A DNA stretch of 64,000 nucleotides, taken from Pseudomonadota bacterium (GTDB lineage Bacteria > Myxococcota_A > UBA796 > SXON01). A program made the position numbers and the translations under genes. Positions 1 through 64,000 of the stretch are shown piece by piece. Numbering within the stretch: the first letter of the stretch is position 1; each line of letters starts with the position of its first letter. A model generated the notes under the pieces. That model was not told the origin of the DNA and ran no database searches. It worked only from the letters and a program-made list of their open reading frames with translations. The DNA is taken from NCBI GenBank assembly GCA_005778355.1, contig SXON01000246.1:22454-86453 (forward strand). The letters are read 5' to 3'.

Positions 1-392
1 AACAGCGCGAGGGCCAACAGCGTGGCTGGCAGCACATTGCCGCCGAGATGCACCACGCTGTCGATGTAGTACATCCCTGAGATGGCGCTGATCGCCACGG
101 TGAGGAAGTAGTCGACCATGATCAGCTGGCCGCCGAGCGCCCCCCACCAGGGACCCGCAGCAGCATCCGCCACGCTCACCACGCCGCCGCCGGCCGGGAA
201 GCGCCGGGTGACATCGATGTACTTCACGGCCAGCAGCACGAAGGCCACCAGCGTACTGAGGACGAAGAACCCGGCGCGATCCCCAGTGGTGCCGTAGAGG
301 ATGCCGGGGACGTAGTACACCGAGGTGCCGATGTCGCAAAAGACAACGGCCCAGACGAGGAACCAACCGATTCGACCAGCGCTGCGAGACAT
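1..392 (-). CDS. APC-family permease (amino acid/polyamine type), N-terminal part, truncated by window start
   Basis: Reverse complement reads MSRSAGRIGWFLVWAVVFCDIGTSVYYVPGILYGTTGDRAGFFVLSTLVAFVLLAVKYIDVTRRFPAGGGVVSVADAAAG..., hydrophobic helices with DIGTSVYYVPGILY; open to the window edge. Confidence 0.7.
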   Translation of the reverse strand, partial: MSRSAGRIGWFLVWAVVFCDIGTSVYYVPGILYGTTGDRAGFFVLSTLVAFVLLAVKYIDVTRRFPAGGGVVSVADAAAGPWWGALGGQLIMVDYFLTVAISAISGMYYIDSVVHLGGNVLPATLLALAL

Positions 393-473
393 GGTATTGA
401 GCACCGTCGGCGCAGAGGCCGGTGGACGCTGCCGCGTTCTACACCCTCCCCCGTCGCGCTGCAATCAATCCTC

Positions 474-1811
474 GTGCCCCACCGCCCCGCCGAGATCCTC
501 TCCGCGATCGACCGCAGGTTGTGGCGCGATCTCGGTTTTGCCGACCCCGAGCCGGAAATCCTGCGCTTCCTCCCCGTGCTGGTGGTGGCGTGGAGCGACG
601 GCAAGGTCGGGAATCCCGAGCTCAACACCATCCGCGACCGTGCGCGCGACCTGCCCAGCCACCTTCGCGGCTGGATCGACGAGCGCCTGAAGCACCCGCC
701 CGGCCCTTACTTCCGCTTCCAAGTTGCCCATCTGCTCGCCTTCATGTGCAGCACCTGGTCGGATCAGGAGCGGGATGGATGTCGCGACTGGACGGAAACG
801 GGAAGTCGATGGGCGGGCGAGCTCATCGAGGAACAGGGCTGGTTCCGGCGCGTGCTTGGCGGCGTGGCCCGCGAGCAGGCCGATCTCGCGGAGCTCAAGC
901 GAGCGATGGGCGAACACGGGATCTACGTGTCCGACCGAATCTGGGCCCTCGCCCGCGGCGCGCACGCCGAGGCCGAGCCCCGCCGGGTGGTGTTCTGTCA
1001 CCCCGACGGCGACCAGGTGAACCAGGCGGTTGGGGTGTCCTTCGAGGGCGACGACGAGCATCTGGCGGTCGGCACCATGCAAGCGCTTGCTCGCGACGAG
1101 GACCTCGACCAGAAGCACGTCGCCGCCCTGCTCAACCGCAGCAAACACCTGCGCGAGAACGAGCGCTGGATCCTTCTCGGCGAGGAGTTCTTCCGCGCCG
1201 CTCGCCCGCTCACCACCATCCAGCGAGAAACCCTCGAGCTGGCGATGACCCGCTCGTGCGGCTGCGGGTTCGAGGAGTGCTCCTTCGCCGAGCTTGCCTA
1301 CCTCGAGGATGCGCTGTCCATCGACGCCCGCTGGATGAGCTGGGTGGCGGGGCAGGTGGAGGAGTTGCACATCGATCGCGAGCAGGTGCTCCGCCCGCAA
1401 ATCCCCGGCACCTTCTACGCCCCGCGGGCCAAGGTGAGAGCGGCCGTCGACCAGAAGCTGGTCGCGGGTCCCCCGGGTCTAGGTTTCCGCGTGCTTGATC
1501 TGGATGCCGAGGGCGCCCACCTGCGTCTCGCCACGCCGGTCATCACCCAGGAACCGGCCACCCCCGAGTGTGTGCAGTGGATCGCGCGCTTTCTGCCCGC
1601 GATGATCGACCCGTGGACCCAGCTGGTGCTCGATGAAGACGGCCCCCGCTGGGTGGCGGAGGTGCTCCCCGAGATGGCGAGCCGGCCAGCCACGAGCTTC
1701 GAGGCGCTGCTTCCCGGGCGCTCCCTGCTCGTGCCGCCCTGGGTGTGGTTCCGCGCCGCCGAGGCGCTCGGCGTGCGCTTCTTCAACGGCAAGCGCAAAC
1801 AAACGAGCTAG
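474..1811 (+). CDS. hypothetical protein (445 aa)
   Basis: Long ORF with natural amino-acid composition; the antisense ORF 465..1400 looks like a shadow. Confidence 0.65.
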   Translation: MPHRPAEILSAIDRRLWRDLGFADPEPEILRFLPVLVVAWSDGKVGNPELNTIRDRARDLPSHLRGWIDERLKHPPGPYFRFQVAHLLAFMCSTWSDQERDGCRDWTETGSRWAGELIEEQGWFRRVLGGVAREQADLAELKRAMGEHGIYVSDRIWALARGAHAEAEPRRVVFCHPDGDQVNQAVGVSFEGDDEHLAVGTMQALARDEDLDQKHVAALLNRSKHLRENERWILLGEEFFRAARPLTTIQRETLELAMTRSCGCGFEECSFAELAYLEDALSIDARWMSWVAGQVEELHIDREQVLRPQIPGTFYAPRAKVRAAVDQKLVAGPPGLGFRVLDLDAEGAHLRLATPVITQEPATPECVQWIARFLPAMIDPWTQLVLDEDGPRWVAEVLPEMASRPATSFEALLPGRSLLVPPWVWFRAAEALGVRFFNGKRKQTS

Positions 1812-2686
1812 CGGGCGGCGTCCTTCTGGCCGTAGGCCGAGCGTTTCTTCATCGCCTCCCCACGCCGCTCGCGCCGCCGCGTGGTGCCCACCCCCTCGCT
1901 CGGCGCGTAGCCCTCCGACTCCACCACCTGTGGCCGTCGCGGCGACACGCAGAAAGCCGCCACGTCGCGGGCCATGCGCAGGCCGCCCGGCTCATGGGTG
2001 GGGCTGTGGCCGAGGTCGTCGTAGCGCCACACCACGGCCTCGTAGAGGTCGCCCAGCACCCTGGCACGCGACCAGGGCGACATCGCGTCGCGACCGCCGA
2101 GCGCCACGAGGATCGGCGTGCTCACCTGGCCCACGTCGACGTGCGGGCGCCGGACCAGCTCGCGACAGAGGCGATTTGGCCAGGCAGTGACGCGATCATA
2201 GAAGGAACGAGCCACGCTCTCATCGACGGCCCCGAGGCCCAGCGCGCGGTAGGCGGCCCAGGAGGGCCGATAGGCGCGCCCGGAGAGCACCGCGGGCAGC
2301 ACCTGCGGGAGGAAGCGCAGCCCACGGCGGTCGGGCGCCATGAACACCTGGCCGGGCGCCAGCGGGCAGACCAGCACCCCCGCGCGCAGGCTCCGTCGCG
2401 ACAGCACCAGCTGGGCGACGAGACCGCCGAGGCTGTGTCCAACCAGCGCCACTGGCAAATCGTCGGGCAGGCGGTCGAGTTCCGCTTCGACGGCGTGGAT
2501 CAGGTCGGCCACGCCCACGTCGCGCGTGTCGCCACCATGCCCGGGCAATGTCGGCGCAACCACCGACACGCCCGCGTCGTGGAAGGCGCCGAGCCACGGC
2601 TCCCAGAGCCATGCACCGAGCCCGAGGCCATGCACACAAAGCGCGCGCACGCGAGGGTTTGCAGCGGGGGCGTCGAGGCGGTCCAC
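1808..2686 (-). CDS. alpha/beta hydrolase fold protein
   Basis: VRALCVHGLGLGAWLWEPWLGAF...LPGHGGDT...VALVGHSLGGLVAQ (GHSLGG nucleophile elbow); GTG start chosen at 2686 so as not to overlap the divergent gene. Confidence 0.8.
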   Translation of the reverse strand: MDRLDAPAANPRVRALCVHGLGLGAWLWEPWLGAFHDAGVSVVAPTLPGHGGDTRDVGVADLIHAVEAELDRLPDDLPVALVGHSLGGLVAQLVLSRRSLRAGVLVCPLAPGQVFMAPDRRGLRFLPQVLPAVLSGRAYRPSWAAYRALGLGAVDESVARSFYDRVTAWPNRLCRELVRRPHVDVGQVSTPILVALGGRDAMSPWSRARVLGDLYEAVVWRYDDLGHSPTHEPGGLRMARDVAAFCVSPRRPQVVESEGYAPSEGVGTTRRRERRGEAMKKRSAYGQKDAAR

Positions 2687-2713
2687 GGTCGCGGGGGCTA
2701 ACCTGCGCGGCCG

Positions 2714-3988
2714 ATGTCGCTCTTCCTGCTCCTCGCCTGTGTCCGTCCCCCGCTCTCGCCGCCGACCGTCACCGTCGCCCCCCCGCCACCGGAGCCCGCC
2801 GACGCCCACCTTCTCGTGGAGTGGTTCCTGGCCGGCGACCCCCTGGCCCGCCGACCGCGACCGCTGTCCGAGGCGGGCGCCGCACTTCTCCCTGGCCTCG
2901 CCGCATTCCGCGACACCGTCCAGGGCGCAGGCGACACGGGCGCCTCGTGGCGGCTGGAGCGCGCCGAGCGCGGGACAGTGGCCGTGCCCCTCTCGCGGGG
3001 TGCACGCCTCGCGGTGGCGGAGATTCGCCTCGACGACCCGCCCACGCTCATGCGCACGCTCACGCCCCTCCCCGATCCCGTCGCCCTGCCTACCGCGGAA
3101 CTGCGCGCCCCACTCGAGTGGCTCGGGGCCGAGGGCGAGGGCGTGCTCAGCGTGCTGGAGCGGAGCGTCGTCACCGGCTGGCTCGACGTCGTGCCCGAGG
3201 CCACGCCGGCCGCCCTGGCGTTGCGCTCGTCCACCTACGACCGCCTCCGCGCCAGCCCCGCCGTGACGCTGCTCGACGCGCATGTCCGGGGGGCTACCGA
3301 CGCCGCCTCCGGCCAGAGGGCGCGGGTCAAGCTCCAGGAGGCCCTGCTCTACACGCTCGGCGAGGCCGCCGCCGACCGCGACCGGGAACAGGCCGCGATG
3401 CGCACGCGCCGGGCCGAGCTGCTCGCCGCTTACCCGGGGGCCACCGACGCCACCGCCGCCTTGCTCGCCGACGCCGAGCGCCTCGCCATCGCCGACGCGA
3501 AGTCCGACTCGAGCCTCGCCGTGGCGCTGGTGGCCCAGTCAATGCAGCGTTGGCGCGGGCGCTGCCCAGACGCGCCTTGCGGAGGCTTCGATCGCATCGG
3601 GATGATCGACACCGCCTCCCGCCTCGACCCGGAGCTACGCGGCGAGCTGGCCACCTGGTGGGTGGTGCTGTGGAAGGAGGCGCTCGACAACCTCCACGGG
3701 TCGTGGGACTACGCGAACGTGACCGCAGCGATGGACTCGATCACCGAGCTCACGGCGAGTCGCGACCCCCGCGCGATGGACTGGACACTCTTGCAGCGTC
3801 GCCACCCCGACCCGGTGGTGGCCCTGGCCTGGTGTCGCGGGCTTGGGCTCCCCGAGGCCACCTCGAAAGAAGGGGTGCTCCTCGAGCTCGGGCGGTACCT
3901 CGAGCGCATCGCGCAGAACGCGATCGCCGTGGCGCCGGAGGCCGCGCGCGAACCGCTAGCCCGGGTGGCCCGCCGCGCTACCGAGTAG
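2714..3988 (+). CDS. predicted lipoprotein, hypothetical
   Basis: MSLFLLLAC lipobox-like start; in-frame TAA at 2699-2701 with no alternative start between. Confidence 0.7.
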   Translation: MSLFLLLACVRPPLSPPTVTVAPPPPEPADAHLLVEWFLAGDPLARRPRPLSEAGAALLPGLAAFRDTVQGAGDTGASWRLERAERGTVAVPLSRGARLAVAEIRLDDPPTLMRTLTPLPDPVALPTAELRAPLEWLGAEGEGVLSVLERSVVTGWLDVVPEATPAALALRSSTYDRLRASPAVTLLDAHVRGATDAASGQRARVKLQEALLYTLGEAAADRDREQAAMRTRRAELLAAYPGATDATAALLADAERLAIADAKSDSSLAVALVAQSMQRWRGRCPDAPCGGFDRIGMIDTASRLDPELRGELATWWVVLWKEALDNLHGSWDYANVTAAMDSITELTASRDPRAMDWTLLQRRHPDPVVALAWCRGLGLPEATSKEGVLLELGRYLERIAQNAIAVAPEAAREPLARVARRATE

Positions 3989-4735
3989 CACCGCCGCCGC
4001 GATGGCGTTGTTGCCGAGATGCGCGAGGATCGCCGGGCCGAGAGAGCCGGAACGAAGCCGCAAGTAGCCACAGGCGAGCCCGATGAAGCAGAGCGGGGGG
4101 ACGAGCAAGGGCGCGTCGAGGTGCATCGCGCCGAAGGCGAGCGCCTGCACCAGCAGCGCCAGCCGGGGACGGCCGGACTCGCAGAGCGTGGGCAACAACC
4201 AGCCGCGGAAGACCGCTTCCTCCAACACCGGCGCAAGCAATGTGACCGATAGCAGCGCGGTGGCGGCCACCCAAGGCGCCTCGGTCAAGAGCGCCTCGGC
4301 GACCAGCTGTCCCTCTGGTGCCAAGCCAAGCGCGTCGAGTCCCGTCACCCAGAGCCCGCTCAGCAAGACAAATGCTGGGCCGGCGACCAGCCCGAGCAAC
4401 CAGTCCTGTCGCGACACCCCGCGAGGCCACCGGGGGACGAGTCCCGCGTAGGCAGCGAGGAAAACCTCTGCGGCGGTCGTACCGGCCACCGCTGCAAGCA
4501 ACCACGGCCCGGAGGTCATCTCCGCCGGCTTGGCGGAGAGCGATCCACCGAGCAGGAAGGCCACCACCACGGTGCAAAGGCCGGACCCCACGAAGGCGAG
4601 GCTCACGCCGACGACCACGTCGATCCACCAGCGACGCCGAGGCCATGCCCGCCCGAGGGACCACCCGGCCACGGCAGCCGCCGCCAGCGCCGCCAGTGCG
4701 AGCGCCCAGGCCGGCAGCGGCGCGAAGGGGATCAT
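3956..4735 (-). CDS. CPBP-family intramembrane metalloprotease (Abi/CAAX-like)
   Basis: Multi-pass protein with EEAVFRGWLLPTL (EExxxR) and FGAMHLD (FxxxH) motifs. Confidence 0.85.
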   Translation of the reverse strand: MIPFAPLPAWALALAALAAAAVAGWSLGRAWPRRRWWIDVVVGVSLAFVGSGLCTVVVAFLLGGSLSAKPAEMTSGPWLLAAVAGTTAAEVFLAAYAGLVPRWPRGVSRQDWLLGLVAGPAFVLLSGLWVTGLDALGLAPEGQLVAEALLTEAPWVAATALLSVTLLAPVLEEAVFRGWLLPTLCESGRPRLALLVQALAFGAMHLDAPLLVPPLCFIGLACGYLRLRSGSLGPAILAHLGNNAIAAAVLLGSAAGHPG

Positions 4736-5589
4736 GGCAACCGGACCACGAACGCGGCCCCGGAGGGCATCCCCGAGGCCGGGTAGTAGGGCGCGCCGAT
4801 CACGAGCGACTCGCCGTCGCCTGCCAGGGCATGCGGCTGGTTCTCGGCACCGAGCTCCAGCGCGAGCACGGGGCCGTCGCCGAGCGGCACGGCGCGGGCT
4901 CGGGCGGGCACGAGCCACTTGTTGAAACTACCCATCGCGTAGCCCCCGCCGATGGCGCGACCGAGGTGGTCGCCCCGCTCGCCCACCCAGGTCGCCCCGT
5001 CGTCACACCCCACCACGCCCGCGCCCTCGTCGTCGTCGACCTGCGGGTCGCCCGCGCACAGCGCCCCGTTCTCGACCGCGAGGGCACCCTCGGCGGCGCA
5101 AGGGAGGTCGTACTCGGTGGCGGTGTCGAGCGCGCGGATCACGCAGCCCTGGGCTGTGTCGAGGCGCACGACCGGCCGGCCGTCCACCACGGCCACGCCG
5201 GTGATCTTGCCCTCGAAGAAGACCGTCGCGGATGGGTAGCTGTACAGCGTCCCTGCGGTCGCCACGAAGACCTCGTTCGTACCGACGGCGTAGGCCCGCG
5301 CACCGGTGACTGGGAACTCCTCCTCGCCGATCCAGAGCGCATCGGCGCCGCCCCGGGCCAGCTGCCCGTCTACGTAGCCGACCCACGACGAGGGCCCATC
5401 GGTCGCGATGCCGCCTTCGATGACCGTTCCCTTCCCCGGGGCGGCCACCGCCACGACATCGTGCAGGGCTACCGACGCGCCCAGGCGGTCGTTGGGCCCA
5501 CCGACCGTCGTGTCTGCGGCAACGTCGACCCCCACGATCAGCTCGCTCACCAGCTGATCGGTACAGGCGAGCAAGGCTAGCGCGTGCAC
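4732..5589 (-). CDS. predicted lipoprotein with repeat/beta-propeller-like composition
   Basis: VHALALLACTDQLV N-terminus; repeated YVDGQ/VIGAPYYPASG-like segments; ATGA overlap with the CPBP gene. Confidence 0.6.
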   Translation of the reverse strand: MHALALLACTDQLVSELIVGVDVAADTTVGGPNDRLGASVALHDVVAVAAPGKGTVIEGGIATDGPSSWVGYVDGQLARGGADALWIGEEEFPVTGARAYAVGTNEVFVATAGTLYSYPSATVFFEGKITGVAVVDGRPVVRLDTAQGCVIRALDTATEYDLPCAAEGALAVENGALCAGDPQVDDDEGAGVVGCDDGATWVGERGDHLGRAIGGGYAMGSFNKWLVPARARAVPLGDGPVLALELGAENQPHALAGDGESLVIGAPYYPASGMPSGAAFVVRLP

Positions 5590-6206
5590 ACCAGGCGCCG
5601 GTAGAAGCCGTGCGGCTCCTCGGTGACGTCGGGGCCAAAGGGGCTGGCCTCGGCGACGCGACGCAGCTCGGCGAAGCGGGCGTCGTCCATCCCGTACCTC
5701 GCCCACTGGCGGCGTACGAAGCGATCGGGCGGCAAGGGGCCCTTCCGAGCGATCCAGCCCTCCGGTACTTCCGACGCGGGGTTGGCCTCGTAGACGTAGA
5801 ACTTGCCGCCATCAACCAGCACGCGGTGCACCTCGGCGAAAACCGCGCCGGGGTCTTTCCAGTGGTGCGCAGACTGCACGGCGACGGCCAGCTCGAAGGT
5901 ACGTTCCGGATAGACGATGCGGGTGGCGTCCATCTTGCGAAAGGTGACGTTGAGCCGCCCACGCTTGTTGGCCTCGGCGTAGCGGAGCATCGTGTCGGAC
6001 ACGTCGATCCCCACCGCGTCGATCTCCGGACGCCCCGCGGCGAGGTGGATGGCCACCCAGCCGGGCCCGGTGCCCACGTCGAGCACGGAGCCCTGCGCCA
6101 CCCCGATGTCGGCCGCGATGAAGCGGTACGCAGGCTGGTAGTAACGGCCTGGTCCGAGCTGGTATGCGAGCGCGCTAAGCTCGCGACGATCCGGGAAGAG
6201 CCCCAT
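5577..6206 (-). CDS. class I SAM-dependent methyltransferase
   Basis: VLDVGTGPGWVAIHLA motif I, VGIDVSDTML, SAHHWKDP. Confidence 0.85.
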   Translation of the reverse strand: MGLFPDRRELSALAYQLGPGRYYQPAYRFIAADIGVAQGSVLDVGTGPGWVAIHLAAGRPEIDAVGIDVSDTMLRYAEANKRGRLNVTFRKMDATRIVYPERTFELAVAVQSAHHWKDPGAVFAEVHRVLVDGGKFYVYEANPASEVPEGWIARKGPLPPDRFVRRQWARYGMDDARFAELRRVAEASPFGPDVTEEPHGFYRRLVCTR

Positions 6207-6240
6207 CCCTGCCTCTGAGGCGCGCGCTAATACGCGCGGC

Positions 6241-7242
6241 ATGCCCGATCCGTCAACGTCGGCCTTGCCCTTTCGCCGCTGGGCGATCACCGGGGGCACG
6301 GGGCTCGTGGGGAACAACCTGGTCCGTCGACTCGTGGCCGCCGGGGCCGAGGTCCGCGTGCTGTCGCGACGAAAACCGCGGCGGGAGTTCGCGGGGCTCG
6401 CGGTCGAAGAGATCGAGGGCGACGTCACCGACCCCGCCTCGCTCGCGCGCCTCTGCGAGGGCGCGGAGTGCGTTGTGCATGCGGCCGCGCTGGTGGAGAT
6501 TCGCCATGGCGGACGCGACGAGTTCGAGAAGGTGAACGTGGGCGGCACGGCGGCCATGCTCCGCGCCGTCCCCCGGGGCGCACGGCTGGTGCACGTGTCC
6601 ACCGTCGACGCGCTCGGTGTGCGCACGCGGGACAACCCCTCCGACGAGGACACCGCGCCCCAGCCCCACGAGGGCGGCGTGCCCTACGTCGACACCAAGC
6701 GCGCGGCCGACAAGCTGGTGCTCGGGAGCGAGCAGGACTGGGTCATCGTCTACCCCACCTACATGATCGGCCCCTGGGACTGGCGCCCATCCAGCGGGCG
6801 CATGCTGCTCGAGGTGGCGCGCGGCACGGGCTTCTTCGCGCCACCGGGCGGCAACAACTTCGTGCACATCGACGACGTTGTCACCGGCCTGCTCAGCGCC
6901 GCCGCTCGACCACGGGGCGGCCGCTGGATCCTCGGCAACGAGAACCTCAGCTACGCCGAGGCCTGGTCGCTCATGGCCGAGGTGACCGGCGCCCGCAAGC
7001 CGCTCGGGACACTGCCCCGCTGGGCGGTCCACGCCGCCGTGCCGCCGCTCCACGCGGCGCGGGCCCTGGGCCTACGAGAGGGCGACATCAACGCCGCTGC
7101 CGTGGCCATGAGCACGGTGCCCCACTATTTCAGCGCCGAGCGGGCGCGGGCAGACCTCTGCCTACCGGCCACGCCAGTACGGCAAGCCATCCACGACGCC
7201 TGGACCTGGTTCCAACGACAGGGCGTGGTGCCCGCTCGTTAG
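6241..7242 (+). CDS. NAD(P)-dependent epimerase/dehydratase (extended SDR)
   Basis: WAITGGTGLVGNNLVRRLVAAGAEVRVLSRR; YVDTKRAADK (YxxxK); HIDDVVTGLL. Confidence 0.88.
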   Translation: MPDPSTSALPFRRWAITGGTGLVGNNLVRRLVAAGAEVRVLSRRKPRREFAGLAVEEIEGDVTDPASLARLCEGAECVVHAAALVEIRHGGRDEFEKVNVGGTAAMLRAVPRGARLVHVSTVDALGVRTRDNPSDEDTAPQPHEGGVPYVDTKRAADKLVLGSEQDWVIVYPTYMIGPWDWRPSSGRMLLEVARGTGFFAPPGGNNFVHIDDVVTGLLSAAARPRGGRWILGNENLSYAEAWSLMAEVTGARKPLGTLPRWAVHAAVPPLHAARALGLREGDINAAAVAMSTVPHYFSAERARADLCLPATPVRQAIHDAWTWFQRQGVVPAR

Positions 7243-7254
7243 GACCGGCGCGAC

Positions 7255-7485
7255 CTAGGAGATCGCGAGACCATTGTCGCGCAGGAACTGGCCGAGCGTC
7301 ATCTTGCGCAGAGTGCGCAGGGCGCGGGTCGACAACTTCAAGCGCACGAAGCGGCCTTCTTCCTCGAACCAGACGCGACGCATCTGCAGGTTCGGAAGCT
7401 GGCGCTTCTTGGTCTTGACGTTGGAGTGGCTGACCTTGTTCGCCACGTTCGGGCGCTTGCCGGTGAGATCGCAGCGGCGGGCCAT
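7255..7485 (-). CDS. rpmB: 50S ribosomal protein L28
   Basis: MARRCDLTGKRPNVANKVSHSNVKTKKRQLPNLQMRRVW...RLKLSTRALRTL, 76 aa. Confidence 0.97.
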   Translation of the reverse strand: MARRCDLTGKRPNVANKVSHSNVKTKKRQLPNLQMRRVWFEEEGRFVRLKLSTRALRTLRKMTLGQFLRDNGLAIS

Positions 7486-7499
7486 GGGGTTCCTCGGGT

Positions 7500-8303
7500 T
7501 TGGAAGGCCCGCCGTCTACCCGGCTAGCCGCCGTTGTGCAAGTGCTTGCCCCTGGCGGCGCCACGTGGCATGGGGAAAAGCAAGTGGACTCGGGCCGCGA
7601 ACGAGCAACCTACGCCGGGGCGTTCGGCGTGCTCTTGCTCGCCGTCGCCGCGGTGGCGCTGGCGCCCAGCCTCGCCGGCAATACCACCGTCGGCGCGTGG
7701 GCGCAGCGTGGCCCGACCATCGCGGCGGCTGCAGGTGTTATCGGGTTTGGTCTTTGTATATTCTCAGTCACCGTTTGGGTTGTCAGCGCGCCGCAAGTGA
7801 ACTGGCAACCGTGGGTCAGCGCCCTCTCGCGCCTCGCGGCTGAGCACGGCCAAGCCGTCCAGGAAGACCTCGAGCGCGGCATCTGGTTCGACGCGATCCA
7901 CGGCGGCCCCCGCTTCACGGTGCTGGTGCAGCCGCGCAAGGGCGGCAACGTCTTGCTCCTCTCGCAGCGCCGCGCGCGCCACGGGGTGCTGGTGCTGCGG
8001 GACGACCTCGAGCCCGGCCAGGAGTTCGCCGGCTGGAGCGAGGTCGGCGGGGGTCAAGGCTGGCGGCTCTACGCCGAGGTGGCCCTCACCTCGCGGCCGA
8101 TGCTCGAAGACACGCGCACCAGCGCGGCGCTCGACCGTTTCTTCCGCCAGTCCGGGGCCCTCTCCGTGGAGTTCGGTACCGATGGTCTCACCCTCAGCCT
8201 GGGCCTGCCTCCACCCGAGCTCGCCGCGCGCACCGTTCGCGAGGCCATCGACGTTGCGCGGCAGGTGTGGGACGCGACGCGTGCCGAGGGACCCCGGCGC
8301 TGA
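7500..8303 (+). CDS. hypothetical membrane protein
   Basis: Two N-terminal hydrophobic segments then a soluble domain; exact start uncertain. Confidence 0.5.
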   Translation: MEGPPSTRLAAVVQVLAPGGATWHGEKQVDSGRERATYAGAFGVLLLAVAAVALAPSLAGNTTVGAWAQRGPTIAAAAGVIGFGLCIFSVTVWVVSAPQVNWQPWVSALSRLAAEHGQAVQEDLERGIWFDAIHGGPRFTVLVQPRKGGNVLLLSQRRARHGVLVLRDDLEPGQEFAGWSEVGGGQGWRLYAEVALTSRPMLEDTRTSAALDRFFRQSGALSVEFGTDGLTLSLGLPPPELAARTVREAIDVARQVWDATRAEGPRR

Positions 8304-8320
8304 TTAGTCCCCCGCGCCAG

Positions 8321-9250
8321 ATGGAGCCCGTCTACCACCGCCTGCCCGTCGTCGATGCGGGCGGCATGGAGCTCCACCTGCCGATCTGCGACATCGGCCC
8401 CGGCCGCCCCCGGATGTGCGTGGTGGCGGGCATCCACGGCGACGAGCCCTCGCCGCTGGTGCTTGTCGACCGGCTGGTGATGGCGCTGCGGGATCGCGAG
8501 ATGCACGGCGCAGTGAGGGTCGTCGCCGCCGCGAACATGCCGGCGTTGTTGCAGCGCAGTCGCTGGAGCAGCTGGGACGAGGAAGACATGAACCGCATCG
8601 GCGACGGGGACGGCGGCCCCGCCGTCACCCGGCGACTCGCGGCGGCGGTGGTCGCCGCCTGCGAGGGCTGCACGCTCGCGGTCAACCTGCATAACTTCGT
8701 GATGCGCACCCCGCTCCTCGCGATCCAGCCACCTGGTCAGGATCGCGAGCGTCGCACGCGTCACGACGCCTACATCGGGGCTCTCGACCCGCACGTGGTG
8801 TGGGTCTTCGGCGACGGGCCCGACGACGTGCGCACCTTCGGCAGCAGCATCGACGCGGCCATCGAGCGTCGCGGCACCGACGTGCTCGCCGTCGAGATGT
8901 CCGACTTGCCCGAGCTCGACGAGCCGCTGTTGGCGCGGGGCATCGCCGGCCTCTTGCGCCTCGCCGCCCACCTCGGCTGCATCGACGACCGTGAACGGCC
9001 GGGCAAGCGCAACCGGGTGTACGTTCGTCGCCGCCTCGTGCGCGCCCCGGGTGCCGGCATCTTCGAGCCCATCGCGGCGCTGGGCGGTCAGGTCGCGGAA
9101 GACGATGTGGTCGGCGAGCTGATCCCGCTGGAACGCCCCGGCGCGCGCGTGCCGGTCCGTTCGCCCGAGCGCGGCTGGTTGATCCAGCGACTCGGGCGTC
9201 GTTTCGTCCGACCGGGCGACATGATCTTCACCGTCGGGCGCAGCGTCTAG
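8321..9250 (+). CDS. succinylglutamate desuccinylase/aspartoacylase-family protein (AstE-like, intact metal motifs)
   Basis: VVAGIHGDEPSPLVLVDRL (HxxE) and CTLAVNLHNFVMRTPLL (third His). Confidence 0.78.
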   Translation: MEPVYHRLPVVDAGGMELHLPICDIGPGRPRMCVVAGIHGDEPSPLVLVDRLVMALRDREMHGAVRVVAAANMPALLQRSRWSSWDEEDMNRIGDGDGGPAVTRRLAAAVVAACEGCTLAVNLHNFVMRTPLLAIQPPGQDRERRTRHDAYIGALDPHVVWVFGDGPDDVRTFGSSIDAAIERRGTDVLAVEMSDLPELDEPLLARGIAGLLRLAAHLGCIDDRERPGKRNRVYVRRRLVRAPGAGIFEPIAALGGQVAEDDVVGELIPLERPGARVPVRSPERGWLIQRLGRRFVRPGDMIFTVGRSV

Positions 9251-9264
9251 AACTTGCCTGCGGC

Positions 9265-11391
9265 TCAGCCCGCGCGGGCTGCCGCGATCACCTCGTCGAG
9301 CGGGGCGGCGAGCTGCCCCGGGCGGGTGCGGGCGAGGGTCGCGAGCTGCAGGGCGAGCGCGCTGTCGCCGGCGTTGTAGGCATCCACCGCCACCGCGTAG
9401 AGCGCGTACACCCCGGCCTGGCCGTCGGGGTCGAGGCGGAAGGCGTCACGCGCGTGACTGGCCCGGGTGGCCAGATCGCCCTCGGCCTCGGCAACGGCGC
9501 CGTGGCAACGCGAGGCGACGGTGTTCACGTCGGCTTTGGTCGCCAGCCGGATGCACTCCGCGAGGCGCGCGTCGAGGCCGGTCGCCTTGGCGTCGTGATC
9601 GGCCAGCACCGCCGCGCCGTAGGCCCGGGCGTAGAGCTCGGCGTCCTCGACCTTGGCCGCCTCCTCGACGAAGGCCTTCCACCCCGAGCGGGACGCCTCC
9701 GCCTTGGCCACCACGAGCACGTTGTAGCGTGACCAGGCGGCAGAGCGGCGCGCGCGCAGCGCGTACTCCTTCTCCTCCAGCTTCTCGAAGCCCTCCCGCG
9801 CGGCGCTGAACTTCTTCTCGGCGCCCGCGAAGTCCGCCGTGCCGTAGAGGCCAAGCCCTTCGTCGTAGAGGCGGGAGGCAGCCACCATGGACTCCTGCCG
9901 CTTCACCAGGTCGGCCAGCCCCGCGTCGCTCGCGAGCTTGGCCACGTCGGCGTCGTGCCCGAGCAAAACGAGCGAGGCCGCGGCGTTCTCGCGAGCGATG
10001 CGTGCTAGGGTCGTCCCCCGCCCGCCTCCCACCGCCTCGGCCGCCGCCGCCGCCTCGGCGAAGCCGCGCAGGCCGTCTTCCAGGCGTCCCGCGCGCACCG
10101 CCGCGAGGCCTCTCGCGAGCTTGACGTGCGCCGGTCCCAGCCGGTCGCCCGCGGCGGCGAAGTAGCTCTCCGCCTTCCTGGCGGCGGCCGGGGCGCCGCT
10201 GGGCTCCTGCGCCTCGAGCGCGGCGGCGAGCTCCGTGGCGGCCCTCGCGGCATCGAGGTTGCGCCCGCGCTCCGCGTAGTAGGCGGCGGCCTGCGAGAGC
10301 GCCGACTTGGCGGTGCCGAGGTCGCCACGGCGCCCGGCGATGATCCCGCCCAGCTCGGCCTGCCGTGCCGCACCCAGCGGGTAGCTCATCGTGGCGAGCA
10401 CCACGCCGGCGCCCTGGTGCTCATCGGCGGCGGCGTCGACCAGCCCGTCGGCCAGGAGCGCGAAGCCGAGCTCGCAGCGGGCGTCGACCTCCACCACCCG
10501 GTAGCCGCCCTCGCGGGCCACCTTGGCCGCGGCGCGCTGCGTGTCGGCTGCGGGGCCGAGGCGACCAGCCAGCGACTGCACCAGGCCCAGGTTGACCAGT
10601 GCCGCCGCGTGCTCGCGCACGAGCCCCGCCTCACGCGCCTGGGTGGCCGCGTCGGCCAGCTTCCGGGCCGCCTCGTCGAGTCGACCCTCGGCACGGTCCA
10701 CCGCGGCCAGGTCGAGCGTGGCGACGAGCCGATCACGACGCGTGGTGGCCCGGGCCAGCGCCGCGTCGCCGGTCTTGCGCGCCTCGCCCGTGGCGCCCTT
10801 GCCGAGCAGGCCGCCCACGCCCGCGTCGGTGCCGCCGAGCGCGGCTAGGCCCTGCCGCGTGGCCGTCGCGAGCGCCGTGAGTTCGGGGTCGCCCGCGTCG
10901 CGCGCCAGGGCCTCCGCGGTGTCGAGCTCCTTGCTCGCGCGCCCCGGGTCGCCTGCGTCGAGGTGAGCCAGAGCGAGGTTGTTCGCCGCCCGCGCCTCGC
11001 TCGCCGGTCGCCCCGCCGAACGTGCCGCTTTCTTGGCCTCTTCCAGGCGGGCCACGCCCTCCGCGAGCCTGCCGCTGTCCACCAGCACCAGGCCGAGCAC
11101 GTTGAGCGCGGCGCTGTCCCGCGGGGCTTGTCGAGCGGCGTCCTCGGCGGCCACGCGGGCGGCCCTCAAGTCACCCGCCTCGTAGAGCGCCACCGCCTGC
11201 GCGGTCCGCGCCGCCGCGCCGCCACCGGCTTCGGCGAGCGATCCGTAGAGCGTGGCGGCCTCGTCGAACTTGCCCCCGCGAAGCGCGGCAAGCGCCTCGT
11301 CCACCGTGGCGCGGGCGCTGTCGGCCACCTCGATCTCGCCCACTTCCACGGCGGCGTCGAGGGCAAAGGCGAGGGCGGCGAGGATGAGCAT
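9265..11391 (-). CDS. TPR-repeat protein, secreted or membrane-associated
   Basis: Ala-rich tandem helical repeats (e.g. ALNVLGLVLVDSGRLAEGVARLEEA); N-terminal MLILAALAFALDAAVEV. Confidence 0.75.
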   Translation of the reverse strand: MLILAALAFALDAAVEVGEIEVADSARATVDEALAALRGGKFDEAATLYGSLAEAGGGAAARTAQAVALYEAGDLRAARVAAEDAARQAPRDSAALNVLGLVLVDSGRLAEGVARLEEAKKAARSAGRPASEARAANNLALAHLDAGDPGRASKELDTAEALARDAGDPELTALATATRQGLAALGGTDAGVGGLLGKGATGEARKTGDAALARATTRRDRLVATLDLAAVDRAEGRLDEAARKLADAATQAREAGLVREHAAALVNLGLVQSLAGRLGPAADTQRAAAKVAREGGYRVVEVDARCELGFALLADGLVDAAADEHQGAGVVLATMSYPLGAARQAELGGIIAGRRGDLGTAKSALSQAAAYYAERGRNLDAARAATELAAALEAQEPSGAPAAARKAESYFAAAGDRLGPAHVKLARGLAAVRAGRLEDGLRGFAEAAAAAEAVGGGRGTTLARIARENAAASLVLLGHDADVAKLASDAGLADLVKRQESMVAASRLYDEGLGLYGTADFAGAEKKFSAAREGFEKLEEKEYALRARRSAAWSRYNVLVVAKAEASRSGWKAFVEEAAKVEDAELYARAYGAAVLADHDAKATGLDARLAECIRLATKADVNTVASRCHGAVAEAEGDLATRASHARDAFRLDPDGQAGVYALYAVAVDAYNAGDSALALQLATLARTRPGQLAAPLDEVIAAARAG

Positions 11392-11437
11392 GTCGGGGCG
11401 CTATCGCATCGACACGCCGGCGGGCCGAGCGGTTCCC

Positions 11438-12328
11438 TCAGCCGGACTCGGCCACCCGGACCACGAGTTCCCGCGCGTGCACCATCGGGTAGGTGCGCAC
11501 CGCGAGCACGACGCCGCTGCGGCTGGCGTGCAGGGTCTCCAGCGGGTCGCCACCCATCGGGCTGCGGACCAATCCCAGCAGAGCCCCGCCGACGATTCGA
11601 TCACCGGGACGCACCTCGGGAACAAAGAAACCGCCTGCCCCAGAGCGATACTCGCGCACTTCTGTGGTCACGACGGTTGGCGCGCCCGAGTCCGGCGGGG
11701 CGACCACCCCGGCGTGGGCCACCACCCGCAGGATGGCGGTCGCCATGGCCCGCGCCGCGTCGAGGTCGAGCTGGCCGGCCCGGCCTCCCCGGAGCACCAG
11801 CGCCGTCCTTCCCGCAGCGCGCCAGGCGCCGACGAGCCCCTCGTCGAAGCGATCGGTAGCGCGGCGCCAGGTGACCGGCAGCCCGGCGGCGGCGGCCAGA
11901 TCCAGAGACGGCCCTGAGATGGGCGTCCTCGCGTGGGGGGCCTCGTGCACCACGTTGCTGCCGGTCTGCACGTCGATGCAGATATCGGCCTCCGTGGCGG
12001 CGAGCACGGCAGCGGCGACCCTCTCCACCGGGCTCCCCGACTCGTCGCCAGGGAAGGCCTCGTTGAGATCGCGATCGTCGAAGGGCCAGCGTTTCTTGCC
12101 CTCGTCCGCGGCAAAGGTGTTCACGCAGGGCAAGAGGTGCACGATGCCGCGCGGCCGCTGGACACGCAGCACGCCGGCCACGAGGTTGACCGCATAGACG
12201 CCGTTCACCTCGTTACCGTGCACGGCGGCGGTCACGGCGATGCTCGGCCCACCGCCCTGGCCGAAGCTGAGGCGGTGCAGCACGTACTCGCCGCGGTAGG
12301 GCGACTCGAGACGGAAGACGCCGGTCAC
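11438..12328 (-). CDS. AstE/aspartoacylase-like protein with partially altered metal site
   Basis: VTAAVHGNEVNGVYAVNLVAGV (HGNE) but DICIDVQTGSNVV where DxH is expected; GTG start overlaps the upstream stop. Confidence 0.75.
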   Translation of the reverse strand: MTGVFRLESPYRGEYVLHRLSFGQGGGPSIAVTAAVHGNEVNGVYAVNLVAGVLRVQRPRGIVHLLPCVNTFAADEGKKRWPFDDRDLNEAFPGDESGSPVERVAAAVLAATEADICIDVQTGSNVVHEAPHARTPISGPSLDLAAAAGLPVTWRRATDRFDEGLVGAWRAAGRTALVLRGGRAGQLDLDAARAMATAILRVVAHAGVVAPPDSGAPTVVTTEVREYRSGAGGFFVPEVRPGDRIVGGALLGLVRSPMGGDPLETLHASRSGVVLAVRTYPMVHARELVVRVAESG

Positions 12329-13245
12329 TGGGCCACCACGCGGGCCACGAGGTTGCCCGGGTACACCACCGGCTGCTCTCGTTGCGCCAGGACGCGTCCC
12401 CGGGCGGGTGAGAGGATGCTCTCGCGCACCTCGCCCGTCACCGGCTCCACCACCTCGCCGAGGACGTCCCCCTCCTTCACCTCGGCCCACACGCCGACGA
12501 GCGGCAAGAAAAGCCCGCCGCGACCCGCGCGCACCGCCACCACCCCGCCATCGTCCACGACGAGCGGCCGCTGGATCGCCGCCCAGTGGAAGGGAAGGTC
12601 GTCCTCGGGGAGGATGCCCATCACCGCGAGCATGTTGAGCACGCCGTCGGACAGCTCCAGGCCCACGCCCTCGGTGAGCCGGTTACCCACGCCGCCCTCG
12701 AGCGAGATGAGCGAGGGGACGGCCTCCGCCAAGGAACCGTCGGTGGCCTCGTCGCGACGCCAGAGTACGCGCGCGTTGCAGGCGGTGGCACGCTCGATGG
12801 CCTCGGCCTGTTCCGGGTGCACCCGCGCCTGGGCGGCCTGTCGGAAGGCGGGGTGGGCCCCGCGCAGCTCCACCACCTGGTCGGCCCCGCGGACCGCCTC
12901 GACGATCGCGTGGGCCACGCGGTCGGGCGCGTGGCCGTCGGCTCGCCCGGGGAAACGCCGGTCGAGGTCGACGTCGAAGCCCGGCCAGGCGCGGGCGCCG
13001 AGGTGCGCCGCCAGCGGGTTGACGCAAGGGAGCAGGTCGACGGTACCGCGCAGGCGCTCGTGGACCGCCATCAGGTGACGCCCCGCGGCGTGGAGGATGC
13101 GCGTGCCCTCGGGCGTGTCGCCCCGCACGCCCGCGACGAGCACCACGCGCGGCCCCTCGCCGCTCCAGAAACGGCGTCGCAACACCGCCACGTCTTCGCC
13201 GCTGGGCAGCTCGATCGCGCAGATCGGCTCGATGGTATGAGACAC
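12325..13245 (-). CDS. AstE/aspartoacylase-like paralog with degenerate metal site
   Basis: VVLVAGVRGDTPEGTRILHAAGRHL aligned by eye to VAGxHGxE; DLLPCVNPLAAH shared with the neighbouring paralog (HLLPCVNTFAAD). Confidence 0.68.
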   Translation of the reverse strand: MSHTIEPICAIELPSGEDVAVLRRRFWSGEGPRVVLVAGVRGDTPEGTRILHAAGRHLMAVHERLRGTVDLLPCVNPLAAHLGARAWPGFDVDLDRRFPGRADGHAPDRVAHAIVEAVRGADQVVELRGAHPAFRQAAQARVHPEQAEAIERATACNARVLWRRDEATDGSLAEAVPSLISLEGGVGNRLTEGVGLELSDGVLNMLAVMGILPEDDLPFHWAAIQRPLVVDDGGVVAVRAGRGGLFLPLVGVWAEVKEGDVLGEVVEPVTGEVRESILSPARGRVLAQREQPVVYPGNLVARVVAQ

Positions 13246-14076
13246 GTGCGAGGGATCATAGCAAATCTGCGGGTTACGGCGCGGGTCGTGGTCAACCGTC
13301 CCACGAGCCCCGTGAACGCCTACCGCGCGCTGCGCGACCAGCTCGGCAGCCTCCGCAGCGTCTACGCGCGGAGCAATCGCATCGTTCGTCGCGACGACTT
13401 CGCGCAGTACGACGAGACGGTCCTCCTGCTGCACGGCTTCTTCCAGACCCGAAACGTCTGGGAAGTCATGGAGGATCGCCTCCGCTACGACGGCTTCGGG
13501 GTGTTCTCCTTCGACCTCGGCGGCCTCTTGCGCCGGTTCAACACCCGGCGCCCCCGTGATCTCGCCGAGATGGTGGGCGAGAAGCTGGAGCGCATCTGCA
13601 CCCGCACGGGGCTGCGCGCGTTCCACATCGTGGGGCACAGCAAGGGCGGCCTCATCGCGCGCGAGTACGTGCAGCACCTCGGCGGGGAGCCTCGGGTGAA
13701 GTCGGTGGTCACGCTCGGCACGCCCCACCACGGCACGCCCACGGCGGCGCTTGGGCTCACCCTGATGGGCCTGGGCGTGCTGTCGCGTTCCCCCTACGAT
13801 CTGCTGCCCAACAGCGACTTCGTGCGCAAGCTCAAGGCCGACACCTTCCCCGCCACCGTGCCGCTGGTGAGCGTACACAGCCGACACGACGTGGTCTGCC
13901 CCTGGTGGGCGAGCGTGCTGGTGCCAAAGCCGGGCGAGAGCTCGATGAAGAACCGGCCGGTGCAGGGGGTCGGACACACCGCGCTCACTTACGACCCAGG
14001 TGTCTACCACATCGTTCGCAACGAGCTCCGCGAGGCGGGAGACGTCTGGAAGTCGCGACAGCAGATCGCGGGATAG
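13237..14076 (+). CDS. alpha/beta hydrolase, lipase-like
   Basis: VLLLHGFFQTRNVWEVM, FHIVGHSKGGLIAREYV, VVTLGTPHHGTPTAAL. Confidence 0.83.
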   Translation: MRHVRGIIANLRVTARVVVNRPTSPVNAYRALRDQLGSLRSVYARSNRIVRRDDFAQYDETVLLLHGFFQTRNVWEVMEDRLRYDGFGVFSFDLGGLLRRFNTRRPRDLAEMVGEKLERICTRTGLRAFHIVGHSKGGLIAREYVQHLGGEPRVKSVVTLGTPHHGTPTAALGLTLMGLGVLSRSPYDLLPNSDFVRKLKADTFPATVPLVSVHSRHDVVCPWWASVLVPKPGESSMKNRPVQGVGHTALTYDPGVYHIVRNELREAGDVWKSRQQIAG

Positions 14077-14080
14077 CGCG

Positions 14081-15367
14081 CTAGCGGTCGGTGACCTTCG
14101 CCGAGGTGGCGCCGTCCCACACCGCGCGGTCGGCGAGCATTTCCAAGCAGGCACCGAGGTCGCTCGTGACGCCGTCGATCTTCACCGCTTCCAAGGTGGC
14201 GCGGGCGCGGACCAGCGCGGCGTGGCGCGTGGGGGCCTTCGCGCGTACCCGCATGAGCACCGGGTCGCGCGCGGGGTCGACCGAGGAGCGCACGGCGAGC
14301 ACGGTGTCGATCCCCGCGGCGTCGGGCACCACCAGCTTCTTCACCTTCCCCGCCTTCAGCGCCGACACCACCACCTCGATGGCGTGTCCCTTGAGCTCCA
14401 CGTCGGACTGGTCCCAGCCGAGTTCCTCGCCCGAGGCGATCGACACCTGCGCGCCCACCAGGTCGACACCGTAGACCATGTCGTGCAGGCCGAAACCCTC
14501 GGGCAGCCCCGCGTCGACATCGCTGAACCAGGGTCGCCCATCGGGACCCACGAGGAAGTGGACGGCAGCGACGCCGAGAAAACGCCAGGCGGCGAGGAAG
14601 TCTGCGGCCGCCGGGCAAAGCCGCTCGCGGAGTGCCGCGTCGACCCCGGGCGACGGGCACTCGCGCAGGCGCGCCCCGCCCGCGCCCCGCTGCGAAGCCT
14701 CGTGTTCCCCCACGTGCACCGCGTTGCCCACGCCGTCGCCGATCACCACCACCACCACGTGCCGCGCCGACGCGAGCGCACGCTCCACGAAGCCGCCGGC
14801 GGGACCGAAGCCCTCGACGGCCTTTTCCGCGGTCGCGACGTCGTGCGCCACCGTGGTGCGGCCCAGCGCGCGGCGGCCACTGCGTACCACCACGGGGAAA
14901 CCGAAGCGCTCGCACCAGGACCCCACGTCGCCCGGCTCGTGCAAGAGCGGCGACGAGGGCAAGAGCTCGAGTCCCGCGTCGCGCGCGCGGTGGCGCGCCA
15001 CGGCTCGGTCGGTGGTCCATTCGAGGTCGTCGAGCCGGGGGCCGAGCCAGGCGAGGCCCACGTTGTGGACGATCCGCGCAAACTCGACGTTGCGACTCAT
15101 CCCGTGGAAGCCGGGGTGCACCGCGTCGGCGCCCGAGTCGAGCGCAGCGGTGACCAGTCCGACGGCGTCCATGTAGGGGTCGCCCACCTGGGACGGCGGG
15201 ATGCGCACCGCGTAGGCCGCCTCGTCGAGGTGGGCCGCCTCGGCGTCTTCGTCGGAGAAGACCGCGACCGACTCGAGCCCCGCCGCCTCGACGGCTCGTA
15301 CGAGGCGGGCGCCCACCTCGCCGCGGTCGGCCACCAGCACTCGCGAGATCGTGCGGGGTTCGAGCAC
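14081..15367 (-). CDS. biotin carboxylase-like ATP-grasp protein with degenerate active site
   Basis: SRVLVADRGEVGARLVRAVEAAGLESVAVFSDEDAEAAHLDEAAYAV...ADAVHPGFHGMSRNVEFA resembles the biotin carboxylase N-terminal domain; catalytic motifs differ (see findings). Confidence 0.75.
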   Translation of the reverse strand: MLEPRTISRVLVADRGEVGARLVRAVEAAGLESVAVFSDEDAEAAHLDEAAYAVRIPPSQVGDPYMDAVGLVTAALDSGADAVHPGFHGMSRNVEFARIVHNVGLAWLGPRLDDLEWTTDRAVARHRARDAGLELLPSSPLLHEPGDVGSWCERFGFPVVVRSGRRALGRTTVAHDVATAEKAVEGFGPAGGFVERALASARHVVVVVIGDGVGNAVHVGEHEASQRGAGGARLRECPSPGVDAALRERLCPAAADFLAAWRFLGVAAVHFLVGPDGRPWFSDVDAGLPEGFGLHDMVYGVDLVGAQVSIASGEELGWDQSDVELKGHAIEVVVSALKAGKVKKLVVPDAAGIDTVLAVRSSVDPARDPVLMRVRAKAPTRHAALVRARATLEAVKIDGVTSDLGACLEMLADRAVWDGATSAKVTDR

Positions 15368-15388
15368 GACAGGAAGTTAGCCGGTGCC

Positions 15389-16087
15389 ATGCGGGTGAGC
15401 ATCATCGGCGCCGGCCGCCTCGGTCGCACGCTGGCCGCTTGCCTTCCGGGTTCCACGCTTTGTCGCCGTGGAGAAACAATCCCGCGGGCCGATGTGTACT
15501 GGCTCGCGGTGCGCGACGCTGACATCGGCGGCGTGAAGCTGCCGCGCGGCGGCGTGGCGCTGCACAGCTCGGGCGCGCTCGGCCCCGACGCCATCCCTCG
15601 CCATGGTGAGCGCGGGGTCCTGCATCCGCTGATGACCTTTCCCGGCCCCGAGCTGGGCCTTCCTCGCCTGGCGGTTCACGCGCGCGTGGAGGGCACCCCG
15701 CGGGCCGTGGCCGCGGCGGAGGCGCTCGCCTTGCGGCTCGGCTGGAAGAGCTTCCACTTCCACGGTGATCGCGCGCGCTACCACGCGGCGGCGGTGATGG
15801 TGAGCGGCCTCGCCGGCGCCTTGTTCTGCGCAGCCGCCGAGGAGCTCGCGGCCGCGAGCGGCATGAGCGTCGCCGAGGCGCGTCAACTGCTCTTTCCCCT
15901 CGCCGCCGAGAGCCTGGAGCGTGCCGCGCAGGGCGGTCCCGCGGTGCTCACCGGCCCCGCTGCGCGTGGTGACGTCGCGACGATGGATGGGCACGTCCGC
16001 GTCATCGACCCGGCGCACCGCGCCGTTTACGAGAGTTTATCGGCGTTGATGCTGTGTGGACGCACGAAGCCTCCGCCAAGTGCCTGA
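15389..16087 (+). CDS. Rossmann-like / DUF2520 domain protein
   Basis: MRVSIIGAGRLGRTLAACL...VALHSSGALG...GVLHPLMTFP...YHAAAVMVSGLAGALF. Confidence 0.78.
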   Translation: MRVSIIGAGRLGRTLAACLPGSTLCRRGETIPRADVYWLAVRDADIGGVKLPRGGVALHSSGALGPDAIPRHGERGVLHPLMTFPGPELGLPRLAVHARVEGTPRAVAAAEALALRLGWKSFHFHGDRARYHAAAVMVSGLAGALFCAAAEELAAASGMSVAEARQLLFPLAAESLERAAQGGPAVLTGPAARGDVATMDGHVRVIDPAHRAVYESLSALMLCGRTKPPPSA

Positions 16088-16122
16088 GGCGACGCAACCC
16101 GACCCGGAGATAGAATCTCGGG

Positions 16123-17634
16123 ATGTTGTACTCCTTGCTCGCCTGCACCGACCCGAGCGGCGAGCGCGCCGCTCCGGGCGACAGCAGCGCCGAGCTCGAC
16201 ACCGCCTTCGACGGTGGCGATAGCGGGATGCCACCGACCTTCGACGAGACGGTCGACGTGCTCGTGATCGGCGCCGGACCGGCGGGCCTCGCCGCCGCCG
16301 CCGAGGTGGTTGCCGCGGGTGCCACCGTGCTGGTGCTCGAACGCGAGACCTGGGCAGGCGGCGCCTGCAACGACGCGGCGGTGATGTTCTTCGCCGGCAC
16401 CCCCGAGCAGGCCGCCCTCGGCATCGAAGACTCCCCCGAACGTCTCGCGGCCGACTGGAACGCCTTCACCGGTGGCGACGCCGACGACCCCTGGTTCGCC
16501 TACTTCGCCGAGAATCACGTGGCGATGGTGAAGGACTGGCTGGCGGAGCGCGGACTGCAATGGGGCACGCCAACCGCCGATAGCGGCTCGGGCGACGTCG
16601 AGCGCATCTTCGAGATCGACGGCTGGGGACCGGAGCTGGTGGCGGTCTTGCTCGACCAGATACCGAACGACGCGGTTCGTTACGAGGCCTCCGCCAGCAC
16701 CCTCCTGGTTGACGGTGGACATGTCGTGGGCGCGTCGTGGACCGACCTCGCGAGCGGCAGCTCGCACAGCATCGGCGCCGACGCGGTGATCGTGGCCACC
16801 GGCGGTTTCCAGTACGACCTGGAGCGCGTGAAGGCGCTCATCCCGGACGTGGCCACGTCGGCGCTCCGGCGCGGCAGCTTCATCAACGCCGATGGCAACG
16901 GTCACGACATGCTCAGCTCCGTGGGGGCCGTCACGCAGAACCTCGATGCCCTCGGCTTCTACGCGCACGCCACTTTTCATCCCGACAGCGACACCGGCGA
17001 GCTCACGAGCCAGGTCTTCGGCGAGTACCCCCTGGTGGCCGGCGACGGGCTTCGCTTCGCCGACGATTCCGACGCGCAGAGCTTCGTGCTCGGTCGTACG
17101 CGGGCGCTCTTGCCCGGCGAGTCAGCGTGGCTGGTCAGCTCCGGGCAGATCCGCGGGATGCCATTCGCCAACCCGGACGACGTGAGCGAGGTGTGGTCGG
17201 TCGACCAACTGGTGGAGGCGGGCGTCATCATCGAGGCGAACGACGTCACCGAGCTCGCCAGCACGATGGGCATCGACGGTGCCGCGCTTTCGTCCGAGGT
17301 CGACGCCTGGAATGCGGCAGTTCGCGGCGAGGTGGACGACCCTTGGCGCGACGAGGCAGGGATGGCCGAGGTCGGCCCGCCCCCCTTTTACGCGATGCCC
17401 GTGGCGGCCACCGCGGCCAAGGCCTTCGGGGGTATCGACGTCGACCTGTCCGGCCGGGTGATCGACGACGACGGCGTGCCGATTCCGGGGGCGTACGCGG
17501 CGGGCGAGCTGACCGGCATGCTGGGCGGTTCCATCGTGGGCGAACACGGCTTCACCGGATCGCTGACGGCCGTGGTGCTCGGCGGTCGCGTGGCGGGAAT
17601 GGCCGCCGCAGGGGAATCCACCGGGGGGGAGTAG
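16123..17634 (+). CDS. FAD-dependent oxidoreductase (FAD_binding_2 / fumarate reductase flavoprotein-like), predicted lipoprotein
   Basis: MLYSLLACTDPSGE...VDVLVIGAGPAGLAAAAEVVAAGATVLVLERETWAGG...GAYAAGELTGMLGGSIVGEHGFTGSLTAVVLGGRVAG. Confidence 0.82.
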   Translation: MLYSLLACTDPSGERAAPGDSSAELDTAFDGGDSGMPPTFDETVDVLVIGAGPAGLAAAAEVVAAGATVLVLERETWAGGACNDAAVMFFAGTPEQAALGIEDSPERLAADWNAFTGGDADDPWFAYFAENHVAMVKDWLAERGLQWGTPTADSGSGDVERIFEIDGWGPELVAVLLDQIPNDAVRYEASASTLLVDGGHVVGASWTDLASGSSHSIGADAVIVATGGFQYDLERVKALIPDVATSALRRGSFINADGNGHDMLSSVGAVTQNLDALGFYAHATFHPDSDTGELTSQVFGEYPLVAGDGLRFADDSDAQSFVLGRTRALLPGESAWLVSSGQIRGMPFANPDDVSEVWSVDQLVEAGVIIEANDVTELASTMGIDGAALSSEVDAWNAAVRGEVDDPWRDEAGMAEVGPPPFYAMPVAATAAKAFGGIDVDLSGRVIDDDGVPIPGAYAAGELTGMLGGSIVGEHGFTGSLTAVVLGGRVAGMAAAGESTGGE

Positions 17635-17683
17635 AGTCAACCGGCGTGCCGAGGGCGGAACGCTGAATCCCACCCTTGAAGAA

Positions 17684-17711
17684 TTGCGGTTTTTTGGGGC
17701 GTGGGTATATT
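17684..17711 (+). promoter_or_regulatory. candidate sigma70-like promoter (TTGCGG-N16-TATATT)
   Basis: Position-counted -35-like and -10-like hexamers in the AT-richer intergenic stretch upstream of the 17744 ORF. Confidence 0.4.
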
Positions 17712-17717
17712 GAAGCT

Positions 17718-17732
17718 GCAGGCATTGCCTGC
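17718..17732. repeat. 15-bp perfect palindrome GCAGGCA-T-TGCCTGC
   Basis: Read directly; 7-bp arms around one base, just downstream of the candidate -10. Confidence 0.75.
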
Positions 17733-17743
17733 GGGAGTGCGGG

Positions 17744-17959
17744 ATGCTCGACGGCTACATCATCGAGCGGATCCAGAGGCAGCGGGAGGCGGTCGACGCC
17801 GAGCGTGAGCCGCTGAGGATCTCGATCCCGCAGCCACCCCCGGGCACGGGCAAACGCGGCAGTACCGGCGACTCGAGCCGGGGCACCGACGACGTTCGCC
17901 CCCGTGATAACGACGGCCCCACGGAGCGTGGTGTCGTCGATGTCGACTTCAGCATCTAG
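17744..17959 (+). CDS. small basic/proline-rich protein (71 aa)
   Basis: MLDGYIIERIQRQREAVDAEREPLRISIPQPPPG...; preceded by a promoter-like element; 20-nt overlap with the next gene. Confidence 0.55.
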   Translation: MLDGYIIERIQRQREAVDAEREPLRISIPQPPPGTGKRGSTGDSSRGTDDVRPRDNDGPTERGVVDVDFSI

Positions 17960-19058
17960 TCCAGCGCCACCCAGGCTCACGCGCCGCCGGAAGTTCGTTC
18001 TCGGTGCGGTCGCGACATTGCTCGCACTGCTGGTGCTGGAAGGCGGACTTCGACTCGCGATGGGTCCACCGCCGCCGCCGGTACGGGTCTTTGGCGCGCT
18101 CAAGGACTACGACCAGTACCTCGCGCAGCGAGGGGCGTTCATCGCCGCCAACTTCGTGCAGAACGATGCACCCACCATCCCCGTTGAAACCAAGACCCCG
18201 CGCTGCGCGGTGCTCGGCGGCAGCAGCGTGCACGAGGGCTCACCCTCGGTGCCGACCGGCGCCGAGTTCCCCGCGTTGATCGGCGACGCGGTGGGCTTCC
18301 CGGTGGTCAATCTCGGGGCACCGGGGCTCGACAGCTTCGACATGGTGCGCATCGTCGAGGACATGGTGCAGTGGAAGTGGAGCTGCATCGTGCTTTACGG
18401 CCCGCACAACGACTTCGGCAACGCCTTCTTCCAGTCGCGCTTCGGGACGCCGCTCGGCGCGCTCGGCGCCCGCGCGCTGGCGGCGATGGAGCACTTCCAG
18501 CTGTTCACGCAAGTGGCCCGCCTCGTCAACGCCTCCGGGGGCACCCGGCTGACGGGCACGATTCACAGCGGGCCCGTCGGCCTCGACGACGAGCGTGTCG
18601 AGCGCATCCTCCGCTACCTCGAGCAGAACCACCGTCGCATGGCCTGGCTCGCAGAGCAAAATGGCATCAAGACGATCATCGTGTCGCCGGTCGGTCACAC
18701 GCTCAACCAGCCGGGCGACCCCTGCACCAACCCCGGCTGCGCCCGGGCGCTCTACCAGGAGGCGATCGCCGTGGCCGACTGGAACCCCCAGCGGGCGGCG
18801 CAGCTGTTCCGCGAGGCTCGCGATGCCGACCGCATCGGCCTCCGGGCGCCCACGGCGGCCACGGCGGCGCTGCACCAGGTGGCCACCGAGACGGGCTCCA
18901 TCTGGGTCGACGCGGAGAAGATCGTGCCCCAGCACCAGCTCGTGCCCCTCCCGTCGCCGCTCTTGTTCACCGACGGCGTACACTTCACGGCGGCCGGCCA
19001 CCGCGCCATGGCCGAGGCGATCACGCCAGCGGTGAGACAGGCCGTCGCCGGAGGCTGA
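17940..19058 (+). CDS. SGNH/GDSL-like hydrolase with N-terminal membrane anchor
   Basis: TM segment FVLGAVATLLALLVLEGGLRL; CAVLGGSSVHEGS block I-like; LFTDGVHFTAAGHRAMAEAI block V-like. Confidence 0.65.
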   Translation: MSTSASSPAPPRLTRRRKFVLGAVATLLALLVLEGGLRLAMGPPPPPVRVFGALKDYDQYLAQRGAFIAANFVQNDAPTIPVETKTPRCAVLGGSSVHEGSPSVPTGAEFPALIGDAVGFPVVNLGAPGLDSFDMVRIVEDMVQWKWSCIVLYGPHNDFGNAFFQSRFGTPLGALGARALAAMEHFQLFTQVARLVNASGGTRLTGTIHSGPVGLDDERVERILRYLEQNHRRMAWLAEQNGIKTIIVSPVGHTLNQPGDPCTNPGCARALYQEAIAVADWNPQRAAQLFREARDADRIGLRAPTAATAALHQVATETGSIWVDAEKIVPQHQLVPLPSPLLFTDGVHFTAAGHRAMAEAITPAVRQAVAGG

Positions 19059-19082
19059 GGCGTCGCGTTAGCCAAGCCCACG

Positions 19083-19802
19083 ATGGCGCGAGACGAGCAC
19101 CGCACGGGCGACCTAGACGCCCTCGCCGAGTTCGAAAATGCATTCGGCAAAAGCCCAAGGTCCAGGCCTACGCCGCCCCGACCCTCGGCCCCTCCCCCCC
19201 GCGCGACGCACCCAGGTCGGCCGCCCGTGGCCCACCAGACCGCGCCCGCCGTCGCGACCGTGTCCCGCGAGCTGCTCGTCGCCGCCGAGACCGAGCGGGA
19301 TCGGCTCGCCGCCGCGCTGCACGTGGCCGTTGGCGAGCGCGACCAGGCCCTCGACCGCGTCGAGCGCCTCGCCGGGCGCGTGGCCGAGCTGGCGGACAAG
19401 CTCGCACGGGCCCTCGCCGAGCGACCGACTGATCGCCCGGTGGAGCCGCAGCCGACGCCTGCGCTCGACGCGCCCGAGGATGACGGGGCCATCGCCGCCT
19501 CGCTCCGGCGCTTCAACACCGCCTGCCTCCTCACCGGCACCCGGTACCTCGCCATCGTCGGCGGATCGCCGAGATACCACGAAGCGCTTCGCAACGGCGT
19601 CGACAAGCGCATCGACTTTCGAATCGTGCCCGGCGACGTGTCGCGCCCTCCCAAATTCCCCGACCGAACCCGGGTGGTGATCTGGGGCGGCACCGAGCTC
19701 GATCACAGCGTGTCGAGCGCCTACCCCGGCGCGTGGGTGATCCCGCACCGGGGCATCACCCGCTTCCTCGACGACCTGTCGCGACGCATCAACGGCGGCT
19801 AG
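19083..19802 (+). CDS. hypothetical protein, coiled-coil plus C-terminal domain resembling DUF2325
   Basis: Heptad-like RELLVAAETERDRLAAALHVAVGERDQALDRVERLAGRVAELADKLARAL; C-term YLAIVGGSPRYHEALRNG...DHSVSSAYPGAWVIPHRGITRFLDDL. Confidence 0.55.
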   Translation: MARDEHRTGDLDALAEFENAFGKSPRSRPTPPRPSAPPPRATHPGRPPVAHQTAPAVATVSRELLVAAETERDRLAAALHVAVGERDQALDRVERLAGRVAELADKLARALAERPTDRPVEPQPTPALDAPEDDGAIAASLRRFNTACLLTGTRYLAIVGGSPRYHEALRNGVDKRIDFRIVPGDVSRPPKFPDRTRVVIWGGTELDHSVSSAYPGAWVIPHRGITRFLDDLSRRINGG

Positions 19803-19808
19803 ACCACG

Positions 19809-21803
19809 CTAGGGCGTGTCCAGGAGCACGACGAGCGCCTCGATGTCGCCCACAGGCGCGGCGCAGGACTGGCCCCGGCACACCCAGGCGGTCGCCACCT
19901 CGGCGCGGCGTCCCTCGGCGAGGGGGTGGCCCGCGGGGAGCTGCTCGAGCCGCAGGCACAGGCCGCGTGGACCGAGGTGCGCCCGGGCCGCGTCGATCAA
20001 GGGCTCCGCACCCTCCCCGCCCACGATCACCTCGACGAAACCACGGTGGTAGGTGTCGAGCACGCTCAGCAGGTGCCCCGTGGCGTAGGGGTTTGACTCG
20101 AGCGCCTCCGCCGACGCCCGCAGCGTGTCTTCCACGCGCGCGGTCCACCGGGGATCCTCGTCGTGCACCGACAAGCGCTGCAGGAAGCTGGCCGCCAGCG
20201 CCGTGCCGCTGGGGGTCGCGGAGTCGTGGGCGTCGCGGGGGCGCACCACGAGCGGCTCGCCATCCCGAGGCGTCATGAACCAGGCGCCGGTGGCGCGGTC
20301 AAAGAAGTCGCCCTCCATGGCCACGGCGAGGCCGAGCGCCCGGTCGAGCCAGCGCCGCTCGCCGGTAGCCTCGAACAAGAGCACGAAGGCCTCGCCGACC
20401 GCGGCGTGGTCGTCGAGGAAGGCGGGGCCCTTGCCGTCGTCGCCGCAGCGGCAGTGCAACAGGCGTCCATTGGCCGAGAGTCGCGACATGATCGCCTCGC
20501 CACACCGGGTGGCCTCGTCGAGCCATCGCCTCGATCCCGTGGCGTGGTAGCCCGCGACGAAGGCGCCAATGGCGAGGCCGTTCCACGAGGCGATGAGCTT
20601 CTCGTCGCGGAGCGGCGGGATGCGCCCAGCACGCGCGGCGAGCAGGGCGGCTCGGGCCTCGTCGAGGCCGGCGATGTCGCCCACGCGACGCAGGATGCTG
20701 TTGCCCTCCCAGTTGCCGCGCGGCGTCACGTCGTAGGCGCGGCAGAAACGCTCGGCGACGGCGTCGTCACCGAGGATCGCCTTGACCGCCTCGGGCGTCC
20801 ACACGAAGAACTTGCCCTCTTCGCCCTCGCTATCGGCATCGGTCGTCGCATAGAAGGCGCCGCTGCCGTCCTGCATGTCGCGACAAAGATAGGTCAGCGT
20901 CTCCTCCACCACCCTCAGAAGGTCCGCGTCGCCGGTGGCGCGCCAGGCCGAGGCGTAGAGCGGCACCAGCTGGGCGTTGTCGTAGAGCATCTTCTCGAAG
21001 TGGGGTACAAGCCACTCCTCGTCCGTCGAGTAGCGGTGGAAGCCACCGCCCAGCTGGTCGTAGATGCCGCCTTCCGCCATCTTGCGCAGCATCAGCAGCA
21101 CGAGGTCGCGACAGCGGGCGTCGCCGCTTTCCAGCGCATGCCGCCAGGCCACCCAGACGTTCGAGGGCGACGGGAACTTGGGTCGCGTCCCGAAGCCGCC
21201 GTGGACGGGGTCCATCCGCCCCGCGAGAAACTCGGCCGCGTCAGCCAATAGATCGGCTGCGGGAAGCGCTCCGGAACCGGCCGCGTGGATGCGCTCGAGC
21301 CCCTGCAAGATCGAGCCGGCCGCACGCTCCACGTCGTCACGGCGCTCGTGGTAGGCGCGAGCCACCTGGTGCAGCACCTCCCGGAAGCTCGGCATCCCGT
21401 GCCGTGGCTCATCGGGGAAGTAGGTGCCCACGTAGAAGCAGCGCCCGTCGGGCAGGAGGAAGGCGGTGAGCGGCCAGCCGCCGCTCTGCCGCATCAGCTG
21501 CACGGCGCCCTGGTAGATCGCGTCAACATCCGGCCGTTCTTCACGATCGACCTTGATCGACACGTACAACTCGTTCATCAGCGCTGCGGTGCCCTCCTCC
21601 TCGAAGGACTCGCGCTCCATCACATGGCACCAGTGGCAGGCCGCGTAGCCGATACTCAGGAGAATCGGCTTGTTCTCGGCGCGCGCCCGGGCGAAGGCCT
21701 CGTCGCCCCAGGGGAACCAGTCCACTGGGTTGTGCATGTGCTGGCGAAGATAGGGCGAGGACTGCGACGCGAGACGGTTGGCCGCCTTCACATCTGCACG
21801 CAC
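19809..21803 (-). CDS. thioredoxin domain-containing protein of the YyaL/DUF255 (SPATA20-like) family
   Basis: [29 protein letters not shown]...[20 protein letters not shown]...[14 protein letters not shown]. Confidence 0.93.
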
Positions 21804-22283
21804 ACCGCGTTGCCCACCACCTTCACGTCGAAGGTGCGCACCTTGACGGCGGCGTTGGTCTTGCAGCTGCCATCGGTGACGTCGTATTTCCAGCCGTGGT
21901 AGGGGCAGCTCACGACGCTGCCGTCGAGCTTGCCGTCGCCGAGAGGCCCGCCGGCGTGTGGACAGGTGTTGGCGATGGCGTGGTGCTGGCCGTTCACGCG
22001 GGCCACCGCGATCGCGGTGCCGCCGATGATCACCTCGATGATCTGCCCGTCGGCCAGGGCATCCTTGTGGAGCACCACCTCGTAGCCGTCGGGCGGGTTT
22101 ACGTCTTTCGGGGCTTCCTTGCGGAGCCCCAGCGCCTTCTCGGCGGGCTCGGGGGCGGCCGCGGCCGGGGCCGGGCGCGGGGAGCTGGGCGGCGGGCTCG
22201 GCGTGGTGGCCTTGTCGCGACCGAGGATCTTCGCGCGGAGGCCGTCGGGGCGACCGACCAGGAGGGTCTTCAGAAAGCTCATC
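21788..22283 (-). CDS. Rieske [2Fe-2S] domain protein
   Basis: [28 protein letters not shown] (CxH...CxxH). Confidence 0.9.
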
Positions 22284-22304
22284 GGGGCTCCGATTCGGGA
22301 AGGC

Positions 22305-23870
22305 TTAGAAACTGCTGGGGACCAGCCACGCCGTCCCCGACTCGTAGCCCGGCGCGGTGACCACCAGATCGTCGTCCAGGTCACCGTCTGTGTCGGCGCC
22401 CGCCAGCGACAGGCCGAAGTAGTCGCCCGAGGCGGGTCCCTCGAGGCCCGTCGCGGCGGCATCGACGCTGAGCGCGCCGCCCGCGATGAGCTGCTCCGAG
22501 GAGAAGACGTACACGTGGCCGGTGGTTTCCCCCGGCGAGCCCACGACGAACTCCAGCTTGCCGTCGTCGTCGAGCTGCATCAGCGCGGCCGACCGTGGCG
22601 TGGCCTGGCCGTCGTCGCTGACGTAGGCGCGCGTGCCGGTGATGGTGGTCTGGGCCACGTCGCCCACATCGTAGGTGCCGGGGCCCATGCCGCCGAACAC
22701 GACGAACCACGTTCGGTCGCCATCGTCGCGGTAGTCCGACACGAGGAAGTCGGCCTGGCCGTCGTCGTTCAGGTCGGCCGCGCCGAGCAAGAAGCCGCCG
22801 AAGAGGTCGCCGGCGTTGTCGCCGAAGATCTTGATGTCCGCGTCGTCGACATTGATGCTGTCGCCCTCGTCGGTAACGAGCATGTCGGCGCCAAACACGA
22901 ACAACCCGCCCGCCGTCACCCGCGTGCCGGTGGTGGCCTTCGGGGCGCTCGCGACGAGGTCGCCCCCGTCGTTGCCGTCCACTTCGAGGCCCGCCAGACC
23001 GATGCCCAGCCCCAGCGTGGTGGCCGTCGACTCGATCCGCGCGCCCTGCGAGAGCTCAGTGATGCTGCCATCCACGATGCCATCGCCGTCGAGCAACCAC
23101 ACCGAGGTGCCGCCGCCCTCGATGCCGGTGATGGCGACGTCGTTACCGATGGGCGTGGCGGCGAAGCCAACGCGAGACAGGAGCGTGCTGTCGGTGATCG
23201 TCGTGAGTGAGCTGGTGCTGATGGTTCCGGGGGCAAGGTCGGCCGCGAAGGCCACGTACACCGCCGTGTCGTCGGCACCGGTGCTGCCCGGGTCGCCGAT
23301 GAGCAGGTCGGCCTTGCTGTCGCCGTCGAGTTCGCAACCCACGATGCTGTAGCCGAAGGTCCCGCCGCCCGGACTGGTGATCAGCGTGCTGCTGCCCTCG
23401 TCGCCCAGCACCCCGTTGCTGAAGTCGGAGACCGGGGTGAACGCCACCTGGTTATCGTTGACCAGCCCCGCCGCCACGCGCGTCGTGCCCGAGGGATCGG
23501 GGATGGTTTCCAGCGACCACACCAGGCCCAGCGGCGAGACGCTGACGTTGTGATCGATGTCGACCACCCGCTCGAAGTCGTCGCCATCGCAGTCCTCATC
23601 GGCGTAGCTGAAACGCTCGACGGCGCCTGGGTAGGCGTAGGGGTTGTTGTCGTCGCAGTCGCGTTTGGACGCGTCGGTGTCGTCGGCGAAGTAGCCATCG
23701 CCGTCGTCGTCGCCGATCTGGCCGCCGGTGTCGCCCGTATCGGTGGCGGTGTCGCCCGTGTCGCCCGAGCCCGTGTCGGTATCAGCCGAGTCGATCCCGG
23801 TTTCGCGAGGAATGGCGCCCGTGTCGGGCAGTACGGGCGGCGGACAAGCGACGAGCAGGAGCAGAAGCAT
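22305..23870 (-). CDS. FG-GAP/integrin-alpha-like repeat lipoprotein with MopE-type motif
   Basis: MLLLLLVAC lipobox; DTGDTATDTGDTGG linker; DDDGDGYFADDTDASKRDCDDNNPYAYPGAVERFSYADEDCDGDD; repeated DLLIGDPGSTG / DFLVSDYRDDG / VVGSPGE. Confidence 0.83.
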   Translation of the reverse strand: MLLLLLVACPPPVLPDTGAIPRETGIDSADTDTGSGDTGDTATDTGDTGGQIGDDDGDGYFADDTDASKRDCDDNNPYAYPGAVERFSYADEDCDGDDFERVVDIDHNVSVSPLGLVWSLETIPDPSGTTRVAAGLVNDNQVAFTPVSDFSNGVLGDEGSSTLITSPGGGTFGYSIVGCELDGDSKADLLIGDPGSTGADDTAVYVAFAADLAPGTISTSSLTTITDSTLLSRVGFAATPIGNDVAITGIEGGGTSVWLLDGDGIVDGSITELSQGARIESTATTLGLGIGLAGLEVDGNDGGDLVASAPKATTGTRVTAGGLFVFGADMLVTDEGDSINVDDADIKIFGDNAGDLFGGFLLGAADLNDDGQADFLVSDYRDDGDRTWFVVFGGMGPGTYDVGDVAQTTITGTRAYVSDDGQATPRSAALMQLDDDGKLEFVVGSPGETTGHVYVFSSEQLIAGGALSVDAAATGLEGPASGDYFGLSLAGADTDGDLDDDLVVTAPGYESGTAWLVPSSF

Positions 23871-23885
23871 GGATGTATCCGTCGT

Positions 23886-23900
23886 CCCCGGTAACCGGGG
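23886..23900. repeat. 15-bp perfect palindrome CCCCGGT-A-ACCGGGG in divergent intergenic region
   Basis: Read directly between divergent starts at 23870(-) and 23956(+). Confidence 0.7.
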
Positions 23901-23955
23901 CGAAATCCCCCCGTCGACTGCCCGGCTCGGGCGTCAGTCCGATAGACTAGGCGCC

Positions 23956-24417
23956 ATGCGGCTGTTCCTGCTGGTTTTCCTCGGTGCGTGCGCCCCTCCG
24001 CCCTACGATCCGGTCGACACGGGCACCGACCTCGGCACCTACATCGACATCACCTGGCCACCCAACGAGTACCAGGCCACGGGTTGTGTGACCGTCGTGG
24101 TCGACTGGGGCGGCATCACACTGACCGACCCGATGGTCAGCCCCGATTCGGTCGACGGACAGGGCCACTACCACATCGCCTACGAGAACGGCTATGCCCT
24201 TTGCACCAAGCCTTATTGCCTGGTGGGGTTCAGCGGACCCGACGGGATCGCGGGCACCGAGGATGATCTGAGCGAAGGGGTCAAGGAACTGCGAGCTGAG
24301 CTGGTGGACAACGAGCACGCGCCTCTGGAAGACGAAGACGGCGACGTGATCTCCGACACCGTGCAGGTTGTCGTGACGCAGGGCGAGTGCACGGAGGGGT
24401 CGCCCGTTGCATACTGA
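23956..24417 (+). CDS. predicted lipoprotein
   Basis: MRLFLLVFLGACAPPPYDPVDTGTDLGTYIDITWPP... Confidence 0.7.
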   Translation: MRLFLLVFLGACAPPPYDPVDTGTDLGTYIDITWPPNEYQATGCVTVVVDWGGITLTDPMVSPDSVDGQGHYHIAYENGYALCTKPYCLVGFSGPDGIAGTEDDLSEGVKELRAELVDNEHAPLEDEDGDVISDTVQVVVTQGECTEGSPVAY

Positions 24418-26113
24418 CTCGATCCAGCAAGTCGCGGGCGGACGCCGCTTCGAGCTGGTGAAGACGCTCGGCGTGGGCTCCTTCGGGAGCGTGTACCTCG
24501 CCGAAATGCAGAGCGCGGGCGGGTTCAAGCGTCGAGTGGCGCTGAAGCTTCTGAACGCGAGCTGGGACGCGGCGAGCGACGCCAGCCGCCGGTTGCGCGA
24601 CGAGGCGCGGTTGCTCGGTCGCTTGCAGCACCGTCACATCGTGCGGGTCGACGACCTCCTGCGACTCGACGGGCGCTGGGCGCTCTTGATGGAGTACGTC
24701 GCCGGCATCGACCTGGAGTCGATCGTGGTGCCGCCACAGCAGGCACCCAGTGTTCCACCCCTCCCCACGCGGGCCGCCCTCGAGATCGTGATCGCCGTCG
24801 CGAGCGCGCTACGTGCCGCCGCCGACTCGCTCGACACTGACGGCAAGCCGCTGAACGTGGTGCACCGCGACATCAAGCCCTCGAACATCCGCCTCACCGC
24901 CGAAAGCGACGTGAAGGTCCTGGACTTCGGCGTGGCACGAGCCAGCTTCGAAGGTCGTGAGTCGAAGACGGAACGCGTACGGTACGGGTCGATTGGCTAC
25001 ATGGCGCCGGAGCGCCTCCTCGGGGGCGATGAGACGACGGCCGGCGACGTCTTCTCGCTGGGGGTGGTGCTCTACGAGCTGGTGCTGCGCAAGACCTACG
25101 GCCGCAGCGAGCTCGCGCCCGATGCCCAGGTGGCCCAGGTCGCGCGGGCCGGCGAGGAGCTGTGCGGGGTGGTAGGCGACGAGGTGGCTACGCTTTTCGT
25201 GGCGATGCTGGGCTACGAGCCGGAGGATCGGCCCTCGACCCTCGAAGTCGAGGAGAAATGCCGAAAGCTCGTGGCCACCATGCCGGAGGGCGACCTCGGC
25301 TCCTGGTGCCTCCACAACGTGCCGGTCCTCGCGGCGCTGGGCGGCAGCGCGGAGGAGGGTGGCCTCACCGGGCGCGTGCTCGCCGAGAGCGACTTCACCG
25401 GCAAGGCGGTGGTCAACTCGCAGACCATCGCGGTTCCCATCGACGAGCTGCCGCCCACGCCACGCTCCACCGCGAGCGAGACCATCATTCTCCCCGACGA
25501 GCCGCCTTCGGCGCCCCCGCGACTGCCGATGGTGCTCGGGGTCATGTGTGGCCTGCTGGCGATCGGCGGCCTGGGCGCCTACATGTTCGGTCGCGACGAA
25601 GCCGAGGCGAGCGCTCCCGCCCTCGCGGCCGTTTCGACCCCAGCGCCCGCGCCGCCCGCCGAGGCGGCCCCGGTCGAGGCGCCACCCGCCGAGACGCCAC
25701 CCGCCGACGCCGCCCCGGTCGCGACTGAACCTGCCGACGCGGTCCCGGTCGCCGCCCCGTCGAGCAAGGCGCCAGCGGCGCCGTCGATGGTGCCTGTCGC
25801 CCCGCGCGATGGCGCCCTCGCCCCTCGCCCGCTCTCCCCCGAGGAGTTGGCGATCCTCAGCGCCGCCACCAGCGAGCCAGCCCCCGAGGCCCCGCGCCTG
25901 CGCTCCGCCAAGTTCGTCCTCGAGGGCAGCGTCGAGCGCATCGAGGTGAGCTGCGGCGACACCACGGGCGCGGGCTCCGGCAACGCCCTGTTGCAGTCCT
26001 TCCCCGCTGGCCCCTGCACCGTGCGTGCGGCCGGCCAGTCCACCACCGTCAACGTGCAGTCCCCCCGCAAGGTTGAGTGCACCCTCGAAGGCGGGAGCCT
26101 GTCTTGTCGCTAG
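24407..26113 (+). CDS. serine/threonine protein kinase with TM and Pro/Ala-rich extracytoplasmic region
   Basis: LGVGSFGSVYLAE, VALKLL, NVVHRDIKPSNIRL, VLDFGVA, GYMAPERL; TM MVLGVMCGLLAIGGLGAYMFG. Confidence 0.95.
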   Translation: MHTDSIQQVAGGRRFELVKTLGVGSFGSVYLAEMQSAGGFKRRVALKLLNASWDAASDASRRLRDEARLLGRLQHRHIVRVDDLLRLDGRWALLMEYVAGIDLESIVVPPQQAPSVPPLPTRAALEIVIAVASALRAAADSLDTDGKPLNVVHRDIKPSNIRLTAESDVKVLDFGVARASFEGRESKTERVRYGSIGYMAPERLLGGDETTAGDVFSLGVVLYELVLRKTYGRSELAPDAQVAQVARAGEELCGVVGDEVATLFVAMLGYEPEDRPSTLEVEEKCRKLVATMPEGDLGSWCLHNVPVLAALGGSAEEGGLTGRVLAESDFTGKAVVNSQTIAVPIDELPPTPRSTASETIILPDEPPSAPPRLPMVLGVMCGLLAIGGLGAYMFGRDEAEASAPALAAVSTPAPAPPAEAAPVEAPPAETPPADAAPVATEPADAVPVAAPSSKAPAAPSMVPVAPRDGALAPRPLSPEELAILSAATSEPAPEAPRLRSAKFVLEGSVERIEVSCGDTTGAGSGNALLQSFPAGPCTVRAAGQSTTVNVQSPRKVECTLEGGSLSCR

Positions 26114-27534
26114 TCCTCGCCCTTGTCGGATCGGCCTGGGCCGACCGCCTCTACTGGACCGCCCCGCCGTCCCCGGCCGATATCGACGCCGCCGAGCGCA
26201 CGTTGCCCGGCGTGGTCGCCATGCCGCTCGACGCGCTGGTCACCGGCGCCGCGCCTGCAGGCGATCCCGGTCCCGCGCTCGACACCCTTCGCCGTGAGCT
26301 GGAGAGCGTGCGGCCTCTGGTCAACGAATTCGACGGCGAGCTGCAGATCATGGCACGCCTCGCCAAGGCCACGGCCGACGTCGGCGCCCTCCGCAACCCC
26401 GACGACACCGAGCTCTTCTGGCAAGCGCTCTGCTTCCAGGGCTTCGCTGTTCACCGCTACTTCGGCGAACGTCTCGGCACCGACCCCGCCGCCGCGCCCT
26501 ACCGCGTCGGTTCCGGTGCCGACGCCGTGGTGGCCGCGTGGATCGACGCCGCTGCGCTCTTCGGCCCCCGTGAACCCCGGCCGGCCGACATCCCGGAAGA
26601 CGCCCAGCGACTCGCCTTCGACGGCGTGCGCGCGATGGTCCAGGTGATGCCGGCCGCGAGCCTCGCCGTCGGCCAGCTCGCCGCTGGGGCCACGCTTATG
26701 CTCGACGGTCGCGTGGTCGATACCAGCGCGCAGGTTCGCACGCTGATGGTGCCCGGGCGCCATTTCCTCGAGGTGCGAGTGGGCAACACCGTGCTCCTCC
26801 GGGGCGACACCCGAATCGGCGGCGGGTCAACCATGTCGGCCGAGGCGCCGTTCGGGCCCGCCGAGCGCGACGCGCTCGCCAAGCTGGTTGACAGCGGTGC
26901 GGGCTGGTCCGTGCCGCCGGCAGCCATGGTGCCGATCGGCGGCGCGGGGGAGCCGGTCTTCCTCGGCGAGCCCGGCAAGGGACACCCCCGCCTCGTACGA
27001 GTGGACCGCGGCAGCGCCGAGACGGTCGCCCTCGTCATGCCCGCGCGCGAAACGAGCCCCCTGGCGGTGCACGTGGCCCTCGGTGGGGGCTGGGTGTCGA
27101 CGGGCGACTTCTTCCTCCAGAACGTCGAGTCCGGCGCGCCTTACGACGAGTCGAGCGTCAACGCCTTCGCCCCCGTGCTGAGCGCCGACGGCGAGTGGCG
27201 CTCGGGGCTCTTCGCCGCGAGCGTCGGCGCCACGGCGCTCATCGCCACCGGCGAGTTCCACTCGCTCACGACGGGTACCGACGCGACCAGCGCCTTTGTC
27301 TACCCGCACGCTGGCGTCGGGCTCACCTACGTCCAGGCCACCGTGGGCCCGTTGTTTCCCTGGTACATGGGCGTCGGCGGGAAGGCCCGCGTGGCCGTGT
27401 GGAAGGGCCTCGAGCTGACCGCTGGCGGCGTGTACGGCGTGCCCCTCGAGATCGCGCGCACCGACAGCGAGCCGAGCTTCACGCCCCTCCCCGCCTACGC
27501 GGCGTGGGGCGGCGTGGGCTGGGCCTTCGACTAG
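26104..27534 (+). CDS. secreted hypothetical protein
   Basis: TTG start gives LSLVLALVGSAWA-DRLYW signal peptide; overlaps the kinase stop. Confidence 0.6.
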   Translation: MSLVLALVGSAWADRLYWTAPPSPADIDAAERTLPGVVAMPLDALVTGAAPAGDPGPALDTLRRELESVRPLVNEFDGELQIMARLAKATADVGALRNPDDTELFWQALCFQGFAVHRYFGERLGTDPAAAPYRVGSGADAVVAAWIDAAALFGPREPRPADIPEDAQRLAFDGVRAMVQVMPAASLAVGQLAAGATLMLDGRVVDTSAQVRTLMVPGRHFLEVRVGNTVLLRGDTRIGGGSTMSAEAPFGPAERDALAKLVDSGAGWSVPPAAMVPIGGAGEPVFLGEPGKGHPRLVRVDRGSAETVALVMPARETSPLAVHVALGGGWVSTGDFFLQNVESGAPYDESSVNAFAPVLSADGEWRSGLFAASVGATALIATGEFHSLTTGTDATSAFVYPHAGVGLTYVQATVGPLFPWYMGVGGKARVAVWKGLELTAGGVYGVPLEIARTDSEPSFTPLPAYAAWGGVGWAFD

Positions 27535-28526
27535 GGCTCGCCGCCGTAGGCCTGGGCAGCCTCGGCACAGTCGGCGTGGAGGTTGAGCGTGGCCATCTCC
27601 TCTGCGGAGAGCAGGCGAGGACCCACGACGGAGAGGGCGTAGGCGCCCCAGCCCGCGTTGCCCGTGGCCCCGCGCGCCCGCCAGGCGTCGGCCGGGCGGC
27701 GCGGCACGTCGACGTAGGCCACGGCGAGCTGGTCGGGCCCGGCGCAGATCGTGGCGGCGCGCTCATCGGCCCGCGTGATCGTGCCGTCACCGTCCGCGTC
27801 GAGGACAACGTTGCCGGTGTAGGCCTTGGCGGCCTGCTCGAAGTCCGGGGAGTCCGGGCCGGTGGCCGGTCCCTCGAAGCTGGCCGTCCACGTGCCACCG
27901 ACATCGGACGGCTGCGTGACGCGGTGGCCATTCTGGTCGACGAAGATCATCTGGTAGTCGTCGTCGGCCGCGATGGGGACGCTGCCGCGGTATCCGCCGA
28001 TCTGGAGGCTCGACACGGCGAGGGTGTTCTCCGGGAGCACGTAGGCGTCACCGAACGACTCGAAAGACGAGTCGCCCTCTTCGAAGCCCGTCTCGGCATA
28101 CCAGCCCTCGTCCACCGGGGCGCGATACTCGCGAACCGCGGTCACCAGGACGTCGGAAACACCGGTGTAAACGAAGCGCTCACCGTCCTCGTCCGGGGTG
28201 CGCGCGAAGGCCGCGTAGCGAACATTCGCGCGACGGTCCTCGGGGTCGACGTGCGGGGGCGGCACCTGAGCCGGGAGCGAGAAGCTGACCACGCCGTCGT
28301 CCACCTCGGCCACGGCGAGCGCCTTGCCCGCCCAGTACACCTCGCCGCTGCCGTCAAATCGGAGCGGGATGAGCGCCACCTCCGTGGCATCGGCCGACTC
28401 GACTTCGAAGGCCACCGACGCGCTGACCTCGGAGCGCAGGGCCATGGTCTCGGAGCCACCGCTGGCCGCTTCGTCCGGAGCGCAAGCAAGCAAAGACACT
28501 GATAGCGTAGTGGAAAGGCTGAACAT
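27531..28526 (-). CDS. predicted lipoprotein with EF-hand-like motif
   Basis: MFSLSTTLSVSLLACAPDEAA; VVLDADGDGTITRADE. Confidence 0.7.
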   Translation of the reverse strand: MFSLSTTLSVSLLACAPDEAASGGSETMALRSEVSASVAFEVESADATEVALIPLRFDGSGEVYWAGKALAVAEVDDGVVSFSLPAQVPPPHVDPEDRRANVRYAAFARTPDEDGERFVYTGVSDVLVTAVREYRAPVDEGWYAETGFEEGDSSFESFGDAYVLPENTLAVSSLQIGGYRGSVPIAADDDYQMIFVDQNGHRVTQPSDVGGTWTASFEGPATGPDSPDFEQAAKAYTGNVVLDADGDGTITRADERAATICAGPDQLAVAYVDVPRRPADAWRARGATGNAGWGAYALSVVGPRLLSAEEMATLNLHADCAEAAQAYGGEP

Positions 28527-28616
28527 TTTGACGTACCCGCCGTGCTGGAGTTGTCACCAGCATCGGCAAGCAGTCTTCCACCTTGAGGGCTGTGCGCTCT
28601 TAGGCGGCGCGACCGT

Positions 28617-30725
28617 TCAGTCCGCGGCGCCGTCGCAGTCGGCATCGACTCCGTCGGCCAAGCTGTCGTTCGCACCCGGCTTCACGCGCCACAGGCGGTC
28701 GTTGCAGTCCGTCCCGCCGTAGGCGATGGCGTCGAAGCCGTCGTGATCGGCGTCGTGGTCGGAGCCCCCGGAGCAGTCGCTGTCGACGCCGTCGTAGAAC
28801 GGATCGTTACGGCCGGGGTTCACGGTCGGCGTGGAGTCATCACAATCGGTGCCCGAGAAGGCCGCGTCGTCGTAGCCGTCGCGGTCGCCGTCGTAGTCGG
28901 AGTCGCCACCGCAGTCCGCGTCGGTGCCGTCGTAGAGCACGTCCGGTGCGCCAGGCCACACCGAGGAGAGCAGGTCGTCGCAGTCGGCGCCGCCGAAGTC
29001 GGCCGACGGGAAGCCGTCGCCGTCGAGGTCGAAGTCGTTGGCACCATCGCAATCAGCGTCGAGGCCGTCGTAGGGGTAGTCCACCACGCTCGGGTTCACC
29101 TCGGCGTTGATGTCGTCGCAGTCGCTGCCGCCGTGCTCCAGCGCGTCGATGCCGTCGCCGTCTTGGTCGTAGTCGCTCGCGCCGTCGCAATCGCTGTCGC
29201 GCCCGTCGTACCAGAGCTCACGGCTCTCGCAGCAGTCGTCGAAGGCCAGCCAGTCGGACGAGGAGCCCGCCATCGCGTCGGCCCGCTCTTCCAGCGCAGA
29301 CATCAACTCGGCGAGGATGTCGGCGTCGACCGTCTCGTAGATGTCGGTGGCCTCGAACCGGTCGGTCGACAGGTCGTACACCGAGTAACTGCGGCAGGAG
29401 TTGAACCCGGTGTTGGCCACGAGCTTGTAGTCGCCCACGCGCACCGCCCCCGATCCCGTGGTCGCGCCGGTGCTGGCGCTCGTGCTGAACTTCTCGGTCC
29501 AGTTGGCCGTGCGGCTACCTTCGCCACCCACGAGGATCTCGGCCACCGAGATCGAGTCCTGGCCGATGTCGGTGCCCACCTCGTAGCCGCCGGTGTCGAG
29601 CCCGAGGAGATCGACGAGGGTGGCGTACAGGTCGACCACGTTGACCAGAGCGCCGGAGCTGCCGCCCACGTCGATGGTGTAGTCGACGTCCGTGGGCACC
29701 GCGCCGCCGGCCTCGATGGCGTCGGCCAGAGCCGCGCCGTCGGCGAAGATCAGCGGAATGCGGGCGCCCGACTCGAAGACCGAGCCCTTGCCACGCCCAT
29801 CATCGAAGGAGCCCTCGGACACCTGGCGAGGCGTGCCGTTGTCGCCCATGAACACCACCAGCGTGGCATCGGGGTCGGGGAGCCCGGCGAGGAGCTCGGC
29901 GATGGCGTCGTCGAGGCACTCGACCGCGAAGTCGTAGTCGGTGGCATCGTCGCCGCTCGGGGTGCCACCGCAGGCGGTGACCGCGTCGGCCCAGGATGTG
30001 CCCGACCGGCCACCATTGCTCGTCGAATGCGGGAGGTTGTAGGAAACCACGGCGAAGGCCCGGTTGCCCACGGAGTCCTGATCGGTCAGCCACTCGAGCG
30101 CGGACACCGTGGTTTCATCGGTAACCGAGGCGAGCTCATCGCTCGCCATCGTGCTGTACCCAGAGGACATGCTCGAGTCGGCCAGAGACTCGACGTACAG
30201 CCACTCCTCGTAGCTGCGCGGCTCGCCGCCGGTGCTACCGCGGAAGGTGCCGAAGCCGGTGCGGATGGGGTACTCGGCGCGGTCGGAGGCCGCCGTCGAG
30301 GCGCTGCGAGGCGTGTCGGAGAGCACGCCCACGTGCCACTTGCCGAAAAGGGCCGTCTCCATCCCCTCTTGCTCGGCAAGCTGCTGGATGGTGACCGCCT
30401 CTTCGCTCAGCGAGGGCGAGGCGCTGGTGGCCACCGCGTCGCCCACGCCATTCCGGTAGGCAAACTGGCCGGAGTAGAGAGCGGCGCGCGATGGGGAGCA
30501 AACGGGCATCGCCCACGCATCGGTGAAACGCACGCCCGCGTCGGCGAGCAAGTCGATGTTCGGGGTGGACGGGCGCGTTTCCGAGGGGTTCGCCACGTCG
30601 CCGGCGTAGGCGCTCACCTTGTCGCTACCGAGGTCGTCGGCGATGATGACGACCACGTGACGGTACTCGGCCGCCTCGACGGGCGCGGCGAGGAACACGG
30701 TCAGCAACGAGCTGGGGAGGAGCAC
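28617..30725 (-). CDS. secreted sulfatase fused to C-terminal MopE-like metal-binding repeats
   Basis: HVVVIIADDLGSDKVSAY...PVCSPSRAALYSGQFAYRNG (CxPSR sulfatase signature)...LFGKWHVG; C-terminal DxDxDG/DCDD/PGA repeats. Confidence 0.92.
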   Translation of the reverse strand: MLLPSSLLTVFLAAPVEAAEYRHVVVIIADDLGSDKVSAYAGDVANPSETRPSTPNIDLLADAGVRFTDAWAMPVCSPSRAALYSGQFAYRNGVGDAVATSASPSLSEEAVTIQQLAEQEGMETALFGKWHVGVLSDTPRSASTAASDRAEYPIRTGFGTFRGSTGGEPRSYEEWLYVESLADSSMSSGYSTMASDELASVTDETTVSALEWLTDQDSVGNRAFAVVSYNLPHSTSNGGRSGTSWADAVTACGGTPSGDDATDYDFAVECLDDAIAELLAGLPDPDATLVVFMGDNGTPRQVSEGSFDDGRGKGSVFESGARIPLIFADGAALADAIEAGGAVPTDVDYTIDVGGSSGALVNVVDLYATLVDLLGLDTGGYEVGTDIGQDSISVAEILVGGEGSRTANWTEKFSTSASTGATTGSGAVRVGDYKLVANTGFNSCRSYSVYDLSTDRFEATDIYETVDADILAELMSALEERADAMAGSSSDWLAFDDCCESRELWYDGRDSDCDGASDYDQDGDGIDALEHGGSDCDDINAEVNPSVVDYPYDGLDADCDGANDFDLDGDGFPSADFGGADCDDLLSSVWPGAPDVLYDGTDADCGGDSDYDGDRDGYDDAAFSGTDCDDSTPTVNPGRNDPFYDGVDSDCSGGSDHDADHDGFDAIAYGGTDCNDRLWRVKPGANDSLADGVDADCDGAAD
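28620..29213 (-). repeat. about 4.3 tandem ~45-aa MopE-like acidic repeats within the sulfatase gene
   Basis: YDGxDxDCxGxxDxDxDGDGxxxxxxGGxDCDDxxxxVxPGxxD recurring four times plus a partial copy. Confidence 0.88.
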
Positions 30726-30768
30726 TTGACAAGGCTACCACAACTGCGATCCCAGAATGTAGTTGTCG

Positions 30769-32349
30769 CTACTGTCCTGGAGGCTCACCCAACAGTTTTA
30801 GCGCCCGCGATCCGATAGCGCTCCCAGGTTCTACCTGGAGCAGGGCGCGGAAGGCGGTCACGGCCTCGCCGCGGCGCCCCGCCGCAGCGTGAAGCCGACC
30901 CAGCGCCAGGTGGTTCCCGGGCACGTCGCCGTCGCAAGCGGCGAGTTGCGCGTACTCGGCGACAACGGCGTCGTAGTCTTGCTTGACGAGCGATACGTCG
31001 CCGCCGGCGGTGACGAAGGCCTCGACAGCGGCGAAGCGCACCGCGCGCACCGCGTCGCGGAGGAGCGCGCCGGGGATCGCCGGGGCACCCCACGCGCCGA
31101 GCGTGGTGGCGACCTCGGCCCGGACCAGCGCGTCGGGGTCACGAGAAAGCGAGCCGAGGCGTGTCAACTCGGGCCCGGACGGCGCGTAACGGCGGAGGTA
31201 CGCGGCCGCAGTGGCGCGCGCGAAGGCGGGCGCGCCCGTGCCGGCGACGATTTGCATCAGGCTCTCCCGGGCCGACTCGTCGCCCACGCGGGCCGCGCGG
31301 AAGACCTCGACGTTGGCCTCGCGGCCAGGAACCTTGAAGCCGTGGTCGTGACGCACATGAACGCCCATGAACGTGGCGGTGGGCATATGGCAGCCCACAC
31401 AATCGGCCTCCACACCGTGGTTCTCGGTGGCGGGCGGCGCGCTGTGACAGGCGCGACAGCGATCATTCCCCGGAGGCGCGCCCCCGTGCGGATCGTGGCA
31501 GTCCGTGCAGCGCACGCCCTTGGCCGCCATCTTCGACTGGGCCCAGGATCCCCATTCGAAGCCCTCGACGGGCGCGACGAGTCGACCATCGGCGCCGAAT
31601 GCCGTGGAATCTCCCACCGCCGGCCGGAACTGGTCGAGGAAGGCCTTGCCCGGAGCGGCGTCGCAGGCGAGCGGACGCCGGAGGCTGTGGCAGCCGCTGC
31701 ACGTATCGAGCTGCGCTCGGGCGTCGCGAGCGGCCCGCGGAGGACTGCCGTGGCAGGCCACGCAGCCGACGCCCTCGGCCAACCACTCGCTCGCGTAGCT
31801 GTGCGTGCCGATGTCAAAACCCTTGTCAAACCCAGTGACATGGCAGGTCGCGCACTGGTGGTTCCAGGTGCCGGCCAGCCCGGCCCAGTGGAGCTCTTCC
31901 CCTGGATCGGCCTCGGCGCCGTCGGGCGCGGGGTCGAACCACTGGCCCCGTGCCACGTCGAAGGCGATCGGCGCGACGAGAAGCCTCCCACCGGGGCCGT
32001 CCAGCAGGTACTGCTGCAGCGGCGTCACGCCGATGGTGGCGATGACAGCGTACTGACTGTCTCCCGCGCCGTCCTTGACGCGGACGACTGGCTGACCGTC
32101 GGCCAACTCCACGGTGGCGACGAGCTCCCCCCCCTGCACGCGCTGGCCCGCGAAGCGGGAGGGGTCCACCACCGTCGACTGCGCCCGGGCGTGGTGAGAC
32201 TCGGCCCAGCGCGCCGCCTCCTCCGCGTGACAACTCGCGCAGTCCGCATGGGTGTCGGCGTGGGGATCGGCGGCCGCCGGCCCCGGGGGAGGCGCCGACT
32301 CATCGCACGCGAGGGCGAAGGCGATGGCGCTAGTGGCGAGCCGACGCAT
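30769..32349 (-). CDS. multiheme c-type cytochrome (7 CxxCH), lipoprotein, with HEAT/TPR-like C-terminus
   Basis: CASCH, CATCH, CVACH, CSGCH, CTDCH, CRACH, CVGCH; N-term MRRLATSAIAFALAC. Confidence 0.9.
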   Translation of the reverse strand: MRRLATSAIAFALACDESAPPPGPAAADPHADTHADCASCHAEEAARWAESHHARAQSTVVDPSRFAGQRVQGGELVATVELADGQPVVRVKDGAGDSQYAVIATIGVTPLQQYLLDGPGGRLLVAPIAFDVARGQWFDPAPDGAEADPGEELHWAGLAGTWNHQCATCHVTGFDKGFDIGTHSYASEWLAEGVGCVACHGSPPRAARDARAQLDTCSGCHSLRRPLACDAAPGKAFLDQFRPAVGDSTAFGADGRLVAPVEGFEWGSWAQSKMAAKGVRCTDCHDPHGGAPPGNDRCRACHSAPPATENHGVEADCVGCHMPTATFMGVHVRHDHGFKVPGREANVEVFRAARVGDESARESLMQIVAGTGAPAFARATAAAYLRRYAPSGPELTRLGSLSRDPDALVRAEVATTLGAWGAPAIPGALLRDAVRAVRFAAVEAFVTAGGDVSLVKQDYDAVVAEYAQLAACDGDVPGNHLALGRLHAAAGRRGEAVTAFRALLQVEPGSAIGSRALKLLGEPPGQ

Positions 32350-32361
32350 CGCCTCCGCGTT

Positions 32362-33690
32362 CTACCGCAACTCCACCTGTCCCGGGAAGGCGTCGTGGTG
32401 CTCCACGTAGCCAAAGGCACTGCCCATGGGCAGCGAAGTCGACGAGCCGAGGGTGCCGTTCGAATCAAAGCCGTCGAGCAGGCCCGAGGTCGACCAGGAC
32501 ACGATCGTCGAGTCGTTGTCGGGCACCTGGACGTCGCCCATGGCGTACACGAAGACCGGCGGATCGTGCGCCATCTCGTTGACCAGCGTGGCAGCCTGCG
32601 CGCCAGCGTCGAGCGCCAAGGTGATCACGCGCGAAGTCTGGTCGCTCCCCTCGCGATTGTCGTGGAGGCGAATGCCCCCGTCGACGAAGTCCCAGCCGTG
32701 CTGGTTCTGAAAGCTGGCATCGGCGCCGAACGACCACTCGGAGAGGAACCCCCCGATCCGGTCGAGGGTCTCGCCGCTGTCGCGCTCGACCACCGCGATG
32801 CTGCTGACATCGCGGAGCCCGATCCACCAGTTGTCGGTGGCCTCGTCGTGACGCAAGACGTTGCCACGCACCGAGTTCTTCTCGGGTTCGGCTTCGTTGT
32901 AGTTATCGCCCCAGTACCCGTCACGGGAGTCCCAGAGCTCGGTGACGGCGCCATTCGGGCTCACCTCGGCGATCCCGGCGCCGAGGCCCACGTTCGCCGA
33001 GTCACCGAGCATATAGCTGGTGATGATCCCCAACGTGCCGTCGTCGAGCACCATGAAGTCGTGACTCGGATGCAACTCGCCACTGACGCGCTCGAACTCG
33101 CCCGTCCAGCTGATGCGCGCCACGTAGGCGTCGGTGCCGCCGTCGCTGTCTTGCTCCCAGAGGATGTACACGCCTCCGCCGTCGGGAGCCACGCGCGTGC
33201 GGTACAGGACGCCAGGATCAGTGAGGTAATACCAACGGATATTGCCTTCCTCGTCCACCACGAGCGAGGCGCCAGCGCCCCCCATGATCGAGGTGGCGAC
33301 GATGCCGTCCCACGGTGCCGTCCCGGTGGTGTCCAGCTCGGGTAGCGTGGTGGGCAGGGGCTCGGTGTCGAAGGTGCATGAGGCCAGCTCGTTGCCATCG
33401 GCGTCGACCAACTTCGCGAAATTGACGGCGTCGGGGGTCACGCCCACCAGCGTGGCCTGCTGCTCGCCGTCGCCGCGCCAGTCGGTGGCCAAGAGCGCAC
33501 CGCGGTTGTCGTGGATCTCGAGCCGAGTGTCCCGGTCGGACTGGCCCGGCCACGAGGCCTCCGCCACGGTGACCACGTCGGCAGAGGGCGCAATGGCGAC
33601 CCCGCCCTCGCCGCATTCGACCTCCGGAATGACGCCATCCTCGGCACCGGTGCAACCGACGGCCGCCAACAGTCCACTCAGAATCTGCAT
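32362..33690 (-). CDS. arylsulfotransferase (ASST)-family-like lipoprotein
   Basis: MQILSGLLAAVGC; VVDEEGNIRWYYLTDP...ELHPSHDFMVLDDGT...FQNQHGWDFVDGGIRLHDN propeller-like repeats with conserved His. Confidence 0.68.
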   Translation of the reverse strand: MQILSGLLAAVGCTGAEDGVIPEVECGEGGVAIAPSADVVTVAEASWPGQSDRDTRLEIHDNRGALLATDWRGDGEQQATLVGVTPDAVNFAKLVDADGNELASCTFDTEPLPTTLPELDTTGTAPWDGIVATSIMGGAGASLVVDEEGNIRWYYLTDPGVLYRTRVAPDGGGVYILWEQDSDGGTDAYVARISWTGEFERVSGELHPSHDFMVLDDGTLGIITSYMLGDSANVGLGAGIAEVSPNGAVTELWDSRDGYWGDNYNEAEPEKNSVRGNVLRHDEATDNWWIGLRDVSSIAVVERDSGETLDRIGGFLSEWSFGADASFQNQHGWDFVDGGIRLHDNREGSDQTSRVITLALDAGAQAATLVNEMAHDPPVFVYAMGDVQVPDNDSTIVSWSTSGLLDGFDSNGTLGSSTSLPMGSAFGYVEHHDAFPGQVELR

Positions 33691-33798
33691 CGTCTTACCA
33701 TAGCCCAGCCTGTGGGGAGGCGCCCTCAGGGGTGGCGGCCCCGCCATCGGTCGAGTGGCTGATAGGCCGCTCGCCCGACCTTGAGTAAACCCTGGGTC

Positions 33799-35388
33799 AT
33801 GACGACCCCGGCCAGCCCGCTCTCCGGAGGCCCGCTTCCTGGCGGTGATCTGGGCACCATCGTCGAGGCCTTCCTCGCGCTGGATGGCCGACCCGGCGCG
33901 TGGATGCAGGTCGGTCCTGCGGGCACCCCGCGCGCCTACACCGGCAGCCAGGTGGTGGAGCTGGCCCGCCGCTGGCGGCGCGCCCTGCAGGAGGCCGGCG
34001 TGCGCCCCGGAAGTCGCGTGGCGATCCTGCTGCCGAACGACGAACGCTTCGTCGGTGCCTTCTTCGGCACGCTACTCGCCGGTGCCGCCGCGGTGCCTCT
34101 GGCCTGGCCGGCGACCACCCTCGACGCGCGCCGCGTGGTGGCCCTGCGGCCGCTCGTGGAGGCCGCCGACGCCGCGGTGATCGTCACCGACGAGGCGCTG
34201 GCCGACCACTTCCCCGTGCGCGCGGTCACGCATCCCGACAGCGTGGCGGTGGGCCACGACGTGCTGCCCCGCCACGGCGACACCGCCTTCATCCAGTACA
34301 CCAGCGGCAGCCTCGGCCGCCCCAAGGGCGCGGTCATCACCCACCGGGCTGCCGCCGCCTGCGTGCGCGCCATGGGGCACGCGGTGGGGGCATCCGAGGC
34401 CGACATCGGAGTGAGCTGGCTCCCGCTCTTCCACGACATGGGCCTCGTGGGCGGCCTGCTCACCCCCGTGGCCTTCCGCTTCCCGATTACCCTCCTCTCC
34501 CCGGGCGAGTTCCTGCTTCACCCCGGGCGCTGGCTCGACCGGGCCGCCGCCGAGGGCATCACCACTGCCGCCGCGCCCGACTTCGCCTGGCGCCTTTGCA
34601 CCCGCCGGGTCGCTTCCGTGCGCGGCAGCCTCAATTCCTGGCGCGTGGCCATCTCCGGCGCCGAGCCCGTCCATCGCACCACTCTGGACGCCTTCATCGC
34701 CAAGTTCGGCGCACACGGGTTTGGTCCCGACACCTTCCGCCCCGCCTACGGCCTCGCGGAGAACACCCTCGCCGCCTGCATCTACGACCCCTCCCGGCCG
34801 GGCGACGACGCCACTGTACACGGTCGCCACATCCCGAGCGTGGGCGCCCCGATCGTGGGCAACGAGATTCGAGTGGTCGATGCCGAGGGGCATGATTGTC
34901 TGGAGGGACAGGAGGGAGAGATCTGCCTCCGGAGCGCCTCTTTGATGAGCGGCTACTTCCGCGACGAGAGTGGGACGGCGGCGGCGCTGGTCGACGGCTG
35001 GCTCCGCACCGGCGACCTGGGGGTGATCACCGGGGGACAGCTCCACGTCTCCGGTCGCGCCAAGGAGTTGGTCATCCAGAACGGCTCCAAGTTCCACCCC
35101 TACGACATCGAGCGCGTGGCCACCGACGCCGTCGATGCCACCGTCGCCGGCGCGGCCGCCTTCGTGCTCCCCACGGACGAGGGCGAGATCCTCGTGCTCG
35201 CCGCCGAGGTGCCGGCGAGCAAGGCCGAGGGCGCGGATCGGCGCATCCGCGGCGCCGTCCTCGAGGCGCTGGGCGTGCGCATCGACCGCATCGTGGTGGT
35301 GGCCCCGGGCGCCCTGCCCCGAACCTCCAGCGGGAAGATTCGCCGCGTCGATGTCCCGCAGTTCGTCGAGGGCAGCCATGGCGCCTGA
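33799..35388 (+). CDS. fatty acyl-AMP ligase (FAAL)-like AMP-binding enzyme
   Basis: FIQYTSGSLGRPKGAVITH, SWLPLFHDMGLVGGLLTPV, ISGAEPVHRTTLDAFIAKFGAHGF, FRPAYGLAENTLAACIY, RTGDLG, SGKIRR. Alternative TTG start at 33781. Confidence 0.9.
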   Translation: MTTPASPLSGGPLPGGDLGTIVEAFLALDGRPGAWMQVGPAGTPRAYTGSQVVELARRWRRALQEAGVRPGSRVAILLPNDERFVGAFFGTLLAGAAAVPLAWPATTLDARRVVALRPLVEAADAAVIVTDEALADHFPVRAVTHPDSVAVGHDVLPRHGDTAFIQYTSGSLGRPKGAVITHRAAAACVRAMGHAVGASEADIGVSWLPLFHDMGLVGGLLTPVAFRFPITLLSPGEFLLHPGRWLDRAAAEGITTAAAPDFAWRLCTRRVASVRGSLNSWRVAISGAEPVHRTTLDAFIAKFGAHGFGPDTFRPAYGLAENTLAACIYDPSRPGDDATVHGRHIPSVGAPIVGNEIRVVDAEGHDCLEGQEGEICLRSASLMSGYFRDESGTAAALVDGWLRTGDLGVITGGQLHVSGRAKELVIQNGSKFHPYDIERVATDAVDATVAGAAAFVLPTDEGEILVLAAEVPASKAEGADRRIRGAVLEALGVRIDRIVVVAPGALPRTSSGKIRRVDVPQFVEGSHGA

Positions 35389-36379
35389 GGTGCTCGTGCT
35401 CGGGAGCAACGGCTTCATCGGGCTGCACGTGGTCGACGCGCTGCGCGCCGAGAGCGTGGAACCGCGCTGCGGGCGTCGTCCCCGGTCGAACGTACTCGGC
35501 CTACGCAGCCGCAAGGCGCGGATGGTCCACGCCGATCTCGACGATCCCGCCTCGCTCGACGCCGCGATGCAGGGCGTCGACACCGTGGTGCATCTCGCCG
35601 GGCACTACCCGCGCACGAGCACCGACCGCCCCGGCACCCTCGCCCTCGGCGAACGACAGAGCCGAGCGGTGATCGCGGCGGCACACCGGTCGCGCGTGTC
35701 GCGACTGGTGTACGTGTCGTCGACCGCCACGGTCGCCCCGCGCCGCGACGGTCCGTCGAGCGAGAACGACCGCTTCAAGGCCGCTCCCGGCCACGGCCTC
35801 TACCACGATCTCAAGTGGACGATGGAGTCGATCTTCGAGGGCGCGGCCGATCTCGATGTCCGAATCGCGCTCCCCGCAGGTTGCATCGGCCCGGGCGACC
35901 TCCGGCTCGGCACCTCGGCGCTGATCGTGGCCCTGGCCCGGGGCGACGACCCCCCTCACCCCGACGGTATCGTGTCGCTGGTCGACCCCCGCGACGCGGG
36001 GCAGGGCATCGCCCGGATGGCGCTGCGCGCGAATGCGCCGCGGCGGGTGATCCTGTCGCAGTCGAGCGTTCCACTCCACGGCCTGCTCAGCGTCCTGTCG
36101 CGACGCTACGGGGTGAAGGAACCCTGCGCGCCCATGGCGGCGAAGGTGGCCAAGGCTCTGGCCGACGACGCCGAGCATCAGGCCGTCGCGACCCACACGC
36201 GACCGCGAATGGTGCGCGAGATCGTCGACCTGGTGATCCACGGGGTGCCCCTCGCCGGCGACCTCGCCGAGCAGAGCCTCGGCGTTCGCTACCGCCCTTT
36301 CTCCGACTCCCTCGCCGACTTCGAAGCCTGGGCCTCCCGCCTCGGTTTCTTCCCCACGCCTCCGGAGGCTCGCCCGTGA
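35378..36379 (+). CDS. NAD(P)-dependent epimerase/dehydratase
   Basis: EVLVLGSNGFIGLHVVDALRAE; VSRLVYVSSTATVAP; 11-nt overlap with the upstream ligase. Confidence 0.82.
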   Translation: MAPEVLVLGSNGFIGLHVVDALRAESVEPRCGRRPRSNVLGLRSRKARMVHADLDDPASLDAAMQGVDTVVHLAGHYPRTSTDRPGTLALGERQSRAVIAAAHRSRVSRLVYVSSTATVAPRRDGPSSENDRFKAAPGHGLYHDLKWTMESIFEGAADLDVRIALPAGCIGPGDLRLGTSALIVALARGDDPPHPDGIVSLVDPRDAGQGIARMALRANAPRRVILSQSSVPLHGLLSVLSRRYGVKEPCAPMAAKVAKALADDAEHQAVATHTRPRMVREIVDLVIHGVPLAGDLAEQSLGVRYRPFSDSLADFEAWASRLGFFPTPPEARP

Positions 36380-36624
36380 TCGCTCCCGCAACCGAAGCCC
36401 GCATCTACAAGATCCTCAGCGACCTCTCGGCCGTGCCCCAGCAGCAAATCAAGCGCGGTGATCGGCTGCGCGAAGACCTCGGTCTCGACTCGGTTTCCTC
36501 CATGGAACTGGTGTCGATGCTCAGCGAGGAGTTCTCCATCGACGTGGAGCTGGAAGAGGCCGTCCGCATCACCGACGTGGCCGGGCTCCTGGCCCTGGCG
36601 GAGAACCGGATTGGCGATGCTTGA
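36376..36624 (+). CDS. acyl carrier protein
   Basis: 83 codons; LREDLGLDSVSSMELVSMLSEEFSIDVELEEAVRITDVAGL (DSxxxxEL phosphopantetheine site). Confidence 0.93.
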   Translation: MIAPATEARIYKILSDLSAVPQQQIKRGDRLREDLGLDSVSSMELVSMLSEEFSIDVELEEAVRITDVAGLLALAENRIGDA

Positions 36625-38077
36625 CAGCGCCACGGTGCCGTTGGCCGTCGAACGCCCGTCGCTGGCGGCGCTCGCGCCCCCGGGCGAGCGCGAGGTGGTC
36701 GAGGCGATCGTCGATCCCCTCGAGCGTTTCTGTCGCGACCGCATCGATCCTCGGGACAACGACCATCGCAAGTCGATCCCCACGGCCGTGCTCGACGGCT
36801 TGCGCGAGATGGGCCTCTTCGGCCTGTCGCTGCCGGAGACGCACGGCGGCGCCGGCCTCGGCCTCTGGGCCACCGGCAGCATCGCGGCGATCATCGCGCG
36901 CCGCGATCGCTCGGTGGCCACGACCCTCGGCCTGCACCTCGGTCTCGGCACCCGGGGACTGGTTCGCTACGGCAGCGCCGAGCAGCAAGATCGTTATCTG
37001 CCGCGCCTCGCGAGCGGCGAGATCCTCGCCGCCTTCGCCACCACCGAGCCGGCCGCGGGGAGCGACCTCAGCGCGCTCCGCTGCACGTTGTCGGAGACCG
37101 GGGGCGCCCTGTCACTCCGCGGCCAGAAGTGCTTCGTCACCAATGGCGGTCTCGCCTCGCTCTTCACCGTGTCGACCCGTAGCCCCGGTCTCGGGGGCGC
37201 GCGCCGGGGCCAGACCCTCGTGCTCGTCGAGCGCGACGACGTGGGCGTGTGTGTGGGGGCGGAGGAAGACAAGCTCGGCCTTCGCGCCTCGTCCACCACG
37301 ATGCTCGACTTCGACGACGTGGCGCTCGGCGCCGGCCGCATCCTCGGCCCCGTGGGACAAGGCGCCCACTGTCTCCAACACATCCTCGCCTACGGCCGCA
37401 CGGTCATGGCCTTTGGGTGCACCGGCACCGCCCACGCCGCCCTCGCCGCCACGCGAACCCACTGCTCGGTGCGCGTGCAGTTCGGCCGCACGCTCGACCA
37501 GCTCGCCATGGTGCGCGAGCAGCTCGCCGACATGGCCGCCAAGCTCTTCGCCATCGAGGCGCTGGTGCGCTGGGCGGCGAGCGACGAGTCGAAGCTCGAG
37601 TGGCGCTCGCTCGCGGCGAAGGTGCTGGCGAGCGACCTCAGCGGCGAGATCGTCGACACCGCGCTCCAGTTGCATGGGGGCTACGGCTTCATCGAGGAGA
37701 CCGGCATCGCGCTCCTCGCCCGCGACGCGCGCATCACGCGCATCTTCGAGGGGGCCAACGACGTGCTCCGCGTGCACCGCGGCCTGTTTGCCGTGGGACA
37801 GGCTCCCGAGGGGCCCCAGGCCGCCCGCTGTCGCGACGCTATCGCCGAGGCCCGCGCCCGCCTCGGTGCGCGACTGCTCGGCGACCACGTGACGCTGCAT
37901 CGGCTCGGCAGCATGGCGATGCTCGCCGATGCCTCCACCGCCACGTTGCAACGCGCCGACGACGAGGGCACCCCCGAGGCCCGCGCGCTCGCCGCTCGCT
38001 GGCTCCGCCTGTCGCTCAGCTACGCGCCCACCGTGGCCGACGACACCACCGCGCTCTGTCTTGGAGGCGAGTCGTGA
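36617..38077 (+). CDS. acyl-CoA dehydrogenase family protein
   Basis: FATTEPAAGSDLSALRC, GQKCFVTNGGLA, VQFGRTLDQLAMVREQLADM, LQLHGGYGFIEETGIALLARDARITRIFEGANDVLRVH. Confidence 0.93.
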   Translation: MLDSATVPLAVERPSLAALAPPGEREVVEAIVDPLERFCRDRIDPRDNDHRKSIPTAVLDGLREMGLFGLSLPETHGGAGLGLWATGSIAAIIARRDRSVATTLGLHLGLGTRGLVRYGSAEQQDRYLPRLASGEILAAFATTEPAAGSDLSALRCTLSETGGALSLRGQKCFVTNGGLASLFTVSTRSPGLGGARRGQTLVLVERDDVGVCVGAEEDKLGLRASSTTMLDFDDVALGAGRILGPVGQGAHCLQHILAYGRTVMAFGCTGTAHAALAATRTHCSVRVQFGRTLDQLAMVREQLADMAAKLFAIEALVRWAASDESKLEWRSLAAKVLASDLSGEIVDTALQLHGGYGFIEETGIALLARDARITRIFEGANDVLRVHRGLFAVGQAPEGPQAARCRDAIAEARARLGARLLGDHVTLHRLGSMAMLADASTATLQRADDEGTPEARALAARWLRLSLSYAPTVADDTTALCLGGES

Positions 38078-39366
38078 AAGTTCTCTTCGTATACCCAGGC
38101 TTCCAACGCCACGCCGCGAGCAACCCCGAGCTGCTCGAGTACGTGCCCATGAAGGAGTACCTCGGCTCCCCTTCCCTCGGACTCGCCGCGATCGCTGGCG
38201 CCACCCCGAGGGACTGGGCGGTGGAGTACCGCGACGACCGGCTGCAACCGGCCGACCGGCCCACCGACGCCGACGTCGTCGCGATGAGCTTCTTCACGCC
38301 GGCGGCCTCGCGGGCGCTGCAGCTCGCCGACTACTTCCGGGCGCAGGGCAAGAAGGTCGTCGCCGGCGGCATCTTCCCCACGATGATGCCCGACGAGGTG
38401 CAGCCTCACGTCGACGCGGTGGTGGTGGGCGAGGGCGAGCTCTTGTGGCCGGGGCTGTTGCGCGACGTGCAGAAGGGCGAGCTGCGGCCTCGCTACGTGG
38501 CCGGTGCCGTCGATGTCGACGAGCTGCCCCCGCCCGATCTGTCGATCTACTTCGGCAGCGAGAACGAGGAGTTCCGCCCCGACGACTACCCCTTGCAGGT
38601 GTCGCGAGGCTGTCCCCTCACGTGCCATGCCTGCGCGCTCCCCGGGACCATGGGGCCGAAGGCCCGCGCTCTACCCATGTCACACGTCCTGGCGCAGGCC
38701 CGCCAGATTGCCGAGGGCGGAAGGCGCGCGTGTTTGACCGAGGACACCGGGTGGCTCCCAGGGACAGCCGGCAGCAAGCGCATGATCGAGCTGCTCAAGC
38801 ACCTGGTGGAGAACGGGCGCCCGCTCACCGTGTCGTACATCGGCATCTCGATGCCGATGATCCTCGCGGCGCCGTCGAACTTCCTCAAGCTCGCCAAAGA
38901 CGCCGGGGTCGACATGTTCTACCTGGTGGGCGGCTTCGACCCGGTGACGATGAACGCCTTTTCCGGCGAGAACCCGCGCGCGTACCTGCGAGCGGTCGAC
39001 GCGATCAAGAAGAGCTGGGACCACGGGATCGAGCCTTACACGAGCTTCCTCCTCGGCAACGAGGGTGACGACGAGGGCACCGTCGACCGGATGCTCAGCT
39101 TCGCCACCGAGAGCGGCATCAAGAAGGCCGAGTTCGCGGTCTTCACGCCCTACCCGGGCACGCCGAGCTGGCACAAGCTCGTGGCGGAAGACCGGATCCT
39201 CACCCGCGACTGGTCGAAGTACAACGACGCAAACGTGGTGTTCAAACCGAACAAGATGTCTCCCGAGGCCCTTCACCAGGGCTACCTCCGCCTCTGGCGC
39301 GAGTTCTACGCCGCCCGCCCCGAAGTCCGTGAGCGCTCCGAGTACGAGCGCACCATCCAGTTCTGA
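38074..39366 (+). CDS. B12-binding-domain radical SAM protein
   Basis: N-terminal VKVLFVYPGFQ...DVVAMSFFTPAASRALQLADYFRAQGKKVVAGGIFPTMMPDE...VVVGEGE; SRGCPLTCHAC (Cx3Cx2C). Confidence 0.92.
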   Translation: MKVLFVYPGFQRHAASNPELLEYVPMKEYLGSPSLGLAAIAGATPRDWAVEYRDDRLQPADRPTDADVVAMSFFTPAASRALQLADYFRAQGKKVVAGGIFPTMMPDEVQPHVDAVVVGEGELLWPGLLRDVQKGELRPRYVAGAVDVDELPPPDLSIYFGSENEEFRPDDYPLQVSRGCPLTCHACALPGTMGPKARALPMSHVLAQARQIAEGGRRACLTEDTGWLPGTAGSKRMIELLKHLVENGRPLTVSYIGISMPMILAAPSNFLKLAKDAGVDMFYLVGGFDPVTMNAFSGENPRAYLRAVDAIKKSWDHGIEPYTSFLLGNEGDDEGTVDRMLSFATESGIKKAEFAVFTPYPGTPSWHKLVAEDRILTRDWSKYNDANVVFKPNKMSPEALHQGYLRLWREFYAARPEVRERSEYERTIQF

Positions 39367-39372
39367 GGACGT

Positions 39373-40584
39373 ATGGAACCGACTGCTCTCTACCGCCTGC
39401 CCTGGTCGCTCAACGACAACGTCTTGTCGTGGCTCGAGCCCACCAAGAAGTGCAATATCTACTGCGAAGGTTGTTACTCGACCAACGAGGCCAACAGCCA
39501 CAAGTCACTCAAGGACATCCGCTGCGATCTCGACGTCTTCACGTCGCAACGCAAGATGGATAGCGTGTCGATCGCCGGTGGCGACCCGCTCACCCACCCC
39601 GAGATCGTCGAGATCGTCCGCATCGTCAAACAAGACTACGGGCTCAAGCCGGTGGTCAACACCAACGGCCACGCGATGTCGCCCCAGGTGTTGCGCGAGC
39701 TGAAGAAAGCCGGGCTTCACGGGGTGACGTTCCACGTCGATAGCTCACAATCGCGCCCCGGCCACAAGCGGCGCAGCAACCTCGAGCTCAACGAGCTGCG
39801 CCTGCACTTCGCGAAGATGGTGGCCGAGGAGGGCGGCATCTCCTGCGCCTTCAACAGCACCGTCTTCCGCGACACGATGCACGAGGTGCCCGAGATGATC
39901 CGCTGGGCGCAGGCCCACATGGACATCGTGCACTCGATGGTCTTCATCTTGTTCCGCACCGGCCGGAGCCAGGAGTTCGACTACTGGGCGCAAGACGAGA
40001 AGGTGGGGCTCGACCAGCTCCCCTACTACGACCAGGAGCAGAACCCCACGCCGCTCACGACGCCCGAGCTCTTCGCCGTGATCAAGAAGGAGATCCCCGA
40101 CTTCGAGGCGAGCGCCTTCCTCGGCGGCACCCGCGACCCGAACTCCTTCAAGTGGACGCTGGCCACGCGGGTCGGCAACAGCGACCGCATCTACGGCTAC
40201 GTGGGCCCGCGGTTCATGGAGGCGGTGCAGACCGGGCATCACGTGATGAAGGGCACCTACCTGGCCTACGCGCACCCCTTCCTGCTCAAGCAGGGGCGCG
40301 CCACGATGGGCCTCTTCGCGCCCATCGACCCGAAGATGCGCCAGGCCCTCGCGCGATACACGCGCGACGTCGCGACGCACCCTTCGCGGGCGCTGAAGCG
40401 CCTGCACATGCAGAGCATCGCTTTCATCCAGCCGATCGACATGATGGCCGACGGAGAGGCCAACATGTGTGACGGCTGTCCCGACATGACCGTCCACGAC
40501 GGACAGCTCGTGTGGAGCTGCCGTTTGGACGAGCTCAAGCGTCACGGAACCTTTCTCCGATGTGTCCCGAGGTCAGCATGTTGA
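39373..40584 (+). CDS. radical SAM protein with Cys-containing (SPASM-like?) C-terminus
   Basis: WLEPTKKCNIYCEGCYSTNEA (Cx3Cx2C), VSIAGGDPLTHPEI, C-term MCDGCPDMTVHDGQLVWSCRLDELKRHGTFLRC. Confidence 0.9.
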   Translation: MEPTALYRLPWSLNDNVLSWLEPTKKCNIYCEGCYSTNEANSHKSLKDIRCDLDVFTSQRKMDSVSIAGGDPLTHPEIVEIVRIVKQDYGLKPVVNTNGHAMSPQVLRELKKAGLHGVTFHVDSSQSRPGHKRRSNLELNELRLHFAKMVAEEGGISCAFNSTVFRDTMHEVPEMIRWAQAHMDIVHSMVFILFRTGRSQEFDYWAQDEKVGLDQLPYYDQEQNPTPLTTPELFAVIKKEIPDFEASAFLGGTRDPNSFKWTLATRVGNSDRIYGYVGPRFMEAVQTGHHVMKGTYLAYAHPFLLKQGRATMGLFAPIDPKMRQALARYTRDVATHPSRALKRLHMQSIAFIQPIDMMADGEANMCDGCPDMTVHDGQLVWSCRLDELKRHGTFLRCVPRSAC

Positions 40585-41144
40585 ACAGCCACGATCCGAA
40601 TCGTCGCCCCGCGCCCGCCCTTGGGAGTAAGATCCCGTGGGAGGCACGGGTGCCGCGAAAGACCATCGCTCTCGTCACCGACGCCACCGGCAAGGTGGAG
40701 AGCGCTTCCCCCAGCGCCGACGCCACGCTTGGCAAGGTGGTGGGCCAGCGGTGTGTCGACATTGTCGATGCCCGCGGGCTCGACGGCACCACGGTCTGCA
40801 CCCAGACCTGCGCCGCCTCCTGCACCGATGGCACCCCGGCGGTGGAGGTCCGCGTGAAGGGCAAGACCTGGCGCATGTACTGCGCCGGGGCCGGCCCCCA
40901 CCGCACCGTCACGCTAGCGCCCACCGGTGAGGACATCGACGGCCTGCCGCCGCTCTCGCCGCGCGAGAAAGAAGTGCTCATCCTGGTGGCCGCGGGGCTC
41001 ACCAACGCCCGCATCGCGCGCCGCCTCGACCTGTCGCGCGCCACCGTGCGCACGCACATCGAGCACATCCTCTCCAAGCTGCGCGTGCGTTCTCGCTCGG
41101 CGGCCGTGGCCCGGGCGATGGCCTCGGGGATGCTCGAGGGTTGA
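40560..41144 (+). CDS. LuxR-family transcriptional regulator with N-terminal Cys-rich PAS-like region
   Basis: LSPREKEVLILVAAGLTNARIARRLDLSRATVRTHIEHILSKLRVRSRSAAVARAM (GerE/LuxR HTH). Alternative start 40578. Confidence 0.88.
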   Translation: MCPEVSMLNSHDPNRRPAPALGSKIPWEARVPRKTIALVTDATGKVESASPSADATLGKVVGQRCVDIVDARGLDGTTVCTQTCAASCTDGTPAVEVRVKGKTWRMYCAGAGPHRTVTLAPTGEDIDGLPPLSPREKEVLILVAAGLTNARIARRLDLSRATVRTHIEHILSKLRVRSRSAAVARAMASGMLEG

Positions 41145-41206
41145 GCATCAGGCGCGACCGGTGCAAGCCGGTTGACTCGGGCGTCCGAGGCGCTACGCTA
41201 GCCGGC

Positions 41207-41560
41207 ATGAGCGCGACCGCTGCCGACCTCGCCGCGAAGCTGCGCATGCGGCAGGCCACGGCACGCCAGCGTGACGCGGTCCTCACGGCGGGCCGGCTCG
41301 GCGGGGTCGATCAGGCTGCGGCCTTGCTCCGGGAGCGTTTCGGCGCCAGCCGCGTCGTCTTGATCGGGTCGCTCGCCCGAGAGGCGAGCGTCTCGGACAG
41401 CGATGTGGATCTCGTTGTTGTCGGCGTTCCGATGCGGGACCACACGAGCGCGGTGCTCGAACTGGAACGGCTCTTCGCTTGCCCGGTCGACTTGATCCAC
41501 CTCGAGTCGGCACACCCGGCCATGCGCGCCACCATTGAGCAAGAAGGGCGCGAGTTGTGA
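41207..41560 (+). CDS. MNT-type minimal nucleotidyltransferase (MntA-like antitoxin)
   Basis: VVLIGSLAREASVSDSDVDLVVV = GSx10DxD. Confidence 0.82.
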   Translation: MSATAADLAAKLRMRQATARQRDAVLTAGRLGGVDQAAALLRERFGASRVVLIGSLAREASVSDSDVDLVVVGVPMRDHTSAVLELERLFACPVDLIHLESAHPAMRATIEQEGREL

Positions 41561-42048
41561 GCACGGGCCTCGAACGACTGCGGGCACAGATCCTCGCGGA
41601 TCGCCAGAGCCTCGCGGTTCAGATTGCCGAGTTGGCGGAAGTCGAAAATTGTGTCGATCCCGGGCAAACCGCTCGCGCGGCCTGGGCGCTGCACCATGGG
41701 TACTCGGCCGTCGAGGCGATGCTGGAACGCGTGGCCCGAGCCATCGAGGGCGGCGCCCCGACCGGGCCCGAGTGGCACCGGGAGCTGCTCGACGCCGCGG
41801 CGCTCGAACTCGGCGGCCTGCGACCAGCGATCTTGTCGCGACCCACCGTCGGGCACCTCCATCACCTCCGTGCATTCCGTCACTTCGCTCGCCACGGCTA
41901 TGGCTCCGCGTTCGACCCGGTGCTCGTCCAACAATGCGCGGCGCACCTTCACGACTGCGCGGCGGAACTCGCCGCCGACCTCGACCGCTTCGACGCGTTC
42001 CTCGCCGAGGTCATCCGGCGGGCGTCCACCACGTCGAACTCCGCTTGA
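41557..42048 (+). CDS. HEPN-domain protein (HepT-like toxin)
   Basis: Helical protein; LRAFRHFARHGYGSAFD contains Rx4HxY; GTGA overlap with the MNT gene. Confidence 0.8.
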   Translation: MSTGLERLRAQILADRQSLAVQIAELAEVENCVDPGQTARAAWALHHGYSAVEAMLERVARAIEGGAPTGPEWHRELLDAAALELGGLRPAILSRPTVGHLHHLRAFRHFARHGYGSAFDPVLVQQCAAHLHDCAAELAADLDRFDAFLAEVIRRASTTSNSA

Positions 42049-42458
42049 CCACCGGGAGCTGCCTCTGCGGCGCGGTTCGCTACGAGGCGAGCGGGCCGCT
42101 CACGCCTGTCACTTACTGCCACTGCTCGATGTGTCGACGCTGGCACGGCCACGTGGGCGCCTACACCGCCGTCGACCGCGAGGCGTTCCGGCTGGTGGAA
42201 GACCGTGGCCTGCGCTGGTACGCCTCCTCGCCCGCGGTGCGGCGTGGCTTCTGCGGCGAGTGTGGATCCAGCGTGCTCTTCGACGAGGAGGGGCTGTCGA
42301 AGATGTGCATCACCGCGGGGACGCTCGACTCGCCGACCGGCACGCGCGAGGGGGCCCACATCTACGCCGCGAGCAAGGGCGACTACTACGAGATTCACGG
42401 GCCGCTCCCGGCCTACGACGAGTTCCCGCGGCCGGTGGCGAAACCCGGGACGAGCTGA
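42045..42458 (+). CDS. GFA (CENP-V/GFA) family protein
   Basis: TTGSCLCGAVRYEASGPLTPVTYCHCSMCRRWHG...RGFCGECGSSVLF; TTG start. Confidence 0.88.
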   Translation: MTTGSCLCGAVRYEASGPLTPVTYCHCSMCRRWHGHVGAYTAVDREAFRLVEDRGLRWYASSPAVRRGFCGECGSSVLFDEEGLSKMCITAGTLDSPTGTREGAHIYAASKGDYYEIHGPLPAYDEFPRPVAKPGTS

Positions 42459-42466
42459 GCGGCGCC

Positions 42467-43726
42467 TCACGCCGCCACCACCTTCTTCGCAAAGGCCTTA
42501 GACCAGTCGATGCGCCCAGTGAGCTGCATCAGGGCGAAGAGCGTGACGATCCCGAGCACGGTGATGGTGAGCCCGGTGAAGCCGTCGAAGAAGTGCGCCG
42601 TCGCGAAGCCAACCTGGTAGAGCAGCTGCGCGAGACCGGCCTCCACGAAGGCGAAGCGCGCGCCCACCACCAGCCGCAGATAGCTCACCACCAGGAGCAC
42701 GCTCACCCCGGCGCTCACACCGAAGGCCCACTCGATGGGGAGATGATCGGCGCTGTAGGCGAACAACAAGTTGAAGGCGAAGAAGGCCGCCGCGATGAAC
42801 AGGTAGTTGATGGGGTGTACCTGCTGCTCGCGCAAAAGCCCGAGCACGTAGATCCACAGGAAGAACAAGCCGAGCGACAGGGGCGCCGACACCGCCAGCT
42901 CGGTGGCCAGTTCCCCCGGCTGGATGCGGGTGGGCATGATCATGCCGGCGCCGAAGCCCGTCACCACCGAGGCGAAGTCCCAGCGCAGGTCCCAGCCCTG
43001 CCCATTGTCGTTTTTCGCGGTGGGTGACAAGCCGGGCACGGGGAAGTCGATGCGGTCGAAGTCGGTGACCATCGCCAACTGGAAGTCCTTCACCTGCGCC
43101 ACGCCCTGCGAGGGCTGGTACTGCCAGCTGTCGGCGCCGCGGCTCCGGTACGACACGCCGAGGGTGACGGTCTGGCCCGGCTCGATCCACACCGCGGTGC
43201 TCACCGCACCGGCCTGGGGGACGGCGCTCACCTCGGCGCCATCCACCACGAAGCGGAAGTCGTCGTACATCGCGTTCTCGTCGGGAAAGCGAAAGGTCAC
43301 GTCCAGCGCGCGACGCACGGTGTCGTCGCTGGTGACCGTCCAGGTGCCGCCGAAGTCCACGTCGTAGAGCGGGAACCAGAAGAGGCCCCGGCGACGCTCG
43401 TCGAGGTGGAGCTTCACGTCGGCGCGGGTCGAGGCGGGCGCGAGCGCCCGGGTGCGCGTCTCCATGCGCCGGTCGTAGCGGGTGGTGATCACCGTGCCGT
43501 TGGCGTCGGTCACGTCGCGCTTCTCCACCACCTCTTCCTCCCAGCGCAGCTGAAACTCCGGGGCGCGCTGCACCTGGGCGTTGCCCCAGAGGGCGCCCAC
43601 CTCCTGGCGGATGCTCCAGCGCGCGCTGTTGCTGCGGGAGTCGGTCACGCCGGCGAGCACGAACCAGCTCACGGCGGTGAGGATGAATACGAAGACGATG
43701 CCGACGGCTCTGAGGATGAGATTCAA
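42467..43726 (-). CDS. CreD-like inner membrane protein
   Basis: QVHPINYLFIAAAFFAFNLLFAYSADHLPIEWAFGVSAGVSVLLVVSYLR plus large N-terminal extracytoplasmic domain. Confidence 0.65.
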   Translation of the reverse strand: MNLILRAVGIVFVFILTAVSWFVLAGVTDSRSNSARWSIRQEVGALWGNAQVQRAPEFQLRWEEEVVEKRDVTDANGTVITTRYDRRMETRTRALAPASTRADVKLHLDERRRGLFWFPLYDVDFGGTWTVTSDDTVRRALDVTFRFPDENAMYDDFRFVVDGAEVSAVPQAGAVSTAVWIEPGQTVTLGVSYRSRGADSWQYQPSQGVAQVKDFQLAMVTDFDRIDFPVPGLSPTAKNDNGQGWDLRWDFASVVTGFGAGMIMPTRIQPGELATELAVSAPLSLGLFFLWIYVLGLLREQQVHPINYLFIAAAFFAFNLLFAYSADHLPIEWAFGVSAGVSVLLVVSYLRLVVGARFAFVEAGLAQLLYQVGFATAHFFDGFTGLTITVLGIVTLFALMQLTGRIDWSKAFAKKVVAA

Positions 43727-43850
43727 GGGTTCTCCACGGACAGGAGCACCCTAGGCCGGCGGTGTGCGCGAGCCCGACCACGCCCGTGCCGGCCCCCGGG
43801 ACGAACGGTGCAAGGACGGTGCAGGGGTCAACCGCGTTACAGCCGCGCGC

Positions 43851-44519
43851 ATGGTCCCGAACCTAAAACTCCCCGCGCCGGTCTCCCTGGTCTACGCGGC
43901 CGCCACGCCGCCGTTGCTCGTGAAGGGTCGCTGCGTGTCCCAGGCGGGCAATGAGCTCACCCTCGACGTGCCGGAGGGCACCGATCTCCCCGCCGGTCAC
44001 TCGGTGATCGTCGACTTCTCCGCCGAGGCGGGGGTGTCGCGGGTGATCGCCACGGTGGGCCTGAGCGAGGGCACGCGCCTCCTGGTGAAGGTCACCCGGG
44101 TACCCACCCCCGAGAAGCGCGAGTATCCCCGCATGAACGGCGGGATCACGCTGAAGTACTTCGTCATCTCGGGCAACAACCCCGACGCGGTCGACGCCTG
44201 GCTCAAGGGCGGCAACGCCACGGGCAAGCTCTACGAGCCCGACCCCTTCATGAACTTCAGTGTCACCGGGCTCGCCTTCGACGACCTCGACACCTGCAGC
44301 GACGGCGACACCCTCGCCTTCACGCTCAACGTCCCCGGCGTGTCGCACACCTGGCGTGGCGCCGCCCGCGTGGTGCGCATCTGGAAAATCCCCATCGACG
44401 AGCGCGACGAGAGCATTCCTGCCACTCACCGCATCGCGGTCCACTTCAGCGTCTTGCCCGAAGACGCCGCGGAAGCGCTCCGCGTGCACACCCAGCGCAT
44501 CCAGGAGGCTTGGCTTTGA
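43851..44519 (+). CDS. PilZ-like domain protein
   Basis: KREYPRMNGGITLKYFV ... NFSVTGLAFD ... GDTLAFTLNVPG ... GAARVVRIWKI ... HRIAVHF. Confidence 0.7.
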   Translation: MVPNLKLPAPVSLVYAAATPPLLVKGRCVSQAGNELTLDVPEGTDLPAGHSVIVDFSAEAGVSRVIATVGLSEGTRLLVKVTRVPTPEKREYPRMNGGITLKYFVISGNNPDAVDAWLKGGNATGKLYEPDPFMNFSVTGLAFDDLDTCSDGDTLAFTLNVPGVSHTWRGAARVVRIWKIPIDERDESIPATHRIAVHFSVLPEDAAEALRVHTQRIQEAWL

Positions 44520-45190
44520 TCCGCGATCGTCTCAAGGCAGCTGTCAAGAAAGTCGCCATCAAGGCCTTTGGCATGGAGTGGGAGGCGGAGAACATCCCCG
44601 AGAACGAGTCGCTCAAGAAGCGCGCCGCCCCGGCCTCCATCGATCCCAACGTGATCCCTAAGGTGGTGGATGGCTCGGGCGACACCCCCGGCCCGAAGCA
44701 CTTCGAGAAGATCGGCCGCACCTGGCTGGCCTCCCAGGTGATCAGCAATGTGTCGCCCTACATCATCGACATCCGTCATCCCAAGGAGTGCGCTGCTGGC
44801 ACGCTCCCCGGCGCAGTCGCGTTGCCCGGCGACCAGGTGAAGTCGCGACTCGAACTGCTCCCCGGCAAGGACATCCGCGTCACGGTGTACGACCAGACCG
44901 GCAGCGCCGAGTCCGACCAGCTCGCCACCTGGCTGCGCGAGCAGGGCTGGGGTCTCGCCCGCATGTTGCAGGGTGGCTACGCCGAGTGGCTCGAGCACGG
45001 CGAGCCCATCACCACGCCACAGCCCCCCGAAGGTGCCAAGTACCACCTTGGTAATCCCGTGGAGATCAAGAAGGTTGGCCGCGGCTACGTGCAGGCGGTG
45101 GCCCTCGACGGCGGCAAGGCCGTCTACACCGTGCTGATCGAAGACGGCACGGTGAAGGCGGGGGTGAAGGAGAAGGAGCTTGCTGGGTAG
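44510..45190 (+). CDS. rhodanese-like domain protein lacking catalytic Cys
   Basis: YIIDIRHPKECAAGTLPGAVALPGDQVKSRLELLPGKDIRVTVYDQTGSAESDQLATWLREQGWGLARMLQGGYAEWLEHG. Confidence 0.78.
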   Translation: MALIRDRLKAAVKKVAIKAFGMEWEAENIPENESLKKRAAPASIDPNVIPKVVDGSGDTPGPKHFEKIGRTWLASQVISNVSPYIIDIRHPKECAAGTLPGAVALPGDQVKSRLELLPGKDIRVTVYDQTGSAESDQLATWLREQGWGLARMLQGGYAEWLEHGEPITTPQPPEGAKYHLGNPVEIKKVGRGYVQAVALDGGKAVYTVLIEDGTVKAGVKEKELAG

Positions 45191-47636
45191 TTTGCTGGTG
45201 CTCGGGCTCGCCCTTGCGAGCCCCGGAACCGTGCTCCCCGTGGCGCCCACCAGCGCCCCCGGCCGCGTGGCGCCCACCCCGGCCGACCCCCTGGCCGCCG
45301 CTATCGAGGCCCGCAACCAGGGCGATCTCGCGCGCGCGATCTGGAACTACGAGAGCTGGCTGGCGAGAAAGAACACCAGCGGCCGCCTACGCGCTGCCGT
45401 GCAGCTCGCGCTCGGCCTCGCCTACCTCGACAACGGCGACCCCAACCTCGCCAGCGCGCTGTTCTCGAGGGTGCGCGCCTCGGGCACGCCGGTGGCCCCC
45501 TGGGGCGCCTGGTACGAGGCCCTGGCCGACCACGAACGAGGCCGACACAGCGTGGCCGCCAGCGAGTGTGGCGCGTACCGGAAGAACTGGCCCGAGGGCC
45601 CGCACGCCGACGAGTGCCTCGTGCTCATGGGCGACGCCCACGTGGCCGCCGGCAACCGGGGGCCGGCGGTGGCCGCCTACCAGCAGTACATCGCCGCGCA
45701 TCCCGACAGCCCGCGCGAGGAGAGCCTCCGCCTCGGCATCGCGCTGGCGGTGTCGAACACCGACCCCGCGCAGGGCATCCCCATGCTGCAATCGCTGGTG
45801 CTCGACCACGCCTACCACTCCACCGGCGACAGCGCGCGCGCCCGGCTCGACGAGCTCGCCAAGGAGGGCTTCGACACCGCGCTGCCGAGCGACGGCATCA
45901 CCGCCTGTCGCCTCGCCGCCGAGCGCAAACGTTGCGGCTACGAGCGCGAGGCGTGGGCGATGTTCCAGGAGCTCACCCAGCGTGCCGCCACCGACCCCAC
46001 CGTGGCGCAGTGGATCGACAGCCACGACGACCAGTTCAAGTGGGGCACCAAGCAATACATCGCCGTCGCGGCCACCCTGGCCGAGCAGTACGCGAAGCGG
46101 CCCGACGCCGAGATCGCCTGGCAACGTTACCGGGCCCTGGCCAAGGGCGGCGACTGGAAGGGCGCGGCGCAGCAGCTCGTGGATGGCGCCAAGGCGCACC
46201 CCGGCAGCCGGTTCCGCTCCGCCAGGGAGGAGCTTGCCCGGGCGCAGTTGCTCGCCGGCGACTACGCCAACGCCCGCGACGGGTGGACATCCATCGGCAA
46301 GTCCGGTGGGGCGCTCGGCAAGGAGGCCCGCTGGCTGGGGGCGTTCAGTGCCTACCGGCTGGGTGACTACCCCGACGCCCTCAAGCGACTGGAGGCGATC
46401 GACGACGGCGACGACTGGACGAGCGACGCGGCTCGCTTCTTCCGCGTGCGCACCCTACAGAAGCTCGGGGAAACGGAGAAAGCGAAGGCCGCAGGCGACA
46501 AGATCGTCGAGGAGAATCCCTGGTCCTGGTACGCGGCGCTCCTGCGCGGCGACGTCGCTGGTGAAACTGTCACACGTCGCGCGGGACGCTGGCCAGGGCC
46601 CGTGTTGTCACCCGCCGATGCCCTGCCCCGCGTCACCCACGCCCTGCCGCCGGTGGCGTCGCCCACGGGCGGTGATCGTCCGCTTGTCAGCTCTGTCGCG
46701 TACTCTCCGAGTCCGGTGGCCGCACGCGACTGGAACCCAGGTCGGTCCTGGGACGAGCGCCCCGAGGCCTACGCCTCGAGCTTCCTCTTCGACCCTGCCG
46801 AGGGGGCGCGGCTGCTCGACGACCTGCAAGCCAAACACCCGGACCTCTTCCCCGACGCCCAGGCCGCGGCCGACCTCGCCCGCGCCGGCGCCTTCGACCT
46901 CGCCGCGCCGCTGGTGGCGCGCATGTACGACGCCATCGACCCCAACGTGGGGGGCACGGCCCACCCGGAGGTCGCCCTCGACGTGGGCGACTGGCGACAG
47001 GTGTTCCTACTGGTGCGCGACCACTACCACGTGGCGCGGTTCTCCTGGGGCACCCACAAGATCGCCGCCACACCCGACCAGAAGGTGGCCGCGTGGCGAC
47101 TGACTTACCCCACCGCCGAGGCCGACCCGCTCTGGCGGCATGGCGAGCGCTACAACGTAGACCCCCTGCTGGCGCTCGGCCTGATGCGCCAGGAGAGCGT
47201 GTACCGGCAGTGGGCGCTCTCCCCGGTGGGCGCCATCGGGCTCATGCAGGTGATGCCTCGCACCGGGGCGCGCATCGCCGCGCGAATGGGCGACCCCACC
47301 TACTCGCCGGAAGTATTGGAGGACCCCTCCACGAATGTCCGCTACGGCATGTGGTACCTCGGGCAACTCCTCGATCGCTTCGGCGGCGCCTGGCCGCTCG
47401 CGGTGGCGAGCTACAACGGCGGCCCCCACAACGTGTCGGCCTGGCTGCGCCCCTGGGGCGACCAGATTCCGCTGGAAGACTTCGTAGAACACATCCCCTA
47501 CCCGGAGACCCGCGACTACGTGAAGAAGGTTGGCGGGTACTACGTGTCCTACGTGGCCTTGTATGGCGAGCCGGAGGACCTCGTGGTGGTGCCACCCAGG
47601 GTGACTCGGGACGATCCGACGACGGTGGATTTCTAG
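45180..47636 (+). CDS. slt: soluble lytic murein transglycosylase (Slt-like) with TPR-like N-terminal region
   Basis: LGLMRQESVYRQWALSPVGAIGLMQVMPRTGARIA...PSTNVRYGMWYLGQLLDRFGGAWPLAVASYNGGPHNVSAWL. Confidence 0.92.
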   Translation: MLGSLLVLGLALASPGTVLPVAPTSAPGRVAPTPADPLAAAIEARNQGDLARAIWNYESWLARKNTSGRLRAAVQLALGLAYLDNGDPNLASALFSRVRASGTPVAPWGAWYEALADHERGRHSVAASECGAYRKNWPEGPHADECLVLMGDAHVAAGNRGPAVAAYQQYIAAHPDSPREESLRLGIALAVSNTDPAQGIPMLQSLVLDHAYHSTGDSARARLDELAKEGFDTALPSDGITACRLAAERKRCGYEREAWAMFQELTQRAATDPTVAQWIDSHDDQFKWGTKQYIAVAATLAEQYAKRPDAEIAWQRYRALAKGGDWKGAAQQLVDGAKAHPGSRFRSAREELARAQLLAGDYANARDGWTSIGKSGGALGKEARWLGAFSAYRLGDYPDALKRLEAIDDGDDWTSDAARFFRVRTLQKLGETEKAKAAGDKIVEENPWSWYAALLRGDVAGETVTRRAGRWPGPVLSPADALPRVTHALPPVASPTGGDRPLVSSVAYSPSPVAARDWNPGRSWDERPEAYASSFLFDPAEGARLLDDLQAKHPDLFPDAQAAADLARAGAFDLAAPLVARMYDAIDPNVGGTAHPEVALDVGDWRQVFLLVRDHYHVARFSWGTHKIAATPDQKVAAWRLTYPTAEADPLWRHGERYNVDPLLALGLMRQESVYRQWALSPVGAIGLMQVMPRTGARIAARMGDPTYSPEVLEDPSTNVRYGMWYLGQLLDRFGGAWPLAVASYNGGPHNVSAWLRPWGDQIPLEDFVEHIPYPETRDYVKKVGGYYVSYVALYGEPEDLVVVPPRVTRDDPTTVDF

Positions 47637-47652
47637 GAGCGTCCGGCGCTTC

Positions 47653-49206
47653 TCACAGCCCCACCAGGTGTACTGTCCGCCCGTCTACCTGGCGCGTCTC
47701 CTGCCAGAGTTTCTCGTCCCAGGCGCGCCCGGCGCGCTGATCGACGACCAGGAGCCAGCCCTCGCGCATGCCGAGAGCCTGGAGGTAGCGGCTGAGCTGG
47801 ACCACGCCCTTGTCCTTGACCGTGTCGAGCCGATCACGGGCGCGCACCCGCTTGACCTCGGTGACGAAGCGCTCCCCGGCGTAGTGGGTGACGATGTCGA
47901 CCGCCCCGCGGCCGGCCGCAAATTCGCGGTACACCTGGCCGCCGCCGTTGACCACGCGCTGCAGGAACGCCATGAACGTGAGGTGCGCCACGGCCTCCGG
48001 GTAAAGCGGCAGGTGCTCGGTGATGGCGTCGGCGTTCTCTCGCCAGTAGTCCCGGAACGCCCCGACCAGGGCAGGGAAGTCGAGGCGCCCGTCGGGGGTC
48101 GACCATGGCCACCACGGCGCGGGCGTGTTCCGCTGGCGACTGTAGGACAGCTCCCGGGCCAGCACCTCGCGGTACAGCCGGTTCGCGGTCTCGGCGCCAC
48201 CGCTCCCGAGGGCCACGAGCCCCAGGTCGACCACGTAGCGGAAGTCATCGTGGGCGTAGTCCACCTCCTCGTCGCCGAGCAGCACCGCCTGCACCACCCG
48301 CGCCACCCGAGGCTCTTTCAGCCGCTCGGCCAGCGCGTCGAGGTGGGTGGTGCGCGAGAGCACCAGGCGTTCTTTCGCCTCGTCGACGTGCGCGGCGGTC
48401 ACCGCGACCGAGCGATCCGGGCAAAGCTCATCCATGCAACACAAGGCCAGGGCGTTCACCAGGAAGGGCTGCCCCGCAGTCCACTCGAAGATCCGCGCCG
48501 ATGCACCCGGCGTGAACACCTGCCCGGTGTCCGCCGTGTGTTGCGAAACCAGCTCCACCACCTCCTCGGCGGTGAAGTTGCGCATGGTGATCGACGCCGC
48601 CTTGATGTTGAAGGGGCTGCCGGGGTTCACCGGCACACCGTCCTTTGACTCTGTCAGGTAGTCGCGCAGGTCGCGCATCCCGATGAGTCCGACCGAGGCG
48701 GGGAAACGCTCGGGACGCTGGTTGAAGCCCGCGCGGAGCTGCCGAAACAGGTTCACCAGCGCCGGGCCGCTCACCGTGTCGGCCTCGTCGAGCAAAAGCA
48801 CGACATGTCGGGGAGCCACCGCCGCGCACCACGAGGACAGCCACGCGCCGAGGCGTCGCCCCACCGCCACCTCGTCGACCGAGGTGGGCGAAGGCGGCCT
48901 CTGGGCCAAGGGCAAGACGGCCGCGTCCTCGTGGATAGACCACAGCCACCTCGGCTCGGCCTCCTCCACGGCCTCCGCCCCCTGGCTCGTCTCCAGAGTG
49001 GCGTGGATCGCCACGTGCCCGTCGGCCCTGAGCTGCACGGCCAGCGCGCGCATCGCCGTGGTCTTCCCCACCTGTCGCGCCGCGTGCAGCACGAAGTACT
49101 GCTTGCGCTCCACCAGGTGGAGCACGTCAGGCAGGCGCCGCGACGGCGACAGCATGTAGTGATCGCGCGGGTCGCAGGGGCCGGTGGTGTTGAAGAAGCG
49201 GGGCAT
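47653..49206 (-). CDS. AAA ATPase with possible C-terminal PD-(D/E)XK nuclease-like domain
   Basis: Walker A-like HAARQVGKTTAM, Walker B-like HVVLLLDEADTV; C-term GAVDIVTHYAGERFVTEVKRV (D...ExK). Confidence 0.8.
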   Translation of the reverse strand: MPRFFNTTGPCDPRDHYMLSPSRRLPDVLHLVERKQYFVLHAARQVGKTTAMRALAVQLRADGHVAIHATLETSQGAEAVEEAEPRWLWSIHEDAAVLPLAQRPPSPTSVDEVAVGRRLGAWLSSWCAAVAPRHVVLLLDEADTVSGPALVNLFRQLRAGFNQRPERFPASVGLIGMRDLRDYLTESKDGVPVNPGSPFNIKAASITMRNFTAEEVVELVSQHTADTGQVFTPGASARIFEWTAGQPFLVNALALCCMDELCPDRSVAVTAAHVDEAKERLVLSRTTHLDALAERLKEPRVARVVQAVLLGDEEVDYAHDDFRYVVDLGLVALGSGGAETANRLYREVLARELSYSRQRNTPAPWWPWSTPDGRLDFPALVGAFRDYWRENADAITEHLPLYPEAVAHLTFMAFLQRVVNGGGQVYREFAAGRGAVDIVTHYAGERFVTEVKRVRARDRLDTVKDKGVVQLSRYLQALGMREGWLLVVDQRAGRAWDEKLWQETRQVDGRTVHLVGL

Positions 49207-49292
49207 CCACCGCGAGTCTATCGCGGGAGGGGGCGGGGCAGCGGGCGTGAGCTCCGTGGCCGCGTCGCCACGCCGGGCTTACCCTGTACAAG

Positions 49293-49658
49293 GTGCCGAC
49301 CACCACCGACATCGCCGCCTACGCCGACGCCTGGCGATCCCGCGCGTCGCGCGAGGCTGAGCGGCAGTCGCTCCAGGTCGATGACGACACCGCTCGGGCC
49401 CGAGCCGCAGTGGCCTCGTTGCGCGATCAATTCGCCTTCGACGCCGCGTGGCTGTTCGGCTCGCGCGCCGCAGGCCGCTCGCACGAGGCCTCCGACTGGG
49501 ACATCGCGGTTCGGGGCCTTCCGCTGCGCGACTGGTTCTCGGCGCTGGAGCGCCTCGAGCAGGAATTCGGCGTCGAGAAGGTCGATCTCGTGCGGACCGA
49601 GGAAGCCGGCATCGGGCTGAGGATGGCCATCGAGCGCGGGGTGGTGCTCGATGGGTAG
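49293..49658 (+). CDS. MNT-type minimal nucleotidyltransferase, without intact HEPN partner
   Basis: WLFGSRAAGRSHEASDWDIAVRG = GSx10DxD. Confidence 0.8.
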   Translation: MPTTTDIAAYADAWRSRASREAERQSLQVDDDTARARAAVASLRDQFAFDAAWLFGSRAAGRSHEASDWDIAVRGLPLRDWFSALERLEQEFGVEKVDLVRTEEAGIGLRMAIERGVVLDG

Positions 49659-49700
49659 GCCAGTCGATCCCACGCCGGCGATGATGATCGCGACGCGAGC

Positions 49701-50996
49701 CTACGGCGAGAGGTAGGAGTAGATGTACACCGCGCCGTCGCCGTCGTAGGCGCCCGGGGCGCCGATGGCGAACTCGTCGGCACCGTCGCCGTCCACGTCG
49801 CCGAGGCCTGCGGTACTGGTGCCAAAGTAGCCGTCCTCGTAGGTGCCGTTGAGCACCAGAGCGGCTTCCGACAGGTCGTGTGCGGACTGGAAGGGGCCGA
49901 GGAGGACGTACACTGCGCCCGCATGCGACACGGCATTCGGCGAATCATAGTTGGAAGCAAGGAGCAGGTCGGTCGATCCATCACCGTCAACGTCGCCGGG
50001 ACTGCTCGGCGACATGTCGCTGGCGCGGCCCCCGCTGTCCCGGATGGTGACATCAGCGGCGTCGAACTCCACTGCGCTCGACAGCGGACCCAGCCACAAG
50101 CCAACGCGCGCCTGCTCATAGTCAGAGTTTCGGAGCATGATGTCGTCGTAGCCGTCGCCATCGAAATCGGGAGCCGCCGCGCCGGCGACGAGGCTCCCCC
50201 AGGCGTCGAGCACCCAGGCATCCGCGTTCGCGGCTTGCCGGATCCCGCGCCAGGGTCCCTCCGCAACCGCAAACACGTGCCGACCATCGCTGGGGCGGTA
50301 GAAGGATACGCTCACGTCTGAAATCCCATCACCGGAGTAGTCGTGGGTGACAGCCATGTCGTGGGAGCCGACTTCGTCAAAGAGGAGCGAGGCATCCGCA
50401 CTTTCTACCGCCATATCGTCGCCGATGGTCGCGATGTCGAGGATGTGCACCCCCTCCGCCAACGGCCCTTCACCAGTGATCGGATCCCAGTACACCACAA
50501 GTCCATTCCAGTCTGAGAACTCCACGATCCCTGCCGCTTGTAGGTACCCAGCTTCGGGATCGACGGCGTGGAGAGCGCCGATCACTCGAGAATCGCTCAC
50601 CCGCAGAACATCAATGGGCTTGCCCAGTCCGAACAGCACACAAGGATCGCGGGGGCAAGCCCCCTCGGGCAGAGGCACGGGCTGGGAGGCCGGGAAGTGC
50701 ACGCTCGACCACTGCTCCACATATACCTCGCCTGACGTACCGGGGTCGCCCTCCCAGGCCACGCCACCCGAGTCCTCAATTTCGCACCCGCTATCGCACC
50801 GGAACCCCGGTGGATCGCCACCCGAATAGAACACCTCCCCGGTGCCCGGGCTCCCGAGGAACTGACCGTATCCTCCCCTGCGACCCTCGGGGCCGATCCA
50901 GGTTGCGCGGAGCGGTTGGTCCTCGTCGCACCCCGTGTCACTCGGAGCTGCCGTCTCGCACGCGGCGAGCAGTTGTAGTGCAACGAGCGGCGTCAC
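49701..50996 (-). CDS. FG-GAP repeat lipoprotein
   Basis: VTPLVALQLLAACETAAPSDTG; repeats GLGDVDGDGADEFAIGAPGAYDGDGAVYIY, DVDGDGSTDLLLASNYD, DFDGDGYDDIMLRN. Confidence 0.82.
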   Translation of the reverse strand: MTPLVALQLLAACETAAPSDTGCDEDQPLRATWIGPEGRRGGYGQFLGSPGTGEVFYSGGDPPGFRCDSGCEIEDSGGVAWEGDPGTSGEVYVEQWSSVHFPASQPVPLPEGACPRDPCVLFGLGKPIDVLRVSDSRVIGALHAVDPEAGYLQAAGIVEFSDWNGLVVYWDPITGEGPLAEGVHILDIATIGDDMAVESADASLLFDEVGSHDMAVTHDYSGDGISDVSVSFYRPSDGRHVFAVAEGPWRGIRQAANADAWVLDAWGSLVAGAAAPDFDGDGYDDIMLRNSDYEQARVGLWLGPLSSAVEFDAADVTIRDSGGRASDMSPSSPGDVDGDGSTDLLLASNYDSPNAVSHAGAVYVLLGPFQSAHDLSEAALVLNGTYEDGYFGTSTAGLGDVDGDGADEFAIGAPGAYDGDGAVYIYSYLSP

Positions 50997-53815
50997 GAGG
51001 CGTCCTGGCCGAGAGCCTTGACTGCGCGCAGTAGCCCCTCCAGGTCGTCGACCAGGCGCTCCCCAACACGATCCCGAGTCACGGGGGGAGCTCGCCGCGC
51101 CACGCGGGGAGCCCGGCAACGCGCCGACGCCGGTGGAGCGCCGGCGGTTTCATCGCCGATGGGTTGAAACACGCACAGGTCGAGCCTGGGCGCCGCGCAG
51201 GTCGCTGCCGTCGCCCCGATGAGGCTCAAGTCCGGGCCCCCCTCCCAGTACCACGAGACGTACACTGTCCGGGAGGAGCGCTCGGCGCCGCGCAGCTCGG
51301 TGGGCACGCTGCGCGCCCGCGCGACGAGCAGGACTCGGCCCGTCGGTGGAAAACCGAAGTACCAGTCGTAGCAGTCATACTGCATGCGGATCCTGCAGTC
51401 GCCCGCCGACTCGCGGGCGTCGACGAGAGTCCACCCCGCGGTCTCGTCCATCCTGTAGAGTGACACCTCGATGTCCGCTTTTTCCTCCCCCTCTCCAGTG
51501 TTCACTTCCAGCCACCACAGCGTGATGACCATCCGCTTGGTCCCCTCCGGGACGACCTCGGCCTCGTCGCCCGCGAGCCACAGGAGGTCGACCGGGTCTT
51601 CCTCGGTGAGGGTCACGGCGGAGGTGTGTCGATACCATGGAGGCGACATGTGCCCGCGAGCGTAGCGTCGCAACCGGAAGCGACCCAGACCCCAGCCTGG
51701 AGCGGGTGGGGCGGCACGGGCGCCGCCGCTCCACGCGTCGAAGGCGACGCCGTCGGCCATGTTGAGGATGTTGCTGATCATCCGGCCGGGCTGGTTCGCG
51801 AACTCCGGGCCGCTCGCGTAGAGATACCAGTGCTTGAACACCGCTGCCGCACCGGCGACGGTGGGCGCCGCGCCGCTCGTCATCCCGTGCTGCACGTACC
51901 CTTGGACCACCGCGCCGGTGGAGTCCGTCCAGGTGCCGGCGACGCCGCAGGAGTAGTGGTTGACCACGAGTGAAGGGTAGACACGACCGTCGGGGGTCAC
52001 ACAGCCCTCGGTGTTGTCCTGCAGGGTTTCCATGCGCTGCATCTCCGCCGGGCTGTAGCCGCCGTCGATGCCACCTGTCTTGAGGCTTCCGACGGCAATT
52101 GCCGCAGCCGAGGTGCCCGGCGAGGAGACCTCATAGGGGGCGTTCTTCTTGCTAGGCCCGCACACAGCGGCGGCCGAGAGCAGGCCTGATGGGTCATGCC
52201 CATTCCCCGCTGACTTCACGTAGATCGCTGAGTCGTCGAGGTACGCCTGGAGCACCCGCAACGACTCCGGGTCCAGCCCACGTGCCTCATCATCGGTGGG
52301 GCAGGGAGTTTGATCGTTGGCAGGTCCATACGACTGGGTCCCGGTGTTCGACGGTTGGCTCTGCACCACGATGTCCGTCCCCTGCAGTGACTCGGAGTCC
52401 ACGAGGACCAACTGGCCATCGACGAGCACGGAGTAGCCCATCCAGTAGCCCTGCAGGATGTCGAAGGTGTCGGGCGACGACGTCGCGCTGAACACGGCGT
52501 AGGCCCTTCGCGCCACGCCTGACCGGCCTTCCCGGTCTCCCTCGCCAACCACCTGGCTGTCCTGCGCCTCCATCACGCTGGCCAGCGCCACGCCCGCCGT
52601 GGCCGTGCCGTGCGTCGCTTCGCTTCCGGACAAGGCCGCGACGTTGAGCCGCCCGAACTCGCCCGACCCGAGGACGGTGCCATCGTTCTCGATGAAGTAC
52701 CGGGCGCGGTTCTCCCCCAGTGGAGTGAGGAAAGCGGGGTGGGTGGGATCGGGGAAAGTCGTGGTGCTGTTCTCGATGACCGTGACCACGACATGCGGCT
52801 GGCTCTCGAGGACGACGAGCGGCCGGTTGTCGTAGCCCGCCCCTCCCGTGCCATACCCCACGATCTCGTCTCCCACCGCCCACGGCGCCAGCCCCTCCTC
52901 CCCGGCGCCGTCGTAGCCGTCGTCGAGGTACGCGTACCCATTGATCGCGGCCACCCGCGAGCTCTGGAAGGGCGTCACCAGAGTTCCGGATGCACCGCCA
53001 CACGAGGATGAGTCCGGCGGCGTCCCGATCACCGGCGTCGGCAAGCCGGTGCAGAGGAAGGACTCGTCGAGCCCGTCAAGCTGAGCCGGCGGGGGCGAGG
53101 CCTGCCGCGCGTGGTCGCGAGAGCGCGCGGCGCGGGCCTCACTGATGCGCGTCCTCCGCAGATCGTCCAGCACCGCGCGCAGCCCGCCGCCCGCGGCCAT
53201 CATCACCGCCCGGCTGGGCATCCTCGCCCCCTCGGACGAAGCGTCGCATGGATCCGCGGGGGCGCTCCGCACCCGCGACACGACCTCGCTGCCCGCGAAC
53301 ACCCGCCCGCTCTCGTCCTCGCGGGTCCAGTCGTCGCGCCGGTAGATCCGGTCCGCGCGCACCGCGTGCTCGTCGTCGAGCGGCGTCGGCAGGCCGAGTG
53401 CCTCGTCCACCACCAGCGCCGAGCCCGACTCCGCGACAAGCTCCTTGGCCGTCCTCGCCGCCCGCCGCGGGCCGCCTTCCACGGGCGTCGAGAATAGCTC
53501 GACGACGCGCCGGTAGTGCGGCTGTTCCTGGGCCCGCATTGCCACGAGCTGCCCGAGGCGCTTGCTCACCTGCCGCTCGAGCAGCCGCCGGTCGATGTCG
53601 TCCGCGACACCCGGGGCCAAGTCGATCGAGTCGGTCGCGCACTCGCTGCAGCACGCGCCCAAGGCGGGCGGCGCCTCGACCTCGGCGTCCAAGCGCTGCC
53701 ACCCCTCCGCAGACGGCCGCTCCTCGGGCCCCGGTAGGCCCGGCGGAGGCTCCGCGCGGGCACACCCGCACCCTTCCCCCGCCTCGACGCCGCCGGGGCT
53801 GGCTAGCGGCTCCAC
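50993..53815 (-). CDS. S8 subtilisin-like serine protease with divergent Asp motif
   Basis: EATHGTATAGVALA (His), VKSAGNGHDPSG (oxyanion Asn), HGMTSGAAPTVAGAAAVF (Ser). Confidence 0.78.
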   Translation of the reverse strand: MEPLASPGGVEAGEGCGCARAEPPPGLPGPEERPSAEGWQRLDAEVEAPPALGACCSECATDSIDLAPGVADDIDRRLLERQVSKRLGQLVAMRAQEQPHYRRVVELFSTPVEGGPRRAARTAKELVAESGSALVVDEALGLPTPLDDEHAVRADRIYRRDDWTREDESGRVFAGSEVVSRVRSAPADPCDASSEGARMPSRAVMMAAGGGLRAVLDDLRRTRISEARAARSRDHARQASPPPAQLDGLDESFLCTGLPTPVIGTPPDSSSCGGASGTLVTPFQSSRVAAINGYAYLDDGYDGAGEEGLAPWAVGDEIVGYGTGGAGYDNRPLVVLESQPHVVVTVIENSTTTFPDPTHPAFLTPLGENRARYFIENDGTVLGSGEFGRLNVAALSGSEATHGTATAGVALASVMEAQDSQVVGEGDREGRSGVARRAYAVFSATSSPDTFDILQGYWMGYSVLVDGQLVLVDSESLQGTDIVVQSQPSNTGTQSYGPANDQTPCPTDDEARGLDPESLRVLQAYLDDSAIYVKSAGNGHDPSGLLSAAAVCGPSKKNAPYEVSSPGTSAAAIAVGSLKTGGIDGGYSPAEMQRMETLQDNTEGCVTPDGRVYPSLVVNHYSCGVAGTWTDSTGAVVQGYVQHGMTSGAAPTVAGAAAVFKHWYLYASGPEFANQPGRMISNILNMADGVAFDAWSGGARAAPPAPGWGLGRFRLRRYARGHMSPPWYRHTSAVTLTEEDPVDLLWLAGDEAEVVPEGTKRMVITLWWLEVNTGEGEEKADIEVSLYRMDETAGWTLVDARESAGDCRIRMQYDCYDWYFGFPPTGRVLLVARARSVPTELRGAERSSRTVYVSWYWEGGPDLSLIGATAATCAAPRLDLCVFQPIGDETAGAPPASARCRAPRVARRAPPVTRDRVGERLVDDLEGLLRAVKALGQDAS

Positions 53816-54162
53816 CCGGTCGCCCAGATCCGGACGCGGGAAACCGCGTCGGCGTGGCCCAGGGTGACACCCACCTGCCCGAGTCGCCCCAACGGGCCCG
53901 TGACCGCGCCACCGCCGCGGTAGGGCGGCGCCGCAGTAGAGGCGGCGTTGATGACGGTGACGTGGTTCAGGAAGCCCTTCCCGCTATTGCTCATCTTGTG
54001 CTTCACCGTGATCGACTGCGTGGTGCCGGAGGACTCTTCCACCTCCACCTCGTAGTAGATCTCGTAGGCCTTGCCGAGCAGCTCGTTGAACTCGGGCGGC
54101 GAGGCCACCTCGGCGGCGCCGCGCACGATCTGGTCGAAGACAAGGGTCGTAAAAAGCCGCAC
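53803..54162 (-). CDS. small hypothetical protein upstream of subtilase
   Basis: VRLFTTLVFDQIVRGAAEVASPPEFNELLGKAYEIYYEVEVEESSG...; overlaps the subtilase start; alternative start at 54225. Confidence 0.5.
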   Translation of the reverse strand: MRLFTTLVFDQIVRGAAEVASPPEFNELLGKAYEIYYEVEVEESSGTTQSITVKHKMSNSGKGFLNHVTVINAASTAAPPYRGGGAVTGPLGRLGQVGVTLGHADAVSRVRIWATGWSR

Positions 54163-54235
54163 GGAGCCTCCAGTGTTGGGAGAAATGCACGCCGCCAAGC
54201 GGGGGTGCACTTGGAACGGTAGCACGACCAGCCCC

Positions 54236-54257
54236 GAGAGAGAGAGAGAGAGAGAGA
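54236..54257. repeat. dinucleotide microsatellite (GA)11
   Basis: Uninterrupted gagaga... run read directly in the intergenic region. Confidence 0.9.
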
Positions 54258-54298
54258 ATTGAGCCCAATGGTAATATAGACCACATTCCGCGACGCCC

Positions 54299-55063
54299 TC
54301 AACTCCACCGCCGGTGCAACCACAACCACCCGTGCGGCCGGGCCCGGATCTGTTCCTCGTAGAACCTGTTCATCGCCGCCGTCCGCTCCTCCGCCGTCCC
54401 CCCCACCACCAGAGGCGCGATGTGCAGCCGGTGCCGACCCACCCCCTCGCGCCACTGCCAGGCCCCGTACACCGGACGCCCCGTCTTGAGCGAGGCCACG
54501 GCGGCGCCGAGCGAGGTGCGGGCTGGGCGGCCGAGAAAGGGCAGCGCCGGCCCCTTGTTGTGTCGCTGGTCCTGGATGAAGTACACGCTCCGACCGGACT
54601 CGAGCTGGGCGTACGCGTCTTTCATCGTCGCCCCGGTTTCCATGCGCACCACCCCGTGGGCGTCGCGCAAGTCGGCGAGCAGTCTCGCGACAAAGGGATC
54701 CTTCGGCGTCCGCAGGAAGATCGCCAGCGGGAACGCCTCCGCCCAGGCCAGGAGCGCCACGTCCCAGGCGCCACCGTGGCCGGCGATGACGATCGCGCCG
54801 CGCACCGCCTCCGCGCCGGTCACCTCGATCTGCAGGCGTTCGAACTGGAATAGCTCCACGTAGCCCAGCACCAGGTCGTGCATCATGCAACGCAACGTGG
54901 GCCCCGGGGGCACGTCCGGCAGGGCCTGCCGCAGGTTGTCGATGGCCTCGCGGCGCCGCAAGGGCAACACCGTCCACCAGAGCCATGCAAGCACCCAGCC
55001 GAGGCCGCTGGCCAGCCCGAGTGGCAGTTTCCGCAGCATCGCCACGGCCAGCGCCTTCACCAC
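54299..55063 (-). CDS. lpxL: LpxL/HtrB-family lipid A acyltransferase-like protein
   Basis: IVIAGHGGAWDVALL (Hx4D), FLRTPKDPFVARLLADLRDAHGVVRMETGATMKDAYAQLESGRSVYFIQDQRHNKGPALPFLGRPA. Confidence 0.88.
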   Translation of the reverse strand: MVKALAVAMLRKLPLGLASGLGWVLAWLWWTVLPLRRREAIDNLRQALPDVPPGPTLRCMMHDLVLGYVELFQFERLQIEVTGAEAVRGAIVIAGHGGAWDVALLAWAEAFPLAIFLRTPKDPFVARLLADLRDAHGVVRMETGATMKDAYAQLESGRSVYFIQDQRHNKGPALPFLGRPARTSLGAAVASLKTGRPVYGAWQWREGVGRHRLHIAPLVVGGTAEERTAAMNRFYEEQIRARPHGWLWLHRRWS

Positions 55064-57084
55064 CGCTCCAGTCGCGCGGCCAGCGCCGCCTCGCCGGTCA
55101 GCACCTCAACCTCCACCACCAGCGCCCAGGCCCGCGCGTCGGCCGGGAGGCGCGCCGCGTCTTTCTCGGTGGTCACCACGAGGTGATCGTCGGTCCACGC
55201 CTCGATCGACTGCAGGTCGTGCCAGGTGAAATCGTGATGGTCCTCGAAGACCATCGTCCGCTCCACCCGCACGCCGAGCTGCCGCAGTTGACGGAAGAAA
55301 CCATCCGGACGCGCGATGCCGGCGAGCGCGATGGCCGGACGCGCGGGGATGGCGGACAGGGGGAGTAGCTCGCCGCGGCGGCGCCAACCCACGGGACGAT
55401 ACCGGGCCTCCACGAAGATGGCGTCACGACGTGCCAGCCCGCGCACCCAGCCGGGGACTGCACCGTGGTTGCACCACACCACGTCGGCCTTCGCGAGCCA
55501 CGAGCGCGGCAGCCGCCGCGTGCCCACCGGGATCGGCCCGCCGCCATCGGGCCACCGGGCGTCGATCACCACCACCTCCAGGTCGCGGGCCACTGCACCG
55601 TACTGGAGGCCATCGTCGAGCACCGCCACCCGCGCGCCTGCCTTGGCGGCGGCCTCGATACCCGCGAGGCGATCGGGCGCCGAGCACACCGCCTGCCCCC
55701 GCCGGGCGAGCATCGCCAGCTCGTCGCCGAGGTCGGTGGCCTCGCCCGACATGCGGATGTCATCACCCTTGCGACGCCCGTAGCCCCGCGACACGACGAC
55801 GCTCCCGTGTACCCGCGACGCGAGCCACGCAGCGACCGGCGTTTTCCCCGAGCCGCCGGCGGAGAGACCGCCCACGGAGATGACCGGGATCGGCGCCTGC
55901 TTCAGGGGCCGTGGACGCAGTAGCGCCCCCGCCATCCAGACGGGAACGAGCGGCCAGAGCCAGGGCCTGAGCGGACGCTCGTCCGGGATCGCGGCCGACA
56001 AGGCCGGCGACAGCGCTTCAACCACCGCCGAGAGCCCTGGTGACACCGCTGAGACCGTCCGCGGGCGGTGCAACGCCGTCACCAGCGCCGTGGCGAGGGT
56101 CGACTCGCGGGCCACCACCGCGTCTACCCCCTCCCAGGCCGCCGCGTTGCCCTCCACGTGGGGCCCGCGCACCACCGGCAGGCCCGCTGCCACAGGCTCC
56201 GCTGGCGAGTGTCCACCCACCCCAGGGAACAGAGTACCTCCAACATAAGCGGCCCGCGCCACGCCGTAGAGCGTCGACAGCTCGCCGATGGTGTCGAGCA
56301 GCACCACCTCGCAGCCCTCGGGCACGCGCGGCCCGAACTGCGAACGACGGGCGAGCCTGAACCCCCGCGCCGCCAGCTCCGCGAGCAGCCCCGCCACCGC
56401 CTCGAATCGAGCCGGGTCGCGCGGCGCCAGCACCAGCAAGGGTCGTTGCGGCAACGACCACCAGGCCTCGACCAGCGCCCGCTCCTCGCCCTCGTGGGTG
56501 GAGCCCGCCACCAGCGCCTCGCCCGTCCACGTGAAGGTGGGCGCACGCCGTGCAGGCTGGCGCTTGAGGTCCTCAGCCGGCACCACCACCGCCATGCCCT
56601 GTCGCAGGTAGGCGAGAAGACCGGGAACGCGAGCTAGTCGCGACATCCCCGCGGCCTCGCGCGGTGAGAGCAAGGTGACCGGGATGCCGCGCATCCGACA
56701 GGCGAGGATGAGCGCCGGCCAGAACTCGGCCTCCACCAGGACCAGCGCCCGGGGACGCACCCGGTCGAGCCAGGCGGTGACACAGGGCCAAGCGTCGAGC
56801 GGGAGGGAGGTGGTCCAGGCCACGCCGGTGTCTTGCGGTCGTGCCGTGTCACTCGTGCAGGTACGCACTACCGGCAAGGGCAAGACCGGGGCCAGCGCCT
56901 CGACGATCTTCCCCTCCCCCAGCGATGCGGCGTGCATCCAGAGCGCCCCCGGTTCCACCTCGGGTGTCACGAGGCCCAGCCGCTCCCGCGCGTGGTCGCG
57001 CAGCCGCGGGTGCACCCAGGCGAGCAGCACCACCAGGGGGTAGGCGACGATCCCCAGCGCCACGTAGAGCCAGGCGAGGATCAA
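55057..57084 (-). CDS. waaA-lpxK: fused KdtA/WaaA (Kdo transferase) - LpxK (tetraacyldisaccharide 4'-kinase)
   Basis: N-half: LWMHAASLGEGKIVEAL, VLVEAEFWPALI, VAGSTHEGEERALV, DTIGELSTLYGVARAAYVGGTLFPGVGGHSPAEPVAAGLPVVRGPH. C-half: VISVGGLSAGGSGKTPVAAWL, VVVSRGYGRRKGDD, VAVLDDGLQYGAVARDLEVVVID. One uninterrupted frame, TTG start at 57084. Confidence 0.9.
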   Translation of the reverse strand: MILAWLYVALGIVAYPLVVLLAWVHPRLRDHARERLGLVTPEVEPGALWMHAASLGEGKIVEALAPVLPLPVVRTCTSDTARPQDTGVAWTTSLPLDAWPCVTAWLDRVRPRALVLVEAEFWPALILACRMRGIPVTLLSPREAAGMSRLARVPGLLAYLRQGMAVVVPAEDLKRQPARRAPTFTWTGEALVAGSTHEGEERALVEAWWSLPQRPLLVLAPRDPARFEAVAGLLAELAARGFRLARRSQFGPRVPEGCEVVLLDTIGELSTLYGVARAAYVGGTLFPGVGGHSPAEPVAAGLPVVRGPHVEGNAAAWEGVDAVVARESTLATALVTALHRPRTVSAVSPGLSAVVEALSPALSAAIPDERPLRPWLWPLVPVWMAGALLRPRPLKQAPIPVISVGGLSAGGSGKTPVAAWLASRVHGSVVVSRGYGRRKGDDIRMSGEATDLGDELAMLARRGQAVCSAPDRLAGIEAAAKAGARVAVLDDGLQYGAVARDLEVVVIDARWPDGGGPIPVGTRRLPRSWLAKADVVWCNHGAVPGWVRGLARRDAIFVEARYRPVGWRRRGELLPLSAIPARPAIALAGIARPDGFFRQLRQLGVRVERTMVFEDHHDFTWHDLQSIEAWTDDHLVVTTEKDAARLPADARAWALVVEVEVLTGEAALAARLERW

Positions 57085-57386
57085 GTCGGCACCCAGCCGA
57101 ATCGAGCCATGTCCACCCGATCGCCCACGAAGCTGACACCCTCGCGCTCGAGCAAACCCCGCTGCACCACCGCCCGGACCGGGTCGCCCTTGGTCGCGAG
57201 CGTGCCGTCGCTGTGGATCACCCGCTGCCAGGGCACGTCGGTGTCGCCCTCGAGCGCCGCCATCGCGTAGCCCACCTGTCGCGCCGCGCCCGGCGAGCCA
57301 AGCACAGTCGCGACTTGACCGTAGCCCATCACCCGTCCCTCGGGGATATCCCTGACAAAGGCCCACACGCGCTGTCGGAAGTTCAT
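57081..57386 (-). CDS. alkyltransferase-like (ATL) protein, MGMT C-terminal fold without catalytic Cys
   Basis: FRQRVWAFVRDIPEGRVMGYGQVATVLGSPGAARQVGYAM...VPWQRVIHSDGTLA (PWQRV in place of PCHRV). Confidence 0.9.
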   Translation of the reverse strand: MNFRQRVWAFVRDIPEGRVMGYGQVATVLGSPGAARQVGYAMAALEGDTDVPWQRVIHSDGTLATKGDPVRAVVQRGLLEREGVSFVGDRVDMARFGWVPT

Positions 57387-59095
57387 GTCAGCTGCCCCGC
57401 GGCAAGGCGCGCATATAGGCCCTGGAGCGCGAGCAGCTCGTCGTGCGTGCCACGCTCGGCGAGGCGTCCCTTGTCGAAGACCAGGATCACGTCCGCGTCG
57501 CGCACGGTCGACAATCGATGCGCCACGACGAAGGTGGTCCGCCCCCGCGACGCGCGCTCCAGGGCCGCGTTGACCAGCGCCTCGCTCTCGCTGTCGAGGT
57601 TGCTGGTGGCCTCGTCGAGCACCAGGACCGGCGCGTCGCGGAGCACGGCGCGAGCGATGCACAGTCGCTGGCGCTGTCCGCCGGACAGGCGCATGCCCAG
57701 CTCGTCGATGCGGGTGTCGAAGCCCCGCGGCAGGGCCTCGACGAAACCGAGCGCGTCGGCCACCTCTGCAGCACGACGGACGGCCTCGTCGCTCGCCCCG
57801 GGACAACCGAAGCGGATGTTGTTGGCCACGGTGTCGTCGAACAGGAACGGCTCCTGTGTCACCACCGCGACCTGGGCGCGGAGCGAGGCGAGGTCGAAGT
57901 CGCGGAGGTCCACCCCGTCCCAGGCCACCCGGCCCGACGTCGGGTCGCGCAGGCGGGTGAGCATCGCCAACAGCGTGCTCTTCCCGGCCCCGCTCGCGCC
58001 GACGATCGCCACCTTCTGCCCGGCGCGGACATCGAGGCTCACGCCGTGGAGCACCCCGCCCTCGCCGTAGTCGAAGCCAAGCTCTTCCACGGTGATCCGC
58101 GCCGGGGCGCTCACCGCGCGCGCGCCCACCGAGCGCACCCGGGGCTCCGTGTCGAGCAATGCAAACACCGTGTCGGCCGAGGCCAGGGCGCGCTGCACGA
58201 GGCTGTGCACCAGCGCCACGCCCTTGAGCGGGTCGTTCATCAGGCCGAGCGCGACGAGGAAAGCGATAAGTTGGCCGGGGTTGATCTCGCCGCGGAACAC
58301 CTGCTGACCGCCCACGTAGATGGCCACGCCTACGCCCAGCGCCGCGATGAGCTCCACCACCGGCCCGGGCAAGAGCTGGGCCGTCACCGACTTGATCTGC
58401 GCCTCGTGGTGCTCCTCGTTCACCGCCTCGAAGCGTGCTTGTCGTTCGGACTCGCCGCCCGAGAGCTTCACCACGCGGATACCGGACAATGTCTCCAGGA
58501 GGTTTCCCGACAATCGCGCGGCCGCGTCGAGCGCCTCGCGCGTGCTCGACCGTCCCCACTTGCCGAAGCGATCGATGGGGATGGCCACGAAGGGCAGCAC
58601 CACCAGCGCCACGGCCGCGAGCACCGCGTTCATGTAGAAGGCGGTGAGTACCAAGCCTAGAAGCGCCACCGGCTTCTGCACGGCGGTGACGACGCCCGAC
58701 ACCGCGTACTGGAGGTTGTTCACGTCGGCCAGGGCCCGGCTGGCGCGTTCCCCGGCGGGGAGCTTCTGGTGCCAGTCCACGTCGAGCCGGAGCAGGTGCG
58801 CGTGCAGCTCGGCGCGCAGGTCGGAGACGACCCGCCAGGCCACCGTGCGGGTGAGCAAACCTCGCGCCACCGCCACCCCACCGTTCACCGCGTAGAGCAG
58901 CACGATCCCGGGCGCCAGGAGGCGCAACGCCGTCTCGTCGCGCTCGATGAGCACGCGGTCGAGCACGCCCTGGATGACGAAAACCAGCAACGAGGGGATC
59001 GCGCTGGCCACGGAAACCAGCGCGGTCGCGAGCACGAGCCGCCCCGCGTAGGGGCGGAAGCGCGCGAGGAGGCGACGGGCAACGGGGGAGAGCAC
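57383..59095 (-). CDS. msbA: ABC transporter permease/ATP-binding, MsbA-like lipid A flippase
   Basis: Six-TM N-terminus; IVGASGAGKSTLL, LSGGQRQRLCIARAVLRDAPVLVLDEATSNLD, VVAHRLSTV; neighbours are lipid A genes. Confidence 0.9.
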   Translation of the reverse strand: MLSPVARRLLARFRPYAGRLVLATALVSVASAIPSLLVFVIQGVLDRVLIERDETALRLLAPGIVLLYAVNGGVAVARGLLTRTVAWRVVSDLRAELHAHLLRLDVDWHQKLPAGERASRALADVNNLQYAVSGVVTAVQKPVALLGLVLTAFYMNAVLAAVALVVLPFVAIPIDRFGKWGRSSTREALDAAARLSGNLLETLSGIRVVKLSGGESERQARFEAVNEEHHEAQIKSVTAQLLPGPVVELIAALGVGVAIYVGGQQVFRGEINPGQLIAFLVALGLMNDPLKGVALVHSLVQRALASADTVFALLDTEPRVRSVGARAVSAPARITVEELGFDYGEGGVLHGVSLDVRAGQKVAIVGASGAGKSTLLAMLTRLRDPTSGRVAWDGVDLRDFDLASLRAQVAVVTQEPFLFDDTVANNIRFGCPGASDEAVRRAAEVADALGFVEALPRGFDTRIDELGMRLSGGQRQRLCIARAVLRDAPVLVLDEATSNLDSESEALVNAALERASRGRTTFVVAHRLSTVRDADVILVFDKGRLAERGTHDELLALQGLYARLAAGQLT

Positions 59096-59135
59096 CGGCC
59101 CGGCAGCTATCCCACTGCCCAGCTACGCTGGCCCG

Positions 59136-60014
59136 GTGACGTGGATCCTCATCGCCTGCGCAGGCAGCGCCGAATCGGGCGTTGGGCTCGATACCGCCAC
59201 GCTCGCCGGGGGCAGCGAGCCGCTCGTGCCGGTAGCCGAGCTGAGCGCCGAGGAGGCCGCCCTCGCGATCGACTCGGCCATGGCCCTCGGCGTTCCCACG
59301 CCGCTCGCGCCCATCGACACCATGACCGCGCTCTTGCTCGCGGGTGACGACATGTGCCCCGGCCCCGGCCGCGAGAGCGGCGGCATGGAGGTGATCGACG
59401 TGCGCGGCTGCGTATCGGGCGAGGGCTACTGGTACCAGGGTGTGGGCGGGGCATGGGCGACGTGGGCGGAGGAGCCGAACAGCGGCTACGCGCGCACCTT
59501 CGAGCTGGTCTTCTCCGCCGACGGCACCATCGCCGAGCCCCCCGGGGGCGCGAGCTTCGAGTTCGGCGGCACCATTGAGGTCGACTTCGACTACGACGCC
59601 GACGGCAACGCGAAGCTCACCGGGAGCGTGCAGGGCACCTACGACTTCCCGGCTGCGGAGGACGCCTGGCTGGCGGCCGGGGCGAGCCTCGGCAGCTACT
59701 GGTCGGGCACGGTCGGCGCCTCGGGGGCCTACGCGATCCAGCTCGATGGGGGATTCACGCTCGGGGGCACCACCCTCGACATGGCGTCCTTGTCACTCGG
59801 CGGCGCTTGCGGTGAAGCCCTCTCGGGCACCATCGCCTACCGCGACCACCGGGGGTACTGGTACGACCTCGCCTTTGACGAGTCGACGTGCGATGGATGC
59901 GGCGATGTCCGCTTCGCCGACACCGAGGCCCTCGGTCGCGCCTGTGTCAACGTGGCCGAACGTTTCGCCACCCCCTTCGAGGCGGTGCTCGCGCGCATCG
60001 AGGACTCGCCGTGA
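59136..60014 (+). CDS. predicted lipoprotein
   Basis: GTG-start VTWILIACAGSAESGVGLDTAT; beta-rich remainder. Confidence 0.65.
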   Translation: MTWILIACAGSAESGVGLDTATLAGGSEPLVPVAELSAEEAALAIDSAMALGVPTPLAPIDTMTALLLAGDDMCPGPGRESGGMEVIDVRGCVSGEGYWYQGVGGAWATWAEEPNSGYARTFELVFSADGTIAEPPGGASFEFGGTIEVDFDYDADGNAKLTGSVQGTYDFPAAEDAWLAAGASLGSYWSGTVGASGAYAIQLDGGFTLGGTTLDMASLSLGGACGEALSGTIAYRDHRGYWYDLAFDESTCDGCGDVRFADTEALGRACVNVAERFATPFEAVLARIEDSP

Positions 60015-61564
60015 TCCTCTGGCTGGCCTGCGCCCCCGAGGTGGTGGTGGACAGCGCGGCGGAGCCGGAGGAATCCCGGCTCGTCCCGCTCGACGCCCCT
60101 CGCCTCCTGCGACGGGCCTCGCTCGACCTGCGCGGGACGCTCCCAAGCGTGGCGGAACTCGACGCCGTGGAGGCCGATCCCTCCACTCTCGACGCACTCG
60201 TGCCGACGTACCTCGAGTCTGCCACCACCGAGGATCGGCTGGTGGCCTTGCTCGCCGAGCGCTGGCACACGGTGCTCGACGTGTACGAGGTGGGCACCGG
60301 CGACTACGGGCTCCCGATGGAGGAGAACGACAACTTCGCCCACGCTGTGGGTGAAGAGCCCCTGCGCCTGGTGGCCCGGGTGATCACCGAGGACTTGCCC
60401 TACCCCACCATCGTCACCGCCGACTACACGATGGCCAACGAGTTGCTCGCCAGCGTCTGGCCGCTCGACTACCCCGAGGGCAACGAGGGCTGGGCGCCGG
60501 CGCGCTACACCGATGGGCGACCGGCGGCCGGCGTCCTCGGCACCAACGGCTTCTACTGGCGCTATGTCACCAATACATCCAACAAGAACCGGGGACGCGT
60601 CGCGGCGATCAGTCGATTGTTGCTCTGCACCGACGTCTTGAGTCGTCCGGTGGTTTTCGAGCGCAGCGACGACCCCGACCCCGAGGCCGCCGTGCGCACC
60701 GAGCCGACCTGCCTCGCCTGTCACGCCGCGCTCGACCCGGTGGCGGCGGGTCTCTTCGGTTTCTGGTGGACGATCCAGTACAACCCCTACGAGATGCAGG
60801 TGTACCACCCGGAGCGCGAGCGCCTGGGCCCGGAGCTGCTCGACACCGAGCCCGGCTGGTATGGCACGCCCACGTCGGGGCTGGTGGACATGGGCTGGTA
60901 CATCGCCCGCGACCCTCGCTTCGCCCGCTGCGCTGCGGAGAGCTGGGCGGAGTCGCTGTGGCGTCGCCCGGTCGGCCTCGACGACTACGCTAGTGTGGAG
61001 CAACTGCGCGCAAACTACGTGGCCAACGAAGAATCGCCGCGGTCGTTGCTACTCGATGTCTTGTCCACGGCCGAGTACCGCGCCAACGACGCGCGGCTCT
61101 TGTCGCCCAACCAGCAGCGTTTGTTGCTGGAAGACCTCGTCGACCTGGAATGGACGGAAACCAACGCTCGGGGCCTTGAGAACGACCTCACCGGCTACCG
61201 GGTGCTCGCGGGCGGCGTGGACGGCTACAGTGTCACCCGGCCGCAAGCCGAGCCTGGGCTCACGTGGATGCTGGTCAACCAGCGCGTGGCGCAGATGGCG
61301 GCGAGCACCCTGGTGGCGCGCGATCTCGACCAGCCGGACGCCGCGCTCCTGACCGCCCCCTCCTCGGCTGTCCCAGGCGACGCCGCCTTCGACGCGCAAC
61401 TACAGGTCTTGTACTGGCAACTCTATGCCGAGCGGCCCGACGAAGTCTGGGTATCTGACATCGGCACGCTCTGGACAACGGTAAGCGCCGAGGAAGGTGC
61501 GACCGAGGCCTGGATGGCGGTGATCGAGGCGATGCTCCGCGACCCGCTCATGGTGACGGAGTGA
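60011..61564 (+). CDS. planctomycete-type cytochrome-associated (DUF1549/DUF1588/DUF1592-like) lipoprotein
   Basis: VILWLACAPEVVV; RLLRRASLDLRGTLPSVAELDAVEADPS; TCLACHAALDPVAAGLFGF (CxxCH). Confidence 0.75.
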   Translation: MILWLACAPEVVVDSAAEPEESRLVPLDAPRLLRRASLDLRGTLPSVAELDAVEADPSTLDALVPTYLESATTEDRLVALLAERWHTVLDVYEVGTGDYGLPMEENDNFAHAVGEEPLRLVARVITEDLPYPTIVTADYTMANELLASVWPLDYPEGNEGWAPARYTDGRPAAGVLGTNGFYWRYVTNTSNKNRGRVAAISRLLLCTDVLSRPVVFERSDDPDPEAAVRTEPTCLACHAALDPVAAGLFGFWWTIQYNPYEMQVYHPERERLGPELLDTEPGWYGTPTSGLVDMGWYIARDPRFARCAAESWAESLWRRPVGLDDYASVEQLRANYVANEESPRSLLLDVLSTAEYRANDARLLSPNQQRLLLEDLVDLEWTETNARGLENDLTGYRVLAGGVDGYSVTRPQAEPGLTWMLVNQRVAQMAASTLVARDLDQPDAALLTAPSSAVPGDAAFDAQLQVLYWQLYAERPDEVWVSDIGTLWTTVSAEEGATEAWMAVIEAMLRDPLMVTE

Positions 61565-62781
61565 AACTCTCACGCCGCGCGCTCATCGGCTCGGCCCTCG
61601 CGGGACTCAGCTTCCCGGCCCGCGCCAGCACCGCCTCCGGGCGGAGGTTCCTGTTCGTACACTGTTCCGGTGGCTGGGACACGCCACGAGTGTTCCAACC
61701 CAACTTCGGCTCCAGCGTGGTGGACATGGAGGCCGAGGCCACCCTCGCCGAGGTCGGCGGTATCAGCTTCGTCGATCATCCCGACCGCCCCGCGGTGCGG
61801 CGTTTCTTCGAGGACTACGCGGCGCGGAGCTGTGTCATCAACGGCATCGAGGTGCGCTCGATCACGCATGAACGTTGCCGTCGCATCATCAGCACGGGCG
61901 TGGCCGATGGCGCGGCCGACGACTGGGGTTCCACGCTCGCGGCGGCGGCAGGCCCCGAGGTGCTCCTGCCTTACTTCGTGATGAGCGGCACGGCGTTTAC
62001 CGCCGAACACAGCGACCGCGTGGTGCGCCTCGGTTCCAGTGGCCAGCTTGGCAAGCTGCTCGACGGCACCGTGCTCACCGACGCTGACACGCCCTTCCCG
62101 ATGCCCAGCGCGTCGCGCTCGGCGCGAGTGGACGCCTTCGTCCGCCAGCGCTTTGGCGCCGCGACCAGTCCCATCGCCGTGGCCGGGGCCCATGCGCTCG
62201 ACGACATTGAAGCCCTGGCCGACTACGCCGGCGTGCTCGACATCGGCGGCTATGCCAGTGGCTGCTACGCGCTGCCGAGCCAGCTGGCGACCGCGTTTGA
62301 TGTCTTCGAGCTGGGCCTCGCTCGCTCCGCGCTGATTGAGTACGAGGGCTGGTGTGCGCAGGGCTGGGACACGCATAGCAACGGCGACCTCCAGTCGATG
62401 CACTACGAGGAGCTGTTCGACGCGCTGATCCAGGGCCTCCAAGACCTGGACGGCCGGACCGGTACCGCCGGAACGGCGCTCGCGGACGAGGTGACGATCG
62501 TGCTCTTCTCCGAGATGGGACGCACCCCAGCGACCAACGCCACCGGAGGCCGCGACCACTGGACCTTCACCAGCGCCCTGTTGCTCGGCGCGGGCGTGCA
62601 GGGTGGCCAGGGGGTGGGAGGCTACGACACGCAGGGCTTCGGGGTGGGCATCGACTACAACTCGGGGGCAGTCAGCGACGGCGGCACGGGCATCCTCGCG
62701 GCGAACTTCGGGGCGACCATCCTCGCGCTCGGCGACGTGGACCCGGGAGAGAATGCGCCGATCATGGGGGTGCTGGCGTGA
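61561..62781 (+). CDS. DUF1501-family protein, Tat-like signal
   Basis: MKLSRRALIGSALAGLSFPARAS; GWDTHSNGDLQSMHYEELFDALIQGL...TIVLFSEMGRTPATNATGGRDHWTFTSALLLGAGVQGG. Confidence 0.88.
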   Translation: MKLSRRALIGSALAGLSFPARASTASGRRFLFVHCSGGWDTPRVFQPNFGSSVVDMEAEATLAEVGGISFVDHPDRPAVRRFFEDYAARSCVINGIEVRSITHERCRRIISTGVADGAADDWGSTLAAAAGPEVLLPYFVMSGTAFTAEHSDRVVRLGSSGQLGKLLDGTVLTDADTPFPMPSASRSARVDAFVRQRFGAATSPIAVAGAHALDDIEALADYAGVLDIGGYASGCYALPSQLATAFDVFELGLARSALIEYEGWCAQGWDTHSNGDLQSMHYEELFDALIQGLQDLDGRTGTAGTALADEVTIVLFSEMGRTPATNATGGRDHWTFTSALLLGAGVQGGQGVGGYDTQGFGVGIDYNSGAVSDGGTGILAANFGATILALGDVDPGENAPIMGVLA

Positions 62782-63095
62782 TCCTCCTCTTCTTGGCTTG
62801 CGCGACAGAGGCCCCAGCGTCCCCCGGTGGCTGCGAGGCGAGCGTCAGCTGGGACGGATTCGCCCATGGTTTCTTCCTCACCTACTGCAACGCCTGCCAC
62901 TCGGAGGCGAATGTGAACAGTCGCTACGGTGCCCCACGCGGCATCGACTTCGACAGCGAGGCCCTCGTCTACGCGCAGGCCACCCGGGTGCGCGCGCGGG
63001 TGCTCGACGAGGGAACCATGCCGCTCGGCGGCGGGGTAAGGCCAGACGACCTCGTCTTGCTGGATCGTTACTTGTCGTGTTCGCTCGGGCGCTGA
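62778..63095 (+). CDS. small predicted c-type cytochrome lipoprotein
   Basis: VILLFLACATE; FLTYCNACHSEANVNSRYG; GTMPLGGGVRPDDLVLLDRYLSC. Confidence 0.8.
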   Translation: MILLFLACATEAPASPGGCEASVSWDGFAHGFFLTYCNACHSEANVNSRYGAPRGIDFDSEALVYAQATRVRARVLDEGTMPLGGGVRPDDLVLLDRYLSCSLGR

Positions 63096-64000
63096 GGACC
63101 ACACCCCCGCACCTGGTACACCTGCCAGCGTGCTTGTCCCTCGCGCACGACGTCGGCGCCTCGCCGGTCCTCGCAGAACGCGTCCACCGTCGCGGCGAGC
63201 CCCGAGCGATACTCGCGCACGAACATCGCCTTGTCCGCCCAGCGCACCGGCCAGAAGTCGTACTGGTCGGGGCGGTCCACCCCGGGCAGGGCGTAGGCCT
63301 CGAGCCCACCGTAGAAGCTGATCATCGCTGCTTCCTGATAGCGCGAGGTATACACCGGCTCGATGCCCCAGGCCTGCACCGAGCGCGCCAGGTCGCGCCC
63401 ACGGCCGAGCCTCGCGACGGGATCGTTCTTGAGCGGAACGAGGGGGTCGACGAGGTGCGCCACCACGAGGGTGCAAAGCGCGAGCCCAGTGCCGGCGGCC
63501 ACCCACGAGGCCCGCGCGAGTCGACCCGGCACGCGCGCGAGGCCCAGGGCAGCGGAGAGGTAGGCCGCCGCCGCCCAGTTCGCCTCGCCCGAGCCGCGAG
63601 TGGCAGCCCAGGTGAAGAAGGCGACCACGGGGACGCTGGTGAGCCAGAGCAGGGCGTCGTCACCGGCTGGACGTCGCACAGACCAGGCGACAAAGGCGAG
63701 GAAGAAGAGCGGACCCGCGAGGCCCACCTGGGCCCCGAAGAAGGCGAGCGCGCCCGCCGGGGGACGATCGAGCCCGTGGCCGAGCTGAAACGCGAGGCTC
63801 GCCCAGTCGTGCGAGGCGTTCCAGTAGAGGTTCGGGGCCCAGAGGAGCGGCCCCAGGACCAGCCCCGGCACGAGCGACCACGATCGGGTGTACACCACCC
63901 ATGTCGCGACCAACGGCAAGAGACCGTAGCCGGTGTACTTGCCGAGACCGGCGAGCCCGAGCCCCACGCCGAGGAGGATCCAGTGTCGCGACAAGGCGCC
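63068..64000 (-). CDS. GT39/PMT-like membrane glycosyltransferase, C-terminal part, truncated by window end
   Basis: LGKYTGYGLLPLVATWV...GPLLWAPNLYWNASHDWASLAFQLGHGL; multi-TM; ORF open to the window edge. Confidence 0.75.
   Translation of the reverse strand, partial: GALSRHWILLGVGLGLAGLGKYTGYGLLPLVATWVVYTRSWSLVPGLVLGPLLWAPNLYWNASHDWASLAFQLGHGLDRPPAGALAFFGAQVGLAGPLFFLAFVAWSVRRPAGDDALLWLTSVPVVAFFTWAATRGSGEANWAAAAYLSAALGLARVPGRLARASWVAAGTGLALCTLVVAHLVDPLVPLKNDPVARLGRGRDLARSVQAWGIEPVYTSRYQEAAMISFYGGLEAYALPGVDRPDQYDFWPVRWADKAMFVREYRSGLAATVDAFCEDRRGADVVREGQARWQVYQVRGCGPQRPSEHDK

What the first reader, a model, noticed from the sequence alone, without database searches (positions are those of the whole stretch)
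33781..41144. Seven-gene coupled operon: FAAL, SDR, ACP, acyl-CoA dehydrogenase, B12-radical SAM, radical SAM, LuxR: candidate novel acyl-modifying biosynthetic system
Seen: six enzyme/carrier genes and a regulator on + strand with junctions of 11-nt overlap (35378-35388), GTGA 4-nt (36376-36379), 8-nt (36617-36624), GTGA 4-nt (38074-38077), 6-nt gap (39367-39372) and a regulator start inside the previous ORF. Knowledge: FAALs load fatty acids onto ACPs as acyl-adenylates; ACADs desaturate acyl thioesters; B12-radical SAM enzymes methylate or rearrange unactivated carbons. Inference: an ACP-bound fatty acyl chain is activated, desaturated, remodelled by two radical SAM enzymes, then reduced or epimerised by the SDR to a specialised lipid or signal. 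There is no PKS, NRPS or condensing enzyme in the operon, so it does not match a PKS/NRPS, ole (olefin) or standard fatty-acid cluster that I recognise.
Basis: partly seen in the sequence, partly recalled or inferred. Interest (0 to 1): 0.8.

Follow-up and report, generated by a model that had tools for sequence, protein, structure and literature searches.

The report
Conserved radical-enzyme acyl-tailoring gene cassette
In this myxobacterium-like genome, seven tightly packed genes form a cassette whose five-gene core recurs across the phylum and looks built to load an acid onto a small carrier protein and rework it with radical enzymes, a pathway I found described in no paper I could search and whose product is unknown.

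Summary
The seven genes and all reported junctions are real; two start codons need correcting. The seven-gene set is not unique to this genome. A five-gene core, FAAL-SDR-ACP-ACAD-B12rSAM, is complete in 21 genomes examined (this one included) from several families of one phylum (Myxococcota by record titles), nearly always in this order and translationally coupled, while flanking genes change. Catalytic residues are kept down to about 35% identity. The second radical SAM gene joins the core in several arrangements and co-occurs with it even when unlinked (15 genomes with both, 1.6 expected; p = 2e-14, not corrected for phylogeny); in other phyla it stands alone. Some relatives have a FabF-type condensing enzyme beside the core, and diverged B12rSAM relatives head ketosynthase clusters, so a carrier-bound acyl substrate is well supported. 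Reactions, substrate and product are not. The FAAL has a shortened FAAL-specific insertion. No paper in the searched open library describes the set; the closest known module is the FAAL-ACAD-ACP lipid-initiation set of daptomycin-type lipopeptides, here without NRPS and with radical SAM enzymes. Verdict: real, conserved, apparently undescribed cassette; new variant of a known kind.

The parts
33799..35388 (+). FAAL-type AMP ligase (P0001; the ORF from TTG 33781 includes this)
   Evidence: AMP-binding 199 bits; best NCBIfam model is a fatty acyl-AMP ligase, below cut-off; best PDB hits are FAALs 3pbk and 7r7g; T174-S175-G176 and Lys519 invariant in 18 homologs; FAAL-specific insertion about 17 aa shorter than in six sister cassettes
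35378..36379 (+). Extended SDR of the HpnA/3-beta-HSD/OleD type (P0002)
   Evidence: HpnA 139.5 bits, below cut-off 367.65; GxxGxxG, Tyr142 and Lys146 invariant in 22 homologs
36376..36624 (+). Free-standing acyl carrier protein (P0003)
   Evidence: PP-binding 41 bits; D38-S39 invariant in 21 homologs
36617..38077 (+). Acyl-CoA dehydrogenase-family flavoprotein (P0004), with a C-terminal extension of about 100 aa beyond the ACAD domains
   Evidence: three ACAD Pfam domains; VLCAD best PDB hit 1.6e-71; catalytic Glu378 in invariant FEGAND in 23 homologs
38074..39366 (+). Radical SAM enzyme with cobalamin-binding domain (P0005)
   Evidence: B12-binding domain over cut-off; C180xxxC184xxC187; invariant IQF C-terminus in 26 homologs; AlphaFold model pLDDT 79, nearest folds AprD4, MgmA, TsrM, CysS, TokK
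39373..40584 (+). Second radical SAM enzyme (P0006), 403 aa, with C-terminal CxxC...C auxiliary-cluster-like motif
   Evidence: Radical_SAM 62 bits; Cys 27/31/34 and 366/369/383 invariant in 62 homologs; model pLDDT 95.9, nearest fold GDGT-MAS/Tes at TM 0.57-0.59
40578..41144 (+). LuxR/GerE-type regulator with an N-terminal domain carrying four conserved Cys (P0007)
   Evidence: GerE 68 bits; four Cys aligned across 16 cassette- or rSAM-linked sequences

Best explanation
A dedicated acyl-tailoring pathway on a free-standing ACP. The FAAL-type ligase adenylates a carboxylic acid and loads it on the ACP [inferred from family and neighbours]. While it is thioester-bound, the ACAD removes two hydrogens, most likely C-alpha/C-beta [inferred], and the cobalamin radical SAM enzyme alkylates or rearranges an unactivated carbon of the chain, most likely by C-methylation [inferred; weakest step]. 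The HpnA-like SDR reduces or oxidises a carbonyl or hydroxyl on the chain [inferred]. The second radical SAM enzyme acts on the same substrate or on the lipid made from it [inferred from linkage and co-occurrence]. A four-Cys LuxR regulator, perhaps redox- or metal-sensing, controls the operon in this order [inferred]. No thioesterase or NRPS is present, so release is probably by an acyltransferase elsewhere or by the SDR. Shown: genes, coupling, conservation, catalytic residues, co-occurrence. Not shown: substrate, reactions, product.
For: Five-gene core complete in 21 genomes including this one, with near-fixed order and 4-nt ACAD>B12rSAM coupling in most. Flanking genes not conserved, so the cassette is the unit. 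FAAL, SDR, ACAD and B12rSAM distance matrices correlate at r 0.92-0.95 over 17 loci. Catalytic residues invariant. Rearranged loci keep the members together: L152 and L182 swap ACAD and B12rSAM; L074 has rSAM before FAAL; L151 has rSAM on the other strand nearby. Acyl-ACP substrate: FabF-type ketosynthase adjoining the FAAL in L146 and L152 and one gene away in L144; B12rSAM relatives at about 37% directly upstream of ketosynthase genes in L156 and L157; nearest folds include CysS and TokK, solved with pantetheinylated substrates. B12rSAM/rSAM co-occurrence 15 genomes observed against 1.6 expected.
Against: No family model over an equivalog cut-off fixes a function for any of the enzymes. The FAAL lacks part of the FAAL-specific insertion, so CoA loading or a non-fatty acid cannot be excluded. 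The B12rSAM model's nearest fold is AprD4, a diol dehydratase, not a methylase, and its rSAM domain also matches BchE and HpnJ, so methylation is unsure. L151 has lost one of the three radical SAM cysteines. L178 lacks the SDR near the others and L141 lacks a detectable FAAL in its upstream 4 kb.
Confidence: 0.6

Rival explanations
1. The carried acid is not a fatty acid but a small or aromatic acid, handled as in prolyl-carrier dehydrogenase (RedW) or CysS systems; 'FAAL' is a name by descent only.
For: FAAL-specific insertion site is 23-27 residues in the window's order and L152 against 43-44 in sister cassettes; ACAD matches RedW and PigA models as well as VLCAD; CysS and TokK, which use non-fatty pantetheinyl substrates, are among the nearest folds of the B12rSAM.
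Against: Best ligase hits are FAALs; best ACAD structure is very-long-chain ACAD; FabF-type ketosynthases adjoin the cassette in relatives; several sister cassettes keep a full-length insertion.
Confidence: 0.2
2. A lipid-initiation module that feeds an NRPS or PKS encoded elsewhere, as in friulimicin, taromycin or laspartomycin.
For: FAAL, ACP and ACAD are the same three parts as in those clusters (PMC9113097).
Against: No NRPS/PKS seen beside the cassettes: the largest neighbours scanned are a protein kinase and a restriction enzyme, and flanks are not conserved. The known modules as described in that review carry no SDR or radical SAM enzyme.
Confidence: 0.12
3. Membrane-lipid chain coupling: the second radical SAM is a Tes-like enzyme that joins lipid tails, and the core makes branched or unsaturated chains for it.
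For: Nearest solved fold of P0006 is GDGT-MAS/Tes and Tes is one of its two best sequence models; Myxococcota are among candidate brGDGT producers (PMC11868695).
Against: 61 bits against a cut-off of 450; TM only 0.57-0.59; many other radical SAM proteins in these genomes score higher against the Tes model than P0006; the N-terminal region of about 85 aa is absent; P0006 stands alone in Ignavibacteria, Gemmatimonadota and others.
Confidence: 0.1
4. The second radical SAM gene is a broad-distribution housekeeping or maturase enzyme that only happens to lie next to the core.
For: Found in many phyla without conserved neighbours and without the B12rSAM there; only some cassettes are linked to it.
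Against: In the order all 12 genomes that have it also have the B12rSAM, and none of the 47 genomes without B12rSAM has it; linkage in several different arrangements.
Confidence: 0.15

Closest known systems
FAAL-ACAD-ACP lipid-initiation module of cyclic lipopeptides (taromycin, friulimicin, laspartomycin, malacidin; PMC9113097)
   Same: A FAAL, a free-standing ACP and an ACAD-family dehydrogenase encoded together; the dehydrogenase desaturates the lipid starter.
   Different: No NRPS next to it; an SDR, a cobalamin-domain radical SAM and a second radical SAM are integral; gene order differs.
Carrier-bound-substrate cobalamin radical SAM methylases (CysS, TokK)
   Same: Same overall architecture: cobalamin-binding Rossmann domain, radical SAM barrel, C-terminal domain; act on pantetheinyl thioesters.
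   Different: 16-17% identity; no such NCBIfam model over cut-off; nearest fold is AprD4; the reaction is unknown.
rSAM_ladder_B12 (TIGR04072) lipid biosynthesis B12/radical SAM proteins
   Same: 21 of 26 cassette proteins match the model at E<=1e-8.
   Different: Far below cut-off (35.9 against 360 bits for P0005); no ketosynthase genes in the window's cassette.
Hopanoid-associated sugar epimerase HpnA
   Same: Closest curated model for the SDR.
   Different: 139.5 against 367.65 bits cut-off; no hopanoid genes in the cassette.
GDGT-MAS / tetraether synthase Tes
   Same: Nearest fold and one of the best sequence models for the second radical SAM enzyme.
   Different: Below cut-off, moderate TM, lacks the N-terminal region; only three C-terminal cysteines are invariant.

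Membership tests
Fatty acyl-AMP ligase (FAAL) | AMP-binding fold with YTSGS-type motif and C-terminal catalytic Lys | tested here: met
   T174-S175-G176 and K519 invariant in 18 homologs
Fatty acyl-AMP ligase (FAAL) | Full-length FAAL-specific insertion | tested here: not met
   25-27 residues at the site in the window's order against 43-44 in six sister cassettes; gaps against 3pbk and 7r7g
Fatty acyl-AMP ligase (FAAL) | Loads ACP, not CoA | not testable with these tools
   needs an enzyme assay; the adjacent ACP is indirect support
Acyl carrier protein | PP-binding fold with D-S phosphopantetheine site | tested here: met
Acyl-CoA dehydrogenase superfamily | Three ACAD domains and catalytic Glu at the VLCAD/SCAD position | tested here: met
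   Glu378 in FEGAND invariant
Extended SDR | GxxGxxG and YxxxK | tested here: met
HpnA | Score over NCBIfam cut-off | tested here: not met
   139.5 against 367.65
Cobalamin-dependent radical SAM enzyme | CxxxCxxC plus B12-binding domain over cut-off | tested here: met
Cobalamin-dependent radical SAM enzyme | Actually binds cobalamin and methylates | not testable with these tools
   AprD4, the nearest fold, acts as a dehydratase
rSAM_ladder_B12 (TIGR04072) | Score over equivalog cut-off | tested here: not met
   35.9 against 360 for P0005
Tetraether synthase Tes / GDGT-MAS | Score over NF045702 cut-off and N-terminal region | tested here: not met
   61 against 450; the match starts at model position 85
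Lipopeptide lipid-initiation module | FAAL, ACP and ACAD next to an NRPS with a starter condensation domain | tested here: not met
   no NRPS among the window genes scanned; none among scanned large neighbours in relatives
ole (olefin) cluster | OleA thiolase with OleB, OleC and OleD | tested here: not met
   only an OleD-like SDR at 31 against 580 bits; no thiolase in the operon

The most novel reading that the evidence does not exclude
The cassette makes a previously unknown class of radical-modified acyl lipid or lipid-derived metabolite in Myxococcota: an ACP-bound chain that is desaturated, C-alkylated, cyclised or rearranged by a cobalamin radical SAM enzyme and then processed by a second radical SAM enzyme of a phylum-crossing family with no assigned function.
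Probability: 0.35. Interest if true: 0.75.

Novelty: new variant of a known kind. Interest (0 to 1): 0.6.

Why it matters
It is a compact, strongly conserved pathway with no assigned product. A B12 radical SAM acting on an ACP-bound chain would be a new route to branched, cyclic or rearranged acyl groups, relevant to bacterial lipid biomarkers and to natural-product starter units. It also gives a first genomic context for the second radical SAM family, a widespread orphan (Ignavibacteria, Gemmatimonadota, Planctomycetota, KSB1, Solirubrobacterales and others) otherwise found alone.

Tried and rejected
Naming the second radical SAM as Tes: rejected because it scores far below the cut-off and other radical SAM proteins in the same genomes score higher. 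Hopanoid pathway because the SDR resembles HpnA: rejected, below cut-off and no hopanoid genes in the cassette. NRPS/PKS starter module: not supported, no such gene seen beside the cassettes. Looking for conserved neighbours of the second radical SAM outside the phylum: none. Literature searches with FAAL plus radical SAM plus ACP terms found no matching system. The rSAM/B12rSAM Fisher test is not corrected for phylogeny; outside the order it is weaker (3 shared, p = 0.004).
Full report
Two starts should be moved: the FAAL to ATG 33799, and the LuxR to ATG 40578, where ATGTTGA overlaps the radical SAM stop by 7 nt. The window lies in contig C241 of a 6.6 Mb, 252-contig assembly. Record titles of near relatives are 'Deltaproteobacteria', 'Myxococcota', 'Polyangiaceae', 'Sandaracinaceae' and 'Archangium' MAGs, so I treat the phylum as Myxococcota; that is an inference.

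What the proteins are. Pfam and NCBIfam confirm the domains, but no enzyme reaches an equivalog cut-off. The ligase is closest to FAALs in sequence yet carries 25-27 residues where six sister cassettes carry 43-44 at the FAAL-specific insertion. The SDR is HpnA-like with an intact GxxGxxG and YxxxK. The ACP has an invariant D-S site. The ACAD keeps the catalytic Glu in FEGAND. The B12rSAM has a B12-binding domain over cut-off and CxxxCxxC; its AlphaFold model (pLDDT 79, from only nine sequences) is nearest to AprD4 (TM 0.74-0.76), then MgmA, TsrM, CysS and TokK. The second radical SAM model is excellent (pLDDT 95.9) but its nearest fold, GDGT-MAS/Tes, is only moderately close (TM 0.57-0.59). 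The regulator joins a LuxR-type HTH to an N-terminal domain with four Cys conserved in 16 aligned sequences, perhaps a redox or metal sensor.

It is a conserved cassette. Around orthologs of the second radical SAM, five other genomes of the family or order carry the set FAAL-SDR-ACP-ACAD-B12rSAM-rSAM in the same order, and a sixth has a split version. Starting from the B12rSAM instead, the five-gene core is found in further families of the phylum, its proteins at roughly 30-60% identity, including a genome titled uncultured Archangium (L177) and a complete 10,754,065-bp chromosome (L151). That size equals the 10.754 Mb published for Sandaracinus defensii MSr10575 (PMC9306752), so this is probably that strain; the match is by size only. 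In all, 21 genomes including this one hold the five genes together: the window, L022, L024, L028, L029, L031, L130, L131, L133, L134, L136, L144, L145, L146, L150 (its ACP was found by eye), L151, L152, L155, L177, L179 and L181. Others are cut by contig ends or rearranged. Junctions are overlaps almost everywhere, and ACAD>B12rSAM is a 4-nt overlap in 18 of 20. Flanking genes are not conserved. Pairwise distances of four core proteins correlate at r = 0.92-0.95, as expected if they travel together.

The second radical SAM. In the 379-genome phylum sample, 28 genomes have a B12rSAM ortholog, 22 have the second radical SAM and 15 have both (1.6 expected, p = 1.8e-14). In the order, all 12 genomes with the second radical SAM have the B12rSAM. 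In several they lie on different contigs, so co-occurrence is not only linkage. The test ignores phylogeny; outside the order it rests on three shared genomes (p = 0.004). Linkage comes in different arrangements: 3' end (window), 5' end (L074, a Myxococcaceae MAG), on the other strand nearby (L151), and upstream with a LuxR between (L052). Yet the same protein is found at about 50% identity in Ignavibacteria, Gemmatimonadota, Planctomycetota, KSB1, Solirubrobacterales and others, without conserved neighbours and without a B12rSAM ortholog (7 of 47 genomes had a match, all reached through delta- or myxobacterial records). It therefore has a wider role of its own and is probably a recruited partner here.

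Why an ACP-bound acyl substrate. Besides the FAAL and ACP themselves, three relatives carry a FabF-type ketosynthase at the cassette: in L152 directly upstream of the FAAL on the same strand, in L146 divergent from it, in L144 one gene away. More diverged B12rSAM relatives (about 37%) lie directly upstream of ketosynthase genes in L156 and L157; the L157 run also holds an ACP. CysS and TokK, among the nearest folds, have structures with pantetheinylated substrates.

Mechanism, with limits. Loading by the ligase, alpha/beta dehydrogenation by the ACAD, radical modification by the B12rSAM and redox by the SDR are inferences from families. The B12rSAM step is the least certain: its best matches include methylases (MgmA, CysS) and non-methylases (AprD4, BchE, HpnJ). 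Release is unexplained: no thioesterase, NRPS or acyltransferase is in the operon.

Comparison with the known. In cyclic lipopeptides, ACAD genes lie between FAAL and ACP genes and desaturate the starter lipid (PMC9113097). The cassette shares these three parts, but it has no NRPS and adds an SDR and radical SAM enzymes. Searches of the open-access library for FAAL, ACP and radical SAM together found no such system; subscription papers were not covered. I rate it a new variant of a known kind: known enzyme families in a combination that appears undescribed.

Caveats. Most relatives are MAGs. Gene starts in relatives were chosen by script. The L151 Cys-to-Arg change has not been checked against another assembly.

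Noticed in passing
window 41141-42048 (+): An MNT-type nucleotidyltransferase followed by a HepT-like protein: a probable MNT/HepT toxin-antitoxin pair directly downstream of the operon.
   Followed up: partly
window 28617-33747 (-): Arylsulfotransferase-like protein divergent from the FAAL, next to a multihaem cytochrome-like gene (30769-32349) and a sulfatase with a MopE Cu-binding motif (28617-30725).
   Followed up: no
window 54299-59095 (-): Lipid A acyltransferase, a 769-aa ORF matching both Kdo transferase and LpxK, and an ABC exporter in one run. The apparent KdtA-LpxK fusion was not checked against relatives.
   Followed up: no
L151 8362-9657: The B12rSAM of the probable Sandaracinus defensii genome reads CxxxRxxC instead of CxxxCxxC, although the other cassette genes look intact.
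   Followed up: partly
L157 7333-15944; L156 2891-6702: A B12 radical SAM directly upstream of consecutive ketosynthase genes; in L157 two double-ketosynthase ORFs, an ACP and two more ketosynthase ORFs.
   Followed up: partly
L144, L145, L142, L143 (genomes G128, G297): These genomes carry two B12rSAM copies, one in the cassette and one solo copy elsewhere.
   Followed up: no
L052/L030: Two LuxR genes of the four-Cys type flank the second radical SAM gene before SDR-ACP-ACAD.
   Followed up: no
window genome G000: 71 radical SAM domain matches in a 6.6 Mb genome.
   Followed up: no
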